DNA of 64,000 bases from Romanomermis culicivorax (Eukaryota; Nematoda; Enoplea; Mermithida; Mermithidae): assembly GCA_963922205.1 (NCBI GenBank), contig CAWUHX010000093.1:310001-374000 (forward strand), read 5' to 3'. Both the position numbers and the translations under genes were made by a program. The notes below the pieces were generated by a model that was not told the DNA's origin, did not search any database, and saw nothing but the letters and a program-made list of their open reading frames with translations. This document shows, piece by piece, positions 1 through 64,000 of this stretch; within the stretch, counting starts at the first letter, position 1, and the number at the start of each line of letters is the position of its first letter.

Positions 1-681
1 TATGATGACAAGCGAAAGCCCAAAAAAATTTTTTTGGGTATACTGACATTCTGGGATGCTGGAAAATCAATTTTCCGAACATTTATTTCAAGAATTAGAT
101 TCCAATTTTGTGTTCAAGAGTCGTAATTTCTAGAATTTTACTTGAAAAATTTTAAAATCTGTAATTTATTTGTAAACTCTCATGAACTTGGTCGAAAATA
201 TATGAGTAAGAAGAGTATAAATTTCCGAAAGACATTTCCATGAAGCTTTTAAATTAATTTTTTTGTTAGCAAAGAAATAATCGCATCATAAAGCATAGAG
301 ACTTGACGTATTGATCTTTCTCAAAAGGAAAAAATGCGAATCTTCATTAAATATTATGATAAAACATTGAAGATTACCAATTAAAACATGAGATACTACG
401 TTTAAGATGATGAAAACTATTATAGATTAAGTGATAAATGAAAGTAGACATGATAAAAGCCGCGCCTGAGCTACTTAATGAATAATGATGATTTTTAAAG
501 TTATAACCGGCGCGAAGCGCCGAAAAATTTCGAGATTAGGACCTCCCAAAATGTACCAAAATGCATCTTTTCAATATGAAAACCCCAAATTTTTCTTCCA
601 CATTTGTGGAAAGACCTCAAAAATTTTTTCCACATTCCAGATTTTTTTCCACATTATAGTGCAAATGTGGAAAAAACAGTG
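1..681 (-). mobile_element. hAT-like MITE, CCACA-word copy, cut by window edge
   Basis: Reverse-oriented relative of the complete copy at 18793-19824. The outer end is at 681 (reads CAGTG on the + strand). Just inside it are several TTCCACA/TGTGGAA words (about 595-672), then the shared internal block with the GGCGCGAAGCGCC palindrome near 509-523. The other end lies left of the window. There is no coding capacity; short frames here are incidental. The family is assigned by similarity to the copy with an exact 8-bp target duplication. Confidence 0.75.
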
Positions 682-1257
682 TTTCCAATCACAGTGAATG
701 AACAGTGGAAGTTAACTAATTCATTTTTCAATCATTGACAATCTCAAAGCTTGTTGCGATCATACAAATCTACTATTCGAATACAATTCTTTCAGATTCC
801 TGTTACTTGACTAATATTATACTTAAGTGCCAAAAACCATGTTTTGGCACACAAAAACACTGCCCAGCCCACTGTTTTTTCCGCAGGGTTTTTTTTGCGC
901 ACAGCAACCAAATTTCGGGCTGTGACACCAAATTTTTTCTGCCAAGTTAGAAGTTTTTCCCCCAATCTAGGGGTTTTTCGAGGGCGTTGAGGTTTTTCTA
1001 GGGCTTTTTTGTTTCAGGGTCTTTTTAGGGGTTTTTTATTTTTATTTTTGAGGTTTCGGGGGCTTTTCAACGAATTCGCTTGCTTGAATGTTGTGGGCTT
1101 GATGGAAAATTACTGTGCAAAATAAGAAAAAAGCATGATGAAATTGAAAAAATGAAAATTGAAATGGATATTGATTGAATGGTGTGGCCAGTTTGTGTAT
1201 TTTACAATTAAATTAGCATATTTTTGGCTTAATCACCGAATTTTGACTTTTGGTGCA
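682..1257. other. Non-coding stretch, nothing recognised
   Basis: No gene or RNA seen. A T/G-rich tract at about 940-1075 repeats GGGTTTTT-like words and could be the decayed end of another element. Confidence 0.4.
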
Positions 1258-1602
1258 GCGTGTTTTTTTCCAAAAAATTTTTCCCTAAGTGGGGAAAGAA
1301 AGACTCTAAAAATGTTTCGCCAAGGTAATGATAAAACTGAATGAATTTAATGTATAAAAGCACATTAAAATTTGATGAATGGCGGCTAAGTAGTAATTTA
1401 TTTGGTATTTTATATAATGCCGCGAAGCGGCCGAAAGTATTTATTTTACCCCATTAGAGTACATTAAAGTTCAAAATGCTACATATAGGGGAAGCTAGAT
1501 AAAAACTTTTTCCCCATTTGGCTAATAGTGCTAAAAATATTTCCCTTTTTTCCAAAATTTTTCTCCCAAAATAAACGTTTTGGAGAAAAAACATGCTGGT
1601 TT
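1258..1602. repeat. Small MITE-like inverted-repeat unit
   Basis: The ends read GCGTGTTTTTTTCC (left) and GGAGAAAAAACATGC (right), an imperfect inverted pair. Inside them are TTCCC/GGGGAA words like those of the 14712-15621 copy. No convincing target duplication was found, so the boundaries are approximate. Confidence 0.45.
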
Positions 1603-2481
1603 GGTGTAAAAATACTCTGTTGACATGTTTGGGGCGGTGTGAACACTGCATATTCTTTTAGAGATAGAATAAACAGTTTTTCAAAATTTGGACTTTCGGA
1701 TTTTATGAGCTTTTTGCTGGGGTCTCTTGGGTTCATTGTGAGTCTTTTAGTTTAATGTGATGTGAGTTTTATTTTGTACTCATTTCAAGACACTACTAGA
1801 AGGGATGGCAATAATGAACTTTAGTGCCAGGCCAGGTAGTCACAACTTCTACTTATCGACTAGTGAGACCTTCATTCAATTGATCGTTGCTTGGGCAATC
1901 AGAATTTGGCTTACCATTGGGCTTAGGCTTAGGCTTTGGTTCAGGCACAATTTACCTATGTGTATATTCTATATAGTGTATATAAGTTCCAGCACTAAAC
2001 TTTGTAAGCGCCATAGGAATTCTTTGAAACATGATTAGATACACAAAACTTAATCAAATTCACACAAAAGTCTTTTAAAATATCACGGAAACCTTATGAC
2101 TATTTCTGCCGATGAGCCACTAAAAATTTAGTTTTCAAAAAGTGCAACTTTTTGAGCAGAAGCAAGTTTGAAATGGCCTAATATGTACGCTCTTAAGTAT
2201 AATAAATCATTTAAAGGTTTTATAATTCAAGTTTATAACAAAATAAATAAAAAAAATTGTAAACTTTTTTTTCTTCATTTTCTTTTCCTTTTTTTATTTT
2301 TGTAAACGTAAACCAAAAAATCCAAAATTTGGTGATTAAAATCCAAGAAACTCAAAACCTATCTTTTCCAACCCAGACACTCTTACTCTTGATCATTATC
2401 ATCAAACTCAACCGAGAATTCACGTTGGGCTTGAAGTCTACCTTTTAGCTTTCAACTAAGCAGGCTTATTATAAGTATGGA
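1603..2481. other. Non-coding stretch with a short TTAGGC-like run
   Basis: No gene recognised. Positions about 1916-1945 carry GGCTTAGGCTTAGGCTTTGG, similar to the hexamer tracts inside the elements at 23.1, 23.7-24.3 and 37.2-37.5 kb. Confidence 0.35.
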
Positions 2482-3584
2482 CAGTGTTTTTTTCTGCACA
2501 ATGCAGACTTTTTAGGCTTTGTGCAAAAATGTTTTTGGTGATTTCTGCACTGGTGCAGAATTGTTTGAGTCCTGTGTTTGATCACATATATTCTTCTATA
2601 ATGTGTCAGTCATTGATTCTGAACCTTTAAAATCAATTTTTTTTCTCATTTTAAGATTTTAAAATGCCTAGTAAAAAATTATAAATTCGTTCTAATTTAA
2701 CACATCTAATTTGCATTTTCACTATATTCACTATTATTCTATTGTAGCAGGCAATGTTTTTCCCCCCAAATGGTTTTTTTTGAAAAAATTTCAGAAAAGG
2801 AAACAAAAAAATTTTGGGTTTCTCATACGGAAAAAAATGCATTTCGGTGCATTTTAGAAGGTCATAATCTCAAAATTTTCCGGCGCTTCACGCCAGTTAT
2901 AACCTACATAAACATTATTTATGTATTACCTAGATCAGGCGCGGCTTTTAGCATGTTTACCTTCACTTATCACTTTGTCTATATAATAGTTTTCATCACG
3001 TATATTATCTTATGTTTGATTCAATTGGTAATTTTCAATATTTTATCTTGAAATTTAGTGAAGATTCACATTTTTTTCTTGACACATTTTTTGACACGTC
3101 AAATCTCTAAACTTGTTTTGAAATTCTTCAAATAATAAAATTCTAGAAATTACAACTTTTGAACACAAAATCCGAATCTAATTCTTGAAATAAATGTTCG
3201 GAAAATTGATTTTCCAACATCGCAGAATATCAATACCCAAAAAATTTTTCTGGCGCTTCGTACTGGAAAGATTTATATCTTTTTTGGGCTCTCACTTGAC
3301 ATCATAAACGACTTAAGCATCGATTTCTCATGTAATTCACAGTCAGTATGCTCCTAGATAGTTTGCTGGAAATTTTGTTCCACATTCTTGTAGATTAGGC
3401 CTGTATGAAACTCGAAAATTTAATTTTTTTCCTCAATTTTGGTAAATTAACGGCTCTAAAAACACCAGAAGGTTTGAAAAAGTTCAAAAACACATAAATA
3501 AAGAATCTGTAAGCATTTTTAAGTGAAAAAAACGACTTCGGGAAATATGGAAAAAATTTTGCTCGGCGCAGAAAAAAATCACTG
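2482..3584 (+). mobile_element. Composite MITE: TGCAC-word element with an inner CCCAAAT-word copy
   Basis: The outer left end at 2482 reads CAGTGTTTTTTTCTGCAC, followed by repeated CTGCAC/GTGCAG words to about 2570. At 2752 a second MITE begins (CAATGTTTTTCCCCCC) and runs to about 3584. It shares the internal block seen at 14712-15621 and 18793-19824, with a GGTGCATTTTAGAAGGTC motif and GGCGC palindromes. The same outer-plus-inner arrangement recurs at 14420-15713, so the composite probably moved or was copied as a unit. No outer right end was found here. No coding capacity. Confidence 0.6.
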
Positions 3585-5384
3585 AGTATGGATTTAGAAT
3601 TAGGATTAGGAGGCTTATAAGTTAGAGATTTTATGTTGTATTTGTGCAAGCACTGCAAGCTGAGTCTTAGGCTTCATTTAAGAAGCTTCTAACTAAATTT
3701 GTGAATCTTTTTAAAGTAAAAACATTCATGTTTAATCTACTTTGATCTTTGAAGTTTGAAACCCACAATTTTCTGACAGTGTTGTTGGACAGTATTCTAT
3801 GTGGTGCGATATGGCTTGGCTCTAAAGAATGAAAGTTGTAACTTTTTTACTGTAACAAAACGTATGTTGAAAAAAGTTACGTCAGGCAATGTATGATCAT
3901 TTAAACAGTTTGGTGCAGCAATCAGCTGAATGTGATGATGAAGATGAAATTTTACAGCTAGCGGCTGGATAAAGTTGTTGATTCTTAATAAACTTATGTT
4001 TGATTTATTTTTTTAACCTATGAATTAAATTTATTCTATGTTTTCAAAAATTTTTGTTTTTCTAGGGATTTTCAAAATTTTTTGAGGTTTTCTGGGTTTT
4101 TTTGGAACGATTGGGGTTTTTGAAGGGTTTTTGAAGGCGACTACTTGGCAACACTGGGGACCCTAGGTTAAGTAATGTGAAAATTTTTCAAATTATGCTT
4201 ACACTTTTTTCCTCATATTATTCTTGTACTCAGTGATGGGAATACGTAGCTTCAGTATTTGTAAATCAATTTGGAATAAGGCTTTAAAGGCGAAATTTTT
4301 CTCAATTGATCATTTTTTCATTTGACCGATAATGAAGTCTAGGAAAATTTTGGATTCCCAAAAATTACGTTTGCAAGAATTCGAGCATTAGTATCACAGT
4401 TGAGCTAACAGGGTGTCCGATGTGAGATTGATACGAATTTGGCTGTAACTTCGAATTTTTATCGAACGGGCGGCCTATATTTTGAAATCGTAAAATTTTT
4501 TGGGTTGTATCCAAAAGCTACAGTTTTGAAACAAAAATGACGGATTGTTTACCAACAAATATGCTAAATTTCCAGATAATGTGGAAGAAATGTTATTGGG
4601 TGTGTAGTAGGGACCTGCACGGACCACAAGGACGCGGCCCGGCTCGTCTAGGTTCCTTCTCAGCCCGAGCCCGGTCCATGAAATCTCGTGTTTTTAAAAG
4701 TGTCTCACAATGATGAAAAATTATGATAACGCAAAAAAATTAACCAAAACCAGATCAAATTCAAGTTGTCAAATAAAAATATATCAAACTATTAATTTTT
4801 CTAGAACTGACTGTATCCACTTGCAGTACTGCAGTCTTTAAAAATGTTTGAATTTTAGGAACGAAGTGGTTGCACTTGGAAAATGATTAAAACATCACGA
4901 GCAAAGGACAATACCAGAAGTTGTTGAAGAATCTCAATTCTTCATTAATTGCCTGATTTTTGAATTTTGGCTGTATGTTTTCAATATGATTTTTGCATTC
5001 TGCCCGACTGGAAAAGGATTGAATGGCTGATAAATTAGACTTTTTACCCATGAAATAAATGCTGAAAAAATTCTTGTGTCAGCGTTGTTTAATATCAATA
5101 TCCAAAAGTTTTTTCTAGCACTTTGCACCGGAATTAGTGATATTCGAATCCATTTGAGACGTTTGCATGCAATTTTTTCGGAATTTGAATGCTTTAGGTA
5201 ATTTGAAAATCATCATTTGAAAATTAAGGAATCATTCAATTTATTGTCACCATTATCTGAACTCAAAAAAGTCAATTTTTCTTAATTTCTGGCTCCCTTT
5301 GTATATATTAAATTTTCAAAGCCCGAGTACAGATATGGTGTAACTTTAGACGCTTTTTGGGGGGAAACCGGCCCCTGCTCGACT
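3585..5384. other. Long non-coding stretch
   Basis: AT-rich with no supported gene. A GC-rich patch at about 4610-4680 (GGACCTGCACGGACC, then GGCCCGGCTCG) resembles the end of a DNA-transposon MITE, but a partner end could not be fixed. Confidence 0.35.
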
Positions 5385-6025
5385 AATACCGTTTTCATCA
5401 TCTTGAACGTATTATCTTATGTTTTAATTGGTAATCTTCAATATTTTGTCTTGATATTTGGGGAATATCCGCATTTTTCTTTGACACTTTTTTTTGAGAA
5501 CGTCAACTTTCTAAACTTTTTGGGGCGATGGTTCCTTCCTTAACGTAAAATCAATTCAGAAGTAGTTTTCGAAAATTTCTACTCTTCTTACTTATACCTT
5601 TTCGGCCAAATTCACGAAAGTTCATGAATAAATTACTGGCTTGAAAATTTTTAAAATAATAAAATTCTAGAACTTACGAGTTTGAACACAAAATTAGAAT
5701 CTAATTTTTGAGATATATGTTCGAAAAATTGATTATCAAAAATGAATGCTTTAAAAACCTCAAAAATCCTGAAATAAAACGTCTATGAGCATTTTCAGGC
5801 GAAAAAAAACGAGTTGGAGAAAAAAAAGGGGGGAAAAGTTTTGACCCCTTTCTCCATTCAGGGAAAAGGCTGGCGAGAAAAAACAGTGGAATGAGACGTT
5901 TCGTTTGTAATTTCTAGTCACGTGTTTCTTTAGTACAACTCAAAATTTTCCACATGTGGAAAAAAATTTGACTTCTTTCCACATTTGTGGAAAAATATGT
6001 TCATGGAAAAAAACAATGATCCTAC
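5385..6025 (+). repeat. 3' part of a hAT-like MITE plus an adjacent CCACA-word terminus
   Basis: 5385-5894 matches the interior and right end of the MITE family and finishes with AAAAAACAGTG. It has G/C-run words (GGGGGGAAAAG, GACCCC). Directly after it, about 5947-6025 carries TTCCACATGTGGAAA and TTTCCACATTTGTGGAAA, as in the termini of the CCACA-word copies. Left ends are missing. Confidence 0.5.
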
Positions 6026-6728
6026 CATGAAAAACGACTGAATTGAATGCGAAATTATACTACTTATCAAGGAAATAAATGTCTAAAAGAGTCACTTTCC
6101 AGGGCTCTAGTATCAAAACTCCGAAAAAATTTTGGCGCTTCGTGCCAGAAGTCTATTTACGAATTTTGTTGTTCCGCCTAAATTTATGGAACATCGTTGA
6201 CTTCAAGCTGATTTTTAGCTGGTTTGCAGTTGAAAAAATTTATACATTGTTCAAGCATGAACATCATTAGGCCCTAAAAATCAGATTTTAAATCGTGAAA
6301 TCAATTTTGAAAAGATTTATCTTCCAACGTTATAGAGTATCGGAATCCGAAAATCGCGATTATATGTAGTCTATCATTCTTCATTTTAGCTAAGCACAAG
6401 TATGTCAGCGGTCGAATTTTTATGCAATTTAAATTTACCTCGCTTTGGTTTTTTGTTAAGCTTTTTGTTGCTATGAATTTTGATAAATTCTTATTGTTAT
6501 CTGACCCAAAAATCAAAAAATTTCGTTTTTCTCCATTTTTGATAAATTACTGACTGCAGAAGCATGAATATGTTCGGAATAGCTAAAATATGGTTCACTA
6601 CTTTGTAATCCATGTCTGGTTGGTGATACTCAAATGGTATAGAAAATTCAACGCAGGTTTACAGTTAGCCTTTTTGTTATAAATGTTTAAGCCATTTTTT
6701 CCTAGACTTTTGACTCATAATTTTAGTT
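6026..6728. other. Upstream region of GPN2, nothing recognised
   Basis: AT-rich, no other gene seen. It should contain the GPN2 promoter, but no TATA box or initiator could be identified with confidence. Confidence 0.3.
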
Positions 6729-6745
6729 ACTTTTCTTTCTTCCAG
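6729..6745 (+). promoter_or_regulatory. 3' splice site immediately before the GPN2 start codon
   Basis: A polypyrimidine tract ending in TTTCTTTCTTCCAG leaves only CTCA before the ATG at 6750. It is either the acceptor of a 5'-UTR intron or a spliced-leader acceptor. The same layout precedes both - strand genes at 11.1 and 11.75 kb. Confidence 0.65.
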
Positions 6746-6749
6746 CTCA

Positions 6750-7949
6750 ATGCCGATGTTCGGTCAAATAGCTTTAGGACCGCCTGGTTCTGGTAAAAGC
6801 ACTTTTTGTAACGGCATGAAGCAATTTTTAGAAGCTCTCGGTCGCCGGGTCATCATTTGCAATTTAGATCCTGCCAATGAATATTTGCCCTACGAAACTT
6901 GCGATTTGGACATTCGTCAATTGATAGACTCCCGCGACGTGTCGAAAAACTTGAATTTAGGGCCCAACGGCAGCCTTATTTACTGTCTAGATTTTTTGGA
7001 GCATAATTTAAAATGGTTGATCAATCGTTTGGCGCATTTTCGCGATAAAATGAATGCCAATTACGTTTTGTTCGATTTTCCCGGTCAAATAGAACTTTTC
7101 ACGCACAAAAATTGTTTACGCAATATATTGCGGCGTTTGCGTAAAGAAGCCGATCTACAATTAGTCACTTTAAATTTAGTGGACATTCATTATTGTACGG
7201 ATGCAGCGAAATTTATTGCCGTTTTGCTAACATCTTTGAATACAATGATCAGGTGAGTCTAATTTACGTTTTGAATCAAATTGTGAATAGCAAGTAATTT
7301 GGAATTTTCTCGAAATGCTCAAGTTTTCCAGCTCAGCTTTTTGACATCTTAACGCATATTCTTTGTTCTTCAACTGTTTGTTTTTATTTTGTTTGTTGAT
7401 TATTTTAGACTAGAAACGCCTCACTTAAACATAATCTCAAAGATGGACCTATACGAAAAATTCTGCGATAGAATGCCGTTCAATCTGGACTATTTCGCTG
7501 ATGTTTTAGATTTAAAATATATTCTAGATTGTATCGACGTAAGTTCTTTACACGTTTACCCGTTTGTAGTTAGGGCACACGTTTTTTCATCATTCAGGAT
7601 GACCCGTTTCTGAAAAGATTCAAGGAAATGAACAGTCTCATATGTGAAACGATAGAAAGTTACGGGTTGCTGTCATTTGTGCCTTTGAACATACAGGTGA
7701 ATGAGTGAGCATGGTTTTGATTTTACATTCTGTCTTTCGTTTCAATCTATTGTCATTTTATTTTGAATCGATGCGAATTGTCGAAATTTCGACGTCATCA
7801 ATAATTCAATTGTGTTTCAATATTAGGATAAAAATTCGATGGCCACAATACTACGGGAGGCCGATAAAGCGAATGGTTTCTGTTTCTACGAATTGCAAGA
7901 AAGACAATTGGCGGATTTGAAAGCCCAAGAATGTGAAGTTCCTCAGTGA
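6750..7949 (+). CDS. GPN2: GPN-loop GTPase 2, four coding exons
   Basis: Coding exons are 6750-7252, 7409-7538, 7598-7696 and 7827-7949, joined by GT-AG introns of 156, 59 and 130 bp. They give 284 residues in one frame. Visible motifs: P-loop GPPGSGKST (residues 10-18), NLDPANE (38-44), the family-defining Gly-Pro-Asn loop (71-73), DFPGQIE (109-115) and SKMD (178-181). The HYCTDAAKFI and FNLDYFADVLDL blocks and the C-terminal NIQDKNS and DKANGFCF blocks are typical of GPN2 rather than GPN1 or GPN3. Known role of the family: cytoplasmic GTPases that assist assembly and nuclear import of RNA polymerases. The start is the first ATG after a strong acceptor and matches the usual short N-terminus. 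The protein is slightly shorter than vertebrate GPN2 because the C-terminal tail is short. Confidence 0.93.
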
Positions 7950-7978
7950 TATCCGGTAATGATCTCTGTTCTTTTGTC

Positions 7979-8050
7979 TCCCATGTGGTCTAGTGGCTAG
8001 GATTCGTGGCTTTCACCCACGCGGCCCGGGTTCGATTCCCGGCATGGGAA
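7979..8050 (+). tRNA. tRNA-Glu (UUC)
   Basis: 72 nt with a perfect 7-bp acceptor stem (TCCCATG with CATGGGA) and discriminator A. The anticodon stem is CGTGG/CCACG (8005-8009 and 8017-8021) around loop CTTTCAC, so the anticodon is TTC at 8012-8014. The A box is TGGTCTAGTGG and the B box GGTTCGATTCC. No intron. It starts 29 bp after the GPN2 stop codon on the same strand, so it must lie within or directly behind the GPN2 3' UTR. A T-run follows at 8053-8057, as expected for Pol III termination. Confidence 0.96.
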
Positions 8051-8408
8051 GTTTTTTTCTTTCGTTTTGTTACTTGTTATCGTAGAAACTTATAAAAACA
8101 CGACAACTTTGCATTTTTCTATCGTCATTTCTTTCCCATTGGAATGGTTTGTGGACCTTTGATCAGTTGAAAGGTTTGTTTGTAACATGTCCGAGAAATG
8201 GAACACTTACCCAGTTTGGCAATATTGGACTTTTTAATGAGAAAGAACGAAAACCCAATATTACTAAAGTGAATTCTTTTTCCAACTTTAACCCAAGTTC
8301 TCAAAAATCTTGTCCACTCTTTTTCTAGCTTGGCAACTATCCAAGCAAGTATATTCTTCAAACTGATAACTAATAAACTAGTGTACAAAATTGCATTGCC
8401 GATATGGA

Positions 8409-8637
8409 CACTACCAGGCAAAATTAACCCTCAAAAATTCGGGTCCAGAACGCGTCTTTTTTGGCAGCACGAAGAAAACCTAATCGCGAATATTTCAATG
8501 TGTATATTTAGTTGATATGCACTTTGTTTTGACCTACGGGTAGGAAGGAAGCATGAGCAAAATTCATTGGTTTTGTGAGACATGCACATAACCTGTCTAT
8601 TTTGTTGGGCGTAGGCGATTAATTTCGCCTGGTAGTG
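8409..8637. repeat. 229-bp MITE with 19-bp terminal inverted repeats
   Basis: The left end CACTACCAGGCAAAATTAA and the right end (reverse complement) CACTACCAGGCGAAATTAA differ at one position. No clean flanking duplication of any length was visible, so the superfamily is undetermined. Confidence 0.6.
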
Positions 8638-9014
8638 TAACAAAACTGAATCGGCAAGTACTATAGCATATGTATTTCTACGGTTTTTTTTGTTAACCAT
8701 GTGTTACACAGGATCGAAAATTTTTTGCTGCGTTATTGAGTTATAAATTCTATGGTCAAATCTTCATGTAAGCTATAATTTTTGCATTTTTCAACTTCGA
8801 AGCATTTCATCAAAAGCACAATATATATGGTGATTACGTCGGGCACATACGTCACCACTGTTTTTTTCCGGAAGTAGTTTTCTGCTTAGATAAATAAATC
8901 CCATGTCATAAAAACAAATTTGCGAGCTTACTCGAAAACTATCGTGACACTTTTTGTGAGAAAGCCATAAATCGAGGAACGACTCTGAAGCAACTTATTC
9001 CCGTCATTTTTTAT

Positions 9015-9246
9015 TACCATAGTCTGTCTAAATAATGAAAGTGCAGGTAGTGTTTCAGATCTTCAAGAGTTCCTGATAGACAATAATTATTGGACTGGAA
9101 ATTTGTCAGCATCCCGACCTCACCTTTAGTGGTTTTTAGAGTGCAAAATTTTACGGTACAGCTCTATATGTAAACGATTTTGTTGACAGTACTGATTTGT
9201 GTCACTTGTCTATTTGGAAGCATTTTATAAAAAACGGACTGTAGAA
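9015..9246. repeat. Copy of the CTATAGTCTG MITE family
   Basis: Left TACCATAGTCTGTC; right GAAGCATTTTATAAAA then CGGACTGTAG. It shares its ends and several internal words with the better preserved copy at 59250-59503 and a degraded copy near 27311-27549. Confidence 0.5.
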
Positions 9247-9800
9247 AGCTGACCATTGATAGATAGCTTCATTCAAGTACGGGAAATCCATAATAATTGA
9301 GCTGGTAGCATTGCACAGCAACGGAAATGCTGCCAGGACAATTCTAATAACCAAAAAAAGATTTGCTATCCGAGCAGCACTGCATCCATATTAGTAAAAT
9401 TATATGAAACTATTCGCTTGGTCAGCACTTTTTAAACTTTTAATGCTATTCCTTTGAAATCAAGTATACTTTGTTTCGAAAAATCGCTCATCTACAGCAT
9501 AACTTTCGTCCTCATGACGTCTTTCCTTTTTTTCATTTTCCTTCATTATCTTCATGATCACTGTTGAAGTCAAAATCTACTGGTCCAGATTCATCGTGCA
9601 TGTACGGCTAGCGATTCGAGTGTCCTAAGAAAACCTATTCTTGCTCCTCTTTCCCTTCAGAGAGTAAAATAAAATTATTTCTAGAGTTCAGCCGATGGTC
9701 TATTGGCAGTCCGTCAATTGGCTTAGTATATTCTTAAGGAATTTAGGAGCAAATAAAATATCTAAACACTGACAATTGAGCATGCAAAGTATCATAGACA

Positions 9801-11087
9801 TTAATCGTCGCTCCCGTATTTGGAATAAACTTCGAAAGGATTCCTGTGCTTTTGTTCCGTGTCCAACAATGTCATACCGCGCGGAATTTTATCGGTAACT
9901 TTCTTCTGAAAACGGCCGCCTGAAGCCATTTGTTCCACGGCGGCCAACACTTGATTACCGGTCATAAAAGCCAATTTCCACTTTTTATGCCGAGAGTGTT
10001 CGAATCTGCATGAGTAGAACAATAGAAAATTAAATAGTGAGTGAAACACGAGAGCAGAAAAACCAGATAAGAAAAGGAAAATTTATGCATAAATTTTGTG
10101 TTTTTAGTTAAATTCACAATCGAACACTCTGGTCAAAGCTGGCGATACAAAATTAAAGTTTGGAGAATTGGGTGACAGCCTTGATTTCAAGGCAAGGTCC
10201 TCGAAACATAATTCAGCTCCGCGGACAATTTTGGCATTTTCTGAAGTTTGAACGAAATAAGGCAATTTCGCGGTAATCACCCCTTGATTTCAATATTATA
10301 TCCAATATTTTTCTAAAACGTTCGCTTCAATCACTTCCATGCGTCGATCCTTGAAAATTTTTCATTCTATTCTGAACATAAAATGACGTCGGTGGGGTTC
10401 AGATCCCAGCCAGATTTTCGACGGGAAAAGGATAGGCCAAAAGTTTGCCGAACTTCCTCAGAGGTTCTCTGCTGTTGGTGTATGATTTAGAGACAAGGAA
10501 TCTAATTTGACTAATAGAATCGGAATTTTATGCGATCAAAAAATTTTCTCGTTCTATTGATCAGAATTCGATTAGTTTCAGGCACTTTTGGCTAAACTTG
10601 GGTCGTTAATTCCGATGTTTTTCTATCAAAAAACTTTCCTGCCTAATTTATCCAAGCATCCCCCTTTTGATGCGCGAGCGCTTACAACAGTACTGATTAT
10701 TTTAAAATAAAACCTAATGGAATTGCATGAAAATTTCACTGTTCGATATAAATTCTGATTTGAAATGTTTTCGAATGCATTAGCAGTGGTTCTTTCATGC
10801 ATCAGAAGTTTAAGATTAAAAATTTGGTTATACTAGAACGGATAAAAAAATCAAACGTTCTACCTGCCCCAAAGCCACGGATCGGTTTTCGGCGACTCGA
10901 CGATCCTAAAATTGAGCTGCGGATGTTCTTTACGAATTTCGGGAAAAAATTTCTCTACAAATTCCAGAGCTCCCATACTAGCAGGTTCATAAACAGCCAA
11001 ATTTAAACGAATTTCCATTAAATTCTTGGCGATTTTGAAGGATTTTATCGCGTTATTGTTGTACGACAAAGCTATTTTGTGCGCCAT
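9801..11087 (-). CDS. CI-B8/L51/S25-domain protein, NDUFA2-like tandem paralogue
   Basis: Two exons, 11087-10864 and 10005-9801, separated by an 858-bp GT-AG intron; 142 residues. Residues about 22-105 align with the NDUFA2 product just upstream: EIR strand, helix A..F(V/I)E, HPQLNFRIVE where NDUFA2 has NPNFPILIRE, and W-x-R-F/Y-E. The intron splits the arginine codon after its second base, exactly as in NDUFA2. The thioredoxin-like fold is shared by complex I subunit B8 and mitoribosomal proteins L51/S25/mL43, so a mitochondrial role is likely but inferred. Odd points: no cysteine at all, although NDUFA2 has two conserved ones, and a basic C-terminal extension of about 37 residues ending PFEVYSKYGSDD. 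An acceptor-like TTTTTAG lies 5 nt before this ATG, so an upstream exon or a spliced leader is possible. I do not recognise a named orthologue. Confidence 0.7.
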
Positions 11088-11092
11088 TTCGC

Positions 11093-11110
11093 CTAAAAAT
11101 TAAGAAAAGA
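11093..11110 (-). promoter_or_regulatory. 3' splice site 5 nt before the start of the B8-like gene
   Basis: On the - strand TCTTTTCTTAATTTTTAG is followed by GCGAA and the ATG at 11087. It lies about 85 nt after an AATAAA in the intergenic gap behind NDUFA2. Confidence 0.55.
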
Positions 11111-11194
11111 TGCGTAAATCCTGTTCATATCAATTAATAAACGATACAGTTCAAAACTGGCCGAAATAAAAAAACACGAAATTCAATTTGAATA

Positions 11195-11200
11195 TTTATT
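11195..11200 (-). promoter_or_regulatory. Candidate polyadenylation signal of NDUFA2
   Basis: AATAAA on the - strand, about 170 nt after the NDUFA2 stop codon and before the acceptor of the next gene. Stop, AATAAA, roughly 100 nt, then acceptor-ATG is the layout seen in trans-spliced operons, but AATAAA is common by chance in AT-rich DNA. Confidence 0.35.
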
Positions 11201-11368
11201 GTTAATCAGCGACGCTAACAAATTCTAAAAAGTCTACACAACGAAATGCTTAGAGAATTTCTATTATTTCATCGACAAGCGGCTCAGCCAACCAATCCAA
11301 GCTTGAAATTTTGAATTTCAAGATATCGATTACCCATCAATTAAACAACTGCGAATAGTACTTGATTA

Positions 11369-11744
11369 TCAGACTTTATTGGTTTCTAATTTGGAAACTA
11401 ATTTGAAAATATCTTCGCTCGACATTTGGCCAACCTCGAAAGATTTTTCTTTGCCAAATTCGTACCTTGAATTTTGCAGCAAATGAGTTTAAATTCCTCT
11501 CGATAGAAGAATACATCTTCATACACAGAAAAAAGTTGTGAATTCGTCATTGTACTCACCTCGCCCAAATTTTTGGCATAATACCACTGCATTCCCGAAT
11601 CAAAATTGGGAAATTAGGATTAACTTTCTTGATAGAAACGTAGTTGTTTTCAATAAATTTTCGGAGCGCTAGACTCGTGGCTGACGTTTGGCACATGTGA
11701 AACCGTAATTCTTTCAGTTTGGGTCCCAAACGAATGGCCGACAT
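11369..11744 (-). CDS. NDUFA2: NADH dehydrogenase (complex I) subunit B8
   Basis: Exons 11744-11560 and 11465-11369 with a 94-bp intron (GTGAGT donor); 93 residues, the usual size of this subunit. The N-terminal region has KLKELRFHMCQ, and FPILIRECSG and PKIWARYEFGKE follow, all characteristic of NDUFA2. The two conserved cysteines (18 and 52), which form a disulfide in characterised homologues, are present. It is an accessory subunit of respiratory complex I in the matrix arm. The start is the first ATG, 8 nt behind a strong acceptor. A paralogue with the same intron position follows on the same strand. Confidence 0.92.
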
Positions 11745-11752
11745 TATTTACA

Positions 11753-11770
11753 CTAAAATAGAAAGAAATG
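11753..11770 (-). promoter_or_regulatory. 3' splice site 8 nt before the NDUFA2 start
   Basis: On the - strand CATTTCTTTCTATTTTAG is followed by TGTAAATA and ATG. Either a 5'-UTR intron or a spliced-leader acceptor. Confidence 0.6.
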
Positions 11771-12365
11771 AAATAAGCGTAACAACGAAACTATTAACCG
11801 GTACTTCATTTCTTTCCCCAATCTTCAGTGACATAAAAATCCCGAGAAAAAAATAATTCAAAGTATATAATCGACTGTTGAGAATTTAAGTTGTCATTAA
11901 CAAAGCGTCTTTTCTGTACAAAAACATCATTCTTGGCGCCAGAAATTCCGAAATGGTACAAAAAAATTTGGGCGTTTGTGTCAAATATTGCAGTTTTTGA
12001 CCGGTTAAAGTTGATTTTTTTTATTTTTGAACATTTTAGGAGCTGAAAACGTAAATAAAAATAACGGAATAGCTAAATTTAATTTAACCTAAAAGCGAGC
12101 AATTTGATGTTGTTGTCACATATATTTTACCGCTGCAAACTTTGATTGGTAATGATAAATGAACAGTATAGGTTCTAAACTTCTGATTTTCACTTCTTAG
12201 TGGTAAGCTGGAATTTAGATTTTTGGTGTTTAATTGGAATCGAAAAATTGGCATTGCTGAACAATTTTTCGAAATGATCTGGAGTGATTTATCAGTGTAA
12301 ACAGACGTGAGTAAAAAATACGAGTATTAAGTAGAAAATATATATCTATATATAAAATATATATC
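11771..12365. other. Upstream flank of NDUFA2, nothing further recognised
   Basis: AT-rich; ends in a TATATA-rich tract (about 12338-12373) into which the next element inserted. The NDUFA2 promoter should lie here, but no defined element can be named. Confidence 0.3.
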
Positions 12366-12373
12366 TATATAAA

Positions 12374-13323
12374 CAGGCCCGTAACTAGGGGGGAATAGGG
12401 GGAATTCCCCCCCCCCTGAAATGAAATCCGAAAAAAATTTTTTAGCATATCTGATCGAGCGCATGTATGTGAACAAGCTCTTGGCACCTGTGAATTTTTT
12501 TTCTATTCCTTTATTGAATCATAAAAATGAAGGGTTAAAGGTACAAATATTATATTTTATAACAAAATTTGCATGTCTAACAGTGTAATGCATTTGTTGA
12601 ATATTGATATAGTTCCATTTCGCTGTTTCCTACATAATATTACGCTTTTTCTTGCTGTACGTATTATATAATTCGCGTTGGATGTATAGTAGGGGTTGAA
12701 GTTTATGAAAATTTTTTCGGGATTGTTTCAAGTTTTGAATCTAATACAATATGAAGCGTATCACTAGCTATTTTACATCTTCAAATTTAAACAACAAACG
12801 TCAATGTGTAGCATCAAATTCAGCTTCTTCACGTGAATCTAGTGCTGCGAATGATTCTCAAAAACCTTCAGAATCAACAGGTTAGTTAGAATAAAATTGT
12901 ATCATCGTTCTAATGAGTTAAAATTTATTTAAATATTAATCCAGTTGTAACACTAGTGTCAACTACTGCTTCTACAGAATCGTCGACGCCAGCAGACCTT
13001 TCAATAGCATCATCAGCAGGTTAGTTCGATTCAAAAAATAAATTTCGATGCACAATGAATCATAATATAAATTTTGAGCTTGAGTTTTCTCAATTATGTA
13101 TTTTAAATATAGTGTTTTAAGAAATTTTTCGAGCACTAACAGTGCTAAAAATTGATTTTTTCTGGGGCTTCGCCCCAGACCCCACCAGGGGGCGCTTGAG
13201 CGCGCCACCCTGGACCCCTCAGCCCACTGGTCGGTCGCTGTGCGACCTCCATTCGCCGAGTTTTGAGTAAGCCAAACCATTTTGGTGATTCCCCCCTGAA
13301 AAAAATTCCTAGTTACGGGCCTG
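12374..13323 (+). mobile_element. Non-autonomous hAT transposon, 950 bp, with transposase 5' exons
   Basis: Terminal inverted repeats CAGGCCCGTAACTAGG and CCTAGTTACGGGCCTG are flanked by the exact 8-bp duplication TATATAAA (12366-12373 and 13324-13331), diagnostic of hAT. Two exon remnants survive: 12751-12880 (starts MKRITSYFTSSN, Ser-rich) with a GT donor, and 12945-13019 after a CCAG acceptor, in the right phase. This is the usual disordered N-terminus of a TTF/ZMYM-type hAT transposase. The catalytic body is deleted. Near the right end is a GC-rich block (GGGGCTTCGCCCCAGACCCC). Confidence 0.85.
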
Positions 13324-13620
13324 TATATAAATATAAATAACACTGAACATAGAAATTTTCAACCTTCGCCTTCATCACAGGTAACCAATTCAAAGCATCT
13401 TATTTCTTTAAATCTCCAATGAAAATTAATTTATGACTATGAAATATATGAAAATTATTTCACTATGGAAATATATATATGTATGAAAAAATTTCTATGA
13501 AAAAAATAATGAAAATATGAGATAATGTGAAAAATAAGTCATAAAAAAATTTAGAAAATAGAATGTGTAATATATATAATAAAAGCGTACGAAATTGTTG
13601 TTCGACACATCGTTACGGAT
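13324..13620. other. AT-rich non-coding spacer
   Basis: Low-complexity A/T sequence with ATATATAT runs; no feature recognised. Confidence 0.4.
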
Positions 13621-13628
13621 TACAGAAT

Positions 13629-13803
13629 CAGTGGCGGATCCAGAAATTTTTTTCGGGGGAGGGGGGGCGGTGCTCAAAATTGAGTATTTTTCCAAAAAAA
13701 ATTCAAAAAAATTTCAGATTTGCTTATTAGTATACAGAAAAAAATCGTATTTCAAAAGTTTCGGGGAGCGGCTGCACCCCCCGCCCCCCTAAATCCCCAC
13801 TTG
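13629..13803. mobile_element. 175-bp hAT MITE
   Basis: The left end CAGTGGCGGATCCAG and right end CTAAATCCCCACTTG are an imperfect inverted pair. They are flanked by the exact 8-bp duplication TACAGAAT (13621-13628 and 13804-13811). G- and C-runs lie just inside each end. Confidence 0.85.
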
Positions 13804-13909
13804 TACAGAATAAACATAATACAAATATGTAACAGGTCGAAATTTAAGAGAATGTAAGTTGATTGGCTTTAATCGTTCGTGATGATTTGTTTTATTATTT
13901 CTTTTTGGT

Positions 13910-14220
13910 CGAAAGGGTTGGCAAGACTTTGCTTTTTTGGCTTTTGGTTTCAAAAAATTCCTGCTTTTTACGGAATCACCGGAAGCTGCTTTTTCACATC
14001 AGACGATTTTCTAAACACATGTTGCTATCTAAGCCAAATTATTTGAATTGACTTCACTACAAACTAGTAAAAACTTTATTTTATAGTATAGTTTCGATAT
14101 TCATAATCAGAATTACAGAAACGTTAATAGCGTATAAATTCACGAGAAACCTATCGTTAATATGCTTCCAACTGTTGTAGAACATTAAACATATGTGTCG
14201 TTCATCATCTCATATGACTT
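13910..14220 (+). repeat. Diverged fragment of the 40021-41383 hAT element
   Basis: GTTGGCAAGACTTTG at 13916 onward, the T/G-rich run, and the block ending TTGAATTGACTTCACTAC match 40025-40215 of the complete element. No right end was recognised. Confidence 0.55.
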
Positions 14221-14419
14221 ATACCTGACTGGAATTTTCTCTATTTTTTCATTTTACCAGATTACTCACTCCTTAAACATTAGAATGTTTAGGTATGCTC
14301 CTAAATGCAGAAAAAACATTCGTGATCACATTATAAACGTTTTAAAAAATGTGAAATCTTGTTGGAAAATCGGGGAAAAAAATTGGATATGGTTCTCGGA
14401 AAAAATCTCCGAGGAAAAA

Positions 14420-15713
14420 CAGTGTGCAAAAACATGTTTTTTGGCACAGTGCAGACGTTTTAAGCTTCGTGCAGAATTTTTTTTGATGATTTCTGCACTG
14501 TTGCAGAATTTTTCTGAGTCATGTGTTTGATCACATATATTCTTCTATAATGTGTCAGTCATTGATTCTGAACTTTTAAAATCAATTATTTTCCTTATTT
14601 CACGACTTTAACATTTCCAGTCAAAAAACTATAAATTCGTCCAAATGTAACATTGAATTACACATTTAATTTGCTTTTTTCCAACATTCACTATTATTGT
14701 GTTGTAACAGGCACTGTTCTTCTCCCAAATCGTACTTTTTGGGAGAAAAAATTCGGAAAAGGGAAAAACTTAGGGCTCTTTCCCGATTTGGGGAAGAAAA
14801 TTTTGGGGATCGAATATTTTCAGGCGCTCGGTGCCGGTTATAACTTTATTGATCATTACTATGTATTACCCAGCTGAGGCGCGGCTTTTAGCGTGTCTAT
14901 CTTCACTTATCAGTTAATTTCTAATAGTTTTCATCACCTTAAACATATTATATCATGTTTTAATTGGTAATCTTCAATATTTTATCTTGATATTTAATGA
15001 AGATTCACATTTTTTGAGAAAGATCAATACGTCAAGTCTCTAAGCTTTTTTCAGCGATTATTCCTTTCTCAACATAAAATCAATTCAAAAGCTTCATGGA
15101 CGTAGTTTTCGGAAATTTAGACTCTTCTTACTAGTATCTTTTCGGCCATGTTCATGCGAGCTTACGAATAAATTACTGGTTTTAAAATTTTTTAAATAAT
15201 AAAATTCTAGAAATTACGACTTTTGAACACAAAATTCGAATCTAATTCTTAAAATAAATGTTTGGAAAATTGATCAAAAAATTTTTCTGGCGCTTCGCAC
15301 CAGTAAGATTAATATTTTTTGGGGCTCTCACTAGGACTTAACCGTTGACTTCTCATGTAATTCAAAGTCATTATGCTCTTGGATAGTTTGCTGGATTGTT
15401 CCACAATGCTCGTAGATTAGACTGCGGTCAAATTCGAAAATTTCAATTTTTCCTAAATTTTAATGAATTAATGGCTCTAAAAACACCAGAAAGTTTGAAA
15501 AAGCTCAAAAACGCATAAAGTGTCTATGAGCATTTTTAAGCGAAAAAAAGACTTGGGGAAGTTGGGGAAAAAATTTTGACCCTTTTCCCATTTGGGGAAA
15601 AGGCCCGGGGAAAAAATAGTGCCAACAAGAGCAAACCGCATAGCAGAAACTCTTTTTCGATTTTCTGCACTGTGCAGGAAGTCGGGTGCAGAAGAAAACA
15701 CTGGTGCAGCTTT
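14420..15713 (+). mobile_element. Composite MITE: TGCAC-word outer element containing 14712-15621
   Basis: Left part (about 14420-14512) repeats CTGCAC/GTGCAG words and is near-identical in layout to 2482-2751. The right side at about 15670-15713 has CTGCACTGTGCAGGAAG and GGTGCAGAAGAAAACACTGG, giving the outer element both ends. The inner MITE lies at 14712-15621, the same site as in the 2.5-kb copy. No coding capacity. Confidence 0.6.
14712..15621 (+). mobile_element. hAT-like MITE, CCCAAAT-word copy
   Basis: Begins CACTGTTCTTCTCCCAAAT and ends GGGGAAAAAATAGTG. The words TTCTCCC, GGGAGAA, TTTCCC and TTTGGGGAA occur several times in both termini, at positions where the 18793-19824 copy has TTCCACA/TGTGGAA. 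The interior (GGCGC palindromes, the GTCAAGTCTCTAAGC and AATTCTAGAAATTACGAC blocks) is shared with the family. The flanking 8-mers GTAACAGG and CCAACAAG match only partly. Confidence 0.65.
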
Positions 15714-15903
15714 ATTATCAGAATGTAATGATAGACGTATACCGCTCGTTTAATTTGAATATATGATTTTATTCATAGTTTAGTACCAATTCAAAAATGA
15801 ATTTTGATCATGAGTAGTCGAAATTCTTTGTTTCAATTTTCAGATATTTTTCGAGCCACGCGCTGAAAATTGATAAATTATTGGCTTCAGCAGACATATA
15901 ATA

Positions 15904-16646
15904 CAGGGTGAGCCAAAAAAGGCGCCCGGTACTGACTTTCATAGCTTTCAAATGTGTGAAGCTTTTTTAATGCGGTTTCCTGCCGTCGATAAGTAAAACA
16001 TCTGACAAAAACTGAAAAATTTCAGCCAGATTTCTCCAATATTGACTGACTAGGATTAAAAATACTAAACGTCGGTTTTTTGGCAAATAAATTTTGAAAA
16101 ATTGACAAAATCAACATGTTTTACAACAGAAAAGTACAATAGGTTCAATCATGAGAACCATTAACAGCTGTAAACTACAAGAGAGTCATTTTAGTGTGTC
16201 CTACTTTGTGCTTCGCCAATAATTTTAATCGTTTTTCGATCTGGTCATTGACATTGTTTTGATTTTGCTTTTTTTCCAATTTCGAAACAAAAGCTCTTGA
16301 TTTTGGCGAAATTTTGCCCCATACTGAAACAAGAAGTTAGTGATTTCAGATTACGTGTAAACAAATCTGGGAGACTTTTAAAGTTTTATTGGGTTTAAAA
16401 AGCTTCACAAAACTTTTCTCACAATAGGACAACTTTCACTTTGATTTCACAATTTTTACTTTTTGGAAAATGACCACTTTTACTAAACTTCCGTTTTCAC
16501 AGTAACCATAGATTCTAGGAGCATAAAATTTGGTCTTTATAGCAAAGATAAGCAGGGCATTCTAATGCAGCAATCCGCATTAAAAGAGCTTCATCCGTTC
16601 AAAAGTTATGGAAGTCAGCATCGGACGCCTTTTTTGGCTCACCCTG
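15904..16646. mobile_element. Mariner-like MITE with long inverted repeats (copy 1)
   Basis: 743 bp between TA dinucleotides (15902-15903 and 16647-16648). The ends read CAGGGTGAGCCAAAAAAGGC and its inverse, with similarity continuing for about 55 bp. The TA duplication and CAGGGTG termini fit the Tc1/mariner group. There is no transposase frame. A second copy lies at 54879-55635. Confidence 0.75.
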
Positions 16647-16809
16647 TATAAGTAGAGTTGTCCCGGGGGAAACATTTTAGTCAAGGCCAGGGCAGCTGCC
16701 CCGGTGCCAGGGCCGGAGCAGGCATATGATGCATGCAATATGATAGTACATACTTATGTGCATAAACAGCATATATGAATAAATTTTTTCTCTTGGTGCA
16801 CAACATGCT

Positions 16810-19800
16810 TCTGTTCAGATGCTATATTTAGATTTTGACTACATTATCAAAAGAAACAGCAAAAAATATTATTCCAAATTTTTCATTGTGCTATACTATT
16901 AGTTTAAATAAAATAATGGACTCCTTGATATGGAATTATTTCATGATCAGTGGAGATGATGAATCGAAGGTTCATTGCAATACATGTCAGAAACTTACAA
17001 GCAGAGGAGGAAAAGATCATCATGGGTAAGGTCACAAAGAAATGCGACATCACTTGGCCACTCATACATTACAATAAATAGAGTTCCAAAAATTGCAGAA
17101 AGTTCGAGATAAAGAAAAGTTAGATGAGAAGAAAAGTCAGAAAAATATTGTTTATGCTCAAAATCAAAAAACTTTGGAAGATTCATTCATCAGAATTTGG
17201 GATATTAATGATAGTCAAGCTCAAAGAAAAATCAAGATTATTGCTGAATTTATTTTCATTGGCCAACAGGCCATCAATTTTGTTGATAATGAAGGATTTT
17301 TGCGATTATTGAAAGAATTCGAGCTGAAATTCAAATGTCTGAGTCAACACTATTTTTCAGATAAAGTTTTGCCTTCCATGTACGAATCTGTGAAGAAAAA
17401 AATTGAAAGTGAAATCGATAAAGAAATGGACTTGGTAATCATGTGCAAAATATGGTCATGGGCAGACATACAAAGCTATATAAGCCTCACTTGCCATATT
17501 TTGGAAGAAAATTTTGTGAGAAAATAATTTATATTATATTGCTCTGCATTTCGAGGCGTATTCCTCTTAGAGTAACTGAAAAAGTTAAAAGCATTCTTCA
17601 AGAACATGGTGCTGACAACAAAGTTCTCCTGATCTTGCGTGATGATGGCAGGAATATGGTAGCCACTTGTCATGATGACATTTCTAGTGTTTCCTGTCTA
17701 GCTCATGTTCTTCAAAATGTGGTTCATAAAGGGTGAAAATGTTGTTACAAAGTTATTGGCAGCCTAAAGAAGACTATTTTGGCCATTTTCGTCATTCTCC
17801 AAAATGCACTGAAAAGCTTAATCATTTCCAAAAATCGTTGGATTTTCCAGAACATAAGTTGGTCCAGTCAGAGTCTAACCAGTGGAACACTGATTATTAT
17901 ATGCTGGATCGTTTACTAGAGCAGCGAATGTTGAAAATTTTCTTTTGTAACATTGAAACGAGTGAACCAGGTTAGATTTTTTTCTTTTCCTGACATTTTT
18001 ATCTTTTAGGTGAATTAGCATTCAGTTTACGAGATGACCAGACATTGGCCTCACATGTCGTTTCATTGTTGAAACACTTTGAAGGAGTAACAAGAAAACT
18101 AAGAGACCAAAAGGCATGTATTTCCGAAATTATACTCTCATCAAAATTTTGAAGTGGGTGATAAACATATCCCTGGAGGAAGAATATTTAGTTACGGCTA
18201 AATGAAAATTGCTAGAAAGCAAAATATATCACCTCAATTTAAACTTATCCACATCTTATGAATCAGAATTTATTGGTCTAAATGAGGGAACCAACGATTT
18301 TTTTAAAGATTCAAATTGCCTGCTAGCAACAGCAATTGACCCACGTTTCAAATTTAAATTTTTCGATGAGATTATCTGTTGCATTTGAAAGAGGTAAGCA
18401 AAGTTTGCTGAAGACTAGTTTCCTTTTTTCCAGAGTCAAAAACAAACTTCACTTTAAAATACTGGATTTGAAGGTGCAGCATCTGGATGATCCAAACTAT
18501 GAGCCCTTGATACCAGAGAAGAGGAGGAAAAATAATGAAGAGCCCTGCACTTCCTTGAGTTTTGACACTATCCTAAATGTGAGTTAACTATTGAAAGGCC
18601 AAGAAAATGTTAAACAGTATTTCTTCCAGGAAATTGTTGGTTCAAATGTGGACCAAGGAGAGTCGAGCATTGAATCGCAAATCAATGCTTACTTGTGTGA
18701 GGATAATAGATTAAATCATAAAGTGCATGAAAATTTGCATAACTGATTTTCCATGCGACCTCCAGCCAAAAAATTGAGCATTGATGGGGATACACTGTTT
18801 TTTTCCACATTTGCACTATAATGTGGAAAAAAAATCTGGAATGTGGAAAAAATTTTTGAGGTCTTTCCACAAATGTGGAAGAAAAATTTGGGGTTTTCAT
18901 ATTGAAAAGATGCATTTTGGTGCATTTTAGGAGGTCCAAATCTCAAAATTTTTCGGCGCTTCGCGCCGGTTATAACTTTAATAATCATCATTATTCATTA
19001 AGTAGCTCAGGCGCGGCTTTTATCATGTCTACCTTCATTTATCACTTAATCAATAATAGTTTTCATCATCTTAAACGTAGTATCTCATGTTTTAATTGGT
19101 TATCTTCAACATTTTATCATAATATTTAATGAAGATTCGCATTTTTTCCTTTTGAGAAAGATGAATACACGTCAAGTCTCTATGATTTATGATGCGATTA
19201 TTTCTTTGCTAACGTAAAATCAATTCAAAAGCTTCATGGAAATATCTTTCGGAAATTTATACTCTTCTTACTCATATATTTTCGACCAAGTTCATGAGAG
19301 TTTACAGATAAATTACAGATTTTAAAATTTTTCAAGTAAAATTCTAGAAATTACGACTCTTGAACACTAAATTGGAATCTAATTCTTGAAATAAATGTTC
19401 GGAAAAATGATTTTCCAGCATCCCAGAATGTCAATATACCCAAAAAATTTTCCGGCGCTTTGCGCCGGAAAGTACCATCTTTTTTGGGCTTTAACTTGTC
19501 ATCATAGAGGACTTGACCATTGATTTCTTGTGTAATTCAAGTCAATTATGCTCTTGGATAGTTTGCTAGAAAATTTGTTCAACAACGCTTGTAGATTAGG
19601 CTTTTAAGTCGAACATTTCAATTTTTTCTCCAATTTTAATGAATTAACTTCTCTAAAAACACCGGAAGGCCTGAAAAAGCTCAAAAACAGTGCGATAAAT
19701 CGTCTGTGAGCATTTTTAAGCCAAAAAACGGATTTTAAGACGAAAAAAATTTTTTTCCACATGTGGAAAAAAATTTGATCCCTTTCCACATTTTTGGAAA

Positions 19801-20011
19801 AAAGTTCGTGGAAAAAAAACAGTGTGGGGATATCTTGGATTTTTGGCAGTGTAAAAAGAATGTTTATCCATATTTGTCGGCATTGGCCAGAAACTATTTA
19901 GCTGCCCTGCCAACTAGCGTACCTAGTGAACGACTATTCAGTTTGAGTGGACTTATATGCTCGGATAACGGAACACAGTTATCGCCTGACAGGCTCGAAA
20001 TGCTGGTTTAG
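16810..20011 (+). pseudogene. ZBED-type hAT transposase, decayed and interrupted
   Basis: Frame-broken pieces in order. A BED zinc finger (16899-17070: WNYF, CNTCQKL, then HHLATHTL after a frameshift). A hAT central region (17093-17527; then VLLILRDDGRNMVATC and SCLAHVLQNVVHKG to 17736 in another frame). A block equivalent to HKLVQSESNQWNTDYYMLDRLLEQR (17833-17930). LATAIDPRFKFKF (18325-18365). The hAT C-terminal dimerisation motif YPYLSALARNYL...TSVPSERLFS (19868-19940). Several frameshifts and stops are present. The MITE at 18793-19824 is inserted between SIDGD and ILDFW codons. The element's own ends and target duplication were not identified. It could once have been a host ZBED-like gene, but the decay argues for a dead transposon. 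Confidence 0.8.
18793..19824 (+). mobile_element. hAT-like MITE, complete CCACA-word copy (1032 bp)
   Basis: Inverted ends CACTGTTTTTTTCCAC and GTGGAAAAAAAACAGTG, flanked by the exact 8-bp duplication TGGGGATA (18785-18792 and 19825-19832). Both termini carry repeated TTCCACA/TGTGGAA words. The interior has GGCGC-centred palindromes near 18953-18969 and 19452-19468. It sits inside the hAT pseudogene, whose frame resumes in register when the insertion and one duplicate are ignored. No coding capacity, so it must have been moved by a transposase encoded elsewhere. Confidence 0.9.
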
Positions 20012-20060
20012 TTGTCAAAAAATTTACATATATTGAATTATCAATATTAGAGGTTTTGGG

Positions 20061-20391
20061 CAGGTCCGTATTTAGATGGGGAAGGGGGGAATTACCCCCT
20101 AAATTTTTTTACACTTTTTTCGTTTTTTTTTCAAAATCCACACCATATACAATTAAATTGATATCATAAATGTTTGATAAAACTTGAATTATAAATTTTA
20201 AAATATAATTTTCAGCAATATCATTGTAATTATACATCACAATCCCCAAATTAAATTATTATTACAAATTAAATTACTATATTACATACAAAATAAGTCA
20301 TCTTTACCACAAAAATGATTTTCCTTTTATTCAGTAAATTGTAAAGAAATTTTGGAAAACCCCTTTTTTCGAAATCCTGAATACGGGTATG
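20061..20391. repeat. Probable hAT MITE (331 bp)
   Basis: Left CAGGTCCGTATTTAG and inverted right CATACCCGTATTCAG match imperfectly. The flanking 8-mers GTTTTGGG and GTATAGGG match at 6 of 8 positions. Related in its ends to the 12374 element (CAGGCCCGTAACTAG). Confidence 0.5.
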
Positions 20392-21182
20392 GTATAGGGT
20401 TGGCCAAGTTGGAGGGTCCTCCCCCCAATCTTTCCTAATCACAGGTATGTGCCAACCTTTATATTTTCTCTCTGAAATTCAGGAAATCAGGTTTTAAAAG
20501 CCTAAAACTAGTACGAATCAAATATACAAGAAAACTAGGTTTTGATGGTTTTTTTCCGATATAAATTTAAATATCGATTTTAGAGTGAGGAACCAAAAAT
20601 GTTTCTCCAAGTTGCATATTGCAACCTGGTTCGCGCAAAAAAACCCTGTCAAGCACGGGCAACAATGTTGCCAGATCAAATTTTTGGGGAATGCTAGATT
20701 TTTAAAAAAATTGTGCCAGAAAAATGCCAGATTGATTTCAAATAATGCCAGATTTTCAGTGCTAAACATAATGAGACAAAAATTATCTCTAAACATCAAA
20801 ATCACAAAACTGATACCACAATAGAAACTCCAAAACTCAGAACATTATGCCAGAATTATGCCTAAAATCAGAAAATTATGCCAGATCATTACAAACAGTG
20901 CCCAGTTCTGGCATCGAAAATGCCAGTCTGGCAAAACTGGCCGGCAGTGTTTTTTTGCTGAAAACTTTTTGCCCCATTTGAGGAAAAACCCCAAAAATTT
21001 TTTCCTCATAAGTAAAAATTAACTTTTTTAGTTTCCTTGCTTGAAAATGGCTCAAAATCATTTCTGATGTGTTTTTTGAACATTTCTCTTTAACTTGTAT
21101 CTTATTCCACCAAAAGACTGACACTTTTTTTGCAAAAAATCTCGAGCTACGACCTGCTTGTAAATGAATATTCAAGTGAGTT

Positions 21183-22050
21183 GGGATCATGTCAATTTGG
21201 CGTATGCCAATTTAGCGTGTAAGTCAATTTGGCGTATATGACACTTTGGCGTAGATCTGTCCGCCTAGGACACTGTTGAAACAGCGGCCGGCCAAAAGTA
21301 ATATAATTTTATGACCTTGTTTATGAGAATATTATAAAAAGATGACGGTAGAGAAAGAAAAAATAATCAGACACCCAAAGGTCTGGTCATTGCATAGTTC
21401 TATGGTCTGTTGTCGATTGCTGGTTTAAAATGTCGCGCTTCTTGCTTACTGAGAAAGGACGGAAAAAATTAATTTTTGACGGTTATGGTTATATTCAAGA
21501 TTACAGCATTTATGAGAAAACTTATTGGCGATGCGAATTTAAAAATACCTGCAAAGGCTTGATTTGATTTTTTTTGTAAAAAAATGATTTTTTACGTGGC
21601 ATTGCTTATAATTTGGCTTGAATTTATTAATGTATTTTCATTTTGTTGAACACTTCTTCGTTAAACTTTTTCACTAATAAAGTTTTCTGTCATTGGATGC
21701 GGGGGAGATAACACAAGGTTTAAAAAAAATTCGTTTTAAGAGACATGAAAATTCGAATTTAATTTGCATAAATATCAAAAAATTTGAAGCTGTTGTTTCT
21801 TCTACCACCTACAAAATAAATTTATAACATTTCATAAATTCGACTACTAATTTTTTTAAAATCTAATGTTTGATTTGAAATCGAATTTTCACATTTCAAT
21901 TTTTCACTTAGCCAAACGCGAAACGACTACGTACATACACTAAATTGACACATTACGCCAAATTGACTTACACGCCAAATTGACATACGCCAAATTGTCT
22001 TCGCCGAATTGTCATACGCTAAATTGGCACACGCCAAATTGACGTAGACC
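21183..22050 (+). mobile_element. Mutator-like element with tandem-repeat termini and FLYWCH remnant
   Basis: 868 bp flanked by the exact 10-bp duplication CAAGTGAGTT (21173-21182 and 22051-22060), a length typical of Mutator-like elements. Each terminus is a short tandem array of GTCAATTTGGCGTA-like units (3-4 on the left, 7-8 inverted on the right, with TTAGCG and TCGGCG variants). A FLYWCH-domain start lies inside. No transposase core remains. Confidence 0.8.
21430..21567 (+). pseudogene. FLYWCH zinc-finger fragment of a MULE transposase
   Basis: 45 codons from ATG to TGA: MSRFLLTEKGRKKLIFDGY, then GYIQDY and YWRCEFKNTCKG. The order F..T.KG...L...GY.Y......YWRC....C is the FLYWCH pattern common at the N-terminus of animal Mutator-like transposases. 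The frame stops just before the expected histidines, and no downstream catalytic part follows. Confidence 0.7.
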
Positions 22051-23104
22051 CAAGTGAGTTTACATGAGTCAAACAAGAGAATAATTTAACGACATAACCT
22101 TAATTTCTTATATTTCTTTGACGACATAAAACAACCTAATTTTGACATAAAAAGTAAAGCAAACGGTAAACTTTGATAAAAAGATAACAATGAAAAATAA
22201 AATTTTAATCTGATTTTGAACAGCTGACAATCTGACATAAAGATGTGAAATTGATCAGAGGGCTTTTTTCTGCAAAGGCCAGGTTGCAATGTGCACTCTA
22301 AAATCAATAAATTTGCTTAATTTTATCGGAAAAACCACTAAAAGCTAGTTTTCTTCTATTTCATTCGATTCGCGTCAGTTTTAGGCTTTTAAAACCAAAT
22401 TTTCTGAGTTTTGAAGAGAAAACAAAAAGATTGGTATGAGTAACTTGTTCAGTGCATAGCGTAGAAAATTTTTCTGGGATATTGATATTCTAGAACGCTG
22501 GAAAATGAATGTTTTCAACTTTTATTTCCTAGACGGAAGGTTTAATTTTCAGTGAATTCAATGAATTTTCAGTCGGGCAGACTACAATTCAAAAACTAGG
22601 AAAGCAAACAAGCATTTTGATTCTTCAACCAGCAAGAATTCCCACTTGGACTCAAAATGTTTCAATCAGACAAATGTCAAAATCTTTTTAAAGACAGCGA
22701 AAAGACTATGGGAAAATAACCGAGAAAAATCTTGCTTTTCATCAAATTCTCAGAAAAACGACACAGGATCAAACATTTATCCATAATGTCTTGATAATTA
22801 AAAGCTATAAGCATTAGCTAGAATGCCATTTTCTAACCCCGCATTGGAATAATGCAGGTAGGAAAATTATTATATAATTAAAATCCAGTTCGGCGCCAAG
22901 CGCCGGAAAATTTCAACAATTTTCAATTTTATAAGGCGTAAAATGCATTTCCGATCAGGAAACCATCAAAAAATTTTTCCTCAAAGTTGTGCCTAAGCAC
23001 AAAAAAATTTTTTCAAAAATGGTCGATTGAGGAAAAAACTGTGATGGCCGGCAACATTCAATGAGGAAAAAAGGCAATCACAAAGCATTGCGGAGCGAGA
23101 TCTG

Positions 23105-23340
23105 TCATCGATTTGATTGGTCAAAAAATTTAACACCTTCAATTCGATTGGTCGAAAATTGTAGTCTACTCCTTCCTAACCATGAGTAAAAGTCTAAGCC
23201 CAAGCCTAAGCCTAAGCCTAGATCTGAACCTAAATATAGGCCTAAGCCTAAGCGTAGACCCAAGCCTAAGCCTAAGCCAGAAAATTTGTCAGAACGACTA
23301 AAAAAATCATTAAATTTTTTCGACCAATCAAATTGATGAC
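23105..23340. repeat. MITE with 28-bp inverted ends around TTAGGC-like repeats
   Basis: Left TCATCGATTTGATTGG and the matching inverted right end (CCAATCAAATTGATGA) extend to about 28 bp. The core (23192-23279) is a tract of CCTAAG hexamers (the complement of TTAGGC-type units), partly degenerate. Confidence 0.65.
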
Positions 23341-23350
23341 GGATTTCGCC

Positions 23351-23430
23351 AGTGTTTTTTTGTGCACGGACATTTGTGCCCATTGGCACAAGAGGCCGAA
23401 AAAATTTGTGCCAATGGCTCAAAAAAATTG
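23351..23430 (+). repeat. Left terminus of a MITE copy with GCACAA/TTGTGC words
   Basis: CAGTGTTTTTTTGTGCAC, then TTTGTGCCCATTGGCACAA and TTTGTGCCAATGGC. Same start as the 2482 and 20946 copies but a different repeated word. The right partner was not located. Confidence 0.45.
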
Positions 23431-23800
23431 TTTCTACTAGAAACAAACTGAAAACTGCGGAAAAGTTTGATGAAAACTTAATGTTTAACGCATTAATTTT
23501 TTGTAAAAATCGTGCCCAACCTATTTTTCAGCTAACCATGTCAGTGAGACAAGAAAAACGATGAAAGAAAATTGTTCATGATGACTCAAAAAGAAATGGA
23601 ATGCTGAGAAAATTTAAGTAACTCTAGAATTGTTCAGGAAGTTCAAATTGATTCAATTTTCGGTATTAGTGCGCCTCGTGGCCACCCATCTTATAACGTG
23701 TGTAATTGAAAAGGTACCTAGAGTAACTGTTTAGGACGCGTAACTTTAGGCAACAGTACGAACTTGGCTCAGGCTTAGGCTTAAGCCCAGGCTTGGGCTC

Positions 23801-24126
23801 AAGGGTCATTTTTACTTGCCTTTTTCGGCGGAACCAAACAGAATGCAATCGACACAACCAGGCCTGTAGGCAGGGGGGTTGGGGGGCCATGGCCCCCCGA
23901 AATGTTTGAAGTGTTGAAAAAAGGAAAATGCCAATTTTACGGTAATTTGAGTGGAAAAAAATGTGTGCCCCCCCGCCCGAAAAAAATTCCTGGCTGCAGG
24001 CTTAGACACAACATTACCGAACGAAAGGGAAATATTTTGTTCTATTCGACGGATTTTCATGCTTAACGTTTCAAGCTGTCGGTGATCCGTTCCGTTCCAT
24101 CAAAAAGTCAAGTATAAATGACCCTT
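23801..24126. mobile_element. MITE with AAGGGTCATTTATACTTG ends (copy 1)
   Basis: Left AAGGGTCATTTTTACTTG and inverted right AAGGGTCATTTATACTTG, continuing into TTTTTCGGCGGAAC-type sequence. A second copy, uninterrupted, is at 61070-61305. This copy is split by the 146-bp insertion at 23859-24004. Confidence 0.65.
23859..24004. mobile_element. 146-bp hAT MITE, innermost of the nest
   Basis: Ends CAGGCCTGTAGGCAGG and CCTGGCTGCAGGCTTA are an imperfect inverted pair. The exact 8-bp duplication GACACAAC flanks it (23851-23858 and 24005-24012). G- and C-runs lie inside the ends, as in 13629-13803. Confidence 0.85.
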
Positions 24127-24139
24127 TAGGCTTAAGCGG

Positions 24140-24215
24140 TATTCAGAAGTGAAAAAATCCCAGGATTTTTGTTGCCGACAATTGGCGACAGTCGGCGACT
24201 GCACTTCTGAATTGG
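24140..24215. repeat. Short inverted-repeat unit
   Basis: ATTCAGAAGTG and CACTTCTGAAT bracket a 76-bp segment with a CGACAATTGGCGACAGTCG internal palindrome. Likely a very small MITE. Confidence 0.45.
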
Positions 24216-24336
24216 GCTTTAGGCTTAGCTATCATTTAGCATGCTCGTTATACCGTTTATGCCTCCTCACACATTTTACCTTTTTACTAGGTACCTTTTG
24301 CATTACACACGTTTTAAGATGGGTGGCCACCAGACC

Positions 24337-24598
24337 ATACCTGTAAGAGGTCGGACCGTTGGCGGGAGGGTAAACCCAAAATCTTGGAGTGAGGGCCATA
24401 CCTGTACCTGGGGGGACCCCCCCACCCAGCTTGGCCAGCCCTGTACCCAAAATCATCCAACCCCCCCCCCCCCCCCAGTTTGGAAAAAATTAAAAAAATT
24501 TGCAAAAAAGTGTATGTTTTTTGACTTTTTTTGGGAAAAATTTCGACTTTTTTCTACCCCCCCTCCTCTCCCAACTGGTCGGAGGTCTTACAGGTATG
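24337..24598 (-). mobile_element. CATACCTGTA MITE copy plus an adjoining partial copy
   Basis: A full unit at 24397-24598 runs from CATACCTGTA to TACAGGTATG, inverse in orientation to 41685-41886. A partial unit (24337-24396) abuts it. Long C-runs (16 or more near 24461-24476) lie in the body. Confidence 0.7.
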
Positions 24599-25226
24599 GT
24601 GGGGGCAGGGTTAAATTTTTCATTTTTTCTCCATGGGCCAAAAGGCTTCTAGGATCAAAATTTTACAGGCCAATCTGAATTTCAACGAGCCAGAACTAGA
24701 GTATTTGTAAACGAATGTGCTAGTGAAAAAATATTTTTTTCGACAAATTTCTTCAAAAACACGCTTCAAAATCACAGTAGAAGTCTGTGTAACATATCAA
24801 GCATTTTGAATACGCTTTTGATCACACACAGAATAATAAGGCCCATGTATTAGATCAATTATTATTCAATCAATGATATGTATCACAATTTCAGTTAAAA
24901 TATTCAATCACATAGTGAAGCACAAGTTCTTTTGTCCATTCTTCATCTAATTGAGCGAAATGCTCAGATAACAACGGATGCAGCTTTTCTTTTTCCTTTA
25001 ACTTTTCTGCTGAATTGATAGCTATTCAGCTTTTACGACAAATAAAACATTGTGCATTAGCATGATTTCACTAGGAACATGCGGGACCGATTTTGCAACA
25101 ACTGCCGTTCTAACTGTTTCGAATTCCTGACACCTTTTAGGTGCCTGCAAAAGAACTTTTTTGCATAGATTATACGATGTGACTCTGTTGATTCGACCGA
25201 AAACAAAAGTTTAATATTGTTTTGGT
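24599..25226. other. Non-coding stretch
   Basis: No gene supported. It may include the decayed body of the LINE whose 3' coding end follows. Confidence 0.35.
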
Positions 25227-25457
25227 ATGTTTGAACTCTTAAAAATCAAAATCAAATTAACGTCTCATGTCCAACATGATTTCAAGCTCATTACTGGCAA
25301 AGCTAAAACCAATTTGAGATTATATGATTTTTGTAACAGGTATATCAATATATGGAATAACCTTCCTTCAGAAGCTATCCATTCTTCCAGTCTGCAATGT
25401 TTTAAAAACAAAATGATGAAAATCGATTTTTCCAAATTCTATGGGGGAGCGCGTTAG
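25227..25457 (+). pseudogene. LINE (non-LTR retrotransposon) ORF2 C-terminus
   Basis: The 76-codon frame contains FCNRYINIWNNLPSEAIHSSSL then FKNKM. This matches the widespread C-terminal pattern of Jockey/CR1-type reverse transcriptase proteins (R..N.WN.LP..........FK..L). The RT and endonuclease parts are missing upstream. A (CAT)n tract at about 25709-25727 may be the element's simple-repeat tail. Confidence 0.65.
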
Positions 25458-26299
25458 TTTGTTACATTTCCTAGACTAATCGAACTTGTCTTTAGAGTAG
25501 TTTGTTCATTTCGAACTTACATTACGTTGAAATTTTCGTTCTGTTTTATTTCCGTTTCTTCAACCTTGTCTAATTTCTGGATATTTTTTTTCTCGCTATC
25601 TTTGTGTATTTTCTTTTTATATTTGTTCGGTCCTAAAAATGTTTTAAGTGTTTCACCGTAATACTCTATGGATTTTTTATATTTGCTTTCTTTTGTCTTC
25701 GACTAGTAAACATCATCATCATCATCCATAAAGCTCTTATTGTTGTGTAAATTAATATTTCGTGCAACGCATCCGATATACACAACTACAGCATCACAAT
25801 ATTTAAAAACATGAGGTATGCACAGATAATATAATTCCGCGAAAATATTTTTATAAATATGAAGCTTAAAACATCTCTAAATATGCTGCAATTCCTAAAT
25901 TTTTACGAGCCAATTTGGCTTGTGCTGCTAAATTTTTAGGAGCCAATTGGAATCTTTAGGAGCCATGGCTCTCAACTGGCCTAGAAATAAAATCCTGGGT
26001 GGGACCAAGTTGGAGGTGGGGGCCCCTCCCTCAACCTCCCGCCTAATTACAGGTTTGCACCAGACGCACTAATACCCAATTTTCGACTACGAATATCTAT
26101 CTATATATTTAACAAGAATGTAAAGACTAGAGAAAATAAAGTCGAAAACTGTGCAAATTTTCGGTCGAAACATTGTACCATTACCAACGATGACGATTTT
26201 TCTATTTGAATCAATCAAACACAAAGAGTAATAATTTCACTTTTAAATCTGAATCTGACCTGACTGAATTAACAGAGAATATTAAGAATAATAATTCCC
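25458..26299. other. Non-coding stretch with a fragment of the CATACCTGTA family
   Basis: About 25998-26055 (GACCAAGTTGGAGGTGGGGG... to AATTACAGGTTTG) resembles one end of the G-rich MITE. Otherwise no feature. Confidence 0.35.
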
Positions 26300-27045
26300 T
26301 CCAAGTACAGGTATGCCCATATCTGAAAAACTTCCAACCAGTTGGGGGGGGGGGGTAGAAAAAAAGTCGAAATTTTTCCCAAAAAAAGCCAAAAAACACA
26401 CTTTTTTGCAAATTTTTATAATTTTTCCAAACTGGAGGGGTTGGGTGATGTTGGCATACCTGTACTTGGGGGGGGTTGGGGGGGGACCCCCCCCAACTTG
26501 GCCAACCCAGTACCCATTTCGGATTCACCCCCCCAACTGGTCGGAGGTCTTACAGGTATGGATGTTGGGTACATGGTTGGCCAACCCCCAAGTACAGGCA
26601 TACCTGTAAGACCTCCGACCAGTTGGGGGGGGGGATAGAAAAAAGTCGAAATTTTTCCCAAAAAAGGCCAAAAAACATAAACTTTTTTGCAAATTTTTTT
26701 AATTTTTTCCAAACTGGGGGGGGGGGTTGGATGATTTTGGGTACAGGGTTGGCCAAGTTGGGGAGGGGTCCCCCCAGTACAGGTATGAGTACAGGTATGG
26801 GTATGCATACCTGTAAGACTTCCGACCAGTTGGGGGGAGGGGGTAAATCCGAAATTTTGGGGGGGGGGGGGTAGAAAAAAGTCGAAATTTTTTCCAAAAA
26901 AGGCCAAAAAACATACACTTTTTTGAAAATTTTTTCAATTTTCTCCAAACTGGGGGGGAGGTTGGGGGGGGGAGGAAATGATTTTGGGTACAGGGTTGGC
27001 CAAGTTGGGGGGGTCCCTCCCCCAAGTACAGGTATGTGGGTATGC
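26300..27045. repeat. Cluster of CATACCTGTA MITE copies with long G/C runs
   Basis: At least four whole or partial units in mixed orientation. CATACCTGTA or TACAGGTATG appear repeatedly, with intervening AAAAAAGTCGAAATTTTT, GCCAAAAAACA and GGGTTGGCCAAGTTGGGG blocks. Runs of 8-15 G or C occur many times. Frames through it are low-complexity proline/glycine artefacts. Confidence 0.75.
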
Positions 27046-28639
27046 CAAAAAGCACGATTTGTGGAAAAAAAATAACATTGTTTCCAGAGGCAATCAATCT
27101 GTTACAGTACATGATATAATGGAAACTGTATATGTTGTTCAGTAGTAACTTGCTTTTCCCTATATGGAGATATCCATACCCGAATCCTAAATCCATACGC
27201 CTTACGCATGCAATGAATAAATTGAACGTTTCTAGAGATATATAAATCACAGAGAATAGCCTGAGCAAGTGTTTAAGACATTCATATCCAACAAAAACAT
27301 TTATAATCAGTTTGTTATAAAATGCTTCTAAAACAAAAAATGACACAGATATTAGGTGAATTGAAAATCCCGTACATGAAGCTTTTACTGTAGATTTTTT
27401 CACTCAAAAAAAATCCCAGTGTCAGTTGAGTGTCGTCACAAAGTTTTAGTTCCACCTGACGTACGGCATGGCAGAAAATACTGAAAATATAAAATGGTAC
27501 CTGCTTTCCAGTTTCATTATTTGGAAGCATTTACTATAGATATTTGAAGACACCCTGATCGTGGAAAAAAAACACCCAAGGAAAAAATCTAAAACACTTT
27601 TAAATCTGCACTATATATGTACATCCCAAATTCAAATTTTGTTCCATCCAGATACCCGATCAAAAAACTGTTGGCTGATTTCCGTACCACCCTGCAAAAC
27701 TTGCTTTGCGCTGGTTTTTTTATCTGCATTGATCATTGCAGGTGATAAGTTGTCGAAAAAAATTGAATTTGTGGTTTTGGACTTCATTGCTAAAATATAT
27801 TCCACCCAAAGTTCGGTATCTGACGCTTTCCCCAGTTGCAAAACCAAATATCGTTAGGTAGTGAGATTATGAGAAATTTCATCATTATCAGGAACAGAAA
27901 TAGTGCAATCAAAATCGATTTTTGAACTAAACTCAATGACTACAGTATGTGTTTGAATGGCGTATGCAGCGAGTCGATGTTCAATTTGAAAAATTATAAG
28001 TCTTTTACTGTAATCAATTAGAAAATCTTTCTCGTACAGCAGCGACACACTGACTGAAAATCTAAAATAATCTGGTCAAATGCATTTATATACGTGTTGA
28101 TACTGTTCTATTCAGATCAAAAATGGATAAGCATTATATTGTTTCTTTATTTTTGACCTTCCATCTGTGAATAAGAAATTGATTTTTTATACAGTATATA
28201 GTTTTGTTTTTCACTTCGTGAAAACTGCGTTACGTAACTCTTTCTTTGTCTGGTGCATTGATAAATAGGCTATAAACAGAAATACCCAGAATTTTGCTCA
28301 TTTCATGAAATCGGTTTCTTCCTGCATAAAAAACAGACCCTTATCTTCTGGCCATCGATACCTTCATCCGAATAGCGTTCCGAACGGGACACATGAAATC
28401 TGCATGCTGATACAGGTTCCGTCCGAATGAAGCATTTCTAAGCTTTTTCCAAGTGTGGAGCTCCTCCGACAAAATACTCTCCGAATTGTCATCCATACTT
28501 TTTTTGGGGCCCAATAAAATCGCCTACTCACATTGTTAAGATAGTTCAGTAATTTTTACTGATTGGCGTAAAGGTCAGTTTCTATAGAGAATAAGTAGTA
28601 CAAGATCAATTAGGTCGATGAAAGTTTTATAGGAACATG
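27046..28639. other. Non-coding stretch with a degraded CTATAGTCTG MITE
   Basis: 27311-27549 shares TATAAAATGCTTC, TTTTTTCACTC, TGCTTTCCA and TTTGGAAGCATTTACTATAG with the copy at 59250-59503. No gene was recognised in the rest. Confidence 0.4.
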
Positions 28640-28945
28640 CTCGCCTTTTGTATGGTTTGTCTGTTTGGGCGGTTAGGTCAGTTTGGACGGCAGGTCATTT
28701 TGGTCCACTAGGTCAGTTTTGGACAGTTATGTCGCTTCGGACGGTTTGGATGGCTAGGGCCCTTTGATCGCTTGGCCATGTTGGACGGTTGGGCGGTTTG
28801 GCCGATTTGGTCGGGAAGGACGGTTAGCAAATTTTTTTGGACGGTTTGGTTATTTAAAGACCTTTTTTGAAGGAGCAGGACGGTTAGGATAGTTTGGCAT
28901 TTCAATCATTAAAACATCGGTTTGGACAGTTAGGGCGGTTTAATG
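28640..28945. repeat. Degenerate minisatellite of GGACGGTT/GGTCAGTTT units
   Basis: Roughly 9-12-bp units such as TTGGACGGTT, TTGGGCGGTT and TAGGTCAGTT are repeated irregularly for about 300 bp. G/T-rich on the + strand, in contrast to its AT-rich surroundings. No coding meaning. Confidence 0.6.
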
Positions 28946-29069
28946 ATTTTTAGCAGGAATTAGTAAGGCGTCCCAAATTTTCCCGGTTTTTAAAATACAT
29001 CATAGAACAAAATATCGAAGTGAATGACATGAATTAATAAGATAGAGGTTGATTCTAGTAGAGATGAAA

Positions 29070-29200
29070 CGGATCCAAGATTTTCAATCTTCCGGATCCG
29101 GGTAATCAACTTGCCTCCATCCGGTTCTGGATCCGGGCAATTGGAAATGAGTCTCACGGATCCGGATCCGGGTAATCAGGTCAACTACATACGGATCCGG
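29070..29200. repeat. GGATCCGGGTAATCA repeats
   Basis: Four to five GGATCCGG-containing units (29069, 29093, 29129, 29157, 29193), several followed by GTAATCA, at 24-36 bp spacing. Each unit contains the palindrome GGATCC. Confidence 0.5.
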
Positions 29201-30779
29201 ATAGTAATAATCTATTTTACAGCAGCTGTGATTATGCAGGCATTTTAAATCATGCATCTTTAAATGATTCAAGTGTTTATCAGATGCATAATATCTGCTA
29301 TGTAAAGCTACACAAATTCAGGAATATAAATTACTGTAGCAATCTGCATAATGAAATCTTAAATAGTGAATAGAACAAAAACTCCATCCTCCTCCAAGTC
29401 AAATCTACACTGAGAAAAAAATCTGCTCTTTCATAACATGAATTCATGTGATACTGAATCACTGTCGCTGACATCTGAGTGAGAGGCTGTGAGATTGGAA
29501 ACCGTTCTAACGTCTGCAGCTTTAAAATAAGCTATTTCGCTGGAACCAAAACTCAGCCAAAAAATCCTAAATTTCACTGGCGACATCTCTGTGATCAGTC
29601 AAAGTAAAAAACTATAAACTGCATTTAATTTATCCTTTATTCTGGCGCCAAGCGCCGGAAAATGTTTTGTGGTTTTATACTCTAGTTCTATACTCTTGAT
29701 GACATTCTAAATCAGTGTCATCAAGACTTATTCCATGGCTAAGGTTCAATTTTTAAGAATAGAATGATGTTCTGACTTGAGCAATGACATGATGCTTTCA
29801 ATCAGCTAACCAGCGAGAAAATCAGCTTGAAGCAAATGATGCTTGATAAATTCAGTCCAAACAGCAAGAATGGTAAAAAAGTATCAGGACAAAGGGCCAA
29901 AAATTTCAATGGATTTTGATGTTACATGGCTGAAACATGAGTTCTGGCAACAGTTATTTCCTGAAAAAGTTGTCTAATTTGCAGTCAATTAGACCATTTT
30001 GCATACAAGAACAGAATGTAAAAATCATATTTACGGCATGCAAGTGCAACTCAAAAATCGAACTAGCAACCACAAATTTAGATTCTTCAAATTTTGATTT
30101 TGATCAAATACTAAGATGAAGATCATAGATTGAAAAATCAAAAATCATAGACTAAACAATAGATTCTAGTATCAGGCAGAAAAAAGTTTGAGATTCATTT
30201 TTTGCTTAAAATTCTCAAAAAATGACTTGATCTCCAGAAAATTTCCGGTTTTCCCGGTGGCTAAAAAAATCCCGGTTATTTCCCGGTTTTCTCGATTGGT
30301 GGCCACCCTGAATGAGTGAAGCTAACACAATGAAATGTAACAAAGAGATGGAAAATGTGTTAAAAAGACTAACAAAACCTTCATTTTTAAGAAATGGAAT
30401 AACTTCAAATCAATATGCACCTTCCCAAAATAATTCAAAAATACAGATAAAAAACTTGACATAAAATTCCTCAAAAAATAATAAAATTACATTATACTTC
30501 TGTTTTTGTATGTTTTTTCTGTTTCTATTTTCTCAATAATAGAAAAAAATGGAAATTTTTAGATTTCCCCAAGAACCACAAATTTCTCTGGATGTGCGAA
30601 TGAATGTTATCATAATAATGAGCTGTAAGGTGATTTCCAAACGAAGTGATTTTTTCCAATTTTTCTCAAATAAATGGTGCTATTATGGGCCCAAAACATG
30701 GTGAAAAAATACAGCCTTTTGTGACACATTAATTCTATGTAATGCTCAAGTATCACATTACCTTTTTGGACCTTCCACC
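29201..30779. other. Non-coding stretch
   Basis: No gene supported. About 29641-29660 has GGCGCCAAGCGCC as in the MITE interiors. About 30240-30314 (TTCCCGGTGG, ATCCCGGTTATTTCCCGG, GGTGGCCACCCTG) looks like the terminus of a DNA transposon whose other end was not found. Confidence 0.35.
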
Positions 30780-31990
30780 TATCTTCAATATAATGTAACG
30801 TAAAAATCGAAGACGCAAAAAATAATCAAAAACCAACAGTTCAAATTTTATATATTTTAAAAACATACGAGTATGGCAAAATGAAATAAAAATCACGTTT
30901 TCAGCTTCAACGCCATTTTTACGACGAAAAACCGTAAAAATTCCATAATTTCTGCGTTCTTTCTGGTAAAAATCTATTTTTCGATCAAAAACGATCAATA
31001 ATCGTGATGCGATTTTTCCTAGAAAATTTTCAATTTTAACCTGTTTTCATCATACAAAAAGCTGTTTTGGATAATTTGGATAATTTTTACCTTTCTCATG
31101 CTATAAAGCTATTTTTGCGATGAAATAATTTTCAATGTGGATCCTATTTTTTATGATGAAAAATATCGTTTTGAATAAAAAAGGATCGAAAAATAGGAAA
31201 TTTTTGCGCTTTTTATTCTGAAGTTAGTTTTTTTGATAGATAATCGTTATTTCTCCTGCACAATTTCCGATTTTGATCCAGTTTTCATTCTTTAAAAAGC
31301 CGTTTCGGATGGATAATCATCAAAATGTCGATAATTTTTGCCTTTTTTTATCACAAAAAACTAATCCTACGATGAAAAATGATGCAAAATCGTGATTTTT
31401 GCCATCAAAAATTACTAATTCTGATACAAATTTCAGCGTTGAAATCCATTTTTAACGCCATAAAATGATGAAAATATCATCAATTTAGGCCTCTTTTAGC
31501 GTAAAAACCATTTTTACGATGGAAAATAGTCAAAAATCGTGACTAGGGCTTTCAAAATTTTCGATTAAGGCTATTTCTTAAAAACAATTTTCAATATCAA
31601 ATATGATCAATAATCTTGATTTTTACCGGAAATTTCCGACTTTGATCCTCTTCTCATCGCACAAAAAATCATTGTGGATGAATCAATAATCGATAATTTT
31701 CGTTTTTTGCTAAATCGTCATTGCTCCGGAAAATTTGTGATTTTAATCTATTTCTCGTCGCAGAAAATGCCGTGTAGAATGAAGAGTCTTCAAAAAATCG
31801 ATATTTTCATATTTTTCCGTAAAAATCCAGCTTTTCGATAAAAAAGATTAATAATCGCGATTTTTTCTTGAAAATTTCCGATTCCGATCCTTTTTATCCA
31901 AGAAAAAATAACAAAATCATTTTTATCATGGAGAATGATCAAAAATAGTGATTTATGTATATTGTGATAACACGATAAAACGTTCATTAA
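30780..31990. repeat. Degenerate long-period repeat region
   Basis: The motif order GATTTTT, GGAAAATTTCCGATTTTGATCC, TTTTCATC, AAAAAGCCGTTTTGGAT, AATCGATAATTTTTGCC recurs at least six times (near 31013, 31246, 31396, 31618, 31720, 31858). Spacing is 100-230 bp with heavy divergence. It looks like an old tandem array. It has no open frame of note. Confidence 0.5.
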
Positions 31991-34944
31991 ATTTTGGATT
32001 TTCAAGAAATTCTCGGTTTTCCGGTTCAACTAAAAATTCCTGACTTTTACCGGTCGCTATGAACCCTGCTTGATGATTTCACTAATTATTGCTTGACTCA
32101 TGTATTTTTTCGTGCATCCGAATAGGAAGAAAGCAGACACGCGAATAGAGACATTTTGGCGTTTTTTCACTCCTCGTAGTCAGACACAGGATCAATTGAA
32201 GCATACATGTGACGGAGTCCCAAGGTTTGAGGGGGAGTCCAGCGACCAAATTTTAGGGGAGAGCCCGTTAAGAAAAAAAAACCAATTTTTTTTGTCAAGA
32301 AGTGCGAAAAACTGTTCAAAAAATAGTAATTTTTGCCCAATAAACCGTAGAAATGGATTCATGTCGCGAAGCGCCGACAAAATTGACATATTTGACCACT
32401 TTTTGTTCAAAAAGTGACATTTTCCAATATTTTTCCGACCGAAAGTATGGGGTCCCTATGGCTAGCCATATGAGCGTTCCTATAATTCGCCCACCCATCA
32501 ATTGCATGTATGGCCTGAAGACGACCGCTCAACTCTCCTTCTTTATGAGTATTGTTGAGTTCCAAAGACAGTTCCCGCCATTCGGTTGTCTGCCCTTTCC
32601 GAGTGCATTCGGATAAAGCATAGATACTGCAGGCAGCACAATTGCTTTTAAAATCTTCCTTATGTAACAAGATGTGCACATATTATTGGCTATGCCTGAG
32701 TTATTAATACTACAATCAGCACAGAAAAGCCATTGTTTACTGCAAATAAATGTAGCAGCTGTCGATGAAAACTCAATGTTGAGACGATAACTCCCGGATT
32801 CGCAGAAATATTAGAGAAAGTTGGATAATTTAAATATACATGAATAGATAAGCGATAAGTAATAATTAGGCATCGCAATTAGCTTTGGTAACCTAGCTTT
32901 ATGAAATTTTCAATAAACAATCATGAAAGCCGGATAACCAAAGGGAAATGCGACACGTTTCGACTGTTGGAAAAAGATGTAAAACAAATACAATAATATT
33001 ATAAGCGCATGATATTGTAAATAAACAACTGCTGCACCGAAATCTACGTCTATTTATGAATGGAGAAAAAAATTGAAATGGAAACTTTTACGACGTCCAA
33101 AAATAACCGGAATAGAATGGACCCCGTTTATTTCATCACATGGCAAGGCAATGCAAAAATATTTTCTGATAGCGAAAACGGGACAGAAAGATGAGAGAAC
33201 GAACCTTGAAATGATTATATAGCAATGATAGACTTAAATTCCATGTACACTGTAGTAATAGGTCCCCGAGTGTCACCCACCACCCAGGCCGGCGTTCTAC
33301 TCTACCAGGCCTCTGCACAGCGAAAATTCGAATTTGTATAGAACGTTATAGTTTATGTTACAAAACGGCTATAAATAATGTTATTGATATACACTGCGCA
33401 CGGTGGGAATATGCGCTATCATTGTCAGATTACACATTCGGATGTATATACGGTTTGAAACATAATATGGCTGGCGCGGGAAAAATGCGCCAGAAGATTG
33501 TGTGGGCAGTGTATGAAATTTCACCAAGAAAAATTTGCATACACACACACCCAAATTCCAGGCCGTTTTTGGGGGTCGTTCGCGCATTCAAAAAGGCCTA
33601 TAATCGTAATACCTGAGACGAAAAATATCAACTTTTAACGGTTAAATGTCAGCAATTATAATAAATTGCTCGGGTTTTCAAGGAAGCCAGTATTGTACGC
33701 AAGGTGAAAAGTGAATTCCATCCTCTGCACAGTATCCAAAATTGGGAGCATCAACAGTGCATCGAAGATAATCGTGATGCGTTTAATTGCATAGATTTCT
33801 GGAAAAACTAACGTTATTCTGGCAAAACGAAATGTAGAAATAATACAGTGTTCTACCAACAGCGTACCATGTAAAATGTGTAGGGCAGATAAAATGTAGA
33901 GGGGCACAAAAAGGTATTTATAACGGGACAAACCTTTGCGATGGTAGAGATAGATGTACCTACAATTTCTCGCTATCTTTTCCACTATAAACTATGCTGC
34001 TCAGGTAGGCAGAGTATGGAATATAATGCATAGTGTATGTGACGTGTGTTTGAAAAATAAACACTATACACTTCGGAGCCGATCGAAAATCTAATAAATT
34101 TCAGAAATCAAACATAGCATAGAGCGCAAAACTACAGTATAAGTAATTAATTACACAAAGATTTGAGTCATACAAAATGTGGAAATACGCCGTGTTTTAT
34201 TCTACTGCCGAAAAGCAATTTTTAAAGTAAAAATTTGCAAGCAGTAAATGCACAAGTGCTCAAATTTTGCATGTCTTCAAGAATAGCTTATTCAGTTTTG
34301 AGGGCATTACGCGTCGATTCAAGAAAAATTACACCTCTTCAGCAACACTGAAATTTTCTTTGACAACACTCAATATGAATGAATACAACGCGCATGTTTG
34401 ATGTTGATATCATGCACCAAAACCTCTGGATTTCTCAGCCTACTTTACTATTTAAAGAGAATAACTTGTTGAATGAATACTTCTCCCTTATTTTTATCAA
34501 ACTTGAAAATATTCCTGAGTTTAATCTTATTTCTGACAAGAATTTTGAACTTAAATTCTCGTGTAGTTTTGATTTCCTCGTTGTTCATTCAGTGCTCAAC
34601 TGCTCAATAAGTTGACTTGATGAAAAAGTATCAATGTATGTTATCATACCTGCGCATAGTCAGTCAGCCTGAGAAGTGTAAACTGGGATTTTTAAAGAGT
34701 AGCAAATATATAATAATTGATTCTGTCTAAGAAAACCAAGCAGAGATGGCTCGTGCGGCCAAAATCGCTTGGTAGTAACTGGGCTTCAGTCAAAAAAGTG
34801 CAATTAAGGCAACTCTTGGGTTAAAACGACTGGTAACAAAAACCAGGCAGTAAATGCCTACTTGCCCAAAATCCATAGGGTGCAAATGCGCATCCACCAG
34901 GCCTGGTAGAGGTAATACTACTACCATATATACCAATGTACAGG
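31991..34944. other. Non-coding stretch, no supported gene
   Basis: A dispersed repeat lies at 32425-32510 (TTTCCGACCGAAAGTATGG, CCCTATGGCTAGCCATATG, CCCACCCATCAATTGCATG), shared with 35455-35620. A GC-richer patch at 33246-33312 contains GGCCGGCGTTCTACTCTACC. A hydrophobic 109-codon - strand frame at 33985-33656 has no recognisable similarity and no convincing splice context. Confidence 0.35.
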
Positions 34945-35460
34945 TATGGCTGTTGTATATATTGATTTACGTGCAGCTTTCGACAGAGCATCTCATGACA
35001 TCCTCATTCATAAGCTGATGGAGATTGGTATCACAATTGTCTGTTTTAATTGGATTTTTCATTCTTGAACAACCGAATTCAAGTCGGCTATATCGAAGTC
35101 ACTGCCATATGCCCCAGGGTAGTACTCTTGGACATAGCCTATTAGTGATCTACATAAATAATTTGTATAAATTGGATCTCGTTTCTTTTCTCTTTTTGTT
35201 TTTTATTGGTTATTTTTGCAGATGATCTCAAAATTTTTAACCGATCAGTCAATTAAGTTGTTTTGCAATCTAATCTGAACAAAATTGACCTTCAGCACAA
35301 ATAAAATGGCTGTGTATAGCATCCAATAAATGCAAGGTTCTGAATCCTGGTGAGAACTATCCGTGTATAAAATACTATCTTGAAAACGATAATATCAAGT
35401 GCAACGCAAGTTACAGATCTGGGTGTAACAATGGCTAGTACCTTATCCAGTTCTGCTCAT
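34945..35460 (+). pseudogene. LINE reverse-transcriptase fragment, frame-broken
   Basis: Motif A is seen as VVYIDLRAAFDRASHDIL (34950-35005). Then come CHMPQGSTLGHSLLVIYINNL (35105-35170), FADDLKIFNR (35213-35244, the active-site DD) and downstream CKVLNPGE (35328-35350). Order and spacing are those of Jockey/CR1-type RTs. Stops and frame changes between motifs mark it as dead. Confidence 0.75.
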
Positions 35461-37201
35461 TTCGGCATCTTTCCGACCAGAAGTATGTGGGTCCCTCGCT
35501 ATGACTACCGTATGGCTAGCCATAGGATTGGAAAATCATAGGGGTCACCCAATGGCTAGCCTAGCCATATGGTTGACGATTTCTGGGGACTTCCTATAGC
35601 ACCCTCCGCCAATTACATGATCAGGGTTTTTGTACATGACTTATTTGCACATGTACAAATGGCAGCCAATGTTTCATTTGTATAATTTGTGCATAGCGAA
35701 AATAGATATAAATTAAGTAACCTCTGTTCCTCTACTAAAAAATCCTTCATTAATCAAGCTAACGACAGACATACAGTTAAAATTATTAGTTAGAAATTAG
35801 AATATACAAATATTAATACCAAAGAGAACTGAAGTTAAAATTTAGAAAAAAAAGATGTTAGAATTTAGAAATCTCAGCCATAAAAAAGATCTGAGGGAGG
35901 ATTGATGGGTAAAGTTCATAAGTACAACTAGTTCAAAAGTGCAACCAATAGTAATGGTTCAAAAGCGCAACTAGTACTAATAAATTAACATTGAGGAGGG
36001 TCAAAAGCGCAACCCATTATGTTGTGAAGCGTTTTGGCGTTTTTGTAAAGAATGTGTCAATTTCGAGAAAGATCAGCAAGTACAATTGAGAGAGTTCGTG
36101 TTGAGACACCAAGGGAGTGTGGTTACAATGTCAAAAGAAATTGTGAAAGAATTTTCATTGTTGTTGTTTTGTGTGGCAGACGAGCAGTTGAGTTCTAGTG
36201 TGAGAGAGAGTTATTTTCGGTAGATTGAAGCGGCGCCTTTATAATTTGATAAATTGAATATCGAACGTGTGTTCTAGGTTGAGTCAAACTATTTGGAAAA
36301 TAGTTTGAGTATTCTGGTTCAACTCCTAGAAGGGTAAGTTAGAGCAGTCCGAGTTTCAGCTCCAAAAACCTTAAAAGACTTGAGCGAAGTTCCTTGGATA
36401 AATTGACATAGCACTCTCTACGAGCCCGTCAATCTTCTGCATATGATTATCATTGCGTGAAATTTGTCAAACACTCTGAGTGTTCTGTTTACAGCATTCT
36501 GCAAGGTTTTTTTATGTTCCGTATGTTTTGTTTCTTCAAACACACCCGATAAATCGTTTACGTCTATAAATCGACATTCAACAATTATCAAAAGGGCAAA
36601 CATTAACATAAGTCAGACAGTGACAAAAAAAAGTTAGTGAAAAAGTTACGGGATTTTCAAGTCAGAAAAGTGCATTCTGGTGCATTTTAGAAGATCAAAA
36701 CCTCAAAATTTTCCAGTGGATGATTATTGTGATTATTATTTGCTGCTATAGCCCATCTCAGGGGCGTCGTACGCATGTCTACTTTAGTTGCTAGTTTGTT
36801 ATCACTTAGTGTCTCAACTGGTGGTTTAATCAGTTCATCTTTGATATTGTGAATTAGTAATTGACGAAAATGAAGATTCTTTTTTTCAAAATATTTGTCT
36901 GCAGTCTTTAAGAATTGTTAAACTTAGTGAACATAATTTTTTTGCATTCAGCAAATGATTTAAGCACCACAGTTTGGGACATACCCGCGAATGGGGGGGC
37001 ACCCCCTCAAGTTGGCCAACCCTATAGCCACCCTCCCAAACTCTTTTTTGGGGGATATTATCGACTTTTTTCAGCCACCCAACTGGTCGAACCTCTTACA
37101 AGTATGGTTTGGGACAGTGATAGATATTGCTGGTTGGATAATCTGAATTTTGATTGTTTCATTAGGCCAGAAAAATCGAATTTTGAATATTACTGCATCT
37201 G
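35461..37201. other. Non-coding stretch with repeats
   Basis: 35455-35620 is a second copy of the CTATGGCTAGCCAT repeat (see 32425-32510). About 35935-36015 repeats AAAAGCGCAACTAGTA-like words. About 36660-36780 matches part of the hAT-like MITE interior (GGTGCATTTTAGAAGATC). No gene supported. Confidence 0.35.
36980..37106 (-). repeat. Diverged CATACCTGTA-family MITE
   Basis: Runs from ACATACCCGCGAATGGGGGGG to CCAACTGGTCGAACCTCTTACAAGTATGG. Shorter than the 202-bp consensus copy, with an internal deletion. Confidence 0.55.
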
Positions 37202-37464
37202 GTTCACACCCATCTTATAACGTTACACACATGCATAGTGTGTTATCGGAAGGGCATAAACAGGGCGGGGCTTAGGCTTCTAAGGCTCAGGCTTAGGCTT
37301 AGCCTCAGGCATAGCCCTCTCAGCTTAGCTTAGGGCGCATGCCTAAATAATGTCAAAGCCTAAGCTTAAGTCTAAGAATAAGCCTAAGCCTAAGCCCCAC
37401 CCTGTTAATCCCCTTCTAATAACCTAAGCTCAAGTGTGTATAACATTGTAGAATGGGTGTGAAC
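37202..37464. mobile_element. MITE with about 110-bp inverted repeats made partly of TTAGGC
   Basis: Left GTTCACACCCATCTTATAAC and inverted right GTTCACACCCATTCTACAAT continue through ACACAC, GGGGCTTAGGC and further TTAGGC-like hexamers. The whole 263-bp unit is close to a large palindrome. Related ends occur at 23679-24329. Confidence 0.65.
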
Positions 37465-37609
37465 AGACATGCACAGCAAGCATTTTTCAGGGGCAGGGTC
37501 CTTGGACTTTTTATTCAGGGGGTAGGGGGGGGTGGGCGAGCAAAAAACAAAAAATCTGAAAGCTTGTCTTTCAAACAAAATATGCGCAAAAATAATCAAA
37601 AAAAAACTG

Positions 37610-39804
37610 GGCAGTGATTATTCAGTGCCCAGCTTTGAATATCCTTCCGTCTTAATTTTTTTTATTCAGCGCCTGGCGCTGAATAACCAAGCATGTTAAT
37701 TTTTTTTATGCAGTGCCAGGCACTGAATGATATTTTATCATTACGTTGGTTATTCAGCGCCCGGTTCTATTATGTTACAATATACTTCTCGCGTTGCACC
37801 CGTAGAATTTATGTTTCATCAAAATATGAGTTCCACTATCCACAATGCGATGATTCGAAGTACGTACGCATCAGATTTGGTTAAACCCCTCTGAACTGCG
37901 ATCAAACTATGACTGGTCACTTGCAGTCGGTCTGGCTAAGAATGAATTTTGACAGCTTAGAATCGTTTACAGCTTACAATTGTCCCTCTAAAAGTGTCCC
38001 CTTACTCATTTCCTCCAAATTGGCTTACCCATTATGACACTCCCCAAAGTTTTGTGTACCTGTGGCCATTTTTGTCTCATTTCACCAGTGAGTTATTCTT
38101 ACTGGGGTGGTAAATGAATATCCAAATATGAGACTGCAGTAATATCCCATTTCCCCCTATGGGGTGCTCTGCTTAAAGCCTTACAGTAGATGTATTTCAC
38201 TTGAATAATGTGGGGAGAAAAATTTGTTGTGGATTTGAAGCAGAATTACAGAGAATTTTAGTTTGCAGATAATAACAATTTTCTAAGTAACTTTGTCTGT
38301 AAGGGAAGATTTAAAGATCTTCACAAGTCATATTATGCGAAATTTTAGTTTTCCATTCATGAGATTAAAACGCACTTCAACATTCTTCACGTGATAACAA
38401 ATACATTATTACACACTTTTTACATGTTATAAACAAGAATGTGAACACTACTGAAACACTAGAAAATCAACCTTTCTAAAAGTCGTTGATGCAAGCAGAC
38501 ACCACTGAGCATGTGAGAGGTAGGACTCAAACACCGTACTTGTGAATTGTGAAAGTAACCCCAGATCAAAAATTGAGTCAGGGCCAGTCTGATTGGGAAA
38601 CTGGCTAACAGTACAGAGAAAAAAATTATGTTCAACATGATAATTTCATTTTTATTTTGTTCAAAAGTGTCCAGACTGTCCCATAGAAAGAGGTATGAGG
38701 GGGTATTACCCCTACCCGAGGTCCTAAGAATTGATCACTGGGTGGCTAGTTTTGTCAAAACTGGTGCATTTATATTGGACATTTAGCTATACATTGCCAC
38801 TGCAAATTATTAAATTTACTACTATCTGAAAATCTGACCTTGGGAGCTCTTGATAGACTCTCAAATAAGCCCGACAATCAACTTTGATTGTAATTTGTCT
38901 ATTTTCTTCGAAATAAATGCACTACAGCCGGTTTTTTAACCGATTCAGCTTGGCAAAGACAGAGAGAATTTGAGAACCAACCGAATTTCTGTGTGGACTG
39001 ACTAAAGATAGCCCCATATTGTTTTTGCAAGTATATGCGATTGTTATGGTAGCATGCTCTTTCAAGTTAGAGTCATGCGCAGTGTCAGACAATGAGAGAA
39101 GTTCATGCTGGTTGAAGAATCCAGATTTTTGGTTGGGGGCCAGATCTCTGATCTTCGGTTGTCTATCATCAATCCAAAATTAATGTGATTTTTACCATTT
39201 TGCCCATTTCTAGCTGATTCTTTTTTTGTTATCCAGTTGGTTGACCGCAGTGTCTGGCTGATTGAAAACATCAGTACATCGCCCATGCCTAGTCATTTGC
39301 TACATGGTCATTTCAGTTCATTTGACATACACTATTCATTGCTCACACATGAAAATCCACAAAATTAAATTATCAAATTAAGCCTCTTCCTTGAACTTCA
39401 GCCCTGAGAATTATGTTGTTACGTCTTATAATCACTCATGTCAAAGTTTCACGAATATGGAAATCCGAAGGCAACTCCTGGAATACTCCAGGAATCACTG
39501 GCATACCAGTCACTGTTTTTTTTCCTCAAATGGGGTCTTTCGTTCATTAATATCACTGATTAGGACTTTCGTTCACTAATATCGCTGATTAGGTTAGTAT
39601 ATTTTCAGCATATAATGATTTAAGTCTTGATTATTGTAGTTATTGTCGCCGGGCGCTGAATAACTGTGTGTCGTGCCACTGGTTATTCGGCGCCCGGCAC
39701 TGAATAAAAAAAATCATAATGCTTGGTTATGCAGCGCCGGGCGCTGAATAAAAAAAAATAATGAAATACAGTTATGAAGCGCCGGGCGCTGCATAGCCCC
39801 TGCC
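37610..39804. mobile_element. Foldback-like element with palindromic hairpin arrays at both ends
   Basis: 2195 bp flanked by the exact 9-bp duplication AAAAAACTG (37601-37609 and 39805-39813). Outer ends are GGCAGTGATTATTCAGTGCC and, inverted, GGCAGGGGCTATGCAGCGCC. Each terminus holds three to four near-perfect hairpins built on TTATTCAGCGCCNGGCGCTGAATAA-type arms: left about 37620-37775, right about 39640-39798. No transposase frame was recognised inside. A stray MITE-like start (CACTGTTTTTTTTCC) lies near 39511. The 9-bp duplication suggests a Mutator-like mobiliser, but this is inference. Confidence 0.75.
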
Positions 39805-39979
39805 AAAAAACTGTCTTGGGAAAATGTCAGAGGGGTGTTTGACGACTTTTTTGGGTCAGGGGGGTAGCCAGGGTCTCAGGTAAGGGGGTTTACTCCCCTA
39901 CCCCTCTGTGGGCATGTATGGGTGTGAACCAAACGCACTAAGACCCGAACAAACGCCTAAGCGCTGTTGCCTTTTCAGG

Positions 39980-41528
39980 CATACCTGTACTTAGGGGGGT
40001 TGGGGGGGGACCCCCCCAACCAGGGTTGGCAAGGCTTTGGTTTTTTGGTTTTTGGTTTTTTCGGTTTTTTAAAAAAACCAAAAAATTGGAAAATCTCTGG
40101 TTTTTTGGTTTTTTTCCAAAATTATTGGGAAACTGTTTTTTCACATTAGTCGATCTTCTAGGCATGTATTGGTGTCTATCTAAATCAACAAAACAATTAA
40201 TTTAGTCGAATTGACTTCACTACAAAGTAGAAGAAAGTCGTATTTTTATGATTACATTTCGTACTCAAAAGATGTAATATAAATCAATCGATATCCTTCG
40301 TATCCATCTTGCAACCACACATTTAGTACATGAGTCAACTTTGCTATAATTTGCTCACAAAAAAGTAGACACTAAATCTTTCCTGGAATGTACTCCAACC
40401 ATACGGGGTGACATCCATTCATCCATATCATCATCAAAATGTTATAAAACATGACTGAGTTTAATATACTGAATTTATTGTTACGGTAAGCTTTTTAATT
40501 TCGAAATTTCAAAATATAAATGAGACAACAATAATAAAATTTCATACAGATCAGTTGAGCATACTGTAGGTTAACAAAGAGAAGAGATTTTGAGTGTCTA
40601 TTTTTATGTGACTTGACGTCGCTACTAAGTAGAAAAAATTGTGCAAAAAATAAAAATATGTATATTTCTATCATGCAAGCGAGAATAATATATATAATAA
40701 GACCCATTTGCTGTAGTTATAGTTCGCAGACAGGTTTGAAAAGCAAAAATTTGGAAACATCTGAAATGTCTATGTGTGACCTTCAACTGCAGTTTGTAAT
40801 ATTGATAACATATGTAATAATCTATCAATTTAAAACCCTCTTATGGAAAACGCTATACTTAAAAATTGTGTCATTTCAAATTCTCTGTGCATATGTATAT
40901 ATGTGATGCATTTATACAATTCTGTAGTTGATTTCTTTTGAGTTTTGATTACATACATTGTGTATTGTATATTTCTCTTTATTTGTAATTTTTCTTCTTT
41001 TCCTTGAATGTGCCTCTTACATATCGCATGCTCTGTTCCATTTTTACTTTTCTTGTGTTCTTCACTCATGGTTCCTTTGTTATGTGCCCACGAATACTGT
41101 ATTTCTATTGCTAAATAGGGATTTTCTATAGCATAAAATAATGACACCTGATAAGATTAATACTTCTAGCTACCATTTTACTGCTCCCTAACTCGTCTTA
41201 GATGATACAGGGAGCTTCCAGCAGTTTTTTACATAGTTATTTTGATGTACCATACATTCTAAAAAATTAAACCAGAAAAAAACCAATAAAAAACCATAGA
41301 AAAACCAAAAAACCATAAAAAACCACTAAAAACCAAAAAACCAAAAAGTCGAAATTTCAAAAGTTTGGTTTTTGCCAACCCTGCCCCCAACTTGGCCAAC
41401 CCAGTATCCAAAATCATTTACCCCCAACCCCCAGTTGGGAAAAAATTAAAAAAATTTGCCAAAAAGTGTATGTTTTTTGGCCTTTACCACCTCCCCCCCC
41501 CCAACTGGTCGGAGGTCTTACAGGTATA
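39980..41528 (-). repeat. CATACCTGTA MITE split by a hAT element
   Basis: The left piece (39980-40020) begins CATACCTGTACTTAGGGGGG. The right piece (41384-41528) continues CTTGGCCAACCCAGTATCC and ends GGAGGTCTTACAGGTAT. Between them lies the hAT insertion 40021-41383. The right piece also lacks some of the internal A/T block. Confidence 0.7.
40021..41383. mobile_element. Non-autonomous hAT element (1363 bp)
   Basis: Ends CAGGGTTGGCAA and TTGCCAACCCTG, flanked by the exact 8-bp duplication CCCCCAAC (40013-40020 and 41384-41391). Subterminal blocks are dense in GGTTTTTTGG (left) and AAAACCA (right) words. No transposase frame. A related fragment lies at 13910-14220. Confidence 0.85.
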
Positions 41529-41684
41529 TTTTCAGGCGAAAAAAATTTTGGGCTCTTCAGCCAAATTTTGGGGGATTCGAGGTTGGAAAGATGGATTTTA
41601 CTACATTTTAAGAGGATTTTAAAAGTTCTTGTTGGTTGAAAAATCCAAATTTTCGGTTGCTTGCCTTATCAATTCAATTTTAGT

Positions 41685-41886
41685 CATACCTGTAAGACCT
41701 CCGACCAGTTGGGGGGGGGTAGGAAAAAGTCGAAATTTTTCCCAAAAAAGCCAAAAAACATACACTTTTTGGCAAATTTTTTTAATTTTTTCCCAACTGG
41801 GGGGGGGAAATAATTTTGGGTACAGGGTTGGCCGAGTTGGGGGGGGTTCCCCCCCAACCCCCCCCCCCCCCCCAACTACAGGTATG
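41685..41886 (+). mobile_element. CATACCTGTA MITE, complete 202-bp reference copy
   Basis: CATACCTGTA...TACAGGTATG inverted ends flanked by the exact 8-bp duplication ATTTTAGT (41677-41684 and 41887-41894). This places the G-rich repeat family of this window in the hAT class. Body: CCGACCAGTTGGGG, AAAAAGTCGAAATTTTTCCC, GGGTACAGGGTTGGCC, then long G and C runs. Confidence 0.85.
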
Positions 41887-41894
41887 ATTTTAGT

Positions 41895-43416
41895 TGCACG
41901 TTCTTCATATGACTTCACTCGATATAAAGGAAAATTATAGAACTGATTTAAAACTCACACAATTTAACCAGGAAGCAAAACTCATAAATTTATTTCTCAG
42001 CGTTCTACTATATGAGTATTAAAAAAAATATTCTCGTTCTTCGCGTCGACCTCGACATTAACGATAATGCAAATTCAAGAAAAGATAACAATTAATCACA
42101 ACAAAAATATCTGCGACTGAACTTCTCTTTGATCAGCTATTTACATGCATTAGATAATTTGAAAGAACATCTTTTATATGTTTTTTATGATTATCTGACG
42201 GTCTAGAACTCCAAGAATTTAATTTTTCGTGTTCCTCGGTAGATTACCGACTTCAAAAAAATTAACAATCTCGAAAAAGTATAAATGAAGAAGCAGCTCT
42301 GGACATTTTTGCGCAATAAAAAAGGACTACTCGAAAATAGCGAAAAACAATTTAGCCCTTTTCGCCAAATGACGAAAGGGTCTGCGCGAAAAATAGAGAA
42401 CAGTGCGCCCAAGAACCAAAATTAAAATCAAAAAAATTGATACGCTGATTTGCTTTTACAGTAGAGCTTTGTAATATCAGCGATTATCAGTAAAACTTAA
42501 CACCTTTATTAATAAATAGATATAGCGCTTCAAAAAACGATTGTGACGTCACATTACCATATTATTCCCACACACATTTTTGATCTAGTTCTTCAAAATT
42601 ATTGAGGGGACTCAGGTTTTTTGGGACTATGTTCCACATTCAGATTCAGAAAATTTGACTGTAATCTTTCTCATAGACACCGAGTTTTAAATTTTTTTTT
42701 GCGCATAGCATCTTTATGCCATACAAATATGTGACTTATGTTATCAATAATTCTAAACACATCTACAAGTATTTTTTCACTCAGAATGACGTTTTAAAAT
42801 TTTGAAGCAAAGTCATAAAAAAGTGGTCAAAATTCTTTTTCGTCACTCTATTCATTTCATTGTACCAAGTTGACATAAAAACCATACTGAGTTCACGCAT
42901 GTGTGTTTAATTTCCGGAAACTTGTGGTCAACATTAAACCATTTGGTCAAAACAAGCATGCTGCCAGAATGAACCAATGACGAAGTTTTTGTTTTGACCT
43001 GCCATTCTGACCATGCCAAGAGATGATCAGCTCATTGAAAATTGGCGTAAAAAAGCCCACAGGCAGGACACTATTTCTTCACACCCTCTTTCTGCTTCGT
43101 TTTGGGTCCAGTTAAACATAAAGCCGTTTTCTTCATCTTTTGTGATCATGTGCATACGGCAGTTGTAGAACCAAAGTTATTATAATTAAAAAGCTATCGA
43201 TAGTCAAACATCATATAAAGTATCATCTTATTTACCTTTTCTTTATCATTTCTCATAGCTGTGATTACGTCATGGTAATTTGCTTTGATCATCAGGATTG
43301 GTTGTGTCAGGGTTAGGTTGGGGGACCCTGTTGACTTTGGACAGAAATGCGTTGTTTTCTTTGATACAATTTATTTATAACAATCTTACGTACAAAATAA
43401 TCCTATGTGCGAACAT
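41895..43416. other. Non-coding flank of the LTR element
   Basis: No gene supported. 42203-42412 resembles the right end of the hAT-like MITE family with TTCGCC/GGCGAAAA words (42332-42400) and finishes near GAGAACAGTG. The LTR element's 4-bp target duplicate ACAT is at 43413-43416. Confidence 0.4.
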
Positions 43417-44321
43417 TGTAACGACCAGACTTTGTGAAGTACTTTACTTTTAACCAATGGTCGCTACGACGAGCAAAAGGGGCACGGGCGGTACTATATG
43501 GGCGATACGACTAATGATAATCTACGGCTGCTTGAGACGTCGATACGACAATACGAAAACGCGGTCTGGCTTTACAATAACGAATAGGCCTCGGTTCAAG
43601 TTGCTTTCGTACAAATGGCCGCTTGCAAATATAAAAATGGCGGCGAGCGCGGTTTGAAACGACGAATTCAAATATCCAAAACTCTAACCAATAATAACAA
43701 AATCACGCTTTGCTTCTCTTTTTATACAACGTTTTTGGCCACTCCCTGGGCGTCGCGGGAGGTCGTGCTTCTGTCCATCTTCTTCCGCCAATCGTCGCTT
43801 CCTGCTTCGCTTTTTATGCTTACTTAGTTAGGCCTTTCTAATGCTTTCCTGGTACTGTATGCTTTTTGTGCTTCGCTTACTTTCTACGGTGGGCTTGGCC
43901 ACACCTCTGTGCTTCTCTGCATGCTTCCTGTATCGGTTTCTCTGTATACACATGTTTTGTGGGGCCGTCGCTACCGTTACACTTGAGACTACTGTCTGGT
44001 GGGGCTTTTATGTATTTTACTGTGTGCAGGTGTTGTTTACGATTTTTACGGGGGGATTACTGTAGCTGTGGAATATGTAGTTTAGTGTAGGTTCTAGGGG
44101 ACCAGCTGCCATTTGTGCAAATTAATTGGGGCATCCTAATTGGGCTACCGAGGTGTGAACGGATCAAAATAAAGTACTTCACCTAATTTTAGAGGAATGT
44201 TGGGGTGTGAATCCCAGACACCCTTGAGACGATAAAATACGAAAATGAATGATATTTAATAAATGTTTATCACATACACTATGCTATGTATTTACAGTAC
44301 TGCTTTAGCAGGTAGGTTACA
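43417..44321 (-). repeat. 3' LTR of the retroelement
   Basis: 905 bp, TGTAAC...GTTACA at its ends. Matches 51722-52625 along its whole length with scattered substitutions. Many short frames on the + strand occur in both LTRs but are not conserved as protein. Confidence 0.92.
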
Positions 44322-44334
44322 TTTCCCTCCTTCC
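44322..44334 (-). promoter_or_regulatory. Polypurine tract
   Basis: On the - strand GGAAGGAGGGAAA directly abuts the 3' LTR start (TGTAAC). This is the expected primer site for plus-strand DNA synthesis. Confidence 0.8.
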
Positions 44335-44352
44335 GTAGTTGAACATCCTCGT

Positions 44353-45648
44353 TCAAGGCTTTCGAGGTTGAGGAGGGGTGGGGGCAGCTTCAATAGGTGC
44401 TTTCCGAGGGTAGAAAGGGGTTGTCTCATTGACATGTACTGTAAATGTAATATTCTTATGGGGGTGTTTGAGTGTAACGTTGGGGTACATGAAATTTGTA
44501 ATTGTATAGGGTCCGTTTTGGCGAGGTAGGACTTTGGGAGTCAGCCCTTGTTTACACGAATGATTTTTGTAAAGAATAAGATCACCTGCCTTGTAATGTA
44601 TGTTCTGAGCATGCTTGTTATACTGACGGGTATAGTGGTCCTGGGCTTTTTGTAAACTTTTCTGCACGGTTGAGAGTGCTTCTGTAAAATGTGATTTTAC
44701 ACGAAGGGCGTAATCGCCTAAATCAACCATGTAGGATGTGGGGAAAAAATTTAAGGCTGTGTCTGACGGCAGATTAGCCTGTCTACCGTGGAGTAATTCA
44801 AATGGGGGATATGAGGTGCTATCATTTTTATGAAAGTTGATCGAAAAAACGGCATAGGGCAGATAAGTATCCCAATCAGTGTGATTTGAATTGATGTACA
44901 TGCGGATACGGGTGGCTAGGGTCTGGTTGCAACACTCAACTTCCCCATTGGCAATGGGATGGTATGGGGTGGTATGAATTATTTGGGTGTTGCATAAACT
45001 TGTGATCCAGGAAAAGAGATCGGATACAAAATCGGAGCCAGGATCACAATGGATGATTTTTGGGGACCCATGACAGCAAACAATTTTGGTTACGAATAAT
45101 TTGGCGATAGTGGCTGCAGTGATATCAGGGGTCGGGAATGCCTCTTCATACTTTGTGAAATAGTCGATGAAAACGACAATGAATTGGTTGCTGTCTTCAG
45201 TGAGGGGTAATGGCCCCATGCAATCAACACCGACTCTATCAAATGGGCCAGTTGGCTGAATTGGTACCCAATTTGCATGTACTTTGTGTCGGAGGGCTTT
45301 CTGTGTCTGGCATGGGTGGCAAGTTTTGCAGTACCGTTTGATATCAGGGCTCATTTGGGGCCAAAAATATTTTTGTCTGAGCAAGTGTAAAGTTTTCCTG
45401 GCAGCAAAATGGCCGGTGAATTTGCTGTCATGATGTGAGGCGATGAGATGTTGGACTTGTGACTTGGGAATGTATAGTTTTGCCTGTTTGTCGACTATAC
45501 CGAAGAGGATGTTTTGATGCACTGCGAATTTGATCAGAGTAAGGGGGTGTTTTTGGGCGATTTTTGCTAAAATACTTTTGACAGTTGGATCAGTGCATTG
45601 GAGTTCGGCAAAATTTTTCTGTTGCTCTTCTTGTTCAGTTGCTTCGGC
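44353..45648 (-). pseudogene. Retroelement integrase (pol 3' part)
   Basis: Open from just after the TAG at 45651-45649 to 44353. An ATG is not expected because integrase is released from a polyprotein. The N-terminal HHCC zinc finger is visible (HHDSKFTGHF ... CKTCHPCQ). The catalytic core follows with D in VDCMGPL, D in IIHCDPGSDF and E in GEVECCNQTL, spaced as in DDE integrases. The C-terminal part has PFYPRKAP. The core looks intact. It is in the same frame as RT-RNase H but separated by two stops (TGA 45672-45670, TAG 45651-45649), so no full polyprotein can be made from this copy. Confidence 0.85.
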
Positions 45649-45669
45649 CTAAAGAACAGAATTTATGGT

Positions 45670-47532
45670 TCATATTTCAGGGCGGGTTTCTAGTTGCTCA
45701 ATATCAAAGGATTGCTTCGCTGTCTGTGAGGGGAATCGAAAAACAGCATCTGTGTTGCAGTTAGCAGTGCCTTTCTTAGGTCGAATGTCTCGCTGAATAC
45801 CAGAGAGGGCTAATCCCCAAGGGGCAATGGGAGGGGACGGATTTTCCTTTTGTAAGACTGCCTGGACTGTTGTATGGTCAGTGTGTACAATAACATGTTG
45901 CTGGAAAAGATAGGGGCGGAAATACTTGACAAACTCAACTACTGCAAGGGTTTCCAATTCAGTTATCGGGTAGTTAGGTTCTGCGGGTTTGAGTGTGCGG
46001 CTCCCAAAAGCAATGGGGCGATCCTGACCTTTACTATCTAGCTGACTGAGAATGGCGCCGATTCCGAGTTTTGAGGCGTCAGTTTGCAGAATAAACAGTT
46101 TGGTGAAGTCCGGATGCTGCAGTATTGGGGCATGAATGAGTAATTCTTTTAGCTTAGTGAATGCGTTTTGCTGTTCAGGGCCCCAGGAAAATTCCGAATT
46201 CTTTTTGAGTAGGGATGTGAGTGGGCTAGAAACTTGAGAGCAATTTGGGATGAATCTACGATAATAAGAAGGTAGGCCAAGGAATGACTTGACTTCTTTT
46301 GAGCTTTTGGGTGTGGGTATGTCATAAATGGACTGTACCTTATGGGGATCTGGTGAAATGCCTTGCTGAGAAATAACGTGGCCTAAGTATTGGACTTGGG
46401 GCTGGCAGAATTTGCATTTTTGTATGTTTAGTTTAAGGCCTGCTTGTGAGAATCGGGCAAGGATAGTGTCTAAACATTCCAGGATTTGGGCATGGGAGTC
46501 TGCGAATACCAAGACATCGTCGAGATATACAAGGCATGTGTTCCATTGCAATCCTGAGAGGATAACATCCATTAACCTTTGGAATGTGGCTGGAGCGTTG
46601 GTGAGGCCAAAGGGGAGATAGTTGAATTGATACTGGCCAGCTGAGCAATTAAAGTATCTTTTTTGTATCTTTTTATCTTTTTTGGTTACTTTATTGAGAC
46701 CCCAAAAATCAATGCATAAACGATGGCCTCCATCTTTTTTGGGGACTAAAACTGTGTTGGTACACCATGGAGAATTGCTCTGGCTTATGACACCTGCTGT
46801 TGCGAGTTGCTCAACCTCTGCTTGTATGATTTGTTTCTCTTTCGGGGAAGTCCGATAAAGGTGCCTGCATACGGGTTGGGAGCCATTCGTGTCAATTGTA
46901 TGTGAAACGAGGGTGGTTCTACCTACGTCCATTTTGGATTTAGCATATAACGTAGGGTATTTGGAGAGGGCGCGTATGAGTTGAGTTTTCTCGGTTTCTG
47001 TGAGGTCACTGGAGGTTAAATTAACATTTTCTTTTAACCATGTGAATGTATCAAAACAGTTGGGCTGGTTTTGCGTGGAGGGGGTTACGTTAGCGGGAGC
47101 ATGTTGTTTTGGGATGTAACAGGAGACTGTACCAATGCATGTTCCGAGGTAAAGAATTTGAGCTGTGTCTTGTGTGTTTAAGACCGATATGCGTATGCGA
47201 CTGTTTTGGTTTTCAGAGACACAGGCTGCAAAATGGACTTTGGGGTTCTGTTTGGGTTTCGGAGTAAATTCAAGCTGTTTAACTTGTAGGTACGATTTGG
47301 GCAAGGGGACAGTGAATTCGGTTACTGTACAGGGTGGTAATTCTAATTTCTCGTCTAGATAGGTTCCACCATGGGTCGAAAGGGGGCTATATTCTAGGCC
47401 ATTACAGGGTAGTATGACATTGCCAAATTTGACCTGAGATTTCTGATTGTTGATAGTATATTCCGAAAATCGACTGAGAAAGTTTTTGCCTAAAAGGATG
47501 TCTGCTGTGCAATCTTTTTGGACATGAACCAT
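45670..47532 (-). pseudogene. Retroelement protease C-terminal part, RT and RNase H, internally deleted
   Basis: 620 codons. The start retains the protease ILLGKNFL block. RT has VPKKDGGHRLCIDF and LNKVTKK, then jumps near 46665 to FNYLPFGLTNAPATFQR. The segment that should carry the first catalytic aspartate (motif A) is missing, roughly 60 residues by comparison with the family. The YLDD active-site motif remains (46501-46530). RNase H has LQTDASKLGIGAIL, ELETLAV and HTDHTT; its end (NTDAVFRFP) is altered. With motif A gone this RT cannot polymerise. Frame 3 is shared with protease and integrase. Confidence 0.85.
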
Positions 47533-47541
47533 TATTGTTTC

Positions 47542-47883
47542 CTAGATAGTTTGGGCTGTTACTGTGACAAAAGTGGTTCCTACAAAGTGAATCGGGAGAT
47601 TATTTGCTGCTTTTGCTTGGACTAGCGGGGGTTTCATATCTAACTGTAAAAGTTGAGGGATCCGTGAATCAATGAGTGAGTAGACTGCACCAGTGTCAAT
47701 CATACCTTTTGTGATTAATTTGCCATTAAGTGTGATTGGAATATGAGGGGTATGCTTCTCAGGTACATTTTGGGGTGGCTTGTTTGATGCAGATTGATGA
47801 ATTTGATCAATGAGTTCAATTGCAGGAGTTTGGGGGGGTATCAATATCGACAAGGATGTACTTCTGCTGCGTTTTTGCCCCAC
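47542..47883 (-). pseudogene. Retroelement aspartic protease, N-terminal part, with in-frame TAG
   Basis: Contains the catalytic MIDTGAVYSLID motif (about 47707-47672). The frame is ended by TAG at 47544-47542, which splits the protease domain from its ILLGKNFL block 36 codons later in the same frame. Upstream, an overlapping frame (about 47930-47810) carries FGHALLELANY-type sequence, suggesting another frameshift at the domain start. A regulated readthrough inside the protease domain would be unusual, so decay is the simpler reading. Confidence 0.75.
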
Positions 47884-47965
47884 GATAATTAGCTAATTCT
47901 AAGAGAGCATGGCCGAATGATGGGGGGATGGTTTCATGTAAACGTCTGTTGTGTGATGGTATTTC

Positions 47966-49669
47966 CTATGCATGTTCATTTGTGGCATGATGGTTGTAAC
48001 AAGGGAAATACTTTCGAAGAATGAGAAAAGAATAAAAGATGCCTGCAATAACTACAGCAATAATGGCTAGATTGATAATGATTTGCAGGGGTCCTTTGAT
48101 TAAATTGTTTAACCCATCTGTGAGACTTTGGGTGGTACCGGTTATTACATGTTCTATGCCTTGACCGGTGCCAGAGAGGGTATTTCCAATTGCTTGGCCA
48201 GTGCCTGAGATCATGTTGTAAACTGTATCTGAGTTAAGGGACATTTGGGCGGTGTAATTGACGAGTTTTTTAACAACCTTTTCGAGTGTGTGAGTTTTGT
48301 AAATGTATTGTTTCAAAAAGAGTAAATTGGTTGAAATAGTTGCAAGTTGATCATGAAAAATAGCGGGTGTATTAAAATCGAAAAGGGAGAAATTTTGGTT
48401 CCAGACGATTTCTAAAGGTAAATTTGCGACATGCGGGGATCCTGTTTCACTGACCCATGTATTGTTCTGTTTGTAAAAGGCTACATGCATGTGATGGCAG
48501 TCAACGGTTTGTGAGAACGGGGTCAAATCGTTGCCTCCTGGATTTGAAAACATGAGTTCGGTTCCTACGAGAATGGGTAAAAGTTTGTAGCATGTTTGGT
48601 TGATTTTATGGTTGTAAAAGATTTTAGATGTGTTTACCTGCTTGCAGGGCCAGACTGTGAGGGCTTCTCCTGTGAATTCTGCTATGATGTCGGTTCGCTG
48701 TAGGAATGCCCACACCCCAAGGGTTGCATCAAGGCACAAAATTTGCCATAGGAGATCAAGGTGACGCTGTGCCTGTCTGCATAATTCATTCCATATGTTT
48801 TTGAAATTTTGAATTTCGAATTCCTGGATTTTGTCTGCTAGATGATTTAGTTTCGCATTAATAGTTTCAAAATCATCAAAATTGTAGAGTGTAGTATGAG
48901 TTTCGTTGGTTTTTGGGGTTAAAAATGTGTTACGATGTGGGGTGCTTTTGTCTAATTGTACAACAATGCCTTGTTCGGTTAGAATGCTGTCTTGGATTTC
49001 GGGGCAGTTGGGGTTCGAAAAGAGTGTATTTTTAACTGAAAATGCACCTTGTAGCTCTTCCATTATCATGTGGGTTTGCGTCAGTTTTATGGGATGTGTA
49101 TTTTTGTATTCGAAGGGGCATAAGTTTTCAAATGCTGTTTCATTCCAGATAATGGATCCGTCGGCTGTGACACAATGACCTGATGTCGGTTTGCATGACC
49201 CCAGGTCACCTAATGTGCCTGTCATAGATTTTCCATTCCAAGATGCTATTTGTCCGATTTCTATGATGACGTTAGTGACCGGGGTACAGTGGTCTGTACA
49301 ACACCATGTGTATTCTATGCTTAGGGAGTTGTTTGTTGACCAAAATCCTGGTTGGGTTTCGTATAATTTTTGACCATTGTGTTCTTTGTCTATAACAATT
49401 GCCTTACAAACATGCGGGGTTAGATTTTGCATTTCGGTTTGGTCGAAGACAATACCTTTTGATCCAAAAAATCCTGTATTAGTACAAATTTTGCGTTTGC
49501 GAACACTGCATTTGTATGCATCTGTTATGTGAGGTTTAGTGGAGGGGATATAGATTTTTCCGAATGTCTGTATGGGTTTGTCTACTGTGGAAGGGGGCAT
49601 GCATGATACAAATTTGGTATGCTGACTGAGTGACCCCTCAATGAAGTTCCACACATCTGAAATTGGGCA
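47966..49669 (-). CDS. Env-like membrane glycoprotein of the retroelement
   Basis: Open for about 568 codons from a TAG at 49672-49670. There is no ATG at the N-terminus; the first in-frame ATG is about 19 codons after a GTG at 49654. Seen directly: many paired cysteines (CCTDHCTP, GSCKPTSGHC), about eight N-x-S/T sequons, and a central HLDLLWQILCLDA block. Near the C-terminus are Gly/Thr-rich repeats (SGTGQAIG, SGTGQGIE), a 25-residue membrane segment (starts PLQIIINLAIIAVV) and a 16-residue tail with RKYFPCYN. This is the layout of a type I viral surface protein. I do not recognise the family; the cysteine pattern recalls glycoproteins of negative-strand RNA viruses captured by retroelements, but that is weak. 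A hydrophobic signal-like stretch lies just upstream in another frame, and TTTCAG at 49662-49657 could be a splice acceptor. The position between gag and pol is exceptional. Confidence 0.7.
   Translation of the reverse strand, partial: CPISDVWNFIEGSLSQHTKFVSCMPPSTVDKPIQTFGKIYIPSTKPHITDAYKCSVRKRKICTNTGFFGSKGIVFDQTEMQNLTPHVCKAIVIDKEHNGQKLYETQPGFWSTNNSLSIEYTWCCTDHCTPVTNVIIEIGQIASWNGKSMTGTLGDLGSCKPTSGHCVTADGSIIWNETAFENLCPFEYKNTHPIKLTQTHMIMEELQGAFSVKNTLFSNPNCPEIQDSILTEQGIVVQLDKSTPHRNTFLTPKTNETHTTLYNFDDFETINAKLNHLADKIQEFEIQNFKNIWNELCRQAQRHLDLLWQILCLDATLGVWAFLQRTDIIAEFTGEALTVWPCKQVNTSKIFYNHKINQTCYKLLPILVGTELMFSNPGGNDLTPFSQTVDCHHMHVAFYKQNNTWVSETGSPHVANLPLEIVWNQNFSLFDFNTPAIFHDQLATISTNLLFLKQYIYKTHTLEKVVKKLVNYTAQMSLNSDTVYNMISGTGQAIGNTLSGTGQGIEHVITGTTQSLTDGLNNLIKGPLQIIINLAIIAVVIAGIFYSFLILRKYFPCYNHHATNEHA
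49657..49662 (-). promoter_or_regulatory. Candidate 3' splice site for env-like mRNA
   Basis: AATTTCAG directly before the env-like frame, which lacks its own start codon. A spliced subgenomic RNA could supply the start, as in other env-bearing retroelements. Unproven; the pyrimidine tract is weak. Confidence 0.35.
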
Positions 49670-49688
49670 CTACAGGATGTGGGGATTA

Positions 49689-51478
49689 TTATGCATAAAA
49701 ATATACAATACAACGGCCAATATAGTGTTCTAGTGGAGGCGGCGGGGTACTGTATATTTTTTGGTTCTGGCCGGTTTGGCGTGGCAGCTTTTGGTGTTGT
49801 TCGGTTTTGGGCTGAGGGGGTGGCTGGTTTGCAATCTGAATGGTCTGTAAAATGTTAGAAGTTGAGTCATGGGATGGGGTTTGGATTTGCTTACTTGTGG
49901 GGGTCGGTAGCAGTGTTTGGTGGGGGCGGAATTGGTAGGGTTCGGGGGTCAGGCAGTGTAAAAGGGACAATAAGTTGCAGCCTGCTTTCGATGGAGTTTC
50001 GGGGGTGGTGGGCGACTTGGTGTCTTGCTTTTGGGGGATCTTGTAGCCTACGGGGATGGTGGGCGGCGATTTTTCGATTTTTGCGGCTTCAGGCATGGGG
50101 GGTGGTGAAATGGCGCACCAATCTTGTATGTCCAGGTCGAGGACGTATTTGTCACTACGGCGGTGGGTAGTGGGCATAATTGTTCCTAAAGTAGTCTGAG
50201 GGCCGTTAGTTATGGCGGGTAATGTTGAGTAAAATGTGGGGTCATCAATGTCCATGAGGGGTTGGGGTTGCCTGTACTCAATGCAATTTTGAATATTACG
50301 ACTCTGTTGATTCGGACAGTACCTACTTGTATGACCTCTCTGCTATAGAAAACATTGAAAATTTGAGTAGGGTTTTGAAAGGCAGTTATTAGATCTATGT
50401 CCTGTTTGGGAGCAGTGGATGCATCAGCTTTTACAATCACGCGTACTGTGATTATTACTGAAACAGATTTCACATGATTTTCGGGTGCCTACTGATTTAC
50501 AATTACGAGCTACGTGTCCAATTTGTCCACACTGGAAGCATGTGGGTTGCCTAGGGGTGGTATTGTTCCTGTAAGCATTATTCCTGCTGAAAGTATTGTT
50601 ACTGAAATTGTTGTAGCTTCTCTGTTGTGGGGGTTGAGGTTTTTGTTTGATCTGCAACTGTAAATCTTTTACTTGTTGTTCTAACTGATGCAAGAGGTCC
50701 TGTTGGTCGGTATTTTTGGTTAGGGAAAAGATGGGTTCGGGTTTTGGGGGTATAAATGGAAGAGTGTTGGACTTTAACTCATTTCTAAGGATTTGCTGTT
50801 CAATGTAAGCTGCTTCATCTGACATTTCTTTTAGAGTTGCGAACCTTCTATACTTAATTGCTTCCCTGATTTTGTTTCGCATGCCTTCTACAAAGAGGGG
50901 TTTTATGATCATTTCTCGTGCGTCTGTGTTAAAGTTAGGGTAGGTGAGGGTTGCGAGGTGTTCTAGATCAAACAAGAATTTGGTTACTGTTTCTGATCGC
51001 TTTTGTTTTCTCTCGCGTAAGAATTGTTGAAGAATTGTTGATGTAGCTCATTATCTCTATTGTTTGGGAAAAATGCCTGTAATGCGACTTTATACTGCTC
51101 GTATGTGTGGGGAGGGTTTTCTGAATTGGCTAAGCTTTTGAATTTTGCTAACCCGGCTCCTCCTAAATGAATCTCTAAACATGCCAACTTTAACTGTACC
51201 TCTGTATCTTTCATGCCTTGAAGTGCCATGAATTGTTCTAAATGTTTGTTCCATTCACCAAAATGTTGGGTCACGCTGCCCGTGAATACTGTAGGTTTCG
51301 CGTAGAAATTATTCGCCATGTTATTACGAATGTTTGCTGTTCTTAGATCGTCTATTAGGGTAGGGTTTACTGTATTCTGATTCAATTGTGTGCGTAGGGT
51401 ACAAAAATGTTCTGAAAATAAATCGTTTATCTGTTCTCTAACGATTTCTCCTATATGATCTTGCATTTGGTGGGTCAT
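49689..51478 (-). pseudogene. Retroelement gag with four zinc knuckles, broken
   Basis: ATG at 51478. The capsid-like region (PTVFTGSVTQHFGEWNKHLE, then YEQYKVALQAF) runs to 50984. There the frame is lost because an 11-bp word (AAGAATTGTTG on the + strand) is tandemly duplicated at 51019-51029 and 51030-51040. The second frame continues with LATLTYPNF and two CX2CX4HX4C knuckles (CFQCGQIGHVARNC, CEICFSNNHSTRDC), then TGA at 50426-50424. Past the stop the same frame shows a third knuckle (CIHCSQTGHRSNNC) and a damaged fourth that contains TAG at 50345-50343. A Pro/Gln/Thr-rich tail of about 190 residues then ends at 49689. A four-knuckle nucleocapsid with a long proline-rich tail is larger than the usual one or two knuckles. 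Confidence 0.8.
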
Positions 51479-51702
51479 TCTTGGTTTATGCTGGGATTTC
51501 TGCTCAAATGCTTCAATTTTTGCTTCACGCTGTATTCGTTTAAATGTATCGCTTAATGTTTCGTTGGAGGGGATTTCCAGTTTGCTTTCTACGAATACTG
51601 TCTTACTGTAGGAAATGATTACTACTGTATTATCTAATGCTTCTAAATGCCCGGATAAGAGTACACCTAATTGGGGGCAGGGAGTTCCAGTGGTTAACGG
51701 TA

Positions 51703-51716
51703 CGGTACGGTCACCA
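51703..51716 (-). promoter_or_regulatory. Primer-binding site
   Basis: On the - strand TGGTGACCGTACCG begins 5 nt after the 5' LTR. TGG start and location fit a tRNA 3' end (…GGTCACCA); the first eight bases are as in tRNA-Trp-primed retroviruses, but the tRNA is not determined here. Confidence 0.6.
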
Positions 51717-51721
51717 AAATA

Positions 51722-52625
51722 TGTAACGACCAGATTTTGTGAAGTACTTTACTTTTAACCAACGGTCGCTACGACGAGCAAAAGGGGCGCGGGTGGTACA
51801 ATACGGGCGATACCACTAACGATAATTGACGGTTGCTTGAGACGTCGATAGGACAATATGAAAACGCGGTCTGGCTTTACAATAATGAACGGGCCTCGGT
51901 TTAAGTTGCTTTCGTACAAATGGCTGCTTGCAAATATAAAAACAGGGGCGAGCGCGGTTTGAAACGACAAATTCAAATATCCAAAACTCTAACCAATAAT
52001 AACAAAATCACGCTTTGCTTTTCTTTTTATATGACGTTTTTGGCCACTCCCTGGGCGTCCCGGGAGGTCGTGCTTCTGTCCATCTTCTTCCGCCAATCGT
52101 CGCTTCCTGCTTCGCTTTTTATGCTTACCTAGTTACGCCTTTCTAATGCTTTCCTGGTACTGTATGCTTTTCGTGCTTCGCATGCTTTCTACGGCGGGCT
52201 TGGCCACACCTCTGTGCTTCTGTGCATGCTTCCTGTATCGGTTTCTCCGTATACACATGTTTTGTGGGGCCGTCGCTACCGTTACACTTGAGACTACTGT
52301 CTGGCGGGGCTTTTACGTATTTTACTGTGTGCAGGTGTTGTTTACGATTTTTACAGGGGATTACGATAGCTGTGGAATGTGTAGTTTAGTGTAGGTTCTA
52401 GGGGACCAGCTGCCATTTGTGCAAATTAATTGGGGCATCCTAATTGGGCTACTGGGTTGTGAATGGATCAAAATAAAGTACTTCACGTAATTTTAGAGGA
52501 ATGTTTGGGTGTGAATCCCAGACACCCTTGAGATGATAAAATACGAAAATGAATAACATTTAACAAATGTTTATCACATACAGTATGCTATGTATTTACA
52601 GTACTGCTTTAGCAGGTACGTTACA
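51722..52625 (-). repeat. 5' LTR of the retroelement
   Basis: 904 bp; partner of 43417-44321. The promoter should lie here, but no TATA box can be singled out with confidence. Confidence 0.92.
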
Positions 52626-52629
52626 ACAT

Positions 52630-54206
52630 ACCAAATACGGATGAAGGCGACGACGAAAACGAACGGCACCAGATTCGTGGATACGCCAAGAAAAAAAACG
52701 TTGGGCTGCTGCTGTTCTGATTGGGGTCAATGAGGACCCGCTGGTAGTAGGGTTACAAGGAAAAACGAATAAAATAAAACGAAATGCAAAGGGGCAATGC
52801 CCGCTTATATGCTAAAAGTTTCAGGGTACGCTGGGTACCGTTTCACAAAAATAGATGCTGAGTGGATAGGTCCCTATCCAACTGCACACGAAAAATATGC
52901 AAAACAAAAAAAACTAAATTTGTGCAGTAGAAAGGATATGTTATTGAAATGTAAAAGAGAAAATATTCAATGTGGAGGTTTGTGAGACTGTTATTGAATA
53001 ATCGAGAATGATCATTTTTTGCCATTTTTAATATCAATGTTTTAAATGCTCAACATTAATTCCTCAACCCCCGGACATTTTTTGAAACTGCTTCCGCCAT
53101 AGCCGGGCGTTTTTGACTTCCCCAGCCAGGGCCCCTAGTATTTTGGACTTTTATTCAATAACCGGCTTGTGAGTTCAAAATACTTATTTTAAATGGACTT
53201 TTTGTTAATCGATGGAGCATTCTGGTTCCAAGATCTTATTTGGGGCTTTCATTTAGCAACAGGCTGGTAAGTTGAAAATTCACGTTTTAAAATCAACTTT
53301 TAGTTAATCGATGGACCATTCTGATTAGAATTTTGAATTTCATGGAAAAGAACATTGATTGAAATTATATCTCGGCGAACCATTTCCTGAGACTATGATC
53401 AGCTCTGTTTTATTTTGCATTCCTAATCAGAGAATCATTACCTATTTAGAGTGTTTTTCTCGAAACAATGATCCAGACGAATCTAAAAAAGAATCGGGTT
53501 TGAAATTCACATTCTGAAATTGATTTTCCATCAATCCATTGAGCATTCTGATCAGAATTTTTAATTTTGTGAGAAAAGTTTTTTTTGATTAAGATGAAAA
53601 GAAGATTTATCTCAAACCTTTAATCCGGATGCTTCATTTTCAGCCCATATCTGGGAATTTCACTCAACAATCGGCTTGAGAAATTCACTCAACAAAAAAA
53701 ACTGTTCAGCTCTAAGATCGACCGTCTCGTAATGGGAAAGAATCTTCCACTGCTGGGAGAGTCGGACAGAGGTCCCAGTCTTCATTTTTAGGGATAATAC
53801 CCTCTTGACCCTTCTCCCAATGAACACGTTTTTCGAAAAGGATAGGTCCATCACTACTCCTTGTGCCTGCTGACAGTAGGTCCATATTCCTTTTGACTAT
53901 GACGTATATAATTATGTACCATAACTTTATTTTTGCAGGGCCATGTCGGCCCTTGCTTTGAAAGCCCGTTATTACTTTTTTTTACGAATCTGATGCCATT
54001 CCACTCAAAATTACATAATAAGAAAGAAATGTGAAAAGTGCTACTTGAGAAATATTGTGGAATAGTGAGTTATAAAACAATAAACGAATTCCAGCCAAAA
54101 TGTCTGGAAAGTGAAGTGTTTACGAAAAAAATATGAAACATGAATAATTTATACACTAATGTTGCAGACGTAATTATAAGATACATTTACATAATTAACA
54201 TATTTT
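52630..54206. other. Non-coding stretch right of the LTR element
   Basis: No gene supported. About 53190-53600 contains loosely repeated blocks (TTAATCGATGGANCATTCTG, GAATTTTNAATTT) at roughly 115- and 270-bp spacing, suggesting an old duplication. Confidence 0.35.
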
Positions 54207-54464
54207 TTACAAAATATTTTTACACTCGTACCTCGTGACAGTTGTACATTTTGTGCATGGATCCGTTTTCGGGTGCCCAAACACAAGATCAAACTTTGAA
54301 TTAAATACTTTTCTGTGAAAGAACTCTGGCACACACTTGTTCATTTCTTGACACTGGCCTTCAAAAACAGTTGATACAATCGACAGTATTGAAGAAAGAT
54401 ACAAACGGTTTGAATTGAAACTTCTTGAGCAATAACTCTTAATCAGAATCTGAATCCATATCAT
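54207..54464 (-). pseudogene. Fragment of a transposon-encoded protein
   Basis: Contains VPEFFHRKVFNSKFDLVFGH and PKTDPCTKC, which resembles a block recurring in many uncharacterised insect repeat-encoded proteins (…F…FNL.F..PK.D.C..C). Only this short segment is visible and it is not embedded in a longer frame. Confidence 0.4.
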
Positions 54465-54878
54465 TTTACAAAATTTGTCTCCTCTTTGACCTGACCGAAT
54501 TAGATTTTCGAAAATAACAGTAAATAAAATCTTTAAAAAAAAAATTTAGGGACAGTTGGCTAAATCAGCAGTTTTAAAATTTTTCAAAATTTTCAAAGGC
54601 TGACATGTAATAAACAACAACCATACACAATGATTGAGGCAAATAAGATTTCTTCATAAATAAAGGAGTGAGGCATAAGGGTGCCAAGTGACTTTTTCTC
54701 GAGTGCATAAAAGTCTCAAGTAACAAACACATATCACATTTATGCTTTTCTGTCATTTATAATTTTTTGTCACTTTAATATTATAGTACCTAATACACTG
54801 AAAAATCTCGCTGAATATTGCAGACAATGTCAAAATCAATATGCCACGTGATAGACTAGGTTGTAAGACGATCTTATA
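54465..54878. other. Non-coding spacer
   Basis: AT-rich; nothing recognised. Confidence 0.35.
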
Positions 54879-55635
54879 CAGGGTGAGCCAAAAAAAGTTG
54901 ACCGATATTGACTCTTTCAAAGCTTTCAACTGGGTGAAGCTTTTTTTGCGGTTTTCTGCCGTCGAAGATAGAACATCTGGCATGAAAATTGCGAAGTTTC
55001 AGCCAGATTGCTCGAATATTGACTGACTAGAATCAAAAATACTAAACGTTGGTTTTTTCGCAAATAAATTTTGAAAAATTGATAAAAATTGGACAAAATC
55101 AACATGTTTTACAGCAGGAAAAACAATACATTCAATCATCAGAACTATATAACAACTAGAAACTACAAGAGAACCGTTTTAGTGTACCCTACTTCCTGTT
55201 TCACTAATAATTTTCATCGTTTTTCGATCTGGTCAATGACAGAATTGATTTTGTTTTGATTTTGCTTTTTTTTCCAATTCCAACACAAAATCTGTTGATT
55301 TTGGCGAAATTTAGCACCATATTGAAACAATAAGTTGATGACTTTAAATTACGTGTAACTTACAAATCTGGGTGACTTGTGTGTCAAAAGCTTTACAAAA
55401 CTTTTCTCACAATAGGATAACTTTTACTTTGATTTCACAATTTTTACTTTTTGAAAAACGACCACTTTTACTAAAATTCTGTTTGTACAGTAACCATAAA
55501 CACTAGGAGCATAAAATTTAGTTTTTTAATCGAAGATAAGCAGGGCAATCTAATGCAGCAATCCGCATTAAAAAAGCTTTATCCGTTCAAAAATTATGGA
55601 AGTCAGCACCAGTCGCCTTTTTTCGGCTCACCCGG
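54879..55635. mobile_element. Mariner-like MITE with long inverted repeats (copy 2)
   Basis: 757 bp between TA dinucleotides (54877-54878, 55636-55637). Left CAGGGTGAGCCAAAAAAAG; right TTTTTTCGGCTCACCCGG. Collinear with 15904-16646 through most of its length (for example GACTGACTAGAATCAAAAAT and TTTTCGATCTGGTCA blocks). Confidence 0.75.
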
Positions 55636-55800
55636 TAAATGTATAACTCGATTTCTAAAATAATGTTACTTAGCACTTTCATGCCCTGACTCCTTCAGTT
55701 ATGTTTTCAGATGAAGTGTTTTTACAGAATACTGGTTGGTGACGTGTAGGTTCCATGAAGTGAAACCTAAAGCAGTCGAAATAGTCACTATACCGTTTTT

Positions 55801-56232
55801 TTCAAATTTTTAATTGGGTACAGCTACCCATTTCCCTACAGCTGGAAAGGCAGGCTTTACAGGACTATAAGGTCATACAAGTGCCCACATTATATGAGAG
55901 GCGCACTTCGGATGCTTTTTACCGCCTAGTGGAGGCCACATTCCACAGGCTGGCATCTGCCTGACAAGCAGGACTTGATCAGCTACCTACCTGATAATGG
56001 AATAGGCCCACCTCCTCATTTGTAGCACTATCGCCAACATGCTAATTGGGCTGAGTGGATCGTGGCAAGCAACGTTCCAAGCTCGCCTACGCAATTTATC
56101 TGCCCCGAGAGGATGAAAGGCTATGTCTGCCTGGGCCAGCTACCAGAAATTCAATTTCAGGTTACACCCGGAATCGAACCTGGTTCTTGAGACTAGCAGT
56201 CAGAGGCGATAACCACTAGACCAAGACGTCCC
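55801..56232 (-). mobile_element. tRNA-derived SINE
   Basis: Flanked by the exact 12-bp duplication TATACCGTTTTT (55789-55800, 56233-56244), the signature of target-primed insertion. The 5' head on the - strand has Pol III boxes TGGTCTAGTGG (56223-56213) and GGTTCGATTCC (56180-56170) in tRNA spacing, but the acceptor ends do not pair, so it is not a working tRNA. The body contains CATCCTCTCGGGGCAGATAA, a block that looks like conserved central regions of some invertebrate SINEs. The 3' end is A-rich (AATTAAAAATTTGAAAAAAA). Confidence 0.85.
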
Positions 56233-56244
56233 TATACCGTTTTT

Positions 56245-57804
56245 AAAGTTGTGAACATACACGCATGGTGGGGGGTCAGCAGATTTTGATTGACCCCCAG
56301 TAGATTCTTGCTGACCCCCAGCAGATTTGACCCCCCACAATGATCGACAAGATGACGAAGGAAAATGAGCAAGAGAGATGAGAAAGTCGTCATAAGAACG
56401 AAAATGATACTGTAACGATCTTTCTAAACGAAGCATACTTGATTCCAAAGAAGTAACATTATAACTTTAAAATGCCTGCTGTCCAAGCAAATAATTTCAC
56501 CTATTTGACTAATATAGGTTCAAGAATATGCTGCTTGGATGTTAAAAGACTTTCCTTTTCGTTATCGTGAACGAAAAATTTTTTTTCTGTACTGGCTGAC
56601 CCACGGCAGAATTTCTAGCTGTGCATATATGATCGTGAGCCATAGATCATCTGTGCTCAAAAATCGAGTAAGAATTTCGGAAAAAGGAAATTCTGTACAC
56701 GTTATGTTCCTTGGAGATTTTCGCCTAATTTTAATGTTCCAGGTGTTCCTTCTTGGCCTGCGTTTTTTATCCACCTCAAATTGGAACTTTCGAACCGACA
56801 ATCTTATGGTCTATGTTTCATGAAACGTCACCACGGTCGTTTACGCGGACAAGGACATCGATCGGAGTTGAAATGATCGGTGCAGCGGAGGAAGAATTGA
56901 AGTCTTACTAGACACCAAGAAACCAATTTCGATAATCTTGAAATGATTGAAAACAGTAATCAAAAAGGACCCTGTAGCATGGAGAACATTTAATAGAGTC
57001 AACGAGCCTTCCGCAATTTTGAATAAAAGTTCGGCTGCAATCTTACTGTATCGATCATTGCAAAATGAATGGAGTATAGCAGTGTGGGAAAAACATCACT
57101 TTTTCTAAATTTGAGTTAACATTTTCGAATTTGATCACATAATTTTGCATTGGTGGAACACCATGATTCGCTCAACTCTGAGGTGTTTCTTTTATGAATC
57201 AACCCAATAATGGCCAATGATAATAACACAATTGCATAAGAATAACTTCTTTGTCCTATAAAGAATAATGTAAAATCAAGCTTCGCGTATGCGTTTCTTG
57301 GATATCTTCCTGCTAAGTTGCTTATTATCTGACAGTTATATTGGCTCATTCAGAAGTTCAACGGGCATCTTACAAATATTCATGCATGTTAATGTTTCTA
57401 GTTTTTTGTCCTGTTAAAAATTCTGAATCATATTTATGGAGGGCACGGTCTACTAGAAATCTAAACTAGAAATCAGTCCATCAATTTCGATAATCTTGAA
57501 ATGATTGAAAAGAGTGATTATCAAGGATCATGTATCATGAATAGAAAATTTTTTTATTAGAGTCAACGAGCCTTCCTTGATTTTGAAAAAAGTTTGGCTA
57601 CGACCTTGCTGCATCATCTCAAAATGAATGGAGTATAGTAAGTCTGCGTTTGCCGAAACTCCGACCGCTGCATCGATCATTTCGAAATGGATGGAGTATA
57701 GAAGCCATATTTCAGGATAGCTGGTCTATTTGATGTCCCCACAGCACAGAGTTTTTTGAAAAATATGATAAAAATTGTGACTTTGTCATACCGTAGTTCA
57801 ATAA
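56245..57804. repeat. Region with a duplicated segment of about 150 bp, otherwise unassigned
   Basis: 56927-57081 and 57478-57640 share TCAATTTCGATAATCTTGAA, AGAGTCAACGAGCCTTCC and AAATGAATGGAGTATAG. A third partial copy is near 57668-57702. A + strand frame at 56539-56823 follows an acceptor-like AATATAG but has no recognisable family. Imperfect GACCCCC/CAGCAGATT repeats occur near 56270-56335. Confidence 0.45.
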
Positions 57805-59151
57805 TAGCGAAGCTCAAAAGATCGAAACCCGGAAGAGCAATTCTCAACAGAGCGAATACCCAAGAGAGCGAATCTCAAAAGAGCGAAATGTATCTAAAGT
57901 GTGTCATGTTATATAATAAACAAAAAACTCAGTATAATTTTTATGCAAATAAGTAAGACTAAGACTGTTGCCTTATAATTTTTTATTAAAAGTTGAAAAT
58001 GATTATTTTCAAACTGTTTTTCGTATATACGTATAATTTAGTTATCATCAGTTCTATAAATCCGATCATTTGTTGTCATCATTAGTTGATGACTTACATT
58101 ATACGGAATAAAGGCGAATCCCTAAAACCACTAGATGTGCTGTTCTCAAAGTGTGAATCCTTCTTCCATTTTTTATTTTTTTCTGTTCTTTATTGTTGTC
58201 ATTCTTTTCCGTTTAGATTATCCCGCATATCCATTTGTTGTGTTATTGCATAATCTTTCTTTCTTATTCTGAGCTTTTACTAACCAGAATGTCACAATCG
58301 TCAAACTATACCCTGCTGTGAAAAAGAAATGGGATATGAGAAACGCAGACAAGAGGAAAAAAAGAATGAAGCAAATAGAAAATAAAATAAGGAAACTGAA
58401 CAAAAAACACAAAAATAAATAAAGATTGAAATCATGTATGACAATAAAGAAATGCAGAACAAGAACAAACACCAAAAGTTTCAAAAAATAGAGACACAAC
58501 CGAGCTCAGTCAAAAATTTTTGAGACATATTCACAAGTCAACAAAAGGATCTAGTGAAAATAATATAGCCTTTCTATGAGAACATTATTTGCAAGTATGG
58601 CAAATGGACATGAAAAATGAATATACATCATAATGAATTCGAATAACAAACCAAAATCAACGTGGTATCAAAGTATCCAAAAACTGATTTTTGATATTCG
58701 GGCGATTTGTTATTATATTTGATATCATACCCATTCATGTATCGAACTTGCTTATCATATATCTATCTATCTATAACAAAATTATCCCTTACATAATTTG
58801 CTCTGTATGTGGGTTTTCTGACGCGCAGCTAACCGCATCCAAAGACCTTTAATCACTGTTTTTTAGCATGAGATTTGTAGCCGAATGGCTAAAATGGGCA
58901 AAAAATTATCAATAGCTAAAATCTTTATTTTTATATTAAAATTTTAAAACTCGCGTTTTTTAGCTAATTGTCTAAAATGACAAAAAAAATTTATCCAAAA
59001 TAGGTCATTTGATTAAAAAATCACTCTTTTCGTTCTCTTGTGGATTCGCTCTATTGAGAACCGCTCTTTTGGGGATGTTCTCATTTGAGAATCACTCTTT
59101 TGGGAGTCGCTCTATTGAGAATTGCACTTTTGGGTCTCGCTCTTTTGGGGG
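57805..59151. mobile_element. Foldback-like element with inverted arrays of 15-bp units
   Basis: Left array (57805-57890): GAGCGAATCTCAAAA-like units in about six degenerate copies. Right array (59021-59151): the inverse, TTTTGAGAATCGCTC-like units in about eight copies. About 1.1 kb of AT-rich, non-coding sequence lies between. The layout matches the unit-built termini of 21183-22050, but no target duplication could be fixed. Confidence 0.6.
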
Positions 59152-59249
59152 CACCCCCATAAGATTACCCCATATAGCAAATTTTGATGACCACTTTATT
59201 TTTTATTTTCCAATGCGATGGTCGACCTTATCAGAAATTGTTTCTTAAT

Positions 59250-59503
59250 ACTATAGTCAGTTTTTTATAGAATGCTTCCAAATAGAAAAGTGATACAAAT
59301 CAGTACCGTCGTCAAAATCGTTTTTACAAAGCTCTTACCGTAAAATTTTTCACTCGAAAAATTATTAAAGGTTAGGTCAGTATGCTTACAAATTTCCAGT
59401 ACTATATTATATTATTGTCTATCAGCAAATCGTGAAAATCTGAAATACTACTTGCTTTCCACCTTCATTATTTAAAAGCATTCCAAGAAAAACAGACTAT
59501 AGT
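59250..59503. mobile_element. CTATAGTCTG MITE, best copy (254 bp)
   Basis: Left ACTATAGTCAGTTTTTTATA and inverted right ACTATAGTCTGTTTTTCTTG match with few differences, continuing into GAATGCTTCCAAAT / GAATGCTTTTAAAT. Family copies lie near 9015-9246 and 27311-27549. Confidence 0.7.
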
Positions 59504-59947
59504 CAAGGTCTGCAGCTTACTCAACTTGAGCGAGATAATTTCGATTTATTCAAAAACTTTTGATTTTTCGAATAATTTATGGTAGATGTTTGCAAATAAT
59601 TGGGGTCGAAATGGCCGTCCATCTACCGATTATAACCGATCATAAAAATTATATTTACACTTGAATAAATCATGAGAATCAAGTCACATCAAACGAATAA
59701 AAATACAAAATGCACATAATACACGAAAAATAATGATCAAAGTTGATAAGTGTGCTGAAAAGGATAAGTGAAAAACTTTTAAATAAGGAATGGAGATGGT
59801 TTTTTACCGTTATTCACTAAAGCCGATCTTTCGCGTTTTTCGACCACTGGACGATCACCAATCATTTGACTTTCGAGCGCATTACCTGGACAAAAAATCA
59901 GCATTTCGATGCACTCAAGTTTTCTTATTTTGATCATTATTACTCAC

Positions 59948-62420
59948 CGCCAAGTACCGTGAGTTTTACGATGAGACGATAGGGCCGATCGGCAGGTATT
60001 TGGCATTCGTAGCTACCTGAGTCATTCAATTGCGTGTATCTGAAACGATTTTCGAGTAAAATGGATGACGATCTGAGCGGAATAAAATAAGAAGAGAAAT
60101 AAAATAAAGCCATGAAAAAATTTTCGAAAGAAAAAAAATAAGAATTAAACGATTTCAAAGAAATGAAAAGGAAAAAATAATACTTCATTGATAATGAAGG
60201 TTAAACAAAAAGGACCAAGAGAGCAAGATCATAAATAACAATCTCAGCCGACAATCTACGCTTTTGCGAGATATTCAACTTTCGAATTAAGTATAATATT
60301 TTGAGTCATTATATAACGTTGTTTCAGCATTCAAAATACAAAATCTTTAACGAAAAATTTGAAGTTTTTAGATTTTGACAGTCAAATATTTGGCCATCAT
60401 ATTTTTTCGACAAATTTAATGTATTAGACGGAGAATTTTTGTGTATTATGACTGACCACCCACCCTTACCCAATGACGCGAGGAACGTGGAAAATTTTTT
60501 CTCAATTTTAATCAACTTATCATGTGTAGAGTTTAAGATGTTGGTTTAAAAGAACTGCGTTTTCAAGATATACAAAATTCATCGAGTGTTGATCGAATTT
60601 GTACCTGCACCCAATGCATTCGAGGATTAATAAAGTTTTCATATTTGGGAACCATGTGTGTGATGATCAACTTTTCAATAACAATTGTCAATGAATTTTT
60701 TTATAGGGAGAGTTTTTCGTAGAAAAATAAAAGAATGATCGTAAAAAACGACACTGATCCTCTGGTCTGGGAAAGGATCAACGAACCTTATTATCAATAG
60801 CATATCTTCCAAACCGCTCGGCTCATTCCTGTACGACAACTGAAACCGTTTGTCGTCCGTAAATGTTTCGGTGCCAACGGTCAATATTTTTTCGTCGCTC
60901 AATCTTATCCATACGACCTGAAAAATAGTCGATTGACTGATGAACGACTTCAAAATATGTGAGTTTCGGAAATCTGGCATTTTGCGAGTATGGGTCAAAA
61001 AAATGCGAGATTTGCTTTGTTTGTGAGGTGTTATTTCTTTATTTCGTCGACGTACATTTTTTCGCGATTCAAGGCCCATTTATACTTGCCTTTTCGTGCA
61101 GAACGGAACGGAATGCAATCAGCGGAATGTAACCGAACGAAAGGAACATTTTCATTCCGTTCGGTTCGGTTGGAGGTTATCGTTGGTCGTTTTCCGCAAC
61201 ATTCCAGTTATCCGTTCTGACCGAAAGTGGATTTTCAGGATGAACGGTTCAAGATTTTGACGATTCGTTCCGTTCCGTCGAAAAAGGCAAGTATAAATGA
61301 GCGTTCAGCTTTCGAATGCAATACAATACGTCATTCTGGAATCATTCTACAGCACTTTTTCAGGTGTTCAAAATCCAAAAATTATTTTTTGCACCGAATT
61401 TTAATTAGGTGGACAATTTTTGTGCACACTGAATATTTTAGAGCCATAATTGGCGCGAAGCGACGGAAAATTATTCGAACCTCGACGTTTATTTGTTCAT
61501 TTCTTTGGCCGGCAATACCATAACGACGTGAGGCAATTTTTTCAGTTAATCAATTTGTGTATTTTTCGTTGATTTCAAAATGCTGAGTTAAAAAAGCAGT
61601 TTTTCAAAAAATTAAGAATTTTATTCAACGTTAGCCGATTCAGTATCTGGGTACGGTTGCAATATGCTCCGTGATCCCATCAAGACGTAATTTTGAAATT
61701 TGACGTTTCGAGAGATTTTGTAGGCTTAACTACAGCAAACTGAAATAATACAAATTCACTGCAAGATACTATAAAAAAATCTGATATGAAAAAGGCTCAC
61801 AAAATTTGTTCGCGTCTTACTGTTAATTTTTCAGCCAACAGTAAACTTTTTCTTGAAAAAATGGAGACTCTGAGCACAACCATCTTCTTTTTAACGTACA
61901 CAAAAAATATAGCTCAAATTTTCAGACGTCAGCAAGAATTTGCTTGAGACTCAAATTGCGTTCTAAATTTGGAAGTGAGGAACACCGACAGACTTTACCT
62001 CATTAGAGCCCCTGTTTCGGATTCTACAATGCAAATAAGCCGGACTTTCGAAAGGCACGATTACTGTATCGTCGACGGTCCGACCATTACCGGTATTTTG
62101 GTGCGATAATGATGAAGATACTGTAGAAATTTTTTTGCTGCCTGATAAAGAGCCGGCGATCATTTCGATCATAGGACCGAGGGTTGTTATCCGGGGGCCG
62201 CCTAGACTTTGTTGCTGGTCGTAATTATCAAAAAATTGATGATTGGATTCACGATCGTCGTCTTTGTTCCAAATGTTCTTCCCCAAGAAAGTATTGGCCC
62301 ATTGATCGTCCTTTTCGGAATCAGTGTTAGGGGGGTCAGAGGCGAATAAATGTTTGATGGACAGCAGGACAGCTGAAAAAATCGTAATCAAAATACTAGA
62401 CTTGCTATCTTGAATGCACA
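59948..62420 (-). CDS. Dpr/ZIG-8-like immunoglobulin cell-surface protein, partial
   Basis: Three exons: 62420-61999, 60917-60787 and 60039-59948, all with GT-AG borders and matching phases (0 then 2). The first begins in mid-codon after a CAG acceptor and carries a hydrophobic signal-like stretch (SILITIFSAVLLSIKHLFAS). An Asp/Ser-rich linker of about 80 residues follows, then the start of an Ig domain (TVIVPFESPAYLHCRIRN). Exon 2 gives VVWIRLSDEKILTVG and FTDDKRFQLSYRN; exon 3 gives YTQLNDSGSYECQIPA. Cys, Trp-Ile-Arg and D-S-G-x-Y-x-C are the hallmarks of the first Ig domain of Dpr proteins (nematode ZIG-8 is related). These neuronal surface proteins pair with DIP/RIG-5 partners. The start codon, second Ig domain and anchor were not found; the last donor (GTGAGT at 59947) shows the gene continues. 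Confidence 0.75.
61070..61305. mobile_element. MITE with AAGGSYCATTTATACTTG ends (copy 2), in an intron of the Ig gene
   Basis: 236 bp. Left AAGGCCCATTTATACTTGCC and the inverse at the right (GGCAAGTATAAATGAGCG), continuing into GGAACGGAA and TTCCGTTC. Same family as 23801-24126, here uninterrupted. Confidence 0.65.
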
Positions 62421-63770
62421 CTGATTTTTGTTGGCATGTAAAATTCGGTAGAAATCGCTGTTCTATCTGCCGGAGATTTAGATAGGCAAGATTTCTGGTT
62501 CAAAATTTTCTGAAATATTATTAAACATAGAAAAATTGTCAGAAAGCACAAACTTTCATGTTTTAGAATTTTTTCAGAGTTCGTCCAAATTCGGATAATT
62601 TTCGAAATTGTTTCCCAAAGACGAATGTCGTTTCGAGAATCTAGAGACGGGATTTTTCGGAAATGTTCAAATATATATGAAAAGATTTATGTCCTCATTT
62701 CCTGTCTCAAAGTAATAGAATAATTTGTTAAGATAATTATTTTGAATCGGAATTTCTCGGAAACCTGGTTAGACTGATTATATGAGATGACGATGACAAG
62801 ATTTTCCGAAATCTGGATCAATATATTTGATTAGAATATGAATATCTTGAGTGCTCAATCGAGAATCAGAAAATCTTGCTTCAAGTCTTTCGCGGCGAAT
62901 TCTTACAGCAATTAAAACTTCTCACGTAAAATATTTCAGAATCGGAATTTTTATTGAGATCATTCCAAGTTCTGTCAAATTTAAAACAGCATCAGAATTA
63001 TTCAGATGTCTATATTAGAAGAACGGATAGAAATTTTTTGTACAGTCCTCATGAAGGCTATTCATTTGAAATGTGGATAACTTCGACGCGAAAATATCAA
63101 CATAAAATAAAACATTAGATGTACATGTCAAATTAAACATCTTTTTTTATTTCTGGCATTTAGAGACAGTGGCGATAATTAATTTTAATGACAAAAATTT
63201 AATTTCGTATTTTACAATGATTATAGCAAGCGTAATGTCACTTACAGTAAGTCAACGTCTTTGGTATCGATTTCGCAGAATAGTTTTCTAGCTTCATGAT
63301 TTTCAAAATCAGGATTACGTTTTTTGTTGCAAAGTATTTACTTTGTGTTCCTCAAGTAAAGTTTATTGTCGTTTGCCCGCTAGAATTAGCCATAAAATTT
63401 TGCCGTGGTCTTCACATTTTGTTTTTTATTCTCAATTTTTTAATCATATCGGATAAAACGAATTGCGAAGTTTGGGAAAATCAATGTTTCTATGTTGTGA
63501 AATTTAGTCGATTAACACGAACAGAACCCTGGTATACGTAAATGATACCACAGTCTGTTTTTATGAATCGTTTGAATATGCTTAATAATGTCAAAAACAA
63601 GCAATTCCTCTATAATGAATAATTTTTTGCTAAAATATATTGCTATGTTAAAGATAAAGTCAAATAAGGTCAAAATTCATATCACAAACAAAAATATTCT
63701 AATTAAAAGTCGTTAAAATGTGAAAATTAGACTTATTGTGACTTATGACTTTAAAACGGGTCGGTGCCAG
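62421..63770. other. Intron or upstream sequence of the Ig gene, nothing recognised
   Basis: AT-rich, no further exon identified on either strand. Confidence 0.35.
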
Positions 63771-63867
63771 ATCCGCTACCTAGTGCACATCCGCTACCTA
63801 GTGCACAAGCGCTACCTAGTGCACATCCGCTACCATAGTCAGATCCGCTACCTTGCACATCCCCTAC
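63771..63867. repeat. 18-bp minisatellite
   Basis: Units of ATCCGCTACCTAGTGCAC start at 63771, 63789, 63807, 63825, 63843 and partially at 63859, with few substitutions. The period is a multiple of three, so it reads as a six-residue repeat in frame, but nothing suggests it is translated. Confidence 0.8.
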
Positions 63868-64000
63868 TTTCTGCTGAGATAAGTAACACGTTACATTTAC
63901 TTTTTGCATTGAATAACCTAGGCAGTATTTCATTATGGAAGAATGTACAGCATACATTTACAAATTATTAGGCTCATTTAATTTTTTTACCAATTATATC

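What the first reader, a model, noticed from the sequence alone, without database searches (positions are those of the whole stretch)
43417..52625. LTR retroelement with an env-like glycoprotein gene between gag and protease-pol
Seen: on the - strand, 5' LTR, gag zinc knuckles, a 562-codon membrane glycoprotein frame, then protease, RT, RNase H, integrase, polypurine tract and 3' LTR, all inside one 4-bp target duplication. Known: env-bearing Ty3/Gypsy and BEL elements, and retroviruses, place env after pol. Inference: either a distinct lineage with order gag-env-pol or an internal rearrangement of one copy. The unusually long gag (four knuckles plus a proline-rich tail) also sets it apart.
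Basis: partly seen in the sequence, partly recalled or inferred. Interest (0 to 1): 0.87.

Follow-up and report, generated by a model that had tools for sequence, protein, structure and literature searches.

The report
Retroelement encoding gag-envelope-pol as one frame
A genome carries many recent copies of a retrovirus-like element that encodes a fusion glycoprotein inside one long reading frame, between its capsid protein and its enzymes, an order very rarely reported.

Summary
In detail: LTRs 94% alike, a 4-bp target duplication, and on the - strand gag, glycoprotein, protease, RT-RNase H, integrase. The order belongs to the family, not to one rearranged copy: env lies between gag and protease in 5 of 5 older copies and upstream of integrase in 20 of 20 copies picked by integrase. 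The window's separate frames are decay: in 45 of 76 other scored env matches env sits in one open frame of at least 2,450 codons, running gag knuckles, signal peptide, glycoprotein, anchor, protease, RT, integrase. The glycoprotein passes the Pfam cut-off for Monjiviricetes_fusion. Ten recent copies have LTR pairs 0-1.4% apart; env is under purifying selection (pN/pS 0.10 in a sample not picked by env). Best reading: one polyprotein threads the membrane, as at the hepatitis C core-E1 junction, leaving Gag and Pol inside and Env outside. That mechanism is inferred. Burro of planarians is a published precedent for env in frame between gag and pol. The host is unidentified; there are no RNA, protein or fold data.

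The parts
43413..43416 (.). target duplication, left
   Evidence: ACAT on both outer sides
43417..44321 (-). 3' LTR
   Evidence: 94.1% identical to the other LTR
44322..44334 (-). polypurine tract next to the 3' LTR
   Evidence: sequence; also in 10 of 10 recent copies read
44353..45648 (-). integrase frame
   Evidence: Integrase_H2C2 3.9e-21; rve below cut-off
45670..47541 (-). protease end, RT and RNase H frame; RT is incomplete here
   Evidence: RT_RNaseH_2 3.9e-37, RVT_1 6.9e-25 from profile position 100
47542..47892 (-). protease frame
   Evidence: gag-asp_proteas 0.0048, below cut-off here; 5e-9 in another copy
47893..47965 (-). start of the linker between Env tail and protease
47966..49669 (-). 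glycoprotein frame: ectodomain, membrane anchor, short tail
   Evidence: Monjiviricetes_fusion 7.9e-17, residues 254-425; anchor by hydropathy in a sister copy
49666..49728 (-). signal peptide, in another frame than env in this copy
   Evidence: same frame as env in other copies
49689..50342 (-). proline-rich tail of gag
50424..51047 (-). gag, capsid end and zinc knuckles
   Evidence: zf-CCHC 2.5e-6
50984..51748 (-). frame holding the start of gag
   Evidence: matched in 5 of 5 older copies; no Pfam match
51704..51716 (-). putative primer binding site
   Evidence: TGG-initial stretch beside the 5' LTR, kept in 10 of 10 recent copies; tRNA not identified
51722..52625 (-). 5' LTR
52626..52629 (.). 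target duplication, right

Best explanation
The window holds a decayed copy of a multi-copy, recently mobile Ty3/Gypsy-like retroelement whose genome carries one long frame in the order Gag, internal signal peptide, Env (a chuvirus/mononegavirus-type fusion glycoprotein), membrane anchor, protease, RT, RNase H, integrase. Shown by sequence: the order, the single frame in many copies, the signal peptide and anchor, purifying selection on env, recent insertion. Inferred: the frame is translated as one polyprotein; Gag stays in the cytosol; the signal peptide brings Env into the ER lumen; Env's anchor returns the chain so that Pol is cytosolic. Signal peptidase would cut Gag from Env-Pol, leaving Gag ending in a membrane-held signal peptide and Pol tethered by Env's tail until the element's protease frees it. 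Budding would then place Gag and Pol inside and Env outside, with no need of a gag-pol frameshift or a spliced env mRNA, and the element would spread between cells as an enveloped particle.
For: Order in 5 of 5 older copies; 37 env-integrase pairs (the window's own among them), integrase downstream in all 37, 33 at exactly 2,427 nt, 33 in the same frame; env at the expected place in 20 of 20 integrase-picked copies. Open frame of at least 2,450 codons around env in 45 of 76 other scored matches; 23 of 29 loci without a stop over 4.65 kb. Gag, Env, protease and RT Pfam matches in that one frame. Signal peptide with Cys/Ala at -3/-1 in 29 of 29 loci; only two strong hydropathy peaks, signal and anchor. 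pN/pS of env 0.047 (picked by env) and 0.100 (picked by integrase). LTR pairs of 10 recent copies 0-1.35% apart, 8 of 10 with matching 4-bp duplications.
Against: No RNA, protein or particle data, so translation as one chain, signal cleavage and tethering are untested; a single frame does not exclude spliced mRNAs. Of the 5 older copies only 1 is open across the Env-protease linker, and that one has stops inside env. The env and integrase searches scored only the best candidates (77 of 4,664 and 97 of 8,225), which favours intact copies. The structure model failed (pLDDT 27.5). No env relative was found outside this genome, and none of the 120 listed of 457 relatives of P0012 carries PF24664.
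Confidence: 0.7

Rival explanations
1. The single frame is real, but Env is made from a spliced subgenomic mRNA and Gag-Pol from another spliced form that removes env, so that env acts as an in-frame cassette.
For: Env of retroviruses is usually made from a spliced mRNA (stated in PMC10309623, passages). A splice-acceptor-like stretch lies upstream of the signal peptide in the window (seen by eye; not scored).
Against: The Env-protease linker evolves as coding (pN/pS 0.09), and gag, signal peptide, env and pol keep one frame in many copies, which splicing would not by itself require.
Confidence: 0.22
2. Env has lost its entry role and is kept as an internal domain of the polyprotein, for example to hold replication complexes on membranes inside the cell.
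For: Its position inside the polyprotein; no particle evidence.
Against: The whole glycoprotein, signal peptide, anchor and 16 ectodomain cysteines are present in the copy examined, and env evolves as slowly as the enzymes in the env-picked sample.
Confidence: 0.07
3. The window copy alone is rearranged.
For: Only the broken frames of the window copy.
Against: Every other copy inspected has the same order, in two subfamilies whose LTRs are about 82% alike.
Confidence: 0.01

Closest known systems
Burro giant Gypsy-like elements of planarians (PMC6431247, section 7 read)
   Same: env in frame between gag and protease-RT in one long polyprotein frame; env region with hits to mononegavirus fusion glycoproteins
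   Different: Burro exceeds 30 kb and has many extra domains (BIR, ankyrin, BCL2-like and others); this element is 9.2 kb and shows none of these in Pfam. Sequences were not compared.
Anakin, BEL/Pao elements of mosquitoes with a chuvirus glycoprotein (PMC7642597, passages)
   Same: LTR element with a chuvirus-type glycoprotein
   Different: BEL/Pao pol; here pol matches Gypsy-type Pfam models. The place of env in Anakin was not stated in the passages seen.
Jingchuvirales glycoprotein insertions (PMC10084718, passages)
   Same: glycoproteins of the same virus group in animal genomes, some near Gypsy fragments, one in an unclassified element of Bemisia
   Different: that survey found no clear capture by Gypsy elements
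Errantiviruses and retroviruses (recalled; PMC10309623 passages)
   Same: gag, pol and env between LTRs
   Different: env follows pol and is made from a spliced mRNA
TelKA elements of bdelloid rotifers (PMC5408684, passages)
   Same: fusion glycoprotein taken from negative-strand RNA viruses
   Different: env-like ORF3 with a paramyxovirus class I F protein; ORF3 is described as downstream of pol
Hepatitis C virus core-E1 junction (PMC5402940, abstract)
   Same: works like: capsid protein followed by the envelope signal peptide in one polyprotein
   Different: unrelated RNA virus without reverse transcription

Membership tests
Ty3/Gypsy (Metaviridae) | LTRs with TG..CA ends and 4-6 bp target duplication | tested here: met
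Ty3/Gypsy (Metaviridae) | pol order protease, RT, RNase H, integrase | tested here: met
Ty3/Gypsy (Metaviridae) | RT and integrase fall inside the Ty3/Gypsy tree | not tested
   no named reference set; only Pfam matches
Retrovirus or errantivirus gag-pol-env | env after pol | tested here: not met
   integrase downstream of env in 37 of 37 pairs
BEL/Pao (Anakin) | BEL-type pol | tested here: not met
   Gypsy-type RNase H and H2C2 models matched, no BEL protease family listed; that these models separate the groups is recalled
Burro | env in one frame between gag and pol | tested here: met
Burro | giant size and extra domains | tested here: not met
   9.2 kb; Pfam shows none of these domains in the pieces scanned
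Burro | sequence relationship and planarian host | not testable with these tools
   no Burro sequence held; host unnamed
Monjiviricetes fusion glycoprotein | match above the curated Pfam cut-off | tested here: met
   PF24664 60.9 bits in the window, 67.6 and 67.8 in two other copies; cut-off 27; only about 170 of 567 residues aligned
Monjiviricetes fusion glycoprotein | class III fusion fold | tested here: inconclusive
   model pLDDT 27.5; gB and BDV_G matches below cut-off
HCV-type capsid-signal-envelope polyprotein (works like) | signal peptide at the capsid/envelope junction in one frame | tested here: met
   29 of 29 loci; by sequence features only
HCV-type capsid-signal-envelope polyprotein (works like) | cleavage there by signal peptidase | not testable with these tools
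   needs an experiment

The most novel reading that the evidence does not exclude
An enveloped reverse-transcribing lineage uses a membrane-threading polyprotein instead of gag-pol frameshifting and spliced env: the internal signal peptide splits Gag from Env-Pol, and RT, RNase H and integrase reach the particle as cargo on the cytoplasmic side of Env. This would be a further way to package polymerase, besides Gag-Pol fusion and separately made Pol.
Probability: 0.5. Interest if true: 0.86.

Novelty: new variant of a known kind. Interest (0 to 1): 0.74.

Why it matters
Retroviruses and env-bearing retroelements are usually described as gag-pol-env with env on its own mRNA. A recently mobile family with env in frame inside the polyprotein, under clear purifying selection, shows that this arrangement can sustain a lineage in a compact 9-kb element and not only in giant Burro. 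It makes a question testable: how polymerase is packaged, and how topology is kept, when a secreted domain sits in the middle of the polyprotein. It also puts a chuvirus/mononegavirus-type glycoprotein in a Gypsy-like element, which a 2023 survey did not clearly find (PMC10084718, passages).

Tried and rejected
Rearranged single copy: rejected. Programmed frameshift from gag to env-pol, suggested by the window's frames: dropped, because gag and env-pol share one frame in open copies. Read-through at the end of env: dropped, since the stop that ends the window's env frame is not shared by the 5 older copies. P0012, a database protein with a membrane helix before its RNase H end and integrase, looked like an env-pol fusion, but its alignment to this element's Env-protease stretch is not better than chance (109 of 1,000 shuffles reach the score). 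The protein search with env, IMG/VR scans with env and integrase and phage records searched with integrase gave no relative. Three contigs with Gypsy-like integrase came from bacterial/archaeal bins and were not pursued. The PDB sequence search with env gave nothing. The structure model failed, so no fold search was run. Requests meant to name the host (COX1, SL1 RNA) did not complete (and later). Frame counts picked by env overstate selection on env, hence the integrase-picked control.

Full report
The element. On the - strand of 43413-52629 lies an LTR retroelement of 9.2 kb with LTRs of 905 and 904 bp, 94.1% identical, TG..CA ends and ACAT on both sides. Its frames are, in order, gag, a 567-codon glycoprotein, protease, RT-RNase H and integrase. 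Pfam supports zinc knuckles (2.5e-6), Monjiviricetes_fusion (7.9e-17), RT_RNaseH_2 (3.9e-37), RVT_1 (6.9e-25) and Integrase_H2C2 (3.9e-21); protease and rve fall below cut-off in this copy. The copy is decayed: gag is in several frames, pol has stops, and RT enters its profile only at position 100.

Other copies. The window is part of a 359-Mb assembly in 595 contigs. The LTR gave 41 matches, with 40 of 3,066 first-look candidates scored. Of six places outside the window that were compared first, four have no element sequence beside the LTR within 1.5 kb (solo LTRs) and two are 3' ends with integrase. Env-neighbourhood pieces of five further copies, 92-94% identical to the window, hold gag tail, env and protease in that order, 5 of 5. 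A whole-genome search with env scored 77 of 4,664 candidates and one with integrase 97 of 8,225, so copy numbers are lower bounds and the scored ones lean towards well-kept copies. Pairing both lists gave 37 env-integrase pairs, the window's own included: integrase is downstream on the same strand in all 37, at exactly 2,427 nt in 33, in the same frame in 33, and upstream in none. As a control against picking by env, 20 copies from the integrase list that are absent from the env list were read at the expected place: 20 of 20 have env there.

One frame. In 45 of the 76 other env matches, env sits in an open frame of at least 2,450 codons; 55 reach 2,000, and 3 are under 1,250 (from the values). 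In 23 of the 29 other loci held from that search the env frame has no stop over 4.65 kb; six have stops. Pieces of one such copy, scanned apart, give in that frame three zinc-knuckle stretches, Monjiviricetes_fusion (7.5e-19), gag-asp_proteas (5e-9) and RVT_1 (7.6e-18); gag and protease-RT pieces of a second copy and the env piece of a third agree. The five older copies are less tidy: one reads open from gag tail across the Env-protease linker but has stops inside env, three have a stop in that linker, one has a frame break there. Their gag-env breaks lie at different places in different copies, as expected if a continuous frame decayed independently.

Topology. In one copy, the stretch from gag tail to Env tail has two strong hydropathy peaks, a signal peptide at the gag/env junction and the Env anchor. 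The gag and protease-RT pieces of that copy have no 19-residue stretch above 0.91. The 60-residue stretch that spans the signal peptide and the start of Env is open, with Cys/Ala at -3/-1 of the likely cut, in 29 of 29 loci. Sixteen cysteines and nine sequons lie in the ectodomain; the sequon count is not above shuffles (14.7% reach it).

Selection and age. Among 20 gap-free copies, pN/pS is 0.11 (gag), 0.80 (proline-rich tail), 0.36 (signal peptide), 0.047 (env), 0.09 (linker), 0.06 (protease) and 0.067 (RT part). These copies were ranked by env similarity, which lowers the env value; the 17 usable of 20 integrase-picked copies give 0.100 (three dropped, one for a stop and two for split matches with stops). 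Between the window and five recent copies it is 0.12-0.17. LTR pairs of 10 recent copies differ by 0-1.35%; four pairs are identical, one of these over only 396 bases because the assembly has a gap; 8 of 10 have matching 4-bp duplications, one does not, one runs into the gap. LTR pairs of the window and five older copies differ by 2.7-5.8%. LTRs of recent copies are about 82-83% identical to the window's, the gapped one aside, so the architecture spans two subfamilies.

Mechanism. The simplest reading is a polyprotein that crosses the membrane twice, with Gag and Pol cytosolic and Env luminal. It resembles the HCV core-E1 junction, where the capsid protein ends in the envelope signal peptide (PMC5402940, abstract). 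Translation as one chain, signal-peptidase cleavage, tethering of Pol by Env and enveloped spread are inferences. Spliced forms cannot be excluded without RNA.

What is known. Burro of planarians has env in frame between gag and pol and was called the first such case (PMC6431247, section 7), so the order is rare but not unprecedented. Anakin is a BEL/Pao element with a chuvirus glycoprotein (PMC7642597, passages). A later survey found no clear capture by Gypsy elements (PMC10084718, passages). Bdelloid elements carry env-like ORF3, described as downstream of pol (PMC5408684, passages). Troyka elements encode no envelope (PMC12440569, abstract and passages). Listings of searches for the gag-env-pol order showed no other case that I recognised; most listed papers were not opened, and the library lacks most subscription papers.

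Limits. No RT tree, no fold, no expression data, no env relative outside this genome.

Noticed in passing
window 6714-7253 (+): Exon-like frame of a GPN-loop type GTPase (PF03029, 3.4e-50), a host gene beside the element; the name GPN is recalled.
   Followed up: no
window 7979-8050 (+): tRNA-Glu (TTC) gene.
   Followed up: no
window 26214-27403 with 24397-24598 and 41384-41854: Cluster of related repeats, about 83-92% alike, that open long overlapping frames on both strands; the frames look like repeat artefacts.
   Followed up: no
window 15892-16648 and 54866-55637: Two copies of another dispersed repeat, 82% alike; a further repeat family is spread over 25-686, 3.1, 5.4, 14.8 and 18.8-19.7 kb.
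   Followed up: no
G000 contigs C81, C122, C149, C2 and C48: Neighbouring integrase matches about 8.4 kb apart on one strand, and an LTR on C48 with element sequence on its outer side: head-to-tail units that seem to share LTRs.
   Followed up: no
database protein P0012: Protein of 716 residues from an 8.65-kb contig: a membrane helix, then an RNase H end and integrase. It may be another env-pol fusion, but the similarity is not significant.
   Followed up: partly
L039:1201-1395: The proline-rich gag tail is nearly unconstrained (pN/pS 0.80) between strongly constrained neighbours.
   Followed up: no
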